Positions 1 to 64,000 of a DNA stretch of 64,000 bases are shown here, one piece after another. The notes below the pieces were generated by a model. That model was not told the DNA's origin and did not search any database. It was given only the letters and a program-made list of their open reading frames with translations. How positions within the stretch are numbered: the first letter of the stretch is position 1; each line of letters starts with the position of its first letter. The translations under genes and the position numbers were made by a program. Source of the stretch: Ectocarpus siliculosus (Eukaryota; Sar; Phaeophyceae; Ectocarpales; Ectocarpaceae); NCBI GenBank assembly GCA_000310025.1, contig FN649734.1, positions 2,685,245-2,749,244 of the forward strand. The letters are read 5' to 3'.

Positions 1-2689
1 AGGTCGCTTCCCCCGCACCTTCTCTTCGATGACTTCTTCGAAGACTTCTTGCTGCTGCTCCCCTTGCGCCTGCTCTTGTGCTTGCTGCTCTTCTTGCTCT
101 TCTTGTCCTTCTTGCTCTTGTGCTTTTTTCGCCTCGAGCTAGACCCGCCGCCGTCCTCGCTGTCACTGCCGCCGCCGCCGTTCCTGTCGTCCCCCTCCCC
201 CTCGCTCTCGGAAGAGCTGACCCCGAGCTGCCACAAACGCCGGGCGCGCGCGTCAGGCGAAGGCACGGAGGTAAGGAAAACAAGACCATGCGCGGTGGGG
301 GTGCCCTTCCCGCGAGAAAAGTGAGCCCGGTACAACCCAGCCGTTTTTTTCTCCTCATCCCATCACCTCCGACTACCGCTATATCTCGAACGGGTATGAT
401 AGTCTCTCTTTTGACCGTAATTTTTCTTACTAGCAGGGATCGGAACCCCTTTAACCCGGGTCGGAAACAGCGGTACAAACGGTGTTCCGTCTCAAAGGGG
501 GTGGGGAGAGCGGAATGAACGTACGCGGGTAACACAAAACATTCGAGGATGCCTCCACCCATGCCCAGAGCGATGAGACTACTCCTTGCCGCTACCCAAA
601 TCATACCCACGGCGGCATATCGTGTACTACTAGTTTTTCGTTATCTTCTGCAGCCGGTCTTACGGTACTCGTGCTCAAATTTTATGGACGACTTTCGTTC
701 GGTCTAGGCAGGTTTCCAGTGCCGAGATGCACGCACAACTGGCACCCACCGTGCCAAACGACTGGCCAATGAAAGAACGCCAGTCGTACAGCGGGAAAAA
801 CAAAGGTCAAAAACGTGCGATTAGCGTGTGTGTGTTTTCTTAGCTGGCATCGACCGCGAGCTAACCGGGTAGCCCATGAAACGACGTCAGTCTTAAAACA
901 TGACAAACAACACGGGAGCGTGCGGGTGTGGCGGACGAATGAACAAAACGCCAGTCTCGTGGCGTGTGACAAAACACCGCCGAGTGTGCGAACTTGGCTG
1001 ACAGAGCAAAGGTGGGCATCGACAACAGGCTACATATCCGCGATCGCCGTCACAGCAAACCGCGACTCGTTTGCAAGACAAGGGGGACTTCGTCTGCCCT
1101 CTTCTCGCAAGAAGATGACCTGAATGGCCAGAGTGTGGTTCATACGAGTTACAATAGAAAAACCTTTACACAGAACCAGTCACACAGCCCTCAAGCCGCA
1201 GCCCACCTTCCGCTTGGGCCTGTTCCTGCCCTTCGCCAGCGCCGACTCCCGCTCCTTGTCCAGCTGCGCGCGGTACTCCACCATCTTCTTGCGGTCGGCC
1301 CCGGGGATATCGAGCTTGTCGGCGTTGTCCTGCGATTGGGCGGTAAGCGAAGGAGTTGTTAACGGATCAATTGAAGACAATCAAACGGGAGGAGGGGGGT
1401 GGTGGTGGTGCTGACGCTGGGCCGCCACAGAAAACGTGCTTCTTTCGGCCCAACCATATTACATCAGGACGGGTATATACACACCCAAGACCGTCATATC
1501 CCAAGCATGGGGATCGTTTTCCAAGCTTGTCGCAGACACAGTCGCCCGGGTTTCGAAGTCGACTTGTCGTCGTCATGCTCTCTTCCTGGCACGTAAAAAA
1601 CAATCGGCGCTTTGCGCGGCTGTGGTCTACATACAACCCACGGCAGCCGTTCCGGGAGCGTCGGGGTTTGAACCCGACTGGTCGTCATCCACTTTTGTAA
1701 CCGCTCCGTACGCCTCTGGCCTGCCTACCACTCACCTTCCGGAATTGCTCCCACGACACTCTGTTGGGGTCATTGATCTTGTCGGCAATGGTGCGGGTCT
1801 CCTGCCCGGTCTGCATCCGCATAAAGGCGTCGTATGTCGCGCTCGGGGCCTGCTCCGACTCCTTGCTCGCGCCCTGATCCGCCTGCTTCTGCAGCACCTC
1901 CTTGTGCTTGAGCTCTCGCTCGAACCGCTTGTCGTCCATATGTCTCTGTCGTTCGGGAGAGCGGGGCAGGCACAAAAGGGGTCGGTGTCGGGTTTCCACT
2001 TGGAAGGGGGCGTTGAGAGCTTGTTGTGAGTACCGTACTCTATTATAGGAGAACCCACCCAACGTGCCGCAGGACGAGGGGAATTATCAGGTCAAAATCA
2101 GGTGATAAGGCACTTCATCAACCGCCTCGCGACACCAAGCCGGTATTGATCGATAGTGCTGGAAGCTCACGAACAACTCTTGTCTGCCCTCGCTCTTTAG
2201 CATACAGTACCGCATATTCCAACGACGACGGTGTCGGCGGGCCGTACTGCCCACTGCAGTCTGTGTCTCCGGGAGTGCTTGTGTTGAGTAGTAGGGGCCA
2301 TGCTCTCCTTTCAACTATATGGATTGTGAATACGTGTGATGCGGGGAGAAGGCCTACTGAGAGACGTTCCAGTCGAGACTCGATCGGTTGGAAAGACACG
2401 ATGGAATGTGGTGACAGAGGCCGCAAGAGGCGATGCTGTTCGCCCGCCATATGGTGCAAGCGAGCCAGACGAAGCGCCACGCTCGCTGCCCCTGTCAATT
2501 CAAAAAATTAAGTTCCCAAAAGGCTGTCGGTGCCTGAAGAAACAAAAACAAGCAAAAAAACAACAATCGCCCACCCACCTCGTTGACTTTGCCGTAGTCT
2601 ATCACCGACTTTCCGCCGGAGATGTCCTTCTCCAGCATTCGGAGCTCGCGCTGCCGCTCCTTCCGAGACTTCTTCTTGCTGTCCGCCAT
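1..2689 (-). CDS. Lysine/serine-rich protein resembling the FAM133 family (5' part, 4 exons, runs off the left edge)
   Basis: Four exons read on the minus strand: 2689-2579, 1945-1736, 1329-1207 and 227-1, all joined in phase 0 with GT-AG introns (donors after AAG or GAG codons, acceptors after CAG). The start is the ATG at 2689 (MADSKKKSRKERQREL). About 223 residues are visible: a charged N-terminus; a middle part with TYDAFMRMQTG, a TIADKINDPNRVSWEQFRK-like segment and ADRKKMVEYRAQLDKERE; then an acidic Ser/Gly stretch leading into a Lys/Ser-rich tail (KKHKSKKDKKSKK). The order Y-x2-F-x-M, N-x-P-R-x2-WE, charged helix, KHKK-type tail resembles FAM133 proteins, whose role is poorly known; the basic tail suggests a nuclear location. 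The gene structure is well supported by phase. The family name is inferred from memory of the motif order and could be wrong; another Lys/Ser-rich nuclear protein is the alternative. The C-terminus lies outside the window. Confidence 0.68.
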
Positions 2690-5064
2690 TGTTTTTCGCC
2701 GTCTGCTGCTGCTGCCAACAAACGGCTGTGTGCTGTCTGCTGCTGCTATTTGCGCCTTGATTTGCGTTTCAACAACCAACCACCAACCGGGTCGCAACGA
2801 TGGTGAGCCAACGATTGATAAGCGGTTTCTTGACGCAAATCGCACTCGGTGCAGCCCCAAGAAGAGAGGCGCCACGGGGTAGCAGGAGTGCCACGGAAGC
2901 TCAGCTGGTGACGCGTTGTTGGCGCCCTCGTGGGGGCACAACAACCAAGAACATACACCCTATCTACGGAATTGTTCAAGGTCGTGGAGGCATTATTTTT
3001 CTAGGGTGTCATTAGTAGAGGAAACCTGCACGCGCATTCCGGAAAACACGGGAGAAAAGAGGGTTGTGAACGACCCTGAACGCACACTTCACCGGCAGAA
3101 GGCGGCAAGTGATTCGTGCGGCGAGCCATACATCCATAGAGACGCAACTTGAGCTGGGAAAGAGCTGCGCAGGGTTGATCACGCGAGGGGGGAGAGGAGA
3201 GGCGGCAAGCGTATTCGGTGGAACGACGGGCCTGTGGTATTTTTTGTGTCTAACGGCGAACAACAACTTCTCTTCATCATCTCGGGGAAGAGAGAGGGCC
3301 AGCAGCCAATACAGCAGGAGCACACCTCGTTCAAGTCTCAGCCCCCCCAGGCAGAGAGGCTGCTACGAAATCGCTTGTGAGTGTGTCTGTGTTCTCTCTG
3401 TATCGATCCTGTTTCTTGGTGTTGTAGTCACTTCTCGCTTGCTTTTAGGATCGTGTGTCAGCGCCGTTTTACGCGCGCCGGGTTCGGTTTTGCGAAGAGA
3501 GAGAAGGAAAAACACATTCACACATTCACACCATATTCGATCCAGCCCCGCTATCTATCTACAACGACAGAGTGGGGTCGCCGACACCGGCGCCAGAGGA
3601 GTAAGCACCATCTCAGGGAAACACCTCCCTTTGCCGATGCTTACCGGCAGTCTTGTGTGAAGAACTTGCGAGCTTGATGTGTGACCAAGTCTCTCTTCAA
3701 GGGAATGCGTTGTGGGCCTTTTGTCATCCGAAAAGTATTTCCATGAGATCTCGTCTGTGGATCGGCGGCGGCTCACCCACAGCTCACATCGCGCCGGCCC
3801 CGGCCCTCTGGCAAAGTTGGCACCGGCTCTGCACGAAGATTGGTGAATTGCCTGTTTCGTGCGCTTGGCGCTGTCGTTAACCATCGCACGCGGTGATGGA
3901 AGTTGAAGCAGGAGATTGCCGACGCATATGGCACAAGTCTGCAGCTTGTGCACAACGGCAAGAACATTGGGCTCTTGCTGTCATATTTGTTTCCTCGTCA
4001 AGACTATCCATCTTGGGGTGTGCTGCCGCTACAGAATTAGTCCGTAGACTAAATCAACATGAACATAGCATACTTCCAACTGTAAACGCAGCAGGAAATA
4101 TAACGCGGGTGACAAGCTCTCCACTTCCCAAACCCTGGTCGTCTTTGTTCAAACTCCGCCAATTTAGCCGTTCGAACTTGACACAAGTGTGCCGCGGGCT
4201 GACTGCTGTATGCATCGCCGAAGGGAGGATTGCGCAGGTGCCTGCCGTCGGCGGAAAAAAAAAGTACGGACCCGCGATCACAACATTTTGATGGAGGCGT
4301 GCGGTCTTGACGTCGCTAGCCCCGGTCCCGACCGCTGCCCTACGGATGGCAATGTCCACCCTTCAGTCCCTTCTGATGTTTCTCGCCACACCCATGTGCT
4401 TTGCGTATCTATACCTTTGGTGTGCTGGACGCACCACGAGGTCACACACATATGCAGTTTCACCACTACCCTGCAGGGTGCGTGCCTGCTGTTTGTAGCG
4501 CGGAGGCAGAGCGGCAGAGCGGCAGAGCCTTTGAGCCGTTCATCCGTTCGTTCGTTCGTTCGTTTCCTCTTTCTCTGTGTGTGCTTACGGCTACGCCCTC
4601 TCCATCTCTAGATTGCGGTGTTCACCATGGTTTCTTCACTCCAGTGAGATGGGAACCCGCAACATGTAGAGTCACAACAGTAATGTGCTGTGATTGACAA
4701 CTGAACCACGCGGCGACTCATTATCTTATCGATTGAATCAACTGACGGGCTTGAGCAGTTACGCAACCGGTTGTCGGCAGCTGTTGACGCCCTAGCCTGT
4801 AGTTCGGACGCCTCCCACTTAGTCTTGCCCAAGAGGACACCGGCAGCAAGACATTTGCATCACACCCGCAGGACGTACACCGCTATCTAAATCAGTAGCA
4901 TACCACGAAAAAATGATTTGACGCTATGGTTGGGGCATGACACATGTTGCACCGGTTGCGAGCAAGGCAATCATCACGACCAATTTGCTTCTGACCCCCC
5001 CCCCCCCCCCGCTCCCCCCTCCGCCACCACTACTGCTATCTCCTACGAATATTGCCACGGCAGC
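2690..5064. other. Divergent intergenic region, no gene recognised
   Basis: This lies between the start codons of the minus-strand K/S-rich gene and the plus-strand TOG-domain gene, so it should hold both promoters and 5' UTRs. I see no convincing coding exon. Simple sequence is present: a TTCG tetranucleotide run near 4546-4564 preceded by a GCAGAGCGG-type repeat near 4505-4530, and a poly-C tract near 4987-5000. No TATA box or other promoter element could be assigned with confidence. Confidence 0.6.
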
Positions 5065-8000
5065 ATGCGAGCCTATTCGCCGCCCGTCACCCGCCAAAGA
5101 GCCCGGGCGATAATTCTCGGGCAGGCCGCCCAAAGGAGTCAGCGAGAGCAGCCGGAACAGCAGGGGCAAGCACGCCAGGCGCAAGGGAGTAGGAGCAGCA
5201 GCAGAAGCAGCGGCGGTCGCGTGCGTCGCCGTGAGCAGGAGCAGGGCGCGTCGGAGAGCTTGCCGAACGGTGCCGGCGCCGGCGGAACAGGAGGAGGAGC
5301 AGAGGAGTCCGACGGAGGAAGGAGCGAGAGGGTCGCGAGCGGGGGGAGCCCAGGTTCTTTTTCGTCGTCACGCACGGCCGGCACTCGGTCGGTAAGGAGC
5401 GGGTGCTACATATGTTACACTCGCATGGTACTTTTAGAATATGCATACGAGCAAAGAGAGACTTCCCGTTCGAGATATAACCAAGTCGAAGGGGATTGGT
5501 TGGTGTCCTTAAAGTGAGAGTTTTTTTTGGTTGCTGTGTAGCACCGTGTCTTGTGGATGATGCAGGATCATTTGCCTTTCGGACACACGATTAGGTTTGG
5601 TTTTGCAGTCCGGCGTGTCGTTGCCGCGTAGTATGTACCGGTGTACGCTGGGGAGTAGTGTTCGAGTGCTACAATCTGTCGATAAATCCTGTTGTCACGG
5701 AGTTCGTGCTTGTGTATCCATCGTTGTCGCCGTCGGTCTGTTTCTTGAATAGCAAGCACGGTGCGCAGCGGGCGAATGTTGCCAAATGTTCCCACAATGC
5801 GCCCGTCTACCCCCTCGTTTTTGTCACCCTTTTTTACCCCCGCGATGGCCGATTAACCCATGATATGTCTGGTCTGACGCAGCAAACGCAAGTATGACGA
5901 CATGCTTCTGGTTCATCCTTGTGAAACGTACTGTAGCCTGGGCCGGCGAAAACCCTGCGCATCGGTCTGTCTCGTTATTGTAGGGATGCGAGCGAGGTCA
6001 ATGGTCTAACGACTACGGTGTGCGTTTACCTGTGTACTACCCGCCCCCCCCCTGCAGGAATCTACTGCAACCGTGGGTAATACCGCGAGCCGCTGGAGGA
6101 GGGGTGGAGGCCGCCGCAACCCTAGCGTAGAGGCAGAGGTGGAAATAACAAAGGGATTGGGAGGGGGCGGCGGCGGGGGCGACGGCGGCGGCAGCAAGGT
6201 GGCCGTCGCGGAAGCCACGTGTGGGCTGGGGGACCAAGGCGTGGACGCCGACGGCGACGACGGCGTGGCATCGTCATCGGTGGCGGCGGCGTTTCCGGGT
6301 GCCCCGCGCTCTTCTTCTTCTTCTTCTTCGTCACAACCGCTGGAAGAGGTTAACCCCAGCGTTCTGAACGCCAAAGACTTCTCATCAGGCAGCAGCAGCA
6401 GCGGCGGGGTCGATGCCGGGGCGGATGGCAAGGAAGGGGGCAGCAGCGTCGCCAGCACCGCCCCAAGCAGCCATCACGAACCACCACGACCGTCGTCGCA
6501 ATCGGACCGGGAGGACGGTGGCCGCCCCGCGATTGGCGGACCGCGGCTCTTGGGCGGAAGCACTACCGCGGGAGCAGTGCCGCTGCCGGCTGCTTTGAGC
6601 GGCGATGGTGCAGACGGCGCTGCTGTCGACGGCGACGCCGATAGTCCTAATCACGGGGGAGTGCTCCCGATCCCCCCTCCCGCCCGGGGTCCCAGCGCGA
6701 CGGCGGCGGGGGTAGCAAGAGCGGTTGCTGACAGACGAGACAGGAGTTCTTCTGGCGGAGCCGTTAGAGGCAGGAGCTGCGCAGCCGCCGCGGGGGGAGG
6801 GGAAGGCGGCGGAGACATGGATGGGTCGCCCGAGAGGGGGGTGAAGCCCCCGGCGGCGGAGGCGGAGGGTGGAGGGTCCGGTGGAGGCGCGGGGCTCGGG
6901 TCGCGCCTGAACGGCAAGTCTGTGCTGGCCAAGGGGAGCACCGGTGTCAGCCCCATGCAGAAGCGCAACCGACGGGAGCTAAAGGTGAGCGTTGGTTTGT
7001 GTATTGTTGAATCAATTCCACGGGCCCACCTCTCTCGTACGTATTTCCCTAGATAGTTTGTTGTCGGTGTTTGTTGGTGGGCCGTGTTCTCTTCGTGGCT
7101 GCCGTTGTTGCTGTTCGTTTCATGGAGGCGCGCTCTGTTGTTGGTGAGGGTCGCCGATTCCTTGCTCCTCCTCCCCGCTCCTCCCTCTCGGTGCGCCTGC
7201 GTGCTCGTAATTCGTCTCTCTTCCCCCCCCTCTCTCTCCCTCTCTCCCTCTTCCTCCCCCTCTCTCATTCTCTCGCTCTCCCTCCTTCCCTCCCTTTTCT
7301 CGATGTGTTTCTATCATTTTCTCTCTTTCTTCCCTCCATTTCGCTCATTCCTGCTGTCTCCACCCCCAACGACCTCCCGAAAAACCAAACCAGCTTTCAG
7401 AAGAGGAGACCGCCATGGCGGGCGCCCCGCAGGGACCCGTGTACCAGGTGGCGGTGCTCGAGACGGGGGACTTCGAGCCGTCCCCCAACCCGGACGAGGA
7501 GATGCAGGCCGTACGCGCGGCCTCGGCGGGCGACGGGGATTGGGCGGATCTGTACAGTGCCGTCGATTCGGCCCGCAGGCTCTGCATCTTCCACGCGCAG
7601 AAGCTCCTCGTCCCCGGGGGGCAGGGGGGCGGGGGAGCCGGCGGCAGCGGCGACGGGGGGGACGCGGACGGTAATCTGGAGGGGGTGGTGGGGTTGCTGG
7701 CGGCGGCGGTGGGGAACCTTCGGTCGTCGATGGTACGGAACGCCCTGCTCGGGGTGGGGGACATTTTCAGGCGAGTGTGGAGAGTTTGATATGGCCGATG
7801 GGTTTTTTGCCTTGTGACCAAAGGGGGTGCTTTCCATGAGGCATCTGTTGAGAGAAAGCCAAGGCAGATACACTTTCAGCAACGGCGGTAGCAAGACCAC
7901 CAAAAACCACCTCTCAGTTTTTGGCGAAATCCAGGGGGCGGTGGTAGGGAACTTTGGTGCATTTTGTGTGGGTGTCGTCGTTTACGGCCTAATGCGGTGA

Positions 8001-8318
8001 ACGTGTGCTTGTTGCCTAGCCCCCGCAACGAACAAGGCAAGGCTTTCGCGCTGTCGGCTTGGTGAGTCAGGTAGGAGAGGAGTGTATATTGTCCCTTTGT
8101 CGTTTCTCCTGCAGGAGTGGCAGTCGAATCCGGCACAACCCCGAACCTTTTTGCGGAAGAGCGTTGCGTTAGAAGGTACGAACATGCACCCGATACGCCA
8201 AACCGATCTAGCAAGCTCGACGCTCACACCACTGTTTCTTGCTGCCATCCCGTGCGTCTGGCTATGTCGCGGGTGCGTCGGGTCCGGCTTGTTCTCTCTC
8301 TCTCTCTCTCTCTCTTCC

Positions 8319-8357
<39 letters not shown>

Positions 8358-10428
8358 TTCGTGGTGCGCCGACTCACGGTCGATCAGGTTCTTGAAGCAC
8401 GACGTTGGGAGGGTGGACATCAGCCCCATGATAGCGGGCACGCTGCAGCGCCTCGCGGGAGACAAGCGCTTCATTTGCCAAACGGCGGCTCAGGTGTGCT
8501 TTTGTACGTAGGAGGGCCTTGTGCGTTGCATGCAGGCAAGCCTGCGGTACAAGAAGAGAAAGGGAGAGTCACGTTTTCGGGGTGTTTGCACGCACGCAGA
8601 CAAGCACGCGAAAGATGCCGGCACAGCAGTTTCCAACCACTTGCTCTGTGATATTTTGTGCATGTTCACAAGCACGCGATGGGGGCCTGGTGTCCTGCAA
8701 AGGTGCGTGTAGTTGACTGCCGGTTTGGCCACACTGACATGGCTCGCGCAGCGGCTTGAGAGAACAGCAGTACAAGAACAATCTCGTTTGACTGGAACTC
8801 CCTCTGGCAACGTCGAAACAGGCGATGGAAGCGGCGGCACGCAACGGGCCCGGTGCGGACGTGTTGCATGCGATTCTTCCGTCCTTGGACGACCGGAACG
8901 CTGAAGTCGCCGCGAAGGTGTGTGTGCGTTTTTTGGTTATTGGCACCTACCGCGCTCTGTGACCGGCTGACTACTGAAAATACGCCAGTTTCAGTGCCGT
9001 TGAAATCACTACATCTGTTCCTGAAGGCGTGTGTGTGTGCGTCCGTGTTGTTGGCATCGCCCGCGCTAACCGGCTGACAAAAGAAGATAAGTCTCGGTCT
9101 ATATCTATGCGTTTTAGCCAGAACCCTCCCTCTCTGAGTTGCGTTTTTCTATCCTTTCGACACTTTGCGTCTTGACGCAATCCTCGTGACACTTGCAGTT
9201 GAGTACCCCCCACCCCCCACCCCCCTCCGTTGTTCGTCCGGACTCCCTGTCTGCGCGCCCCCCCTTGCAGTCGGCCTTTTACGCGGAGCAGTGCCTGGCT
9301 GCTCTGGGCGTTGGGAGCAAGGCGGGAGTGGGCTTGCCCGAGGCCCTAGAGTTCCGTAGCATGTTGCCCGGCATGTCGCGGGCGTTGAATGGGAAAGTGG
9401 CGGAGGGAAGGGCGTCGGCCAGACGGGCGCTGTTGAGGTGATGATTACACAATCAGCGAACACGTATGATAACAAGAACAATTTCACAATCCATTTAGAC
9501 TGCTGTGCATATATGTTTTTGAGGAGGTGTAGGGTTAGGGTTATGTACAGGTTAGATATGACGTACTGTACAGATATATTTTTATTCTTTTCGGTTTGTT
9601 GAGGTTCGCTGGGCTCTTCGAGTCAAAAACTCGCCAGCTGTGAGCTGTTCGAGCTTGGGAAACTTCACTGATGGCTGCTGGCAACTGAATCGTCCTGCTT
9701 TGCTTTGATCTTGCATCACGCCTTGATGACACTACCACGTACTACAATTGTTTGCTCTGATGACCCCACTCCGGAGGCGTGCCGTGTACACTCTTTTGAC
9801 ATTGCTCGGGCCTCACTGCACAAGCGACTTCATAGTCCCAATCCATGAAAATCTCTTGCGCGCCATGCCGCTGGACCTGGGGTATCCTTAGAGCTGGGAC
9901 TACTGCCATTCTGTCTGTGTGGTTTGTCATGGGGGGTTGTAGTGGACGTACTCAACCCTACACCTCTCAGCTAACCTGTGTGTAAGTTATGCATCGTCGC
10001 CCGCGTTTCTTGTGCCTGTTTCGTCTCATGCGTCTCCTTGCTGTCATTGGTGTCGCTGCTGCTGCTGCTGCTTGCTGCGGCGGCGGCCATCGCTGCTGCT
10101 AATTTTTGTCCACAGGTGTCGCAAGGCCATGGGCCTCGGTCCTTTCGAGGCAGCCGTTAAGTCATCCCTGGAGAAGGCAGAGGCGACATCCCTCCTCACC
10201 GTATTGGCGACGCCCAACCGAACAGGCGCCGCGGCAGGGGCAGGGAAGGCCGGGCCTGGCCGAGCACCAATCCTGCAGGGGCGACGGGGTGGTGCGGGGA
10301 CGGGGAGGGGGGGTGGGGTGGCGGCGCGGCCGTCCATCCGTGAACAGATGATGGCGGCGAGAAGAAAAAAGGGGCAAGCGGAGGGAGGCAGCGGGGGTGG
10401 GGGGGAGGGCTTCGTAGTCGTATCTTGA
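5065..10428 (+). CDS. CLASP/TOG-domain (HEAT repeat) protein, complete, 7 exons
   Basis: Exons 5065-5391, 6058-6984, 7394-7770, 8388-8493, 8822-8917, 9271-9437 and 10116-10428 sum to 2313 nt, giving 770 residues plus TGA. Phases match at every junction (0,0,2,0,0,2). Exons 1-2 (residues 1-418) are low-complexity Gly/Ser/Ala/Arg sequence, probably disordered. From about residue 440 to 665 the sequence reads as a TOG domain of the CLASP N-terminal type: paired helices such as EGVVGLLAAAVGNLRSSMVR, NALLGVGDIFRFLKHDVGR, MIAGTLQRLAGDKRFICQTA, VLHAILPSLDDRNAEVAAK and SAFYAEQCLAAL. TOG domains of this family bind tubulin, so a microtubule role is likely. The tail (residues 667-770) is basic and Gly-rich. 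Intron 3 appears to use a GC donor (AG|GCGAGT at 7771-7772); the nearby GT does not keep frame. The start is the in-frame ATG at 5065 (MRAYSPPVTRQ); an upstream exon cannot be excluded. Which TOG subfamily it belongs to is unknown. Confidence 0.8.
7155..7345 (+). repeat. Polypyrimidine tract in intron 2 of the TOG gene
   Basis: This is a nearly pure C/T stretch with CTCTC, TCCCTC and TTCTC runs, lying just upstream of the exon 3 acceptor at 7394. It is low-complexity intronic sequence. Confidence 0.7.
8293..8358 (+). repeat. (CT)n microsatellite in intron 3 of the TOG gene
   Basis: About 65 bp of CT dinucleotide repeats with three interruptions end 30 bp before the exon 4 acceptor at 8388. 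It may act as an extended polypyrimidine tract for an intron with an apparent GC donor. Length polymorphism is likely. Confidence 0.85.
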
Positions 10429-11302
10429 GGAGCGGGGGTTGGGTTTCCTGTGGTCTTGGCGGCGGTGGTTTGGGTTGGTATTTTAGCTGATGGCGGTGGG
10501 CTCTGATCGATGGTTGACGGCCGAAATTCGGTCAAACGTGGCCAAGAATGACGGGGGAAGCATGTTCACTGTCGCTGTGGTGGTGCGGGCGATTTTCTCT
10601 GTCTTGAGTGACGTTACGGGCAGTGAGTCTGGTGTCTTGGCTTGGTTATCGCAAGACCGAACCCGGACGAAGCCCTCCCCCCCCCCTGCATTCCTTGGAG
10701 TCGCACGAACTGTCGGCGGGATGGCTTCAGGGTACCTCTACACCATTTGGCGAATCGTGGCGTTTGCACTCAGTGCCACCCTTTTTCTTTTTCTCGTGCG
10801 GCAGCGGATGTATCGCAATCGAACGGCTAACCGAATTCGCTTTTGAGGCTTTTCCTCGTTTCGGAGCCTACCGCCGTCTCTTTTCAGACTGCTTCAATTT
10901 CTTAAGCTGTTTGTGATGTTAGCAGCCCAGCAGCGGAGTATTTTTTGTCTAGAGCGATCATGGGAGGTCCATACATACCTTGGTAGGCATTTGAGAGGGT
11001 TTCTCGCACGAAGTGTACGGGAGATAGCAGCAGCGACGGCAACATCGGAAAGCAGTATCAGCAAGACGGTAGTGCTTGTGCAGTATTGGAAGAGAAGCGA
11101 GATCTGACGGTTTCAAGATGACAGACACGATGAAAGATGATCGCACCATTTCCGGTGATGCTGCCGTCGAGCCGATGTGCCCGCTGACATGACATAATGG
11201 TACATTTTTTTTTGTGTTGTTTGGTGCTGCAGTATCATACGGAGCGTCCTGCTTCTTGGGGGGCTTCACTCGGAATGTTGGTCGTTTTCAGGGTGTGGCT
11301 TT

Positions 11303-11420
11303 GGGCAGGGAGTGTTATTCATCTTCGAGGTTTGTGAGTGAGGCCGCGGTGAGACTTTTTGGTAGGGAGTGTTCTTCATGTTCTTCGAGATTTCGGAGTG
11401 AAGGCCGCGATGAGAGTTTT
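11303..11420 (+). repeat. Two-copy tandem duplication (~58-60 bp unit)
   Basis: Two adjacent segments share the order GGGAGTGTT, TTCATCTTCGAG or TTCTTCGAG, GTGAGTGAGGCCGCG or GGAGTGAAGGCCGCG, then a T-run. The second copy has a 3-6 base expansion and ends in a poly-T run. It is noncoding. Confidence 0.65.
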
Positions 11421-12361
11421 TTTTTTTTTAGACCGCACCTTGCTCGGACCAAAGTAGGAAATCACTACGACGAAGACGCGTGTGGGACATGCTACGATTC
11501 TCGTTTTTTTTTGTGTGCCGGCAAAGTCGGGAGTGGATTTGTGGTGATACGATATTGTAGCTCCCTTGGATTTGTTTCAGCATGGTATCGAGTGCGCCGC
11601 GGGGTTTTCTCTTTCTGTGGTTCAGTCGACTGCTGTGGGCATGATTGCCTTCGTGCCGGTATGTCGGAGGAACGGGAGAGGTACACCGGTGTATAAATGT
11701 GTCTAGTGCAGGTTTTGCATCCGGGGCACCTCCTTCGCGTTGGTATGTAGGGGGATAAACAGGTACCCGGGTATAATTCCGTCTAGTTGGGGTTTCGGCG
11801 TATGGTGGGCCTAATTTTACAACTGGGTTGATTTTGCAGACGATCACCGCGTTTGTCGTATCATAGAACAGGGGACTCTAGCCGGCACCTTACCCCAATC
11901 CACCCACCACCCGTCCCTCTGTTGGGAGGTCGGCCGAAAGAGCCTACTGGTGTTGATGTTTCTCGAAACCGTCAAGCATTCCAGCGTCCGATCAGTGTTT
12001 TTTTTCTTCTTTTTCTCGAAGAGGTGTGCAGACAACGGCGGCGGTTTCATTCATGTTTTGTCTTTTCTTAAATCTTGGTTCGGTTTCGTTGAGGATAAGA
12101 AACAAGAGGGTACATAGATACATTATTGCTGTTTTTGTGTGTTGAGGAGGGGGAGGGCGAACGATTCCAGGTTCTGGTAATACTGTCACTATTATTTTCC
12201 CGAGAACAGTGCGCCGTGGGGGGAGAGGGGGAGCTAAGGTTACCCGGACGAGGCGCGTATTGGGGCAGGAAGCTGTAAGTCGGTAGGCGGTGATGTCAGT
12301 TATGACGGGTGGGAGAGATACCAGCACAAGGATAGAAAGAGAGAACAATCGTGCGGCTGCC

Positions 12362-12440
12362 CCGACCCTTCTTCAACAGGACGGGTCTAGCCAAAACTCC
12401 TGGCTTCATCGATTCCTTGCCTACCGACCCACGATTGCCG
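12362..12440 (+). repeat. Isolated fragment of the ~130 bp minisatellite
   Basis: The phrase GGCTTCATCGATTCCTTGCC followed by a CC-GACCCACG motif matches the minisatellite unit that fills 13435-16575. It lies about 1 kb upstream of that array, either as a dispersed unit or an eroded array edge. Confidence 0.55.
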
Positions 12441-13063
12441 ACGGTAAGATTCCTTCACAATCGCATGCATAATTTCTCGATCCAACGTGGTGTGGAGCAC
12501 GAGCGGGCTTGTTTCACTTCATTCGGACAAGTTCGGAACCAGCGAGATCTGCTTGTTACTTCGCAAGATTGTGGGAAGGAGGGCGTGCTGCTGCCGTTCC
12601 GAACCGATGGATTGGTGTGTGCACTCGAAATACTGTTTCAGTCTCACAGAATTGCGTTCCATTCTTTCCCCAAAACACGAGGTTCCACTATATTACCACA
12701 CCACAAATACCACCACCGTATCTTCTTATCCTGTATCTGCCTCACCGCAGCCCAGCGAGTGTGCTCTGCCCGTCAGTGTGGGTGGTGACGCCGGGTGAAG
12801 CGACATGGCCTCAGAAACTGCAGAAGACGGGCGACGGATCGACCGTTCCGAAGGGTAAATGTTGTTATCCGCGCCGTAGTTTACGGTCTGACATCTGTTA
12901 CTGCCTTTTCCCACCGACGGGCTTTTACTCCCTCTGATCGGTCAAGCGTTGATTCGGCGGTCAATTAATCTCCAGCGCCCTCTCTTTGCTCCGCACTCCG
13001 ACGACAAAGCCGCCCAGCCGTGTTTTCACTCTGTTCGCGGCTTCTAGGCCGGCGTTTGATCAT

Positions 13064-13106
13064 GCGTTAGGGTAAAAGGGTAAGGGTTGGGTTGGGTTGG
13101 GTCGGC
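13064..13106 (+). repeat. G-rich telomere-like patch
   Basis: This is a degenerate run of TTAGGG, TAAGGG and TTGGG motifs. It is too short and impure to be a true telomere; an interstitial or simple G-rich repeat is the safer reading. Confidence 0.4.
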
Positions 13107-13434
13107 CACGGTGAGTGAAACATGTACGGAACCTACAGAAGCCTGCAGGTTCAACATCTGGTTAGACCAAAAGAGTCACTAACAGACCCCAAACAGACCT
13201 TGGGTTCCCAACCCGATGTTTTCCCAAGCTCTTGCTTGGGTCTCTCCAGACCAAATGTCTTTTTTTTTCGTGGCGTTTTATTCGTGTCATTATTATTCAC
13301 ATGGCCCGACCCCTTGACCGATCGGGTCTCAAAAGCCGATCTCAAGCTACAGCGCACGGCGTACAAAGACGGAGGCATCGCTCGGTAGGGTATCGCCAGT
13401 GATGACGCCTCCCCGAGTTTGAGCAGCTCATCAT

Positions 13435-16400
13435 GTGAGTGTCATCGGTCTTTGGGAATTCAGTACCTTCCCCGATCATTCTCATGCAAATCCATCTCGC
13501 GAACAGCCGAGCTCCCAGCCCCCACTATTCACTCGTTGCCACCTCCGTGGCGTTCGTTTCCCCCATTTGATTTCTTCATTTCCTTTCCCTGACATTTCTC
13601 CCGCCGTGTCATTTCGCGCAAATACGAGCTCCAGGTTTCACCGATACCTTGCCTCTCAACGAACGCTGTGTTCACCTACTCTGAAGAAGTGGCTCTATTG
13701 GCCAACACGGACGTGAGACTTCGTGAACGATGGGTGGGCTCTGGGAGGCAAGAATCGGTGCACCCAGTAGCTTTGAAGGGTTGAAAACGGGTCGAGGTTA
13801 GGTGTTGGTTACGGGCCGACCGATGCCACCCAAGGAAGTGCGAGTAAGGCCGCGTTGGTTGGTGTTGAGGCAAGGAATTGGAGTAGCCAGGAGTGTGGCC
13901 GGACGCGAATGGCATGGCGGGAGAAGTGTCGGGGAAGCCCCTTCTCCGACTCGTCTCCAGCCATGCTATCTCGCGTTGCCCGAGCTCTCGACTCCACAGA
14001 CTCCTTGCATTCCAACTTAGACCTTGTTCACGAACTCTTGTTTGAGTGTCATCCGTCCTCTCCAATTCATTACCTTCTCCGATCGTTCTCTCGCCATGTC
14101 ATCTCGCGGGCATCCAAAAGCCCCCACCGTTTCACTTCCTCCCAACCGCCATGTTCACTCACTGCGACCTCCGCGGCACCACCCCTCCCCTAAGCATCTC
14201 CTTCCCCTTCTCCCATCTGGCCATATTGTGTCCATTCGAGGCCTTGACACCTTAGTCTACAGTCCTTGCCTCCACATCTGTGCTACAATTCCAAGGTACA
14301 ATTCCAAGGGCGACCGCACCCGCCATCAAGCAAGGGTAGGGGTTCTTACGACAGAGTCAGGCAGCGCCGCGTCTGCCCGAAGGCTCTCGATCTACACGGG
14401 CGCAATTTCGTGCTACTGCAATCTTGAAAGTCAGGCCGAACCCTAGGGAGACAACGACCTCTCGTGGGCATTCATCCTCGATACTGCAATCGTGCCCCGT
14501 GCACCTCCTGTCACGGTCTCTCGACCCCGCCGCATTGCTGGCTTCACCGTTTCCATGCCTCCACAACCAACGCCGCATTCACTCTCACTTTCCTGGATCA
14601 CTTCTCCTGTAACCAACCCCGACCCTTGCCCCACCGTGCCATTTCGGATCTGGCCTAGGCGTTGGCTTAATCGTTTCCGTGCCTCCCAACCCACTCGTAG
14701 TACACTCACGCTTTCCTGCCTGGCATCACTCGTCACCAGACCAATCCGTTCCCCGATCCCTCTCCCACAATTCGGCGAGTGTTTCCCGTCCAATCAAACT
14801 ACTTGGCTCCTGGCGACATTATGTCCCAACCAACGCGATCTTCATTCACACTTTCACCTATACATCCCATCTCGATTCCCGCCACACTACTGCTCTACAC
14901 CTACTCCTTGCCTCACAACCAACGGGGTATACACTTCCACATATTTGCGCGGCATCGCTCGTCCCGTAGTCAACCCCTGCCCGCGCCCTTCGCCAGCCTT
15001 GCAATCTCACGTCCACTCAAGGCCCTGGCTAAACAACTTCCGTGTCGCCTAACCAACACGACAGTCACTCACACGTTCCTGCGTGGCATCGCTCGTCCCA
15101 TAGCCACTGCCGTCCACTACCCTTCTCCCACCATGCCATCTCACGTCCAGCGGAGCTTCAGGGTTGAACGACACCTTTACTTCCACCACACGTATTGCTC
15201 ACTCACTCGCATTTCTGTGACACCCGTGTTCACCAATGCAGCCCATTCTTAACGCTGTTCTTGTAACACCATCTCTCGTCCATTCTTGGCCGGTTCCTTG
15301 ATTCCCAACCAACGTAGTATTCACTCAAACTTTCCCGCCTGGCAATGGCCGTTCGAAATGAACCCGTTCCCCTACCATTCTACCGCCGTACTTGACCAAT
15401 TCCGTTCATCCCAACCAATGCAGCATTCACCCCTGATTTTCTGCCTGGGGGGTTCGTCCCGTAGGCATCCATTTCCCCCCACCATGCTACCGCCACGCTA
15501 TCTCGCGACCACCCGAGCTCCTACACAATCCCAACCCGTGCCTCTCAGCCACCTATTGTTCACTCACTCTCACCTTCGTAGCACCGGTTGTCGACCGCGA
15601 GCCCCCCTCCGATCTTCTCCCGCCATGCCATCTCGCGTTCATCCGAGCTCGTCGCTCATCGATTCCTTGCCTTCCAACCCACGCTGTGTTCACTTATTGT
15701 CACTTTCCCTGGCGTCACTCTTCCCCAAAGCAACCCCCTTTTCCAACCACTTTTCTACCTTGACACCTGGGATTCATTCAAGGCTCTCGCAAATGGATGT
15801 ATTGTCGATGTCTCGCTCCCAAGCAGCGCGGTATTCACTCACGCATCCCTTTATGGCGTCATTCTTCCAGTATCTAACCCCTGCCTCGACCCTTCTCCCG
15901 CCACGTCATCTAACGTCTGGTCAAGCCCCAGGCTTCATCGATTCCTGGTCCAACCCACGGCTTGTTCAACCACTCGTTCCTGCGTCGGATCGATCGCCGA
16001 AAGCCAAAACAAAACCCTTCCCCGACGGTACTCCCCCGATCTCGTATCACGTCCGGCGAAACGCATGGCAAAACAATTCGTTGACCTCCAACCAACTCAA
16101 CATACATTCCCTCACACGTTCCTGCGTTGAATCGCCCCTACCGCTACCAACCTCTTCCTACCAGTAGACTCTCCCCCCACCATGGTATGTCGTGTGCCAC
16201 TAAACGCATGGCTAAACCTATTCCTTGCCTCAAAATTCGTGTCATGTTCACTCACACTCATCTCAACGGCAATCAATCCGTCCTCGCCATTCGAACCCCC
16301 TCCCAAACCCTTCTCCCGCCATGCCATCTCGTGTCTCGTCGAGGTCCCGGTGGAATCGATTCCTTGCCTCCCAACCCACGCCTCAGTGTGGCTCCGTTCC

Positions 16401-16575
16401 TAGCATTCCAGTACCTTGTCCGACCATTCTCCCATCATCCAATCTCGCGTCCACCCATGGTTCTTCACCCTTTCCTTCCCCCGATGCCCACTCCATTCCA
16501 GCCGTGTTGTTGCTCCCACATCGTTGCTTCTCGCTGCCCCCACCCTTTGCCATCGGCCCGTCCCCTTAGCCGACC
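13435..16575 (+). repeat. Long repeat copy 1: degenerate ~120-136 bp minisatellite array
   Basis: The block is built from diverged units with a recurring order: CTTCTCCCGCCATGCCATCT, CGCGTCCA, GAGCTCCTGGCTACACCGA, TTCCTTGCCTCCCAACC, TTCACTCACTCTCACCT, then CCGTGGCATC and GCCAATTCA. Spacing of the ATGCCATCT landmark elsewhere in the family is 136 bp (40950 to 41086), and about 118 bp near 16320-16437. The strand is flipped between about 13681 and 13937. Many reading frames are open because the DNA is C-rich and lacks TAA/TAG on one strand, but no frame is conserved between copies, so I call it noncoding. It is collinear with 41400-42947 and 54660-55463 in copy 2. Confidence 0.85.
13681..13937 (-). 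repeat. Inverted segment of the minisatellite (copy 1)
   Basis: About two units run in the opposite orientation: read on the minus strand they restore the CTCACGTCC...TTGGCCAA order of the array. The right switch point is a palindrome at about 13905-13976 centred near 13938, with GGCATGGCGGGAGAAG on one side and CTCCAGCCATGCTATCTCG on the other. Confidence 0.75.
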
Positions 16576-17915
16576 CTCCACTCCACCACGCCGTCGCGCC
16601 GCTGAACTCATCCGTAAACCCTCTCGCCGTGCTATGCTGCTATATTTCCTAAATCGAAAAATGTGTGCGCTGTGCGGCGGAGAAGCTCCTGTCACATTTC
16701 TTATGTAAAGCTCCCACCTCGCCGTGCTGTTGCGCGCATTCGTGCACCTCCTTCCCGCGCAGATTTATTGCACGTCAACTTCGTGCCCTTTTCGTGCAGC
16801 CCTTCCAGCCGTTTGTTGTACACCCAGACATACATATCTATTGGTGTACTTCAGTCCATTGTCTTAGTCTACTGGCCGGGGCATCGGACAACCCTCCCCT
16901 CTTTTCCATTCTTAAGGCGGTATCTCTGATTCTTCCTGCGACACCAGGACGTCTATTTGCGTGTTCCACACGTAAGAGGCCGGATATGCATGGTCTTGTT
17001 GACTTAACGTGTTCGATCGCGACGAGGATCAACCGGTTTACGCAGCGCCCCGAAAATTGCCAGCTCGAAAAAACAATACTTCTCTCCGGTACTCCTTACA
17101 GTGGGAGAAAACCCCACCCGAAAATACCTTGGCCACAGGAAACTACAGCAAAATGTTGAAGATATATCATTTGATGTCGTCCTTGCAGATTGAACCCGTC
17201 AATTGTGTGCAACTTTTAGGGCCAAGTGCAGCCAACGATCCCTTCCATGGAACCGCAAGTCCCCCCATCTGATTTTCCTGCATGGTGCGATGCACAAAAT
17301 TCGTCGAGAAACCGGAGTGACCCCCCGGTGGTGAAAAACAGGCGTCGGGTACCTCCCGGACGACCACAACGAACACACCAAGGCCATACCGTAGGACGTC
17401 ACGCTTGAGAGCCCAAGAGAGGACTACGGAGTACTGTACACTACATACAGTAGCACGCCGTAAGGTCGAGGCGCTGGCCGCCATTGGTGGCCACAATCAA
17501 AGTGCCTTGCTATGGAGTATGACGACATGAAGACAAAGTGCAAGGTTGCTCCGACGAGATTCCCACAACCTTAACACCTCCTCTACCATGGTATTTGCCA
17601 ATGGAGGACGACCGTCATGCTTGCATGTGGCGCCCACCAGCTTTCGCACGTCGTGCCCTTCGTGGTACTCCCTAAGTCCCGGTGGGTACCGCAAGCGTAT
17701 TTACGTGGCAGCTTTAAAGCAACAAAACTCTTTCATGAACGCTGCTTCCACATTCTGGGGCAAGTCCCGGGGGTTTTGTAGTCGATCTCCAAAGTGCTCA
17801 GCACAAATGCATGGACGACTTGCCTCATCTGTGTGCCTTGCCGTCGGTGACTACCTAGTCCCGGGGTCGGTTTGTTGGATGGCGGCATGTGGACCAGCGT
17901 GGAAAATACTGCTAT
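16576..17915 (+). repeat. Long repeat copy 1: conserved non-tandem end
   Basis: This ~1.3 kb of non-tandem sequence is collinear with about 61346-62925. Shared landmarks, in order: CCGACCCTCCACTCCA; CGCGCATTCGTGCACCTCCT; TTGTACACCCAGA; ACTGGCCGGGGCATCGGACA; GCAGCGCCCCGAAAATTGCC; CAGTGGGAGAAAACCCCACC; GCGTCGGGTACCTCCCGGAC; GGATGGCGGCATGTGGACCA. No reading frame is kept between the two copies, so it is probably a noncoding module of a dispersed repeat. Confidence 0.75.
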
Positions 17916-20900
17916 TATATGTACATCATGTGTTCGTCACGCAATATTTTAGCCGTTTCATTTCAGGCATCTTTTCTTCCGGTTCAGAGGGGTATTTTTC
18001 ATAGGATAAATGTGTGCTGAATGATGTTGGCGAAGTGATGAATTCCTCAGCTGCAAACAACATGGAAGAAGTACCCTCGTGTTCGTTCGTGAGTGTCGTA
18101 CAGCGCACGCCGTACACAAGAGCTCTGGATGAGCGAGCAGCAATAAATGTAGGAGTTCCGAGGTGATGGCGTCGTCAGATAAGAAACCGAGTCTCCGCGT
18201 ATCCGACATGGAGACCACGCACAGCCGCAGGAATTTTTCCGGAAGCGCAGAGAGAGAGAGAGGGGAGACAGACAGCAGTGCGAGACGCGACAAGGCAACA
18301 GGAGAAAGAGAGAAGACTACAAGAGTTGTGGGTGAGGTTGCGTTCTTCTGGAGTAGTCCGAGAAGTGTTTCTACAGACTTTCGATGCAAGATTTCTTGGG
18401 CAAGTTCATCCCCCCCGCCATGTTGTTGTTGAAGCACGCAGCAGACAGATTGACTGCACAGCCTTGGCAGAGAGAGTCGAACAAAAAACCTGCGAAGGCT
18501 GCTCCATGTCTCAGATGCAACACTCTCTTCGTGCCAAACCTGCTCCCATCTGCCCTCGCAAACACCCGCGCGAACAAGGGCCGGTATTAATAGTGGTTTG
18601 CTTTCAGAAGGTCAGAGTGCGAAAGGTCAGTGCAGCAGCACGGTTCCGTTCGTATGTTTGCGTACACCATCAATTTTTCTGTTTCGAGGAAGAGAAGAAT
18701 AAAAAGCTGTCCATTGATTATTGGCATTGCGAGAGAAGCTCGGGTTGAGAGCATATGCCTAGGGGATTTGCTGCGAGAAGAATCGATGGGCTTCTGCTGT
18801 AGTGAGGTAAATAGGGTGCTCGAGGATATTCAAACGTACAGCACTTTGTGCGGGGTGTTCGAAGATCGAAGTTTTGTACACATGCGCGGAGAGAAGGCTG
18901 ATGCGTAATCTATCCGCCGCCCCAAGACCAACCGAGCTCACCCGGGAGTGCATGCATGCGCACAATGTGCAGCTCCCTGCAGCAAGCAGTGTTTCCATCA
19001 CCGACACGCCTTCGGTGCTTCCCACTGTACGGTAACGAGGATCCGACCTTGGTGTTTCCCACGATAAGGAGGGTCCAGAACGCTTGTCCTGGTTGCCAGA
19101 AGGTACACACCTTCTACATACCGTACATAGGGTTGCTTAAGGTAACTCTGAGCCCGAACACCTGCAGCACAACAATGAGTGACGGTGCCAAGAAATTGGT
19201 GTTGTTGGAACACACGACATCTCTTCCAGAGTTATCCGATAACCTACTGTTTGACGTTTGATATTTTTGGCAGCCTTCTCTTCGTCGTGGAGAAATCGAG
19301 CTTCGATATCTGGGGGGGTCGTATCTTATGCAACACACGGAAGTTTCGGATTTTCCTTCGTCCCCCGCCACGGAAAAAATTACAAAATGGCAAGAGTTCT
19401 TCCAACGAAGAAAGCAATTCCCGTGACCGAAAGCAAGCCAAAAGATTTTCTGTTGCCCCCTCAACAGTAAGAGCGGGATGCGATCTTGTTTTTCCTTGAA
19501 AGCATCGGTGGGTGGCATATCTTTCCTGTTCAAACACTTCGTCCTATCTCCTGCAGTACTGGCGGTCCAGGCTGATCGTACACGCATATTTCGTCGCCGC
19601 CATCGCTGAGCGCAGGTTGTTATTTTCATACCCTTTGTGCAGATCTACGTACAGAAATATCTGAATTTTCCGTGAATGAATATCGGTTTATCGCACACGA
19701 AGAAGTTTTTCCACATAGATAATGGACCCGTACTCTGTTTAGTATTCTGTCTGCGCGTCCGTCTACACCCATGAGGAACGTATATTGTATGGTATCTATT
19801 TTTCGGTTCATGTTTGACGACCCAGTCGGGGTCACACTGGAGGAAGGGACGTAGAAAACATTGAAGTTTGATATTTTCACCGTCTATCCTTAACGCCAAA
19901 CAACAGCGATTTCGAAGGCCCTTCCCTCTATTTTTCTTTACTCGCGACTGTATCACGAACGTTTCTCTCACAAGAGATTCGAGCCCGCGACCTAGAGGAG
20001 GATCAATGACCAAGAGGCTACTACGTATATCTCAACCACCGCGCGGGGCCACCGCGTCCGCCTCTCTCATGTCCCTGAGGATTTTCTTTTCCCGATACAA
20101 GCTGGGCCAGCCAAGAAGCTCACTTTCGTTGTTTCGCGTCTCACGCTGCCAATTCCACGAGTTTAGGCTTGAAATTCTGTGGCTACTCTTAGAAGACAAT
20201 AGAGGATGCGTAGGTGCCAGAATTTTTCGAATCTGAGTTGATTTGGGTACTAAATGCTAAATTGGCGGTGTGTAGTGGGGGATGCTTCCGGTACTGAAAT
20301 CAGAATAAAAAAGGTTTTACAGATTAAGCCGAAATTTGGTGTGCACTTACCTGGGAGAACAATGATGGTAGTTACAAGGCTCAGGCCATCTTCCATCAAA
20401 AGTTATGGCTTTGTAAAATCCCCTCTACAACACTCAAGATACTGAGGAAAAGTGAGGATACCGCGATTTCCGAGGCGGTTTTTACGAACTAGAACCTGAA
20501 ATTTGAAATGTGGTTTGTAAAGGTCTTACAAATATCCCCGAGTCGGGTGCGGTGTTTTTTTTTTTTACGTAAAAAAACCCCAGTATTTTGGGATTCTCAG
20601 TTAGTGAATAAAGGGATATCTCACGAAAAAAAAAACACCGCACCCGACTCGGGGACATTGGTAAGACCATTACCAACCACATATCAAAATTTGAGGTTCT
20701 AGTTTGTAAAAACCGCCTCGGAAATCGCTTTTAACCATTTTGTTAGCTTCTTGGCTGGTCCAGCTTGTACAACAAAAAACAATTTTCTGTATTGTAGGCG
20801 ACACACGAGAGAAGAACAAAACAGAAAAGGGTTCCTTCCCGCGTGCGGGGCCTGAACAAGCAAGAGCGAAGCTGATGGAAGAAGCATTGGTGGGGTATGA

Positions 20901-21335
20901 GAACACGTGCACCAATAAGGCAAATGACGGTGAACTTGGAAACCGATTCGATGCTCATATATATATGAGTTCAGTATGCTACAATACGCATTAGCCTAGA
21001 TGGGATTCTTCGTGGGGAGTTCGTTATGGCCGTTTCTCACGGCCGATGTCGAACACGTCCTATACAGTATCACGAAAGCTTCTTCGTTGGGAAGCGCGGG
21101 TTTCGTAGATGTTGCAGATTTGCGGCAGAAAGAACACGTCTACGTGCGAAAATCCACCCCACTCTGCTGTAGTCCGCTCCGGTGTCCATACTTTTATATT
21201 TAGAGCTCGTCCTCCTGCCGTCCTCCTCCCACCGTCCTGCTCTCTCGCCGTTATATTTTGCAGGCTCTCCCCGGACCGCGTACATAGACCACAAGACCAC
21301 AAGGGTTTTGACGACCCCACCGCGTGAATAGCGAT
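17916..21335. other. Intergenic region, no gene recognised
   Basis: No exon could be supported on either strand. The right part should contain the promoter and 5' UTR of the LNR membrane-protein gene starting at 21336. The only clear structure is the long hairpin at 20463-20728. Confidence 0.55.
20463..20728. repeat. Long inverted repeat (hairpin or foldback element), ~103 bp arms
   Basis: The arms at about 20463-20566 and 20626-20728 are reverse complements at high identity, both carrying GCGATTTCCGAGGCGGTTTT at the outer edge and CCCCGAGTCGGGTGCGGTG next to a poly-T/poly-A run at the inner edge. The loop is about 59 bp. There is no coding capacity and I found no convincing target-site duplication. 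A MITE or foldback element is the likeliest reading. Confidence 0.8.
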
Positions 21336-24300
21336 ATGGTGGTCATGATTAGCACCCCTTCTCTCAGCCTCGGTCTCCTGGGGTCTGCCTTAATCATGTC
21401 TTCCGGCAGCGGCACCAGCACTAGCACCACAGGCTGCGAATGGGAGTTGTACTCGGCCCTCGTGGCGGATGGGTTTTGTCATCAGGCCTTCAACAACGCA
21501 GAATGTGGTATGTGGCATTTCGAGAAATCGCGTGATGTTCTAGATTGGTGATTGCGTGGCTAATAACTACGGTAGTTTTGGTCTCTCGGTCGCTCCCCAT
21601 TCCCCTAACAAAACGCTGGGCATTGACCACCAGAGAGGAGCGCACCAAAAGAGTGCGCTCTTTGCCCTCGCGAACACGTGTTTCCCACAGTATTTGGGAC
21701 TATTCACCGTTTGCTCTCCTTTTTCAGCCGTATTGGGCGATAGACCAACTCATCACGCCTGACTATCTCGACATGATATATCCCAAGTGTGCGACGATGT
21801 TGTTCAGGTGGGCGACAACATGACAACCCCCTATGGCGTGGTGGTAGCAGCTGCTGTTGCTGTTGATGTCATCGCCGTTGAATTTCTCGTCTTGACAGAT
21901 ATTTCTTACCATACTTCTTTCTGCATAGTCCACATGTGTTAATTGTAGCTCATCTTCCGTACAGCTGAAGTCGGCGAACGAATGTTGTGTGGGCACGGAA
22001 GGGTGAAGAATATGCCAACTACTTTTTCTAGAAGTGGGTAAACTACCTAGTCCCTGAAACGAGGGAAAACAATCAGAAGTAAATGTCACCTCGAAATGCG
22101 TCAAAACCCGTTCATGTAGGGACACGGGTCCCTGTATTGCATGGTTGATGTAAACCTTTTGCATCTGTTCGAATGTTTGACTGCACAATCAAGTCTTGAG
22201 ATTTTTTCAGGCCGTCTCACACTCCGAGCGTGGGGAGGGGGGTGGGCTTGGTCCGCGGAAAATCTAGCGAGAGACAACGAACCCCCTTTTTGTTGGGGTG
22301 GGATAGAACAAGTCCATGTTTTTTCGTGGTGGCCTTCGGTGGAGTATTTTTTCTGCCTCCTGAAACCTCCCTGGCCTGACCAGCGTGACCCTCTCCTTTA
22401 CCGTCCCTCGATTGCTTTCGCTTCCATGTCTAGCTCGGGCAAACCAGGGAAACGCTCAAGTCGGAATGTTGGGGTCTTCTAGGGTCTGTTGGTTTGGTGG
22501 CGGTGCTTCCTGTTTTGGGTGATAGCATGTGGCCTAGGCAATCTAAACGTGACCTTACGGTTAACGAAGACGAGGTCTTTGCGCTTGTAAGGAGATATCA
22601 ACAGAAACAGAAAAGAACAAGGGAAAAGCTCACATATCGCGCCGGTACGAGATCAGGACCTAGTCGTGAGATGGTGAAGGCTAGATTAGAAGACTATTTT
22701 TTTAACTCACCTGTGATAAACCGGCATGTTTGATGCGTCTCCTCGTCTACAACGTCCAGTCAATTCTCATCGCAAAAGGTCTCAGGAGTGCGGAAGATCG
22801 ACTAGATGCGGTCTGACATGATATATATCTTCCGGCTCCTCAGGATACGACGGCGGTGATTGCTGCGAGTGCACCTGTGTCAATGCCTCTTTTACCTGCG
22901 GCTACGGGGGCTTCGCCTGCATAGACCCGTCCGCCGCGTGTGTAGACGACGATGGCATTACTGAAGACATTGCAGAGAGCTGCAATGACGGTGGCGGCTA
23001 CGTTGCCAGTATTGGCGATGGCTTTTGCAGCGATGAAAACAACATTGAAGAATGCGGTGAGTCCAAGCACGTGTCTGGATTGGGAAAAATGCGGGGCTGA
23101 ACCGAGTTCATGATGACCCACAATGACGGTTGTGTGTCCATGTCTCGGATAAGCTTGCACAATTGAACAACATATGCCAGGGGGCGCCAGGGCGCAACAA
23201 TATATACCACTCTTTGCTCGTGCGACTACCCCAATAGGATGGAATATTGCAGCAGTACTCGTGCTTCCAATTGGCAGTCTGCAATATCCCACTTGGCACC
23301 AGGAACCAGTGGACCACAATGGAATAGGAGGAACTCATGGATGAATGAAGAAATAACTATGGCAGCTTTAACGTAGACTAACGAAATATTTATTGAACCT
23401 CTTCCAAATTTTGGATGTCAAACGAGTTCTCGTTCGTGCCAACTGATGCAGGAACTTTGGGAGTTGCGTTGCATCGCCTTTGACGAAACATTTTCTAACA
23501 GCGGGGGCGGGGTTGGACGTGCGTTATTGTGGCGTGCTTCAGCCAACAGGACGGTAGTTCATTATCAACAATAGAGTTTTTCTCGTTGTAGATGGTATGC
23601 TGTGTGGACGTAAAGCTTGCTTGGGCCATCTCTCTTGTTGGCCGCACTGCAAGGTAGGATCTCGCATCAATTAGTGTGAGCTAGAGAACAAAGGGAAAGC
23701 AACCCGCAATCCCGAGGCCCGGCGCGACATCAGAGGTGTTGTCCTGACTATCCTCCCAAGCATGCTAAGGGTCTTTGATTTCCTAGTTGTTCTGGACGCT
23801 GTCGTTTCGCAGACTACGACGGCGGCGACTGCTGCGAGTGCACCTGTGTCGACGCCTTTTATCCCTGCGGCTACGTGGCCTTTGCCTGCATTGACCCGTC
23901 CGCGGCGTGCGTAGACGACGATAACATCACTGCAGACATTGCAGAGAGCTGCCATGATGGCGGCGGCTACGTTGCCGGTCTTGGCAACGGCTACTGCAGC
24001 GAGGCAAACAACATCGAAGAATGCGGTGAGTCCAAGCACGGGTCTGGACCGGAGTTCGTTGCCGTATAGCTGAGTGAGACGAACCGGATCCTGATCTAAT
24101 AACAATACGGCTGTCTGTCCATATCACGGATAAGTTTGCACAACCGAAAAACAAAATACCATTGGGCGCCAGGGCGCAACTACTGTAAAAGGAAGGTTTG
24201 TTCGTCGAAGCAGATAGAATAAACTGGTGTTTATTTTGTAACAGTCGAATTAGAATTTGGCTTCATTTTCTACCGGAAACCCAGGGTCACGGTGTTTGGA

Positions 24301-27300
24301 ATTATTAGTCTATAGTTGGGGGTGTCATTCCGTGATCGAGTCCACGCAGGGGCTGTAGCAAAGTCGGGTAACGTGTGACAGCTACAGAGCGCGTGAAGCA
24401 ACGGAAGGACAGCAGCAGCCGCCTAACGCAGTAGCGGCGGCAGTCTCCATATAAAGGTGTGTACTCGTGTCCAACATCCATCGTGTCGGCCGTGTTTCTA
24501 TTCGCGTCCCGCTACTCTTGTGACCTCACCGCTGCGTGCATTTAGCACGAGGGGGGAGGGTGCAGTAAGATAAGCGGCGGCAAGCCACCGCAGTCTCGCT
24601 CGCCGCGCCGCTCAGATAGGTCCCTTCCCAAACATGGGATGCGGTTCATCCCAACCGAGACGTACTCTCGCTGAAGAAAAAAAAAATGCGGTTCGTCCCA
24701 ACCGAGACGTACTCTCTCTGAAGAAAAAATTCAACGGCAAAAAGAAAGAGCGGGGCCTGTTGTATGGTCGCACGCTGACTTGTCGCGGTTGATAGCAGCC
24801 ATTGTACTGCACGGGGTGGAGGAACCCTGCGGCATCGGACATAACCAATCGACCCGCGGCAGTAGGGCATGATGCTGTCACGAGTATGCACATGAGGCAG
24901 GTGCCTTGTTTTCTGTTTCCCCCGGCTTACTAGGGACTACTTGCCGGTACAATCTTGTCTGTGCCGCGCACAGAGGGGCATATAGCTGAAGGAATCGACG
25001 ATAATATGCCCACTCACGTAAGCAATCGTCTCCACGGATGGTATTGACAAGTCCCCACTGATGGTATCGACAAGTCCCATGGCATACAAAGCGGCCGCAT
25101 ACGTAATCGGAAAGTGCATTCAACAGCATTCACGGGAACGGATAAAAGCAAAAACACATGCATGCGAGAGAAAGACTCAAAGAAAAAGACTGAAAAACAA
25201 AGAAGACGAGAAAAAAAAAAAACGAGACAGCGAACTACGTGCTGTATGCATAAGGAAAAAGAAGATGAGAAAAAAATAGGGGGGGGAGATGAAAGTGACA
25301 CGCGAGGTTCGAACTCGCGAGGAACGTCAGGTAGCGGTCAATGTGAGTGCATCACGGTCTCGAGGGGCATCACGTCAAATTTATAGCCGCTGTGACACAA
25401 ACCTTCTATAAGAATACGTCACGTCCATCGACGATGAAGCGACCAAAAACGCCCGGACAGCAATTGATGCATGCCAAAAAAACTCGTCAACCTGCCGTAG
25501 GATTGTCTATGCGGAAGTGATCTCAATGAAAAAAAAAAAAAAAAAAAAACAAGGACACGCACCAGCACGGGACGCGCCAATAGTGGAAGCACTCGTCCGT
25601 GCTGTTGGCGAGTGGAAGTTAACCGATCTCAACGCAACGAAACACGAAGTCATACATGTATCAGCACGGGATGCGCCAATGAGTGGAAGCACCCGCGCTG
25701 TTGGCGAGTAGAGTTAACCGAATTCAACGCAGCGGTAGAAAAATACCACAAATCATGCATCAGTACGGGACGCGCCAATGAGTGGAAGCACCCGTGCTGC
25801 ATATGTGATATCAGCCTCAGCACGGGACGCGCCAATGAGTGGAAGCACTCGTGCTGTTGGTGAGTAGAGTTAACCGATCTCAAAAAGAAAGAACAAAACG
25901 CCGTACATGTATCAGCACGGGACGCGCCAATGAGTGGAAGCACCCGCGCTGTTGGCGAGTAGAGTTAACCGAATTCAACGCAGCGGTAGAAAAATACCAC
26001 AAAATCATGCATCAGTACGGGACGCGCCAATGAGTGGAAGCACCCGTGCTGCATATGTGATGTCAGCCTCAGCACGGGACGCGCCAATGAGTGGAAGCAC
26101 TCGTGCTGTTGGTGAGTAGAGTTAACCGATCTCAAAAAGAAAGAACAAAACGCCGTACATGTATCAGCACGGGACGCGCCAATGAGTGGAAGCACCCGCG
26201 CTGTTGGCGAGTAGAGTTAACCGAATTCAACGCAGCGGTAGGAAATACCACAAGTCATGCATCAGTACGGGACGCGCCAATGAGTGGAAGCACCCGTGCT
26301 GCATATGTGATGTCAGCCTCAGCACGGGACGCGCCAATGAGTGGAAGCACTCGTGCTGTTGGTGAGTAGAGTTAACCGATCTCAAAAAGAAAGAACAAAA
26401 CGCCGTACATGTATCAGCACGGGACGCGCCAATGAGTGGAAGCACCCGCGCTGTTGGCGAGTAGAGTTAACCGAATTCAACGCAGCGGTAGAAAAATACC
26501 ACAAAATCATGCATCAGTACGGGACGCGCCAATGAGTGGAAGCACCCGTGCCGCATATGTGATGTCAGCCTCAGCACGGGACGCGCCAATGAGTGGAAGC
26601 ACTCGTGCTGTTGGTGAGTAGAGTTAACCGATCTCAAAAAGAAAGAACAAAACGCCGTACATGTATCAGCACGGGACGCGCCAATGAGTGGAAGCACCCG
26701 CGCTGTTGGCGAGTAGAGTTAACCGAATTCAACGCAGCGGTAGGAAATACCACAAGTCATGCATCAGTACGGGACGCGCCAATGAGTGGAAGCACCCGTG
26801 CTGCATATGTGTTCTCAGCCTCAGCACGGGACGCGCCAACGAGTGGAAGCACTCGTGCTGTTGGCGAGTAGAGTTAACCGATCTCAAAAAGAAAGAACAA
26901 AACGCCGTACACGTATCAGCACGGGACGCGCCAATGAGTGGACGCACCCGCGCTGTTGGCGAGTAGAGTTAACCGAATTCAACGCATCGGTAAGAAATAC
27001 CACAAATCATGCATCAGTACGGGACGCGCCAATGAGTGGAAGCACCCGTGCTGCATATGTGTTGTCAGCCTCAGCACGGGACGCGCCAACGAGTGGAAGC
27101 ACTCGTGCTGTTGGCGAGTAGAGTTAACCGATCTCAAAAAGAAAGAACAAAACGCCGTACACGTATCAGTACGGGACGCGCCAATGAGTGGACGCACCCG
27201 TGCTGTTGGCGAGTAGAGTTAACCGAATTCAACGCATCGAAAACGAAGTCGTACACGTATCAGTACGGGACGCGCCAATGAGTGGAAGCACCCGTGCTGC

Positions 27301-30300
27301 ATATGTGTTGTCAGTTTCAGCAAGGGACGCGCCAATGAGTGCTGTTGGCGAGTAGAGTTAACCGATCTCAAAAAGAAAGAACAAAAACGCCGTACACGTA
27401 TCAGTACGGGACGCGCCAATGAGTGGACGCACCCGTGCTGTTGGCGAGTAGAATTAACTGATCTCCACGCATCGAAAACGAAGTCATACACGTATCAGTA
27501 CGGGACGCGCCAATGAGTGGAAGCACCCGTGCTCATATGTGTTGTCAGTTTCAGCAAGGGACGCGCCAATGAGTGGAAGCACCCGCGCTGCGTACAAGTA
27601 TCAGTACGGGTCGCGCCAATGAGTGGAAGCACCCGTGCTGCATATGTGTTGTCAGTTTCAGCGAGGGACGCGCCAATGAGTGGAAGCACCCGCGCTGTTG
27701 GCAAGTGGAGTTCACCGTATCCAACGCATCGGAAAAAAAAAAAACACGTATCAGCACGGGACGCGCCAATGAGTGGAAGCACCCGTGCCGATGGCGAACC
27801 GGGGTTCACCGAATCCAAGAAAATATATATGTAAAAAAAAAAAAAAAAGAGAAACCATCGCTAGTGGTCCAAAGAGAGAAATATTCGGGATTGGTCGACG
27901 TCCGGTGACCGTAGCGTCAGCAGCAATAATCACTCCATTCAATCCACAGGCGTCGAGAACGAACTAACGCGAGCTCGCGATATAACAACGCGTCGTTCTG
28001 GGCCCGACGAAAACCCACGTCAGATAGTTTCGCCCGAAGATAGGATTTGTAGACCATTCTAACTGCAGATCCAGGCGCGCGATCGACTACGCCCACGATG
28101 AAGAGGGAAATAAGTGTTCCCGCAACGCCGCCCTGACGCTCGCCCGCCGCCTGCCGCCGGTCCGCTGCTTATACGACTCCAACCGCGACCAGATGCCGAC
28201 ACGGGCCTCCACGCGGAGCGGCAGGGCAGCGGCTGGGCAAGCAGGGCGAGGTCGGGCGGCGACACCTTCGACACCACGCACGAGGAGGTCTACCGCGCGA
28301 TCGGTGGCGAGCTCGACGGCTCGCCCCTCGACGCGCAGCGGATCACGTACTCCCGCGAGGCGTCGAGCGGTATCCTCCTCGCGAGCGCCAGGGACAGGCA
28401 CCCGCGGCGACCCCCCCGCTGATGAGACTGAGCTCGCTTCTCTCCGCGGGCTGGTGGACGGCCTGAGGGAGGAGCTGCAGCGGAAGCGCGATGAGGCTGC
28501 CGGCGATCGCCAGCAGCTTCAAGCAACGATCGACGACCTGATCGCCACCCAAGCAGCAGGACCTGGCCTTCCGGGGGGAGGTGCAACTGGCGGGCACAAC
28601 CGCCCCACCATCGGCCTCTCGGGCCCCCGCTACACCCAGCGCCGAGGCGGCTAAGGCTACGGCAAAGGATAGAGCGCGGATGTGGGGGGACCTCCGCCGG
28701 GTAAAAAGCGTGGCTCATCCTGGGGCGGCCTCCGGCAGTTTCAAAACTGTCGCAGATGGAGTGGCAATCCTTGCTTCGCAAAGGCGTCCTGGTGACAGAG
28801 AAAGTGGCGGCATCGCTCGACACGCTCGTGGTTACTGCTTCGCCTTCAACTCGTCGTCCGGTTGCCATGATCGTAACTGCCCACACATCCACACCCAGAA
28901 CCCTTCCCACGCTAGGCGCGGAGCGTCCGAAACTCCGGCAACCGGCGCGCGCGGCGTTGGCCACGGCAACGGGGGAGGGCGCGGAGGAGAGGCGCGCGCC
29001 GCTGGCGAGGGCGGCGCGAGACCCAAGGCCGCTGGCTTCTTCACCCACGGGAAAGACAAATAGGGGTGCGGGCTCTCCCGCGTAGCGGGGGGGCCTACCT
29101 CGGATGCAGCGCACCTGCGGCTAAATCGAACGGCAGCACGCTGGTCTACACGAGGTTGGCTCCAGGGCTATCAGCAGGTTCAGGACCTGGGACAGGCAGG
29201 ACGGGACTTTGTTACCGACGTCTTGGCATGCAGCTCGTCGAGCACTCAGTTGCGTCTTCGTCTAGAAGGACTTACACGTCAGGCTTCAACTCTTGGTGCA
29301 CGTTTCACAGGCTGACGGAGAAGCCCAAGTTCCTAGGGCAACGTGCCGGGGACCTTCATGTGTGGGAGTTGATAGACTTCGTAGCCTGGTGTTTCGAGTC
29401 TGAGGGTAATCTAGCGAGTACAATATCCGGAAAACTCACGGCTGTACAACATTTTCATAGGCTGGAAGCTTCTGTCGAGCTAGACTTGTTGTCTCCGATG
29501 TTGAAATGTGCGCTAAGGGGGATTGCGAGGAACCACGTGGCTGTGGGGACGGTACGCCGTGTGCGCCTGCCTGTGTCTTGGCGTATGCTGCTGGACGGGG
29601 AAAGCGCAAGCCAGAACTGGGGGGAAGGGGGCAGAGTGATGTGGCTGTGTCTGTGCTTGTCTTATCTCTTTATCACACGGTCTGATGAGGTGTTCGCGAA
29701 TGATGCGGGCAGGGTGCATGAGGCACACTGTCTTACGAGGGCGGACGTAGCATTGTTTGCTGGCGAGACGCAATTAGTCTTTAGTCACTATCGTAGAGCA
29801 GACCGTGTCGAAATGAGGTTTAGAGGGCACAAGGCCGATCAAGAGCAGAAAGGAAACATACGGGTTCGTACGCGAGACGAAGTCACCGGACCGCAGTCAG
29901 GTGTGAGAGCACGCGGCGGCGCGGTGGCTCTTGTGGTGGAGCTGTTATCGTGTCATGCGACGTTCCCTGACTCCGCACCGTTGGCTTCGTACCGTAGTGG
30001 AAGAGCAGTGAGAGTAGTGAGGTATACTGCTGCCCTCCGTGCACTCAGAGAAGTGGTAGCGAAGTCGGGGCGTAACCCCCAGGAGTACGCGTTGCACTCG
30101 TTGCGAATTGGAGGCGCGACGGCTCTTGCATCGGGCGGAGACATCGCAGAACGAGTGATTCAGAGAGAAGGGAAGTGGAGGTCGGATGCATACAAGCCGT
30201 ACGCGTGAAACAATGTAGAGGATTCGCGGCGAGTGTCACAGAAACTTACAGACGGCAGTAGGATCGTATCGAGACAGCCGGGGGAGGGGACCGTCTGGGG

Positions 30301-33300
30301 GAACGGATAGTTGACTTATTCGGTAGTCGTCCAGAAACTGACCTCGATGTGGGTGTTGTAGAATGGTGTGTACCATTTGAGGACTTGGTCAGTTTTGGGA
30401 CTCCTGCGTTTGCAGTCGTAGTCCCCCGGCTAGTATTTGTGGGGGAGAGAGATGGATTTGTAAGAGTTGATGCCGGCCTTTGCAGCTAACGCGGCCGGAG
30501 AGACGATGAGCGTTTCGTGCGTCTCTCTCCCCAACACGTAGCCTAGAAACCGAAGAAATAATGAAGCAATTCGAAAGAAAACAAAATAAAAGGAAGGTTT
30601 GTTCGTCGAAGCAGATAGAATAAACTGGTGTTTATTTTGTAACAGTCGAATTAGAATTTGGCTTCATTTTCTACCGGAAACCCAGGGTCACGGTGTTTGG
30701 AATTATTAGTCTATAGTTGGGGGTGTCATTCCGTGATCGAGTCCACGCAGGGGCTGTAGCAAAGTCGGGTAACGTGTGACAGCTACAGAGCGCGTGAAGC
30801 AACGGAAGGACAGCAGCAGCCGCCTAACGCAGTAGCGGCGGCAGTTTAGAAAATCCCGCCCTCCCATCCCTTTTCTTTCGAAGGTGGGGGCATAAGTTCG
30901 GGAATATTCGGTATCTAGTCAGGTGTTGTAGAATGGTGTGTACCATTTGAGGACTTGGTCAGTTTTGGGACTCCTGCGTTTGCAGTCGTAGTCCCCCGGC
31001 TAGTATTTGTGGGGAGAGAGATGGATTTGTAAGAGTTGATGCCGGCCTTTGCAGCTAACGCGGCCGGAGAGACGATGAGCGTTTCGTGCGTCTCTCTCCC
31101 CAACACGTAGCCTAGAAACCGAAGAAATAATGAAGCAATTCGAAAGAAAACAAAATAAACGTACTATTCTGCTCCTGCGAATACCCCGGTAGGATGGAAG
31201 AAGGCAGTATTGGTACCGGGAACCAGTGGGCCTCAACGAAATAGGCTGGACCGAACACATGGAAGAATTAGGAAACCGAAATGGTGGAAATCACAACCTC
31301 TAATAGAGTAATCGTTAGTGCCAAGTGATGCAGGCACTTTGGAGTTGCGTTACATCGCCTTGGAGAACGGACATCAAACCGCGAGGGAGGTGGAGGTGCA
31401 TTGTTGTGTCATACTTGCAGCCAACACGACAATACTCCTTTTGCAGCCAATAAGACAATAGTCCTAAATCAAAGGTCCTCTTTCGTGTTGTAGATGGCAA
31501 TATTTGTGGATGAAAGCTCTCTCTGTCTCTCTCTCTGTCTCTCTCTCGTTGCCCGTACTGCAAGACAAGATCTCTCGTCATGTATTGTGACCTAGAGAAA
31601 GATGGAAGGCAACCCGCAATCCCGAGGCCCGGGCCGACATCAGAGATGCTGGCCTGACTATCCTCCCATACATGCTGAGAATCTCGCTCCCATTTTCTGG
31701 CACTTTGTTGTCTTTTCGCAGATTACGATGCTGGCGACTGCTGCCAGTGCACCTGTGGGATTGAGTCCGATGACCTTCCCGACTTTTCCTGCGTGGACTT
31801 TGCTTGCGTTGACCCGAACGCACCGTGTGTGGATGACGACGTCACGGAGGGGATGTTTGAGGACTGCTTCAACTTCGGCGATGGATTCTGCAACGACTAC
31901 AACAACAATGAACAATGCGGTGCGCCCGAACAATTCGTCGTGTTGAATCGATTGAGCGTGGGGATGAGGGTAGTTCTTAGCGCTGCCAGCCCGTGGCATC
32001 GAGTGGTGTACCTCATGGGACCTTTAACCCTGTAGATGTCGGGCAGTACCCTATCATCCCGAAAGACAGGCCCAACCTTGTGACGCCTTTTCATTTGTCA
32101 GGTTACTGCATCGGCAAGACAATCAGCACAATCACCACGCTCATGAGTCGTATCGCTCAACCTTGACCTCGATCGTTTTCTCAACGGTTGCGTTCTATTA
32201 CAGCTCGCAAAGCGAAATTCTCTCTCGCCCATTCAACTCCTTCAATGTGCGTGGTAAGAGGCGTGATAACCAAGATCGATCCCCCTTGGTTTGCTTGTTT
32301 GTTCCTTCCCTATTCCTCAGGCTATGACGGTGGCGACTGCTGCGAGTGCACCTGCGTGGTTGATTGGTCCGCTGAGTTCGGTTGCACCGAGTTCGCATGT
32401 ATTGATCCAACGGCTCCGTGCGTTGATGATGACGACGTTACGGCTGATGCGCTGGAAAACTGCATGATGGAATATCTTGGCGACGGATACTGCGATACTT
32501 ACAACAACATCGAGATATGCGGTGCGTCATACTGCTATTTCTAAGTGGTCAAAGTGGCACTTACGTCGACTCTTTCCTCCGCCTTGTGTGGATTGGAGTA
32601 CCCCGCCGCTGGTCATGGATGATACTTGGCAGTAGTCCAATTGGCGACCTACTGTCCATACAATCTCTCACACTACTGACAGTTTTGCTAAACCACCCAT
32701 GGGCGGCCCATGACGTCCCCATGCGTGGGCATTTCAACCTAGAACTTCGCCACCGGCATATCCACCTAGAACTTAGCCACCAGCGCCAACCTATAATAGC
32801 ACGTATCGTGTTGGCTTGGGGTTAGGGATAGGGTTAGCGTTAGGGGTATTCAATGCCCGTTCCAAAGCAGATATTCTATTGTTGAGGAGTACACTGATTC
32901 CGGTTGAAAGACTCTCATTGGCCGCCCATGGGCTTCGCATGGGTTGCCATGGGCCGCCCATGGGTCAACCATGGGCTTGCCGATGGGCAACAAATTGCCC
33001 ATGGGCTGCCCATGGGTGTCCCATGGGTGTTTTAGCAAAACTGTAGAAAGTGTGGGAGACCCTGTCCATGCGACCTTTCCTCGGGCAGGCCATCACCTCA
33101 AACGTCTATCCCTCGTCAACAACTCGATAACACTGCATCGTGATTCGTGTTTCTGTGCAGAAAGCAGTGCGTTGGCCTTGGCCCGTGCATTGCCGTCCAC
33201 TACATCATCTAATTGAATCGTAGCTCAAATTTGTTTGGAATGGCTCAAGGGCTTTGTGGAACCCCTCGAATTAGTTGCTTGGGCTCTTCTCTCTTTCTTC

Positions 33301-35321
33301 TGCTTGTCGATGTTCCCAACTCCTCAGATTATGATGGCGGCGACTGCTGCGAGTGCACGTGTGGAAGTGACTCTACAGACGTGCTTGATGGAGGCGACTG
33401 CTCGGATTTCGTGTGCATCGACCCAACGGCGTCATGTTTCGATGAAAACATCACGGTCGACATGTACGAGTACTGTGACGTCGAATTACTCGGTGACAGC
33501 ATATGCAACCTGTCCAACAACTTCGAAGTATGCGGTGAGTGGCGGTTCGATACTTCAATGTCTGTCACATGCACGTCTACGGTTTCCCCGGCCAAGTGTC
33601 GATTGCTGCGTTGCGGTCAGTAGAGTATTTCCTATTGCTTGAACAACGAGAGTGCCGTCTTTGCGATGCGTCCGGGCGCTTTCTGTAAAGCCTCGACATG
33701 GATCATGCTCGTTGTGACCCCACACACCAACCCAACCCCCGCACTGCCCATCAAGATACTGCGTGCGGCGGCTACGCTTCACTCTCACCGATTGCTCCAA
33801 CAGCGCCCTTAGCAGTAGGAACGGGTCCACGAGCTTTTGGTCAAGGTCAGGTGCAACCTCTAAACATTTTTCTGTCGTTCTGCACCTTTTGGTTGATGCT
33901 TTCTTTACCCATTGATGGGGGTGACGCTTAACACTGGTTCATCCCTTCATCACTGAAAGCAGCAGAATTCCCCCTTCCCTTCACCGCTCACCGCGGACCC
34001 TGCCCAATGGGTCCTAGGGCACGTGAAAATTGCGGTGGAACGCCGAACATCGTTCCGGTTGTGTGTATCCAACTGTGCATTTCCCCGTTCCACAGACTAT
34101 GACTTCGGCGACTGCTGCGAGGCCACCTGTGGGGTTGACTCATCTGGAACGCTTGATGAGCTTTCCTGCTCAAGTTTCGCGTGTATCGACCCCCAGTTCG
34201 TGACGCCAGCACCGACTCCGGCACCGCTCTCCTCGGAGTGCCTAGACGACCCCGCGTGCGTGGATGGTACCCGAGGGCAGTCTGTCGACGACCCAGGTGC
34301 GCAAGAACGTGCGATCACTCAAGGTTCCATTGCGGCAATTATTGTCACCGTGATCAACGTACTCTTCCTTGCCTTTCGGAAAAAGGGTAAAGGAGACGAC
34401 GAGGTCCATTGCTCCCTGCTCTTGATGGCGTACGCGTTCTCCGTGGCCGAGGGCATATCTGTTATTTTTTTGGTGCCCGACTCGAGAGAAAATCTCAAGA
34501 TCGGAGCGGTTCTTTTTTTTGGTTTTGTGGCTGCTGTGTCTGGTTACCTCCTGCGCAAATCTGGCCGTTACGTAGCACTCTCGATCGCCAACGCAGTTTG
34601 GGAAGCGTTGTTCGCCTTGTTCATTTTGTTGTATTTCGTGGAACAGTCCACGCGAAACATCTTCCTGTTCGGGATTGTAGCTGGTAACGAGGCCTTGGTT
34701 GGTTTGGCTATCGCTGTACGTGTGGGTGGTACACCCACCAGTGGCGAAAATGCTGCCGAAGCAAAGTTCGAAATTGCTATATCTCTTGGGGAGGCAGTGG
34801 GCGACATGCTTTTCCCGTTGATCGCAACACTGGTCCAGTCATTATTTCACCGTGATAGTGCGTGGAGGTCGGACTTCGTTTTGACGTGGTGGGCGATTAC
34901 TGGGTTCGCCAACACGTCTGCGTTTTGCATGTGTTTCATGCCTCCAATGAATAGGATTGCCTTCGGGCCAAAACTTGCGTGCAAGTCCCAGATATTTTTC
35001 AGTTTAACTCTGGGTATCTTGGCCTTTGTGATGCTTACGCTGACCGAGGTAAACATCACAAATCCTCCGACGTTTGACATCGCCTGGAGTAGCGTGTCCG
35101 GGGCGGTTGGTGTGCTATACGCGTGGGGTTTCTGGAAACTCTTCGAACATATTCGACACATCCCTGACGGTCAGAGCGTCGGGGACATTGTGAGCTCAGT
35201 GGTGCATGCCATTCAGGACAATCCTGAGGGTCAGAGCAAATGGTACGTTCTGAAGTCAGAGTTGCATTACTACCATCAGGGTAGGGAGAGAGTGCAAGAC
35301 AGTGAACCTTCTGGTGCTTGA
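21336..35321 (+). CDS. LNR (Notch/Lin-12 repeat) multi-pass membrane protein, complete, 7 exons
   Basis: Exons 21336-21507, 22844-23056, 23813-24025, 31722-31919, 32321-32521, 33328-33534 and 34096-35321 sum to 2430 nt (809 residues plus TGA). Every intron is GT-AG and phase 1, splitting one codon (G|GA, G|AC, G|AT or G|GC). Residues 1-25 look like a signal peptide (SLSLGLLGSALIM). Each exon joint rebuilds an LNR signature, GDGFC-x3-4-NN-x2-ECG followed by YDGGDCCECTC, giving six modules separated by spacers with ACIDPxAxCVDDD. LNRs are Ca-binding, disulfide-rich extracellular modules. The last exon (residue 402 on) adds a Pro/Thr linker and about nine hydrophobic segments from about residue 479 to 751 (GSIAAIIVTVINVLFLAF, IGAVLFFGFVAAVSGYLL, VALSIANAVWEALFALFIL and others), then a ~58-residue hydrophilic tail. 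It is likely a surface or endomembrane protein; ligand and function are unknown. Intron 3 holds a tyrosine-recombinase element. Confidence 0.85.
24186..24444 (+). repeat. Split direct repeat A1
   Basis: This 259-bp left terminal repeat begins TAAAAGGAAGGTTTGTTCG and ends GTAGCGGCGGCAGT. It is the same length as A2 (30587-30845) and identical to it by eye. The flanking intron sequence on its left ends at GGGCGCAACTACTG. Confidence 0.85.
24639..24730 (+). repeat. Two-copy ~47 bp tandem repeat inside the element
   Basis: Two copies of ATGCGGTTC(A/G)TCCCAACC followed by GAGACGTACTCTC, CTGAAG and an A-run lie in the otherwise featureless left interior of the recombinase element (24445-25525), where I see no coding region. 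Confidence 0.7.
25560..27800 (+). repeat. Higher-order tandem array of hairpin-forming units
   Basis: About 28 occurrences of a core with GGGACGCGCCAATGAGTGG are arranged in a three-part higher-order unit of 250-252 bp (repeat starts near 25839, 26091, 26341, 26593). Sub-units differ in their linkers (a GAATTCAACGCAGCGG type, a GCATATGTG type and a CTCAAAAAGAAAGAAC type). Each core is bracketed by near-complementary 9-mers, CAGCACGGG (or CAGTACGGG) and CCCGTGCTG, giving a possible 9-bp stem with a ~21-nt loop. Poly-A tracts flank the array near 25530-25549 and 27833-27848. Open frames are short and look incidental. Confidence 0.85.
28060..29063 (+). mobile_element. gag-like coding region of the recombinase element (coiled coil and CCCH finger)
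   Basis: The left part encodes a charged helix with heptad character (LRGLVDGLREELQRKRDEAA) and the right part a cysteine/histidine cluster, CFAFNSSSGCHDRNCPHIH, with CCCH zinc-finger spacing, followed by a Gly/Ala/Arg-rich basic tail ending just before the recombinase region. Placement upstream of the recombinase and nucleic-acid-binding character suggest a gag-like product. It appears to be broken at one or two points. Confidence 0.5.
29228..30208 (+). CDS. Tyrosine recombinase (phage-integrase fold) of the element
   Basis: This open frame of 326 residues runs from the ATG at 29228 (MQLVEHSVASSSRRTYTSGF); the frame stays open to about 29066 upstream. The N-terminal part looks like the core-binding domain (SRRTYTSGFNSWCTFHR, then LIDFVAWCFESEGNLAST). 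The C-terminal part carries the family's catalytic pattern: an Arg in FITRSDEVF, HSLRIGGATAL supplying His and Arg, and GKWRSDAYKPY supplying Trp and the nucleophilic Tyr close to the end. Such enzymes join a circular intermediate to the target by strand exchange. It is the best-preserved gene of the element. Confidence 0.8.
   Translation: MQLVEHSVASSSRRTYTSGFNSWCTFHRLTEKPKFLGQRAGDLHVWELIDFVAWCFESEGNLASTISGKLTAVQHFHRLEASVELDLLSPMLKCALRGIARNHVAVGTVRRVRLPVSWRMLLDGESASQNWGEGGRVMWLCLCLSYLFITRSDEVFANDAGRVHEAHCLTRADVALFAGETQLVFSHYRRADRVEMRFRGHKADQEQKGNIRVRTRDEVTGPQSGVRARGGAVALVVELLSCHATFPDSAPLASYRSGRAVRVVRYTAALRALREVVAKSGRNPQEYALHSLRIGGATALASGGDIAERVIQREGKWRSDAYKPYA
30352..30590 (+). repeat. Split direct repeat B1
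   Basis: It begins GGTGTTGTAGAATGGTGTG and ends AACAAAATAAA. It abuts and overlaps the first bases of A2 (shared TAAA). It matches B2 at 30922-31159 with a single-base length difference in a G-run. Confidence 0.85.
30587..30845 (+). repeat. Split direct repeat A2
   Basis: This 259-bp repeat is the same length as A1 and identical by eye. It is followed by a 76-bp spacer (30846-30921) before B2. Confidence 0.85.
30922..31159 (+). repeat. Split direct repeat B2
   Basis: This is the right end of the element. After its terminal AAAATAAA the sequence returns to host intron (CGTACTATTCTGCTCCTGCG, then a GGTAGGATGGA block), which aligns with intron 2 near 23212-23244. Confidence 0.85.
32679..33044. 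mobile_element. Small terminal-inverted-repeat element (MITE-like) in intron 5 of the LNR gene
   Basis: About 366 bp is bounded by inverted ends: ACAGTTTTGCTAAACCACCC on the left and GGGTGTTTTAGCAAAACTGT on the right. Just inside both ends are repeated CCCATGGG palindromes, which continue across 32935-33028. A TTAGGG-like patch lies at 32816-32848. There is no coding capacity and no clear target duplication. This is a plain DNA-transposon derivative or foldback repeat. Confidence 0.7.
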
Positions 35322-36149
35322 TTCGTTTTCGTTCTTCTTCATTTTATGTTATTTGGGAGAATAGCCATTGCCTCACGCACAGTTTGTCGCTGACGTACAT
35401 CTGCTCAACGCGAGCGCCCACGTTTTCCCGGTGTTTGTCCTTTGGGGCTTGTCGCAAACTCCATGGGTGTTTGGTCTGTTTCGGAGTGCTGCACCCTTCC
35501 GCGTTTCACCCGTCTTGCTTTCCAGTGCTCAACGTTCTTGTTGCTTTCTTGTCTTGCCGCAACATGCTGGAAGCCGATAAAGTTGTTTGTGGGCCCTCTC
35601 GTGCTTGTAGTTTGCGGTCAGCTGCGGACCGGGTTGACGTTGGCAGAGCCATGTAGGTTATCGACGTGTCGTTTTTGTTTGTTTGCTTTGAGCCGTTTTT
35701 GTCTGGCGTTCGGGAGCGTATCGCCTCACCGTGCACTATTCTTGTAATATTGTTTGGCCGCCGTCTTGGCTTTCAAGAGGGCACTTTGCCACGGTGCCCC
35801 TTGGTCACGCCACCACCCATTTTCCGCACTCGTGCTTCCTGCCCCCGCCCGCAAACCATTTGTATTTGGTCGAGAACCACGTGGCTGCCAAATGCAGGCG
35901 AGGGGCTCCGCCTGAACTGTGTAGGTGTAGCCAATCAGAGATGTAGTCGATAGAGCAAGCCAATCAGGAAACGGGAATCATATCGTGAACATTACTTGAA
36001 CGATTCGTAGCCGATGGGATTGTCGACATTTATCGTGCGAATCAGTCCATTATATTTTCAAGTCGTTGTACGATACGTTACGCACGAATTTCCCATGAGC
36101 ATGAAATTCTCCATTATGCAGTTGGTATCACCCCCCCCACCTCCCACAA
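35322..36149. other. Intergenic region, no gene recognised
   Basis: This is T-rich downstream sequence of the LNR gene, presumably including its 3' UTR. I see no exon, RNA gene or repeat that can be named. Confidence 0.55.
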
Positions 36150-37554
36150 CACACCACCAGCCACAATTTACCATATCTTTGATCAGGTATCCACCTCGCC
36201 GCAGGACACGTCTTGTTCACTCACACTTCCTGCGGCGGCATTGCGCGTCACGTGCCCAAACCTATCCCAGACGCCACTTCCACCATGCTGTATCGCGTCC
36301 CACCAGCCCACTCAAAACTCACTCACCTTCCCGTAATATGTTCCTTGCTTAACGATCCTCCCGCCATGCTATCTCGCGTACCGCCAAACGCGTGGCTAAC
36401 CTGGTTTCTTCCAACCCCTGCCGTGTTTATTCACACTCACCTCAACGGCATACGTCCTCGCCAATCGAATCCCTTACCCGATCCTTCGGGTCATGCCATC
36501 TCGTGTCCGTTGGAGTCCTGCCCAGAGCGATTGCTTTCTTCCCAATTCATGCCGAGTGCACTCACCCTCGCTTTCATGGCTTCCGTACTCGCCAATCGAG
36601 CCCCCGACACTTACCCTGGCATGATATCTCGCAGCCATTCGAAGCCCTGGCTACTAGATGGATTCCTTTCCTCCCAACTCCGGATTTGTTCCCTCACCCA
36701 ATCTCCGTGGCACATTCCACCGGGAACTAGCCCTTTCCCTGACCCTTCTCCCGCAATGCCATGTCGTGTCCACCCGTTCTCCTATCCACACACTCTTCGT
36801 GTCTGCCAACGCATCATGGTTGACACAATCTCGTGCGTGCCATTATTCCTCCCGAAAAAACACTCATTTCCATACCCTTCTCTCGTCTAGCGGATATCCG
36901 GACTAAACCCCGATGTCATTCCTCCCAAACCACGCCTCATTCACTCACTCTCACCCTTTTCGTCATTCCAGCCCCTTCGCAGCAAATTTCCTGCGATTCC
37001 TCTCGCGTCCATCCAAGCTCCCGGCTATTGTTCCCCCACGACGCCTTGTTCGCATACTCTCGCCTCACTGGCATCGCTCTTCTCCAGAGTTTCTGCTTCC
37101 CGATAAACCCACGATCCACTCACGGGATCCTGCCGGAAAGGGCTCCTCGCCTACATATCCCACCCTTTCCCGACCCGTCTCCCGCCATGCCATCTCGCGA
37201 CAAGCCGAGATCATGGACAAAGTAACCCCTTGCCTCCCAGCACACGCAATACTCACTCACGTCCACCTATATGGTATGGTCCTCGCCAATTCAGCCCCTT
37301 CCCTGACCCTTCTCCCTCCGTGCTACCTCGCATCCACACGAGCTCCAGGCTACGCCGATGTCTTGCCTCCCAACCTACTCTGTGTTCACTTACACGGACC
37401 AAGTGGCTGAATTGGCGAGGACGGATGCCACTGACGTGAGAGTGAGTGGAAGATGCTCGAGCTCTGGGAGGCAGGAGTCGTGTGACTAGGTGATGACAGG
37501 AGCTGAAATGCCACTGAGGTGAGAGCGAGTGAATGATGCATGAATTCGGAAGCA

Positions 37555-37789
37555 NNNNNNNNNNNNNNNNNNNNNNNNNNNNNNNNNNNNNNNNNNNNNN
37601 NNNNNNNNNNNNNNNNNNNNNNNNNNNNNNNNNNNNNNNNNNNNNNNNNNNNNNNNNNNNNNNNNNNNNNNNNNNNNNNNNNNNNNNNNNNNNNNNNNNN
37701 NNNNNNNNNNNNNNNNNNNNNNNNNNNNNNNNNNNNNNNNNNNNNNNNNNNNNNNNNNNNNNNNNNNNNNNNNNNNNNNNNNNNNNNNN
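37555..37789. other. Assembly gap (235 Ns)
   Basis: The run of Ns lies inside a strand-flipped part of the array, between the turn at about 37400 and the palindrome at 37814-37913. The repeat structure probably caused the gap; its true length is unknown. Confidence 0.98.
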
Positions 37790-37813
37790 GAGGCAGGAGT
37801 ACGTGTAGCCAGT

Positions 37814-37913
37814 AGCTCTGATGGGTGCGAGATGGCATGGCTGGAGAGGGGTCGGGGAAGTCCCTTCTTCGACCCCTCTCCAGCCATGCCACCTCTCGGA
37901 TCCATCAGAGCTC
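37814..37913. repeat. Palindromic strand-switch junction
   Basis: Arms of about 45-50 bp: AGCTCTGATGGGTGCGAGAT through GGCTGGAGAGGGGTCGG on the left is mirrored by CGACCCCTCTCCAGCC through GGATCCATCAGAGCT on the right, centred near 37861. Confidence 0.85.
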
Positions 37914-40900
37914 TTGACTCCACCGACTCCTTACATTCCAACTTATGCGCTGTTCACAAACACTCAATCATTGGAGTGCCATCCGTCTTTCGCAATTTAG
38001 TACCTTCTCCCGCCATGCCATCTTGCGGCCATCCGAGCCACTACATCGATCGCTTGCCTCCCAACCCACGCCATGTCAACATATCCTCACGTTCGTGGCA
38101 TCACTCCTTGCCACCCCCTTCTCCCGTTTGGCCTTCTCGCGTCCGTTTGAGGCCCTGGCTACGTAGTCCACATTCCTTGCCTTCCCAGCAGCCACGAATT
38201 CACGTTCACGATTCTTCGTCGCATCGCTCTTCCCTGAACCAACCCCCCGGCCATTCTCCGGCCGTGCAATCTCGGGTCCACCCGGGCTCCTGGCTACACC
38301 GCCCCCTTCCATTCGCCGTCAGGCCATGGCCACTCTCTCTCATGGGCATCCGTCCTCGACACAGCAATCCCTGAACCCCGACCCTTCCCATCATGCCATT
38401 TTCGCGACCCGCCACACTCACGTCTGGCTTCACGGGTTCCTTGCCCCCCAACCAACATCGTATTCACTACAAACATATTCCTGCTTGGCATCACGCCTCC
38501 AGAACTAACCTGCCCCGACCCTTCTACCGATATGCCATGACGGGTCGGGCCGAGGCCTTGCCTACATCGCTTCCTCACCTCCCAACCCACGCCTTGTTCA
38601 CTCACACGCTTGGCATCATTCGTCGCCAGAACAACCCCTGCCCCGACCATTCTCCCACAATACTGTAGGTACTGGCTCCACGGACACCTTGTCTCCCGTG
38701 AAGCGCGGTGTGTACTTGCACTTTCCTGCAAGCCATCACTCGTCCGTTACCAAACTTCTTCCATGGGGTCTCCCACCAAACCGTATCGCGTCCCGCCACA
38801 CGCATGGCTTAGTCAACTTCTTGCCCTCCAATCAACAATGGAATCATTCACCCACACGTGCGGGGTATCCCGCAACCAGCCCCTGTCCAGACGCTCCTCC
38901 CGTCAAACACATGACTAATCCGATTCCTTCCGAACCGACTTACATTCACTCACATTTACCTCAACGGCATGCGCCCTCGTCAATCCGGTCGTTTTCGCGC
39001 CTCTTCGCCCGCCATGCTATCTCCAGAATCCTGGCGACGCCCATTCCATGCTTCCAAACCAACGCGGTATTCCCTTACACTTTCCTGTGTGGCATCATTC
39101 CTCCCCTTAACCAACCCCTCTCACATCCTTCTCCCTCTATGCCAGCGTGTCGCCACACCAAGCCTCCTGGCTATTTCGGTTCCTAGTCTCCCAGCCGACG
39201 TCGTGTTCAATCGCTTCAAATCCTGTGGCATCCGTTCTGGCCAATCCAGCACTATCTCCCACATTTTCCGACCAGACCATGGTGCCCATCACGTGCGTTG
39301 TGCACTCACTCGCTTCCGCGGAATCCGACACCCCCAAACGAGACCCTCCCCCGGCGTTTCTCCTGGAATGCTCTCCCGCGTCTATTCGAGGCCTTGGCTA
39401 GAATAATTTCTCGCCTGCTAACCCAGGCAATGTTCACTCACTCTCACTTCCGTGGTATCACCCCTGCCGTATTCAACGCGTTCCCCAACCCTTCACCCGC
39501 AATGCCATCTCGCGCCAAGCCGAGCTCTTGGCTCGCCTGGTTCCCTGCTTCCGAACTCATGCATCATTCACTCGCTCTCACCTCCGTGGCATCTCAGCTC
39601 CTGTCCTCACCTACTCCTTGCCTCCTAACACATTCCATATCCACATACTCTTTGGGTGGCGCCGTTCCTACCGTAGCCACAACTCCTCCCCGGCCCTTCT
39701 TCCGTCCTACGTTATCGCCTCCATTAGAGCTACCGGCTAGACCGAGTCATTGTCTCCCAGCCCGTGCCATGTTCACTCACTCTCACGTCCTCAGTCAATT
39801 CCACCACTTCAGTGACCCTTCTCTCGTCATGCCATGTTGAATCCCGCCGAGTCGCTGCCTTCACCGACTGATTTCCTCCCACCACTGCTCGCCCACACGT
39901 CCCTCCGTGACGTCACTCGTCGCCAGACCAACCCCTTCACTGACCGTTCTTCCGGCAGGCCATCTCGCGTCCTTTCGTAGCCAAACTCCTTGCCTCCCAA
40001 CCAACGTGGTATTTACTCACAATTTCCGGCCCACCATCGCGCCCCACCTACCCAACCTCTTCCCGAACCCGTCTCCCGCCATGCCATCTCGTGTCAACCC
40101 AAACCCTCCTGAACACTTAAATCCCTTGGATTCCACTCGGCCATGTTCACTCACTCTCACCTCAGTGGCATCTTCGCCGGACTGATCCCTTCCCCGACCC
40201 TCCTCCCACCACATATTCTCCAGTCCGTCCTCACCAATCCCTTGCCTCTCGACCAACGCTGTGGCCACTTGCACTCCGAGCTCCTGGCTGCACCGACTCC
40301 TTGCATCCAAACGTAGGAATATTGCTAAACTGTCAATTTTGTGGCGTCCAGTCCAGCCCATTCACCGACACTTCTCCCGACATGCCTCCCACCTAACGCG
40401 ATACTGACTCAGCTGGTATCGCTCGTCCCGTAACCATCCCCATCCCTGGCCATTTTCCGGTTGTGCTATTTCACATCCATTTGAGACCCTGCGAAAACGG
40501 TTTTCTTACCTCCCTCCCGACGCCCGATTCACTCCTGCATGGCGTCGGTCGTCCCCAGACCAACCCTTTCCGAATCCGTTTCCTGGTGAGCCATCTCGAA
40601 TCCATCGGAGTTCCTGGCTACGCCAATTCCTTGCACCCCGACTTTTTCACATGTACAAACCCTCATTGAGTGATACCCGCCCTCACCACGTCAATCTCTA
40701 AATCTCCTCCCTGATCCTTCTCCCTAAACGCCATCTCGCCTCCCTCATCCTCTTGTCCGTACCTCCCAGCAAACGCGGAATCACCCAACACCTTCCTGCA
40801 TGACCTTTTCCCCCACTCTTCCACCGCCTTGCCATCCCACGTCCATTCGAGGCCCGGACTAAGTAGCGAGGTTGCTTGCTTCCCAACAAACAGGATGCTC

Positions 40901-41257
40901 ATACAATACTCCTCGCCTACTTCACCCCTTCCCATACCCGTCTCCCGCCATGCCATCTCATGCCAAGCCGAGACCAAGGAAAAACCAGTCCCTTGCCTCC
41001 CAGCCCACGAAATATTCACTTAGTATACCACGTCAGGGCCATGCGATCTCGCCAATTCAGCCCCTTCCCTGACCCTTCTCCCGTCATGCCATCTCACATC
41101 CACGCGAGCTCAAGGCTACACCAATGCCTTGCCCCCCAACCTACGCTGTGTTCACTCACTCGGACCAAGTGGCTGAGTAGGCGAGGACGGATTCCATTGA
41201 GGTGAGAGGGAGTGGGCGATGCGGGGGCTCTGGAAGGCAGGAATCCGTGTAGCCAGT

Positions 41258-41354
41258 AGCTCTGATGGGGGCGAGATGGCATGGCGGGAAAAGGGTCGGG
41301 GAAGTCCCTGCTCCGACTCCTCTCCAGCCATGCCATCTCGCATCCATCAGAGCT
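41258..41354. repeat. Palindromic strand-switch junction
   Basis: The same palindrome type: AGCTCTGATGGGGGCGAGAT on the left mirrored by CATCCATCAGAGCT on the right, centred near 41305. The inverted segment to its left is only about one unit long. Confidence 0.85.
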
Positions 41355-41884
41355 CTTAACTCCGCCGACTCCTTGCATTCCAACTTATGCGCTGTTCACA
41401 AACACTCACCATTTGAGTGTTATCCGTCCTTGGCAATTCAGACCTTCCCCGACCCTTCTCCTGCTATGCCATCTCGCGACCAGCCGATCTCCTGGATATC
41501 CGAGAATTCTTACCTTTCAGCCCACACTATTCACTCGCTGCCACCTAGGTGGCATCCATTCTCCCCAATTTATCCCCTTCCCCTGACCCTTTTCCCGCCG
41601 TACGCTCTCGCGCCCATACGAAGCCCAGGTTTTGCGGATGCCATGCCTTCCAATGTATCTTGTCTGAAGAATTGGCTGAATTGGCGAGGACGGATTCCAC
41701 TGACGTGACAGTTCGTGAACGATGAGTGGGCTCTGGGAGGCAGGGATCGGTGCACCAGTAGCTTTGAAGGGTGGGAGAAGGGTCGGGGTTTGGTGTTGGG
41801 TAAGGGCCGACCGATGCCACCCAGGGAAGTGTGAGTGAAGGCTGCGGTGGTTTTGAGGCTAGGAATTGGAGTAACCAGGACCGT

Positions 41885-41976
41885 AGCTGGACGGGAGATG
41901 GCATGGCGGCAGAAGTGCCGGGGAAGCCCCTTCTCCGACTCCTCTCCAGCGATGCCATCTCGCGTTTGTCCCAGCT
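41885..41976. repeat. Palindromic strand-switch junction
   Basis: The same palindrome type, more diverged: AGCTGGACGGGAGATGGCAT mirrored by ATGCCATCTCGCG...CCCAGCT, centred near 41929. It matches the junction at 13905-13976 in copy 1, including GGGGAAGCCCCTTCTCCGAC. Confidence 0.8.
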
Positions 41977-42951
41977 CTTGACCCCACCGATGTATTCCTT
42001 TCCTAACTAGATTCCAACCTTGTCCACGAATTCTCATTGGAGTGGCATCCGTCTTCGCAATTCAGTGTCTTCCCGATCGGTATCCGGCCATGTCATCTCG
42101 CGGCCATCCGAGCCTCTGGTTCACCGATCCCATGCCTCCTAACCCACGCCTTTGAATAACTCACTCATCACGTTCCCTTCTTCCATCTGGCCATCTTGTG
42201 TCCATTCAAGACCCCTGGCAACGCAGTCTACATTCCTTGCCTCCCAAGCAGGGTACTACACTTGCAAGGTATATCTCCAAGGCCGACCACAACTGCCGTC
42301 AAGCAACGGTAGGAGTTTCTTGCGACAGAGTCAGGCAGCCCCGCGTCTGCCCAAGTAGTGTCGATCTACACGGACGCTCTTTCGTGCTACCGCGATCCTC
42401 AAAGTCAGACCGAATCCAAGAGCGACAACAACCCCCCGTCGGCATCCAGTCTCGATACTGCAATCGCGTCCCCTATTACTCCCGTCAAGGCATCTCGGCC
42501 CCGCCACATTTGCTGGCTTCACTCCATACCTCCAAACTAACCCCGTATTTCACTCTCACTTTCCTGGATCACTCCTGTCCTCCAGCAACCAACCCCGGCC
42601 CTTGTCCCACCGTGTCATTTCGGATCTGGTCCAGGCCCTGGCTTCATCGTTCCCGTGCCTCCCGACCCACCCGTAGCACACTCACGCTTTCCTGCATGGC
42701 ATCACTCGTCACCAGAACAACCCGTTCCCCGAACCCTCTCTCACAATACTGCAAGTACTTCCCGTCCAATCACACTACTTGGCTCCTGGAGACCTTGTCT
42801 CCCAACCAAAGCGATCTTCATTCACACTTTCCTCTATGCATCCCATCTCGATCCCACCACGCCGCTGTCCTACACCTACTCCTTGCCTCCTAACTAACGC
42901 GGTATTCACTCATACATATTTGTGTGGCATCGCTCGTCCCGTAGTCAAAAT

Positions 42952-43221
42952 TGTTTGAGTGTTTGCGGCCTACGCCACTTATTTATCGAGTGAGACTGTT
43001 TCGGTGATGTATTAACTTAACTTCCCGAGAGGTAGGCGACCGTCCTTCACACGGACGAAAGAGGGAGTGCTCCACAAAGAGCAGCTCCAACGCTCCAACG
43101 GCAAGGAGGGGCCCCGTGACTCATCACGGTGCCCCCTACCAAACGGCAATCTCACCAATCTGCGTGACACCAAATCATACAGCACGTGTATCCAACACCA
43201 ATGTTCGCAGACTCTCGAACA
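42952..43221 (-). repeat. Outer Copia LTR (left; 3' LTR in element orientation)
   Basis: The 270-bp LTR has short inverted ends, TGTTTGAG and CTCGAACA, and the TG...CA termini typical of LTRs. Confidence 0.88.
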
Positions 43222-43441
43222 CCCTCCCTGATTCTTCACGCAAATGACTAACCAGCAATGGGGCAAGAACGCCCCTGGATACATCAGAAATACCAACATG
43301 GTAATATGTGCAGGGGAAACCCGGCGTCCGGGCAAAACCCCTCGAAAGAAACCCTACCACCAGAAAAAAAAAAACGTCGCTATCACAGCGGATCACAACG
43401 ATTGCACTTATTAGAAAGTCCAATGCAAGTGCTAAAAACAG

Positions 43442-45471
43442 CTACAGCTTCTCCGGAAAATTCATCAACTTGCGCCGGTGGTACTGCAGACTGGCCCTGC
43501 TAAGGGCCTTGGTTAGGAGGTCCGCGTGTTGCTCCGTTGTCGGAACGAACTTGACCGAAATATCCCTCGACCTAAACAATCCGCGGATAAAATGAAACCT
43601 CACGTCGATGTGTTTCGTGCGACCTGAGCTGAGGGGGTTCTGCACCAACGCTATGGCCCCCTGGTTGTCCTCAAGGACCTGGATGCTGCTACCACTGGTC
43701 TCTGGGGCAACAAGCGAAAGCACAGCACGCACAAACAACGCTTCCTTGACGCCCTCCCCGGGAGCAATGTACTCGGCTTCCGTCGAAGACAAAGACACGA
43801 TGCTCTGTGTCTTGCTACCATGGCTGACTACGGTACCTCCAACCGTCGCTGCCAACCCTGACACCGAACGCCTATCCTCCGTGTCGGCGTAGCTAGCGTC
43901 TACGTACACGGCCAGCCCTAACCCCGATCCCCGTTGGTAGGCGATGCCGAGGTCCCTCGTCTGCTTTAGGTAGCCGAGCATCTTCTGTATCGCGTCCCAG
44001 TGCCTCTTCGCCGGGGCGTGGGCGTGGCGCGCTACCGCACGCACGGCGAACGATACGTCTGGACGCGAGAACGTCGACACCCACATCATGCTGCCGATGG
44101 CCTCCCTCACCGGCCACTCCCCTCCCTTCTCATCATCTCGCTTCGGTCCTAGGTCGGCACCGGGGATAGCGGGGATGTGGGAGGTCGATTGCACATCAAA
44201 GCGTTTCACCATGCTGTCAATGTATGCGGTTTGGGAGATTCTAAGAGTCCCAGTCTCTACATCTCTCTCGATGGCACACCCGTCAAACCATTCACACTCT
44301 CCAAGTTTTTTTGGTGGGAAATTTCTTGTTGAGAGAAGCAAGCAACTCCTCACAATCCTCGTCAGACCCAGCCACCAGAATGTCATCCACGTAGATCACG
44401 ATAATCATCACCACGACTTCGTCTACTATCTTGCGGAAAACGCACGGGTCCGCCTTGCACTGTTCGAACCCGTTCTCGACTAGCGTATCAGCAGCGTGGT
44501 ACCCCCACTGCCTACCGCTCTGCTTCAGACCGTAAACCGCACGCTCAGCCTTAACAATTTTATGCGATTTGTCCCCGCACCCAGCGGGGAGCCTCAGAAA
44601 AACCTCCTCGTCTAGCGTGGCGTGTGTGTACGCCTGCTTCACATCCCAGTGATTGAGGTTCATGCCCTTCTCGTTTGCTACCGCAAGCATCAGCTTAATG
44701 GATGCGGATGAGGGGCAAGGGGAAGACGAATGGAAATAATCGACGTTCGGGATTTGCGAAAACCCCCTAGCAACCAGACGCGCTTTGAACTTGTCTATCT
44801 TCCCTTCCTTGTTGGTCTTCCAACTAAAACACCCCTTTGAGCTCACAGGCCTGCGCCCCTCTGGCGTGCCGTCTACGAATGAAAACGTCCCCGTGCCCAA
44901 GTGTCCTTCAAACTCTTCCCTCATGGCCTGTTCCCACCCCTCTCTGTACACAGACATGGCAACGCCGGCTACGGTCATGGGGGGGGGTTCTACATCACTC
45001 GGACGCTTGCCTATGGGGGATTCACTTAGCTCGTGGGACGCCAGAGCCGTCTCGAAGGCGTCTGGCGAGTTGATCATGAGGTCCACCGCACCCAGCAGGA
45101 AGTCCTCCGCCTCTTGGTGCGCAGCGTGGGCCTCCTCGGAGCGCTCGAACAGCAACTCTCGCACCACCCTCGCCTCTAGCCCCTCCGCCACGTGGAGTAC
45201 CGCCGAGAGCATCCAGCGGGTGAACTCCTCCGTGCTGTTGACGGGCAGGCTCGCCACCGAGGCGAGCAGGGCTTCGGCACTTGTCGGCGACGGGGGCGAC
45301 TCGTACCTCGGGTTTCTGCGAGGGTTTTCTCTGGTGCGGCGGCTGGTGAGTTCCGCCGGCTTGTCGAAGCGAGCTAAGGGTTACCGTCACGTCGCCATAC
45401 CCTACAATAGGGAAGGTTTCTCCTGCGGCGACGCGCACGTCGATCACACTCTTCGTAACGAACGAGCCCAT
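43442..45471 (-). mobile_element. Outer Copia pol part (reverse transcriptase and RNase H)
   Basis: Minus-strand sequence shows Copia RT motifs (FKARLVARGFSQ, WDVKQAYTHATL, AVYGLKQSGRQW, IYVDDILVAGSDEDC) and the Copia RNase H region (VDASYADTEDRRSVSG, SLSSTEAEYIA, HIDVRFHFIRGL). It is fossil coding sequence of the outer element; I saw no integrase core. Confidence 0.85.
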
Positions 45472-45577
45472 CTGAGTTCGCGAACATGTGGGTGGTAGCG
45501 CCGCCTAGCCTGCTCTACACCCCCTCGACCAACGACTCTGCGACACTCGCCTGAGATGTCACCGACCACCAGCGCCT

Positions 45578-45582
45578 CTTCT
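45578..45582 (+). repeat. Target-site duplication of the inner Copia (left)
   Basis: CTTCT directly precedes the inner element and recurs at 52867-52871 directly after it, as expected for a 5-bp Copia target duplication. Confidence 0.65.
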
Positions 45583-45913
45583 ATTCGATATACTCGTAGC
45601 ATAGCATGGGGGTGGTATATTGCGTATACATATGCGGGGATTGCAGTGACGAACTACGGAGGAACAAGAAGTTTCTTTGTGTTTTCCTTGGGAGTGTAGT
45701 AGATTGGTGGAGATTCATGGAGATTCGTTCTAGGTATTAAAGCGTTATGCGTGACTTGATGCCGTGATGGAATGACGAGCTCAAGCACGCCCCCGATGAA
45801 TACAACACGTTTTTCACCACGTCTACACGTCTTTACCTACCCGTGCGGCCCGTCATGGCCGAGCTGCTCTACGCTCCCATCACACACAACTGAGCCACCC
45901 GAATTATCGATCA
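45583..45913 (+). repeat. Inner Copia 5' LTR
   Basis: 331 bp, from ATTCGATATACTCGTAGCAT to GAATTATCGATCA. It is the same length as and identical by eye to the right LTR. Confidence 0.88.
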
Positions 45914-45997
45914 CGCTAGCGTATGACACGTCGTCTACGAGATTCGAGTCGAGCTTAGTTTGGAGTATCGCTTTGCGGCGATCAGCAGCAGCCACCG

Positions 45998-47770
45998 ATG
46001 AGCGACACCGAGCAAGATCGAGTGAGCGCCCGACTAGCAGAGGAGGAAGCCCGGATCAACTACTTGGTCGAACAGAGGGTAGAAGCAAGACTGGCCGAGA
46101 TGTCGAGGCAAGAAGCAGAGGAGCGGAGGACAGATGACGTCCGGACCGGAAGAGAGCACGAGGATCGCCACCAGCAACACGCGGGGCGGCCATCGGCCAA
46201 CCCGACGACCGACGAAATCGCCCGCACACTCGCCGACGCCCTCACCGGTCGACTTCACGTCTCATCAGGGGACATGGGTAGAGTACCCATTAACGCAGGG
46301 ACGGTTCGAATGACTGAGACTAAGCGCCTAGCGCCTTGGGATGGTGTTTTCAAGCAAGGGGAGGATGAGCAGGCTAAGTTTTTGATATTTCGATCGAACA
46401 TGGTAGCTATGTTTGCCCAGGAAGGAGTGCGTGACGTAGTACTGACTGAAGAAAAAATTCCAGTTGGGAAAGAAGGCGTGAGCATGGAGGAGATGCGTAG
46501 GGTGCATTCGAGTGGACGGGTAGAAAAGGCAATAACGGCGTGGAACCTGCTGATCACGACAGTGACATACATGCCAATCCTAACCCAGATCATCGCCGAT
46601 GGGAGTCCTAGTGGAGGTTGGAAGATATTCCTCAATTATTACGAGCCGCGTGCCAGGGCCGAAAAAGAAAGGCTGTCATCTCAATATCACGCTCTTGAGA
46701 TGAAAGTAGGGGAGACCCCGCAAGAGTACTTCGGGAGATTTGCTGTTTTGCGCAGTAGGCTCGCCTCGCACGGTGTTGTTTTCTCCGACGATGATGCCAA
46801 TGCCCACATGGTATACCACCTTTCCGACGAGTACTCGGTAGAGAAGAAGATTCTGACCATGTCACCGATTCCCCCCTCGCGCGAGACAATTGAAAAGGCT
46901 GTGCGAGATGCTCATGCGGACTCGGTTCGCCGTCGGGAGGGGGAACCGAAGAATGGCGCGGGGCACGCGTTCGTCGCTTCCGGTGGCATCCGGGGCGATG
47001 GACGTGTCCAAAATGGGTCGAGTGGAAACGGCGGGGGTCAGGACGGAAACGGAGGCGCCCGGAGTCGGAGCAGGAGCAGGGTGAGAGGAAACAAGAAAGG
47101 CGGAGGTGAGAGAGGAGCCGACAACGACCACTGCTACCTACATCCGCGCTTGTTCCACACCAACGCCCAGTGCTACACCCAGCGCGACCGTCGGAAGGAG
47201 CAGGAGCAGCAGCAGCCCCAACAGCAGCAGTCTCAGCAACAGCAACCCCAACAGCAGCAGTCTCAGCAACAGCAGCCTCAGCAACAGCAGCCTCAGCAAC
47301 AGCAACTTCACGGACCGCCGCCGCAGCAGCCGAGCTACAGTGGGGGGGGCTGGGGCGGTGGGCCTCAGCACGGACCTCACAGCGGCTACGGAGGACAGCA
47401 TCAGCACAGGTATGCAGCGCCCCCTCGTCCTCCACAACCGCCTTGGCGGCCTCCGTACGGGCACGCTAATGTGATGCACGCGTATAGTACTATGCCCTAC
47501 GGGGGGCCCGCGAATGGTACCGAGTATGGCGGGTGGGAGCAGCAGCAGCAGCAGCAGCAGCCTTCGCCAGACTACTACCAGCAGCAGCCGTACTACCCGC
47601 CTCCGACACCGTACTACCAGCAGCAGCAGCCACCATCGCAGCCTCCGCCACCGCCGTCGTTTCAGCCGCAGCAGCAGCAGCACTCCACCCATGCCCCGCC
47701 CCAGTCGCCCTCTCCCGGAGCAGCAACCTATCCGCCTGGGCATCTCCACTCCCTGATGGCACACTTTGTG
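45998..47770 (+). mobile_element. Inner Copia gag region
   Basis: It begins with MSDTEQDRVSARLAEEEARI, a charged coiled-coil-like start, followed by a Copia gag-like helical domain (ITAWNLLITTVTYM, YFGRFAVLRSRLASHGVVF, MVYHLSDEY), a basic Gly/Arg/Ser stretch with a Cys/His cluster (CYLHPRLFHTNAQC), and a long Gln/Pro-rich segment around 47195-47700. Confidence 0.8.
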
Positions 47771-47879
47771 TCCGCTGACGAGATGAGTTCGCTTTCGGTT
47801 TCGAGTGATGTAAGCAGTGTTGCATGTGGTGATGATCTTGGCTTTGCTTTGTCTGCACAGAGTTGCGAATACAGTCCTG

Positions 47880-49760
47880 GTAGGGAGGTATTTTGGTCTG
47901 ATAGCGGTGCAAGCAACCATTTTGTGAGTAACAGCTCCAAGATGTACAACATCTCGCCTGTCCCCCCCGGCAAAGAATTCATCAAAGTAGGCAATGGTGC
48001 TTATTTGCGCGTGGAGTGCGTAGGTAGTGTCAATCTGGCATTTCACATGGCAGGAGGTCGATCGGGAGAAGCGGATTTCTGTGTCCAATTGACAGACGTG
48101 TACGTAGTACCAGGGATTTCGTTCAACTTGTTCTCTCTGCACCACACGCAGAAAAAGCACAGGATAATGTTGGATGAGAGGGGTGTGCACCTTTTCGGTG
48201 GTCGGCTTAGTTTCGCATACTCGGATATCGGATGCTCTCTATCGGCCACCCGCTTGCCTCCCTCGTACCGCGACGGTGATGTAATCCCCTCTACCGTTGT
48301 CCCTCCCCCCGTTGTCCGCCAAGCGTCTCCGCCTGGTGTTGGTACTGGCCTTTTCGCGCAAAACCCCCCTCCCCCTTCTCAGATTTCAGGATCGGGTGCA
48401 GGATGCGGTCCGAGTTCCAGCTTCCCGTCCATCGGTCCCGCCGGTGTTGTACCTTCGGCTCCGAGCTTCCCGTCCATCGGTCCCGCCGGTGTTGTACCTT
48501 CGGCTTCGAGCTTCCCGCCCATCGGCGCTGCCGGTGTCGTACCTTCGAGTTCGAGCATCCCGTCCACCACTTCCGGTGTAGTACCTCCGAGTGATGCTTC
48601 CCCGCCTATCGATGTTGATTTAGTGTCTCCGTCGATCCGAGATTTTCAGCCTGCCCTAGCCGCAGCCATCGCCTCATCCGACGTCCTGTCCCCCTCAGTC
48701 GTGAACCCGAATGTGTCGCGAGAGATAGAGATCATGCCCCTTGAGTCCCAGGATAATTTGCCTTTGATGGACATGAGTATGTTCTTGGATGTAGGCTTGA
48801 TGAACGGACAGGACTCGGTCCCGCCGGGTGACTTTTATCCCGACCCATTAGGCGTATGTGAGTCCGTGAAGCCCCCCGTTGCGTTCGCTGTGATGCAAGA
48901 TGAGTTGGACGTGCTCAGAGACTTTGTTGTCGAGTGCCGTGTGCAGCAAGATGTAGGTCCCCCCTCCCTTTCCCATGCTTTGGCGATTATCGCCCCCGGT
49001 GGTCCAGCGTTCACTGTAGGAAAACCCACGTCCACCATCGACATTAATTTGTTCCACGCTTCCACCGGCCACGTGAATGAATTCTTGATGAGGGAAACCG
49101 CAAAGCAGCAGGGTGTTCAATTGGTGGGGGAACTGCAGCCATGCGTCGGCTGCATCGAGGCGAAGGGCAGGAGGGCCCCGGTGCCGCGGCGTGGAGTCAC
49201 CCGCGCGGCGGTACCGTTCGGCAAGGTGCACATCGACATCACCGGCCCGTACTCTGAGGCGTTCGATGGTTCTCGTTACCTGATCATGTTCGTGGACAGC
49301 GCGTCGCGGTGGCAACGGGCGTACGGCATGCGTGCCAAGAGCGACACCCTGACGTACACGCGGCGCTTCCTCGCCGACCTGAACGGCAACGGTACTCCGG
49401 GGTGTTTCCGCATGGACAACGGTGGTGAGTTCACCAGTGCTGCCTTCGTCGCGTTCTGCGACGCCGCTGGCATCCGGCGCGAGTACACCGCGCCCGACAC
49501 CCCGAAGCAGAATGCGGTCGTCGAGAGCGCAATCTGGCGCGCTATGAAGGGGGGCCACGCCGCCCGTCGCCACGTCCTCTCCATGGGCCACGTCGACCTC
49601 GCCTCTATCCCCGGTATGGACGCCAACGGACACCGGCTATGGCTTGCATCGGCGATCTGGGCCTCCGGCTGCTTCAACCGTTCCGCGACGTCGGCCAACC
49701 CGGCCTGGATGTCGCCGTTCGAGGCCTTCTTCGGACGTAAACCGCCGCTCAACGTCGTCC
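47880..49760 (+). mobile_element. Inner Copia protease and integrase region
   Basis: The protease motif FWSDSGASNHF lies near 47890. A Pro/Ser-rich stretch contains near-identical ~54-bp tandem repeats around 48412-48560 (SSFPSIGPAGVVPSAPSFPS type). The pre-integrase zinc-binding H-H-C-C pattern (LFHASTGHVNEF, CVGCIEAKGR) lies near 49050-49170, then the integrase core (VHIDITGPYSEAF, RMDNGGEFTSAAF, TPKQNAVVESAI). Confidence 0.85.
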
Positions 49761-50829
49761 CTTTTTTCTAGGAGGGGATGATGCGCGTGAAGCGCGCCAG
49801 CAAGGCGGACGTCCAATCCGTGCGTTGCTTCTACATGCACGGAGCGCGCAACCACTCCGCCGCCACTGCCGTCGTTCTCCGCGCCGACACCGGAAGGATC
49901 TGCCTGTCCAACAACGTCGTGTGGATCAACCGCCGCACCGCCGTGCCGGCGCCGGTACCGGCCAGCGGGGGGGGCTCTTCGGTCACCGCGGCGCCCTCGC
50001 CGGCCGCCGCCGTTCCTGCAGCCGCTGCCGCACCGCCACCGCCATGGGCATCGCGGACGTACACCTACACCCCGCCCACAGCGACCACCGCTTCGCCGCC
50101 GCCCACTTCTCCGTCGATCTTCACAGGGTCCGGAGCCGCGTCGCCGATCTCCACGGCGTCTTCGAGTGCACCGCCGTCCACCGCAGCCACGCCGCCCCGT
50201 CCACCGCCGACACCCCCGCCCGCAAGCGCCGCCGCTCCCGCTCCCCATCACCCGCCGCTTTCACAGCGAGCCGTCAGAGAATTGGGCGAGAAGGAAACCA
50301 GAGTGCATGGCCGTACGCGCGGCGACCGAGTGCGCTTCATGGTATGAGCAACAGCAACCGCCGTCGCCGTCAGGTGGCGGCACCGCTCTCCAACACCGCC
50401 TTGGGCTGCTGTCGATGATGGGCAAGGATGCGCTCGTCTCGTCGCTCGCCACCCGGGAGGCCGTCGATCAAGGACGTCGAGACCTGCCACCGTCCGCCAG
50501 CATCGCCCCTCCCGCTCCCCCACCGCCGCAAGATACGAGTTTAGCAGGCCATGGGAGCGGGGGGGCCGCAGGAGCTGGAGGGCCGGGGGGCCTGCACATG
50601 TTCGCAGCAATGTTCGCCACCCGCGAGGACGTGGAAGCCACTCTTCGTGCCAAGCGCCCTCCTGACAAGATGCCGGACCTCCCTCACTGCCTCGCCAGCG
50701 ACCTCCGCGTGCCGAAAACGTTCAAGGAGGCCATGCGGTCTCAACATTCAGAGTTGTGGGATGATGCAGTCGGTCGGGAGTTTTTCGGTCTGTTGGATGC
50801 AGGTACTTTTAGTCCGGTGTAGCAACCAG

Positions 50830-52244
50830 TAGAAAACTTCATCAACGCCAAGTGGGTATTCAACTGTAAGGCAGACGAGTACGGATGGCCGACGAAATTC
50901 AAGGCAAGACTTGTAGCGCGGGGGGACATGCAGAGGGCTTCGATTGATTTTGGAGAATTGTTTGCACCCACCGTATCCGTGTCTAGTGTGCGTTTGTTGG
51001 CAGCTTTGGCATGTGAGCAGAACCTTGACTTGTGTCATTTCGATATTCAGCAGGCGTTTGTGCAGTCTGAGCTTGAAGAGGATGTTTTCATGCGTCTCCC
51101 GCAAGGTTGTGGTAGGTTATCTGGACTGATCGTGAAGCTATGCAAGAGTCTGTACGGTTTGAAGCAGGCGTCACGACAATGGCATGCGCACCTGACGAGG
51201 TGTTTGTTACTTTTAGGATTTGTACAATGTTTGGCGGATGCATGTGTTTTTCGATTTATGGAGGATGGATGTGTGATCATGATCATCGTGGTCCACGTGG
51301 ATGACATTTTTGCCGTAGGGCAGAAGGAGAGATGTGACAAGTTTGGCAGAGACCTCAACGAGATGGTCCCCGTGAAGAACCTTGGGGAGTTGAGGTGGTA
51401 CTCCGCGTGCTTTTACCAGAGAGATCTAGAGAGAGGCCTTTTGAGGATCTCGCAGCAAAGGTTTGCAGAAGAGTTGGCTGCAGAGTACGGCGTAGAGTGG
51501 GGGAAGAGTGTGCCCTTGCCTGTGAGCATGAAGCTCACCGACTTTGACGAGGACGAAGCGTGTGCTGATGTCCCTTTCCGCGAGTTGGTAGGATCCCTGA
51601 TGTGGTTGGCCACTCAAACCAGGCCGGACATCGCGAATGCAGTACGAGCAGTAGCGCGGTATTGCGCGTCTCCCAAGATGGTGCACTGGAAGGCAGCACT
51701 TGGTATTTTAGGGTACGTGCGTAGGACGAGTTGGATGGGGATTACATTTGAGAGGGGTGTGGTGACTGGCATGAGCATGCAGGTGTTTGTGGATGCTGAC
51801 TATGCGAGCAAGGCAGCAGACCGTAGGTCGGTTTCAGGAGGACTAGTGATGTGTGGGGGTGGGTGTGTGACTTGGTTTTCGAGGACGCAGAAGTGCGTTA
51901 CGCTTTCCACAACGGAAGCAGAGTATGTGGCAATTGCCGACGTCTTGAAGGAGGTGCTTTTCTTGAGGCAAGTTTGGCGTTTTATGTTGCCAGATGCAGG
52001 TATGCCGTGCATTCAAATCTTCGAGGATAATCAGGGAGCGATTCAGATTGCGCACAACCCGATCACGAACTCAAACTCGAAGCACATTGATGTACGGCAT
52101 CACTTTATCAGGGAACTGGTAGAGAGGAAGGAGATTTCGATTACTCATGTGGCGTCGGAGTTTCAGCATGCAGATTTCTTGACGAAGGCTATCAGCAAGG
52201 AATCTTTTGCGTTGCACAGAGACTTTGTGATGAATTTGCAGTGA
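50830..52244 (+). mobile_element. Inner Copia reverse transcriptase and RNase H region
   Basis: RT motifs: WVFNCKADEYGWPTKFKARL, CHFDIQQAFVQSELEEDVFM, SLYGLKQASRQWHAHL and VVHVDDIFAVGQ. RNase H motifs: VDADYASKAADRRSVSGG, TLSTTEAEYVAIADV and KHIDVRHHFIRELVERKEIS. This is standard Copia order; the region just upstream (49780-50820) is a Pro/Ala-rich linker. Confidence 0.88.
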
Positions 52245-52535
52245 CAGAGGTGTTTTGGGATCAAATCGTGCTTTGCCGTTGAGTGGAAGAGAGAGGATAT
52301 GTACGAGTTTGAACAAGAGATAGAGAGGGTCAAGTGGAGATGGTAGTGTTTTGTCCGGGATTTTTCTTGATGATTTGGAAGAGTTGGTATGCGATTGATT
52401 GTTTTTGGAGGTATTGTTTTGGTGTTGGAGTTTTCGATTTTGTCTTGGTTTTGATTTGTTTTGGGATGAACTGGTATGATAAGGATGACTTTGATATTTT
52501 GTTGGAGCATGACGATGCATACGAGCAGGGGGGCT

Positions 52536-52866
52536 ATTCGATATACTCGTAGCATAGCATGGGGGTGGTATATTGCGTATACATATGCGGGGATTGCAGT
52601 GACGAACTACGGAGGAACAAGAAGTTTCTTTGTGTTTTCCTTGGGAGTGTAGTAGATTGGTGGAGATTCATGGAGATTCGTTCTAGGTATTAAAGCGTTA
52701 TGCGTGACTTGATGCCGTGATGGAATGACGAGCTCAAGCACGCCCCCGATGAATACAACACGTTTTTCACCACGTCTACACGTCTTTACCTACCCGTGCG
52801 GCCCGTCATGGCCGAGCTGCTCTACGCTCCCATCACACACAACTGAGCCACCCGAATTATCGATCA
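52536..52866 (+). repeat. Inner Copia 3' LTR
   Basis: 331 bp, identical by eye to 45583-45913. It is followed by CTTCT at 52867-52871. Confidence 0.88.
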
Positions 52867-52871
52867 CTTCT

Positions 52872-54379
52872 GCCCCGTCCAGTGCTGTGGCGTCCGCAGA
52901 CGCCCCCCTCGCCGGCACTTCCACGACGAGCACCGCCTCCTCGGTCGGGCACTTGCTCTTGTCGTGCCCGTAGCCCTTGCATGTCTCACATCGCACGGGC
53001 TTGCTCTCGGGGCAGTTGGCCACCTGGTGGCCCTTCTTGCCGCACCGGAAACAGCGACCGCACATGCTACCCGCATCGTCGTCGCCGCCTCCGCCGCCGC
53101 CACCAGCCTTCGCGCCACCCCCTCTCCCCTTCTGGTTGCCGCCGCCGCCGCCGCCGCCCTTGCGGCGGCCGCTGTTGCCGCGGCCCGGCGCTCCTCCCCC
53201 GCCGCTACCATCGCTCGCGAGGAGAGCATGCTCCGCCCTACGCTGGCCCTTCGGAGCCTTCCTCCCCTCCGGGAGGCTCTCGTGCACCGTGCTCACGATC
53301 CTGAAGATCTCGGCTCTATCCAGCGCCGTAGCTGTCTCCAACAGGAACTTCGCTTGTTGGTACTCGGGTGGGAGGGAACCAACGAAGTGGCCGAGAACGA
53401 AGGGTTGTTCAGCATTGAGCCCCTTTTCGCGTAGGCGGGCATACAGCAGCTCGAGTGAGTAGAGGTGCTCGATGGGGTTGCTGTTGCTGTGTGTGGGGAT
53501 TGCAAAGTCGACCATCTTCCGCATCAAGGCCTGTTTTGACCCCTGTGACTCTGGATCGTAGACCTTTTCCAATTCCGCGAGGACCTCTTTCGCTGACGTA
53601 CAGTTACTGATGATTGCTTTGTCAGCTTCTTTTACCACAGCAGTAGTGATAAAGTGGAACGCCTGAAGCCCTCGTTGGACTTCTGCTCTCGTGTGCCCCC
53701 TACGGAGCAGTTCGGAAGTCGGCAAGTTTGGGTCGCACACGGGGATACTGCTCTCTGCATCCCCTATAAACTGCCCGTCCAAGTCGATGGTCTTCGCAGC
53801 TTGGATGAACGATTTTCGCCACGAATCAAATCCGTGGCTACGGCTTTTTCCGTCTAGAAGCGGGGCATTGACCGTTACTCTTTTCTGGTGGCTGCTGCTG
53901 TAGCCGTCGAGGTATTCTCCATTTCCTCGAATCACGGGTATCTCACCTGGGGGGTTTAACCCCCTCGCTTCCCCGTAGTCCGGTCCTATGCCCGGGCCCA
54001 CTCCGGCTGGTCTCGCAGGGTTCGCTCCCGATCTGCTGGCCCAGCCGCCTTCCAGCAGCTGCCGTGGTCCTTGCCCACCATCTCTCGCTTGCTGCTGGAG
54101 AAATCCCCCGCCTCCGCCGTGCGGCTGCAGGGGCTGATCTTGGCCTCCGGTGGCGGCAACCCAGCCGCCACTACTGGCTGCATCCGCCACGACGCTGCCA
54201 CGCTCCTTCTTCATCGACTCCTCCACCAGGGCCGCCAATTGCGAAATCTGCAGTTGCAAACTTGCAAGCTCTGCGTCGCGGCCCTCCTCCACCGACGGGC
54301 GGATCTGTTCTCCGCTCGCAGCAGTGGGCACCTCATCTCCGGTAGAGCTCATCCCGATGTGGCTTCCCTCGAGGGGCAA
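52872..54379 (-). mobile_element. Outer Copia gag region
   Basis: Minus-strand coding sequence starts MSSTGDEVPTAASGEQIRP just inside the right LTR. It has a Copia gag domain (FHFITTAVVKEADKAI, EHLYSLELLYARLREKGL, FVGSLPPEYQQAKFLLET), a Gly-rich stretch and two zinc knuckles (CGRCFRCGKKGHQVANC and CETCKGYGHDKSKC). Confidence 0.85.
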
Positions 54380-54389
54380 ATCCCTAGAG

Positions 54390-54659
54390 TGTTTGAGTGT
54401 TTGCGGCCTACGCCACTTATTTATCGAGTGAGACTGTTTCGATGATGTATTAACTTAACTTCACGAGAGGTAGGCGACCGTCCTTCTCACGGACGAAAGA
54501 GGGAGTGCTCCACACAGAGCAGCTCCAACGCTCCAACAGCAAGGAGGGGCCCCGTGACTCATCACGGTGCCCCCTACCAAACGGCAATCTCACCAATCTG
54601 CGTGACACCAAATCATACAGCACGTGTATCCAACACCAATGTTCGCAGACTCTCGAACA
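54390..54659 (-). repeat. Outer Copia LTR (right; 5' LTR in element orientation)
   Basis: 270 bp matching 42952-43221 with about five differences. The minus-strand gag region begins immediately to its left. Confidence 0.88.
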
Positions 54660-55463
54660 CCCTTCTCCGGCCGTGCAATTTCATGTCCAATCAAGACCCT
54701 GGCTAAACAACTTCCGTGTCGCCCAACCAACAGAACATTCCACCACTCGTTCCTTCGTGGCATCGCTCGTCCTATCGTCACTCCCTTCCACGACCCTCCT
54801 CCCGCCATGCCATATGACGTCTCAACGACACCTTCGCTTCCACCGCATGCATTGCTCACTCACTCGTCTTTCCGTGGCACCCACCCTCACCAACGCAGCT
54901 CCTTCTTCAACGTTGCTCTCGCCACACCATCTCTCGTCCATTCATTACCCTTACTACCCCAATTCACTGCCTTGCAGCCAACGCGGTATTCGCTCAAACG
55001 TTCCCGCCTGGCAATGGCCGTCCGAATTAACCCTTTCTCTAGAATTTGACCGCCTTACCATCTCGCGTCTGTTCAGGCTCGCAATACTTCCCCGACTCCT
55101 TGCCTTCCAACCAACGCGTTATTCATCCCCGATTTCCTGCCCGACAAGGGTCGTCATGTAGGCATCTTTTTCCTCCCACCATGCTACCGCCACGCTATCT
55201 CGCGACCAACCCGAGCTCCTGGACAAACCCAACCCGTGCCGCCAAGCCACCAATTCTTCACTCACTCTCACCTTCGTTGCAACAGTTATTGACCGTAAGC
55301 CCTTCCTCCGGCCTTCTCCCGCCATGCCACCTCGTGTTCGTCCGACCTCGTGACCCATCGATTCCTTGCCTTCCAACTCACGCTGTGTTCACTCACTGTC
55401 GCTTTCCGTGGCGCCACTGCTCCCGAAAACAACCCCTTTCCCGACGCTTATCCCATGGCGCTA
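54660..55463 (+). repeat. Long repeat copy 2, middle part
   Basis: The minisatellite resumes right after the outer Copia LTR. It is collinear with about 14986-15765 of copy 1: shared CCTGGCTAAACAACTTCCGT, CACCATGCTACCGCCACGCT and CTATCTCGCGACCA in the same order. Confidence 0.85.
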
Positions 55464-58400
55464 TTGTTCCAATCGTGACGACGGTCGTTGCTTTCAACCT
55501 GGTGGCCTACGTTACGATCGTGAGGACTATCCTTTGGTCCAATCCGGCGCACATGGTTCCAATCGCGAGGAGGGTCCGTGGTTTCAGTTGGGCGCGCTTG
55601 GTTCCAATCGCGAGGAGGGTCATTGGTTTCAACACGGGGTCTTTGGTTCCAATCATGAAGACGGTCTTTGGTTCCAATGTGGCACCCTTGTTTCCAATCG
55701 TAAGGACGGTCCTAGGTTGACATCCGGCGCCCTTGGTTCCAATCGTCAGAAGGGTCTTTGCTACCAACCTAGGGGCGTCGGTGCCAATCGTGACGACGGT
55801 CCTTGGGTTCCATCTGGGGCCGTCGGGCCCGATCGTGAGGACGGTCCTTGGTTTCAATCCGACGCCCGTGGTTCCAATCGTGATGACGGTCTTTGGATTC
55901 AATTGTGCGCCCTTGGTTCCAGTCATGAGGACGGTCCTTGGTTTTGATTGGTCGCCCTTAGTTCCAATCGCGAAGACGATCCTTGGTGTCGAACTGGCGC
56001 TCTTGGTTCCAATCGTGAAGCCTGTCCTTGGTTTCAATCTAAAGGCATCGGTTCCAATCGTGAGAACGGTCCTTGGGTTCAACCTGGCGCCCTTGGTTCC
56101 TATCGTAAGGACGGTCGTTCTGTTTATTCTGAGGACGTCGGTTCCAATCGTGAGGACGATCCTTGGTTTCAATCCGGCGCCCACGGTGTTATTTGTGAGG
56201 AGGGGCCTTGGGTTCAATAGAGCGCCCTTGGTCCCAATCGTGAGGACGGTAATTAGTTTCAACCTGGATGCCTTGGTTACAATCGTGAAGACGGTCCTTG
56301 GTTTCAATCTGAGGGCGTCGGTTGCAATCGTAGGGGCGGTCCTTTAGTTCAAGCTTGGGGGGTCGGTTCCAATCTTGAGGACAGTCCTTGGTTTCAATCT
56401 GGCGCCCTTGGTTCCTATCGTGAACACGGTCCTTGTTTTCAATCCGAGGGGGTCGGCTCCAATCGTGAAGACCATCCTTGGTTTCAATCCGGGGCCCATG
56501 GGTTCAGTCGTGAGGACCGTCCTTGGTTTCAATTGGGCGCCCTTGGTCTCAATCGTGAGGACGGTGATTAGTTTCAACCTCGGTGCCTTGGTTCCAATCG
56601 TGAAGATGGTCCTTGGTTTCAATTGGGCGCCCGTGGTCCCAATCGTGAGGACGGTTCTTCGTATCAATCTGAGGGCTTTGGCTCCAATCGTGAACACGGT
56701 CCTCGGTTCCAATCTGGAGACCTTGTGCCCAATCGTCAAGACAGTCCTTGGTTTCAACCTGGGGGCCTTGGGTCCAATCGTGAGGACGGTCCTTGGTTCC
56801 AATCTGGAGGCCTTGTTTCCAATCGTGAAGACGGTCCTTGGTTTCAACCTGGGGCCTTGGCTCCAATCGTCAAGACGGCCCTTTGTTTCAACCTGGGGGC
56901 CTTGGTTCCACTCGTAAAAACGGTCCTTTGTTCGAATCTCGAGGTCTTGGCTCCGAACGTGGAGACGGTCCTTGGTTCCAATCTGGAGGCCTTGCTTGAT
57001 ATCGTCAACAGGACCCTTTGTCTCAACCTGGGGGCCAAGGGTCCAATCGTAAAAATGGTCCTTGGTTCCAATCTGGAGACCTTGGGTCCAATCGTGAAAA
57101 CGGTCCTTGGTTCCAATGTGGAGGCCCTGTGCCCAATCGTCAAGACGGTCCTTTGTTCCAACCTGGGGACCTGGGTTCCAATCGTGAAGACGGTCCTTGG
57201 TTTCAACCTGGATGCCTTGGGTCCAATCGTGAAGAAGGTCCTTAATTTCATCCTGGGGGCCTTGGTTCCAATCGTGCGGACGGTCCTTGGTTTAAACCTG
57301 GAGGCCTTGTGCCCAATCGTCAAGACAGTCCTTGGTTCAAATCAGGAGCCCTTGGTTCCAATCGTGAACACGGTCCTTGGTTCCAATCTCGAGGCCTTGT
57401 TTCCAATCGTGAGGACGGTGGTTGGGTTTTAACCTGGGGGCCTTGGGTCCAAACGTGAGGACGGTCCTTGGTTTCAATCTGGAGGCCTTGTTTCCAATCG
57501 TCAAGACGGTCCTTGGTTTCAACCTGGGGGCCTTGGTTCCAATCGTGACGACGTTCCTTGGTTTCAACCTGGGGACCTTCGGTCGAATCGTGAGGACGGT
57601 CCTTGGTTCCAATCTGGAGGCCTTGGGTCCACTCGTGAAATCGGTCCTTGGTTCCAATCTGGAGACCTTGGCTACCGTGGTGAACACGGTCCTTGGTTCC
57701 AATCTGGAGCCCTTGGGTCCAACCCTGAGGACGGTGCTTGGTTTCAACCTGGGGGCCGTGGTTCCAATCGTCAACAAGGTCCTTTGTTTCAACCTGGGGG
57801 CTTTGGCTCCAATCGTGAACACGGTCCTCGGTTCCAATCTGGAGGCCCTGTTCCCAATCATCAAGAAGATCCTTGGTTTCAACCTGGGGGCCTTGGGTCC
57901 AATCGTGAGGACGGTCCTTGGTTCCAACCTAGATGCCTTGGGTCCAATCGTGAAGACCGTCCTTGAATTCAGCCTGGTGGCATTGGTTCCAATCGTGAGG
58001 ACGGTGGTTGGGTTTTAACCTGGGGGCCTTGGGATCCAATCGTGAGGACGGTCCTTTGTTACAACCTGGGGGCCTTGGGTCCAATCGTGAAGACGGTCCG
58101 TGGTTTCATCCTTGGGGCCTTGGGTCCAAACGTGGGGACGGGCCTTGGTTTCAATCCGGAGGCCAACCGATCGTGAGGACGGTCCTCGGTTCCAACCTGG
58201 GGGCCTTGGTTACAATCGTGAAGATCGTCTTTGAATTCAACCTGGGGGCCTTGGATCCAATCGTGAGGACGGTCTGTGGTTTGAATCCGAAGGCCTTGCT
58301 TCCAATCGTGAGGACGGTGCTTGGTTTCAACCTGGGGGCCTTGGGTCCAATCGTGAAGACGGTCCTTGGTTCCAATTGGAGGCCTTGTTTCCAATCGTCA

Positions 58401-58628
58401 TGACGGTCCTTGGTTCCAATCTGGAGGTCTTGTTTCCAATCGGCAACAAGGTCCTGTGGTTCAACGCGGAAGCCTTGACTCCAATCGTCAAAACGGTCCT
58501 TGGTTCCAATCTGGAGGCCTTTGGTCCCACCGTGTACACGGTCCTTTGTTTCAATCTGGGGGCCTTGGGTCCATTCGTGAGGACGGTCCTTGGTTCCAAC
58601 CTGGGGGCCTTGGGTCCAATCGTGAGGT
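55464..58628 (+). repeat. 45-bp satellite array, about 70 copies
   Basis: Tandem units of 45 bp follow the pattern GGTCCTTGGTTTCAACCTGG, GGGCCTTGGTTCCAATCGTG, AGGAC, with point differences between copies and few length changes. Two sub-families are visible, a left part richer in CGCCCTTGGTTCC and a right part richer in GGAGGCCTTG. Because 45 is divisible by three, several frames on both strands are open for 200 or more codons and translate to 15-residue repeats (VLGFNLGALVPIV type; SNREDGPWFQPGGLG type; PRTVLTIGTKAPRL type on minus). With no splice, start or domain context, I call it noncoding. Confidence 0.9.
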
Positions 58629-61345
58629 GGAACTTGCCATCTGCGATTCATTCAAGGCTCTAGCAACATCATGTAGACGCCTCGCTCCCAAGCAACGCGG
58701 TGTTCACTCATACATACCATTGTGGCATCGCTCCTCCAGTAGCTTACTGTTTCTCGACGACCCTCCAACCATGCCATCTCCGTCCCGCCAAGCGCATGGC
58801 TGCACTGATTCCTTGCCTCCCAACAAACTAGATATTTACTCACACTCACCTCATCGGTGTGCGTCCTCGCCACTCCGACGCCTCGACCCCCATGCTATCT
58901 CCGATCCATGCGAGCTCCTGCCGACGCCAAACCCATCCCTTCAAGCCGCGGTATTCTCTCACAATGTCCTGTGTGGCATCGCCCCGCCTGTAACCAACCC
59001 GTCCCCAGCTTGTGGCCAGCAATGCTCCTAGAGGCATCGATTCCTCGCCTCCCAGCCCACGTCGTGTTCGCTCATCCTTATCGCCGTGGTGTCCGTCCTC
59101 GGGAAACCAGCCCCTTCTGCGACCATCCCCATCCCCATGACATCCCGCCTCCAGCCGAGTCCCTGACTAGACCGATTCCTTGCATCCCAACGCACGCGTT
59201 GTTCATTTTCTCTACCTACCGTGGCATTCGTGCTCACGAATCGAGCCGGTTTCCCGACAGTTCTCCCGGCGTGCTCTCCAGCGTCAACGAGGCCCTGGCT
59301 ACTGCAGCGGAATCCTTGCCTCCCACGCCAGGCTATGCTCACTTCCTCTCAACTCCGTGGCATCGCTACTCGGGTAACCAGCCCCATCCAGGACCCTATT
59401 CCCGCCTTGCCATCTCGTGTCCATTCGAGGTCCTAGCTGGGGCGACTCCAATCCTCCCAGCTTACGCTTGTTTGCCCATCCTCCCCTGCGTGGGGTCCGT
59501 GCTTGCCAGTCCAGCGCCTACAACGACACGTCTCCCGCGATGCCACGTCGGGTCAATCTGAGCTCCTGGATACACCAACTCCTTGCTAGCAAACTTTGGT
59601 CATGTGCACAACTCTCATTTGCGTGGCGTCCGTGCTCGCCAGCCCAACCCGTTCCCCGCCGTTTCTGCCAACATGCCATCTCGCTTCCCGCCACACTTCT
59701 GGCTACTCCAATTCCATGCCTCCCACCCAACGCGATATTCACTCACACTTCCCTTCCTGGCATCGCTCGTCCCGTAACCACGACATTTCTCCCGCCATGC
59801 CATCTCACGTCTATAGCGGTGCTCCAGGTCTCACTGAAACCATGTGTTCCATTACACGCTTTGCCCACAAAATATCATTTACGCCGCCTTCGTCACCGCC
59901 CAGGCAGCCCCTTCTCAACCCTGCTCCCGCCATGCCACCTCGCTTCCTGTCGATGACCTGCCTATACGAATAGCCGAGCTCCTGGATACATCGATTCTTG
60001 GCCGTCCAGCCAACTATTGCTCACTCACTCTCACCTTCGTAGCATCCGTTGTCAGACTTTCATAGCTCCTTCTCCGACATTCTCCCGCCACGCCATCACA
60101 TGCTCGTCCGAGCTCATTGCCCACCGGTTCCTTGCCTTTCGACCGAGGTCTTGTTCATTCCATGTCACCTCCTTGGCGATGCTCCTCTCCTTATCAACCC
60201 CTTTCCCGACCCTTCCCCCGTCTTGTCATCTCGGGTTCAGTCGACGCTCTGGCTACATACGTAGGTTCTTTGCCTCTCAAGAAATGCCGCATTCACGCAC
60301 ACTTTCCTACGAGGCATCACTACCTACCCTGTTTCCCGACCCTTCTCCCGTCATGCGATCTCGAGTCCATCTGATCTCCTGGCTACACCGCATCCTTGCA
60401 TGCCCACTTCGGCTCTTTGCTCGTTATTTGTCGTGGGCACCTATCCTTGACACCGCAATCTCATCCCCGACATGCCATCTCGCGTGCCACCACACTCCTG
60501 GCTACACCGATCCCTTGCCTGCCAACCAACGCGGCATTCAACAACACATCCTGTGTGGCGTCATTCCTCCAGTATACTACATAACCCCTGCCCCGACCCC
60601 TCTCCCGCCACGCCATCTCATGTCTGGCCAAACCCTTGCTTCATCTATTCCTTGCCTCCCATCCGATGCCTCGTTTATTCACAATTTCTTGCATGACATG
60701 TCTCGTCGCTACAACAACCCATGTCCCGAGCCTTCTCCCGCCATACTGTCTATCGTCCAACGGAGCTCGTGACTCCACAGATTCCTGGCCTCCTAACCAA
60801 CGCGGCGTTCATTCACACTTTCCAGGTGCGAATCGTTCGTCCTGTGCCCATACCCTTCCCCGACACTCCTCCCACCAAACCGTATCGCGTCCCGCCAAAC
60901 ACATGGCTGCATCAATTCATTCCTCCTAACCAAAGGCTCCCTCACACGTTTCTGCGTGAAATCGTCCCTACCGCTACCAACGTCTTCATACATAAGACCA
61001 TGGTATCTCGTGCACCACTAAACGCATGGCTAAACAGATTCCTGGGCTCCAAACTGATGACATTTTCATTCACACTCACCTCGAACCCATCCCAAACTCT
61101 TCTCCCGCCATGCCATCTCGCGTCCCGTCGAGGTCCCGGTGGAATCGATTCCTTGCCTCTCAACCCACGCCTCAGTGGCTCCGTTCGTACTAGTATTCCA
61201 GCACCGTGTCCGACCATTCTCCCATCATGCAATCTCGCGTCCACCCTGCATGGTCCTTCACCATTTCCTTTCCCCTCTTCTCGTTCCATTCCAGCTATGT
61301 GGTTGTCCCCATCGTTGCCTCTCGCTGCCTCCACCCTTTGCCCTC
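58629..61345 (+). repeat. Long repeat copy 2, right part of the ~130 bp array
   Basis: The array resumes with ATTCATTCAAGGCTC (58647), matching copy 1 at about 15773. It is collinear to the copy 1 array end but longer, with extra units: the CTCCCAAGCA-GCGGT landmark and the TTCCAGTAT landmark are further apart than in copy 1. Near 61120-61230 it again matches copy 1 (GTCGAGGTCCCGGTGGAATC, CCGACCATTCTCCCATCAT). Confidence 0.82.
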
Positions 61346-62925
61346 GGCCCTTACCCTTAGCCGACCCTCCACTCCATCACGCCGCCGCGCGGCCGAACTC
61401 ATCAGTAAACCCTCTCCTTGCCATGCCGCAATGGCGCCTACATTCGAAGACGTGTGGCGCTGAGCGGCGAAGAAGCTCCGGTCACGTTTTATTACAAGCT
61501 CCCACTCTCCGAGCTCTTGCGCGCATTCGTGCACCTCCTTCCCACGCAGATGTATTGTACGTCGATTTCTTGCCCTTTTGGTGCAGCCCTTCGAGCTACT
61601 TGTTGTACACCCAGATATTATATCGATTGGTGTTATGTACATACATAATGTACCAATGTCTTATTCCACTGGCCGGGGCATCGGACAACTCTTTCCCCGC
61701 TCCATTTCTTAGGGTGGTATCTCCGAGTTTTCCAGCAACACCAGGATGTCGATCTACGTGCACCACACGGAAGAGGCTGGGTATTCATGGTCTTGTTGAT
61801 TTCATGTGTTCGATTTCGGCGAGTATCCCAACCGGTTTGCGCAGCGCCCCGAAAATTGCCAGGTCGAGAAAAAAATGCACTTGTCCCCGGTACTACTACT
61901 CCATACAGTGGGAGAAAACCCCACCCGTAAAACCTTGGCTACAGTAGACTACAGTAGTAAATGTTGAAGATACCATTTGATGTCGTTCTTGCAGAATGAG
62001 CCCGTCTATTGTGTGCAGCCCATTGTGTGCGACCTTTTCGGGCCAAGTGCAGCTAACGATCCCTTCCATGGACCGTCCAGTCCCCCCTCTGATTTTTTCC
62101 TGCGTGGCGCGATACACAAAACTCGTCGAGAAACCGGGGTTGTGAAAAACAGGCGTCGGGTACCTCCCGGACGGCCACAACGAAGAACACAACGAGGACT
62201 TAGGACGCTACACTTGAGAGCACAAGAGAGGACTGCGGAGTAGACTACAGTAGCACGCCGTACGATAGAGGCGCTGGCCGCCATAGGTAGCCACAATCAA
62301 CGTGCCTTGTAATGACGACATGAAGACACGGTGCAAGGTTGCTCCGACGAGATTCCCACACCTCCTCTACCGTGGTATTTGCCAATGGAGAACGACCGTC
62401 ATGCTTGCATGTGGCGCCAACCAGCTTTCGCACACCGTGCCCTTCGTGGTATTGCCCATGTCCCGTCGGGCACCGCAAGCGCATTACGTGACAGCTTTGA
62501 AGCAACAAAACTCTTTCTTGAACTCTGCCTCCACTTTCTGGGGCAAGTCCCGGGGCGAGGTTTTGTTTTCGATCTCCATAAAGCGCTGCTGCAACGACTA
62601 CAGTGTGTACATGTAGTCTAGCACGTGACCGCTTGCTGCGCTCAGCACAAATGGTCCATCTGTGTGCCTTGCCGTCGGTGGCTATGTTGTCCCGAGGCCG
62701 GTTTGTTGGATGGCGGCATGTGGACCAGCGTGGAAAATACTGCTATGTATCTGCAAAGTGCTGCTGCAACGACTCCAAAAAAGATTTTGACCGGTTACTG
62801 TGCACTCAGCACATGTGCATGGACCAACTTGCCTCATCTGAGTGCCTTGCCGTCGGTGGTTGTGTAGTCCCGAGGTCGGTTTGTTGGATGGCGGCATGTG
62901 GACCAGCGTGGAACGTCTGCATCTT
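61346..62925 (+). repeat. Long repeat copy 2: conserved non-tandem end
   Basis: Collinear with 16576-17915 over its whole length, landmark by landmark. It contains an extra internal duplication of about 178 bp (TGCCTTGCCGTCGGTGG at 62665 and 62843, each followed by GGTTTGTTGGATGGCGGCAT) that copy 1 has only once (17834). No shared reading frame was found. Confidence 0.78.
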
Positions 62926-64000
62926 TACTTCCAAATGAGGGGGTTGCACCGACCAGCGTTGTTTCATTTAGACCGCATCCCTCGTTGAAACGAACACATC
63001 GTTGAAGCGAGTATCGGTATTGCGAAACGCCTGCGTAGACTGTAAAACCTTGCCGTGTTGCCGTGTTCCACAGATAGTCGGAACCTTCCCCGTACACGTC
63101 GTCTCAGTGCCCGCTTCGGTGCCGCGTCTATTTTTCATGGAAGCTTTAGACTAGTGCGGCAATGCTTGCTTCGGGGCCTCGCCAATCCAAACCGACCGTC
63201 GACAACACAAGATGCCTTCGGAAGGTCGTGCAATATTCACGGTCGTGAGAGGCTACGCTACAGCAGAAATCTCCTGTGAAAAGTCTCAGTCGGAGAGAGG
63301 CAAAGCAAGAGCTTCCGGGCTTGCTCCACAGACTTCACAATGAAATCAGCGCCTACTCCAGAGTCGCCATGGCCATGCTCGCGCGGTCAATTGTCCACAC
63401 ACGTGTAGAGTGGGCTGCGCTGGAAAAAATAATCCCAGCTTATAGCGATACAACACTGCGTGTATTAGTCTTACGACGGCGGCTTTCGAATCGCAACAGG
63501 TTCCCCGCCCCAAAAGAAGAATTATTGACACGCCGGTCGACTCGCGCTGGTATCGTCCGTAGCCCCGTCTTTGGAGGGTCATATTTAACTTACGATATGC
63601 AGCGCACACTACACCAGGGAGGTCCGAACGGTGATCACCGAGCGCCACAGCTGATGCTGCTGTTGTCCTCAACTCTGAACCTCCAAAAACATTGGAGGGT
63701 CATATTTAACTTACGATATGCAGCGCACACCAGGGAGGTCCGAACGGTGATCACCGAGCGCCACAGCTGATGCTGCTGATGTCCTCAACTCTGAAACTCC
63801 AAAAACAATCTGTGTGTTCGCATGTGTACGTAGCGGACGTGTCTCATAACCTGAGACCGTGCGATCACTTCATAAGTTCGCTACAGATCAGCAAACAACA
63901 GGATCACAGGCGGAACCTCACACATTAGTCTGTACTACTAACGATACTCTCCCACGAAAACCCTGCGAACCCGTGCTGAATATCGTTATGTCGCCCACGG
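62926..64000. other. Intergenic region with a two-copy tandem repeat, no gene recognised
   Basis: A ~120-bp tandem duplication occupies 63571-63808: TTGGAGGGTCATATTTAACT at 63571 and 63692, each continuing through CGAACGGTGATCACCGAGCG. The second copy lacks about 8 bp. No exon could be supported in the remainder. Confidence 0.6.

Follow-up and report, generated by a model that had tools for sequence, protein, structure and literature searches.

An RT-deleted, probably Ngaro-type tyrosine-recombinase element in Ectocarpus siliculosus and its probable dependence on a nearly identical RT-bearing relative

The window analysed here is a stretch of 64,000 nucleotides from Ectocarpus siliculosus (contig FN649734.1). 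It holds a split-direct-repeat element that encodes a tyrosine recombinase (YR). The interior of this copy lacks the reverse transcriptase and RNase H (RT-RH) of Ngaro elements. How can such an element be copied? A longer relative elsewhere in the genome, nearly identical to it, probably supplies the RT-less element with reverse transcriptase.

All features of the element lie on the plus strand. Their order is A1, interior, B1A2, a 76-bp spacer and B2, as the original prediction had stated. Alignment of the repeats shows that A1 (24186 to 24444) and A2 (30587 to 30845) are identical (259/259). B1 (30352 to 30590) overlaps A2 by 4 bp (TAAA) and is one base apart from B2 (30922 to 31159). B1 and B2 match exactly in two blocks, of 93 bp and 149 bp, and their lengths differ by one base within a G run. 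The spacer occupies 30846 to 30921. The element proper begins with AGGAAGG at 24190, with the crossover AAA just 5'. Both borders fall inside this common AAA (24187-24189 and 31157-31159), and the 3' border ends ...CAAAATAAA. Between 23500 and 32000 there are no inverted repeat pairs of at least 30 bp.

The interior contains a non-coding tandem array of ~250-bp units (25563 to 27590), whose length varies among genome copies. The distance from the 5' interior to the YR is 3259-4618 bp in the 23 copies matched in both searches. A gag remnant follows (28193 to 29063). It is divided between a frame at 28028-28654, with an ATG at 28193 and an Arg/Ser-rich N-terminus, and a frame at 28542-29063 with a CCCH-type zinc finger.

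The YR frame is open, as predicted, with 430 codons from stop to stop. From the first ATG it encodes 326 amino acids (29228 to 30208), identified by motif reading. The residues RSDE, HKADQ, HSLR, GKW and DAYKPY are presumably the R-K-HxxR-W-Y signature of tyrosine recombinases. A TGA stands one codon past the last tyrosine; in L043 the frame runs on for 34 amino acids. A profile comparison matched the HxxR...W...Y box to that of a PF00589-positive YR (E 0.00024, probability 43.5%). Against Pfam alone nothing appeared at E 1, and Pfam, PHROGs, NCBIfam and PDB sequences gave no usable family match. The best PDB rows were Outer Surface Protein A (E at least 0.2), which we took as chance. The phage and IMG/VR searches returned no relative. 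A single-sequence structure model of the YR had a mean pLDDT of 31, too low to be of use. The sole PF00589 match in the genome (C76, L044) is a different YR.

The element appears to sit in a host intron, and this part of the original prediction is supported. The putative intron spans 24026 to 31721 on the plus strand. Its splice sites, as read from the sequence, are GT at 24026-24027 and AG at 31720-31721; the exons on either side are duplicated, cysteine-rich and on the same strand. These exons matched no Pfam family above the cut-off.

The prediction also called for a search for other copies. The host genome (189 Mb) contains many, with the same borders, at A-rich sites and with no target duplication. 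This constancy confirms a split-direct-repeat YR element, and chance is excluded because the same borders recur in many copies. B1, A2, spacer and B2 stand in order at 35 of 39 loci (exceptions L015, L033, L034 and L037). At 41 of 43 loci the 3' flank, of which 36 are distinct, starts right after ...CAAAATAAA; in a single copy, L087, this border is missing. In the 5' flanks, A stands at -2 in 37/42 and at -3 in 31/42, and G never at -1. The A frequency in the window is 0.21. One copy (C57) lies inside the A repeat of another and exposes an empty site, AGAATAAA/CTGG, with no duplication beyond the crossover bases. Ngaro elements are not known to make a target-site duplication beyond these bases.

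Several copies depart from the full layout. L037 and L041 are A-interior-B forms, and L086 and L088 are tandem B-A-spacer-B forms. L042 has the same private change (GGAACG) in both A1 and A2. In two places read for solo AB copies there was no clean one: C8 shows B-A but neither spacer nor B2, and C15 shows A-spacer-B whose 3' border is clean and whose 5' side is a B end and N. An apparent long fused frame at C241 was a run of N.

Recent movement, which had been proposed from the identical repeats, finds support in the genome. A1 equals A2 in the window copy. All 40 A places scored (of 339 candidates; two are the window's own) are 100% identical, and 12 of 29 intact YR cores equal the majority sequence over 924 bp.

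A full-length partner of 8.4 kb (C74) has the same A1...B1-A2-B2 layout and identical A repeats (259/259). Its open frames encode gag (564 codons), RT-RH (768) and YR (392), and the YR frame overlaps the end of the RT-RH frame. Compared with the window element, it shows 97.8% identity in the YR, 98.1% in A and 100% in the spacer; its 5' interior is ~8% diverged. The window element lacks 0.6 kb of the partner's gag and ~2.05 kb of its RT-RH, and otherwise corresponds to it. The gag losses are ~511 bp at ~28827 and ~84 bp at ~28952. The RT-RH join is the word GCAGGT at 29174 to 29179. The original prediction missed both the absence of RT-RH and the partner.

We located the partner's RT-RH with a hand-composed probe and identified it by motif reading. 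Against Pfam RVT_1 its RT gave a weak match below the cut-off (E 0.02), and PHROGs and NCBIfam gave nothing for RT-RH. The RT of two further copies is 99.7% identical. RT-bearing copies are few: 6 YR places, among 98 scored, adjoin an RT match. The partner was not reached by an RVT_1 search of the genome itself, in which 150 of 1041 candidates were scored. Of four matches read, L045, L046 and L047 look like polyproteins of LTR retrotransposons, and L048 is a fragment of the L045 kind.

The RT deletion join, CAGCAGGTTCAGGACC, is present in 43/43 family loci read (38 distinct elements). Two RT-less families, ~5% apart in the YR, have this join in common and differ in their gag deletions. Of the two families, family 1 is the closer to the partner in all five segments compared. 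A partner nearer to family 2 was sought in two places: C187 was nearest to C74 and family 1, and C206 was only distant.

How was the RT lost? The gap is flanked in the partner by two GCAGGT words, and template switching between them may have removed it. A GT...AG fits too. The autonomous element might splice out RT-RH to make its YR message, and the spliced RNA, once retrotransposed, might have founded the RT-less families. We regard this as possible but improbable. Where the RT-less copies have CAG/GTTC, the partner has CAG/GTGTGG...ACTGGCAG/GTTC. In family 1 the join places the beginning of the RT in frame with the YR. The join common to two families with different gag deletions, and the partner's greater closeness to family 1, also favour splicing. 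Nevertheless, a direct repeat of 6 bp contains the join, so template switching by itself suffices as well; given that slide, we estimate a GT-AG fit by chance at ~3%. There is no clear pyrimidine tract ahead of the acceptor, and neither gag deletion of family 1 fits GT-AG. The family 2 join stays in the RT tail frame and enters the YR only through a later indel. A second RT-bearing family keeps RT sequence upstream of the YR in 8/8 copies read. Moreover, a single ancestral loss followed by exchange with the partner would equally account for the common join. That the recombinase is made from such a message, and that this RNA was retrotransposed, perhaps twice, to found YR-bearing families without RT, is slightly more doubtful still. 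If true, YR retrotransposons would have a natural path towards YR-only elements, and the expression of the overlapping YR frame would be explained.

In its layout and its domains the element fits Ngaro, to which it probably belongs. Split direct repeats in the order A1-[ORFs]-B1A2-B2, a tyrosine recombinase and no methyltransferase are Ngaro features that the element shows. At 30 bp or more between 23500 and 32000, there are no DIRS1-like inverted terminal repeats with an internal complementary region. TOC1 of Chlamydomonas is a comparable non-autonomous element with split repeats and a tandem array for its interior; unlike the window element, it is not known to have a YR frame.

The available text of PMC9210276 agrees with this Ngaro layout; that of PMC8498967 held nothing relevant. 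Split direct repeats occur in PAT-like elements too, gag carries a zinc finger in Pat1, and one derived Pat1-like lineage lacks the methyltransferase, according to the accessible part of PMC4157794. Both groups are reported from Ectocarpus in the part of PMC12477816 at hand. A PAT-like assignment is nevertheless unlikely, with the partner's YR frame overlapping the end of its RT-RH frame and Pfam finding no methyltransferase in its three ORFs.

The same portion of PMC12477816 gives Ectocarpus Ngaro 15 families and 3893 copies, 689 of them intact, or 2.45% of the genome. The window family is probably among these. Ngaro in Ectocarpus is thus already reported; the RT-less window copy and its RT-bearing partner are what is new. 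The accessible account describes no RT-less family that keeps its YR, nor its deletion join. The Ngaro elements of Cafeteria, in the available part of PMC8547959, have the A1-[ORFs]-B1A2B2 order with gag, RT-RH and YR, isolated AB repeats and internally deleted versions. However, the latter have lost ORF1, and that part mentions no RT loss, whereas the window element loses RT-RH and keeps its YR. VIPER also has split direct repeats and a shortened non-autonomous form alongside (PMC6681497, in the portion available). This form, SIRE, keeps the first 185 bp of VIPER and 220 bp of its 3' end, with ~30 bp of its own; in contrast, the window element retains the whole YR frame.

We therefore consider it very probable that the element derives from an Ngaro-type YR retrotransposon by deletion of the RT, is non-autonomous, and is mobilised in trans by the partner's RT-RH and mostly by the partner's YR. 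The window copy is non-autonomous because RT-RH is absent, and for the same reason it does not count as a complete Ngaro element. Mobilisation in trans is the best reading because YR variation among 29 intact RT-less copies (N15:S4) is at the neutral ratio (3.1:1 for random change). Between family 1 and the partner, the YR dN/dS is 0.16-0.20; the contrast between branches rests on few changes (Fisher P 0.056). This P value, the few RT-bearing copies, the diverged partner 5' interior and the L087 border count against the trans reading. So does the open YR core in 29/30 loci, which is expected of a self-sufficient YR element too.

Cryptons have a YR without RT but neither terminal inverted nor long direct repeats, as far as the available text of PMC3212892 goes, and the window element has split direct repeats of 259 and 239 bp. 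A self-sufficient, Crypton-like DNA element, copied or excised as a circle by its own YR, would fit the open YR cores, the RT join in every family locus read and the circle-like forms (L037, L041, L086 and L088), but it is very unlikely given the neutral YR variation, an internal B1A2 copy useful only under reverse transcription, the L042 change expected if A2 rewrites A1 each cycle, and the near-identical RT-bearing partner.

For mobilisation in trans, we propose that the partner's RT-RH would reverse-transcribe RNA of the RT-less element. The internal B1A2 copy would be the template for the B2-A1 junction of a circular DNA. A YR, mostly the partner's, would join an A-rich host site to the TAAA of this junction by recombination. 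Variant circles could give the A-interior-B and the tandem B-A-spacer-B copies.

YR elements are described as rare and poorly understood in the accessible part of PMC4157794. Here, a single genome offers a young non-autonomous family, a near-identical RT-bearing partner and dozens of exact-border insertions. The same genome has a nested insertion that exposes the empty target, and circle-like by-products. Mobilisation in trans, target choice and the possible expression of the YR by splicing become directly testable.

The element at 24186-31159 follows the order A1-interior-B1-A2-B2. In the repeat search, A1 (24186-24444) and A2 (30587-30845) are identical (259/259), and B1 (30352-30590) and B2 (30922-31159) differ in length by one base, within a run of G. 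The alignment bears out the split direct repeats of the original prediction. TAAA is common to the B1 end and the A2 start, and a 76-bp spacer sets A2 and B2 apart. The same search found no inverted repeat pairs of at least 30 bp within 23500-32000. The interior contains a 2-kb tandem array (units of about 250 bp) and a gag-like remnant that includes a finger of CCCH type. At 24444-24460, the element has no counterpart of some 60 bp that separate A1 from the 5' interior in the copies L043, L040, L042 and C74. A TATA-like ATATAAAG follows this stretch, outside A1. This is odd, since the transcript is expected to begin within A1.

The tyrosine recombinase (YR) frame is open. Its predicted R...HxxR...W...Y pattern was also recovered by reading, as RSDE, HKADQ, HSLR, GKW and DAYKPY, which we take to be the residues expected of tyrosine recombinases. 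Pfam gave zero matches to this YR at E 1. In a profile-profile comparison, the HSLR...W...Y box aligns with a PF00589-positive YR of the same genome (E 0.00024, probability 43.5%). That YR, of a different kind, lies at L044:1450-2043 (C76:55488-55793) and is the only PF00589 match among those listed for the genome (47 candidates).

The element lies in a putative host intron, as predicted. Its GT (24026) and AG (31720-31721) were read from the sequence; the exons on either side are duplicated, cysteine-rich and share one strand. Such exons occupy 23813-24025, 31722-31919 and 34096 on; for those flanking the element, Pfam gave no family above cut-off. A stretch resembling a membrane protein follows the exon at 34096 on. 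By reading, 45959-52244 holds a Copia-like element whose open frames are long, and the minus strand has a further reverse transcriptase (RT)-like stretch at 43442-45380. Units of 45 bp make up a 3.2-kb array at 55466-58627, with long open frames on both strands. Elsewhere in the genome, the Gypsy-type elements at loci L045 and L048 contain what we read as a NADAR domain; PMC12477816 reports NADAR-bearing Gypsy-type elements for the Ectocarpus genome.

Searching 189 Mb in 492 contigs for other copies returned many near-identical candidate matches. The best 40 of 339 with A were all 100% identical (two being the window's own), and the best 40 of 222 with YR DNA were all 99-100% identical. Among the first loci read, 35/39 had a clean B1-A2-spacer-B2 order. 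No B2 is visible in L015, A2 continues into another 5' interior in L033, the repeats of L034 are disturbed, and L037 stops at B1. L010 is the window element itself, and five pairs were duplicate fetches of one element (L001/L009, L002/L030, L003/L016, L008/L031, L023/L043). The 5' interior and YR lie 3259-4618 bp apart in the 23 copies matched both by the YR DNA search and by a second one. In L043, read whole, a tandem array and a gag remnant occupy this gap.

The predicted boundaries recur among these copies. A single 3' border, ...CAAAATAAA and then other DNA, is shared by 41/43 loci with 36 distinct flanks. The exceptions are L015 and L033, which lack it, and L087, from outside this set, where B2 ends in ...CAAAAT. 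An A-rich triplet closes the 5' flank directly before AGGAAGG, with A at -2 in 37/42, A at -3 in 31/42 and G at -1 in 0/42 (37 short 5' stretches fetched; L050 and L056, with no A start, left out). One copy on contig C57 is nested within the A repeat of another. It gives the empty site AGAATAAA/CTGG, with zero duplication beyond the crossover bases.

An RT probe, combined with YR matches, located RT frames adjoining YR on contigs C74, C27, C79, C147, C156 and C187. The C74 element was fully read. It measures 8.44 kb from A1 to B2, has identical A1 and A2 (259/259), and holds open frames for gag (564 codons), RT with RNase H (RT-RH, 768) and YR (392). Against the window element, identity is 97.8% in YR, 98.1% in A and 100% in the spacer. 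The RT motifs DLR, D...AFRQV and YVDD and the RNase H residues were recognised by eye; Pfam RVT_1 matched weakly (E 0.02). The RTs of the C27 and C14 copies are 99.7% identical to that of C74. Of three further elements fetched at the 3' end, C79 shows B1-A2-spacer-B2 with a small duplication within A2; the element on C147 stops soon after B2 begins, and that on C27 stops inside the spacer.

Compared with C74, the window element lacks two pieces of gag, of about 511 bp and 84 bp, as well as some 2.05 kb of RT-RH. The RT-RH join falls in GCAGGT, a word that flanks the lost piece on either side. Judged from the sequence, excision of a GT...AG intron would fit this join too. It occurs in 43/43 family loci, which represent 38 distinct elements (in 41 loci as the exact word; L004 and L006 each differ by one base beside it). 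These include a second RT-less family (C21, C43, C10), whose gag deletion differs from that of the window's family. By pairwise distances, not a tree, C74 is closer to the window's family in 5/5 segments (A, B1, YR, gag and the stretch after YR; the second family's 5' interior, too short, was left out). Since both RT-less families have a common join and C74 is nearer to one of them, RT-RH would have been lost either twice at one spot, or once with later exchange of the outer parts.

Another RT-bearing YR family (L089-L092, on C16, C228, C107 and C40) has RT and YR about 50% identical in amino acids, and shares with C74 the overlap of the RT and YR frames. There, 8/8 copies without an RT probe match still hold RT sequence upstream of YR, so RT loss is not seen recurring.

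The YR dN/dS was 0.16-0.20 between the window's family and C74, 0.22-0.24 between C74 and the second RT-less family, and 0.37-0.39 between the two RT-less families. When we divided the C7, C74 and C21 values among three branches, C74 received about 0.05, the window's family 0.6 and the second 0.35, with small counts (Fisher P 0.056, rounded counts). YR cores of the window's family are intact in 29/30 (L024 is frame-broken), and variants among the 29 stand at N15:S4, where random change would give 3.1:1. This fits RT-less copies being passengers on proteins supplied in trans. Their own YR could still act.

In a published model for split repeats, the terminal B2-A1 junction is regenerated from the internal B1A2 copy. 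In elements such as this one, B1A2 would serve in this way during reverse transcription. A1 and A2 have one change in common in L042; in five full copies they are identical within the aligned stretch (window, L043, C74) or 99.6% identical (L040, L042). Both observations fit the model, in which, according to PMC6681497, the repeats anneal to one another in reverse transcription. Copies of A-interior-B form (L037, L041) and a tandem B-A-spacer-B-A-spacer-B (L086) also occur. For these, YR would act between two B-A junctions of one circle. We infer the circle and the YR recombination steps, which fit these forms.

Layout and domain content agree with Ngaro. A PAT-like placement is less likely: the missing methyltransferase counts against it, although a Pat1-like lineage that has lost this domain is already in print. 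Ngaro families of Ectocarpus are already published (PMC12477816), and split-repeat elements of Cafeteria (PMC8547959) and trypanosomatids (PMC6681497) likewise include shortened forms. In the paper listings and passages searched, we found no description of an RT-less Ngaro family that keeps its YR. Such a family raises a testable question: was RT-RH lost by splicing?
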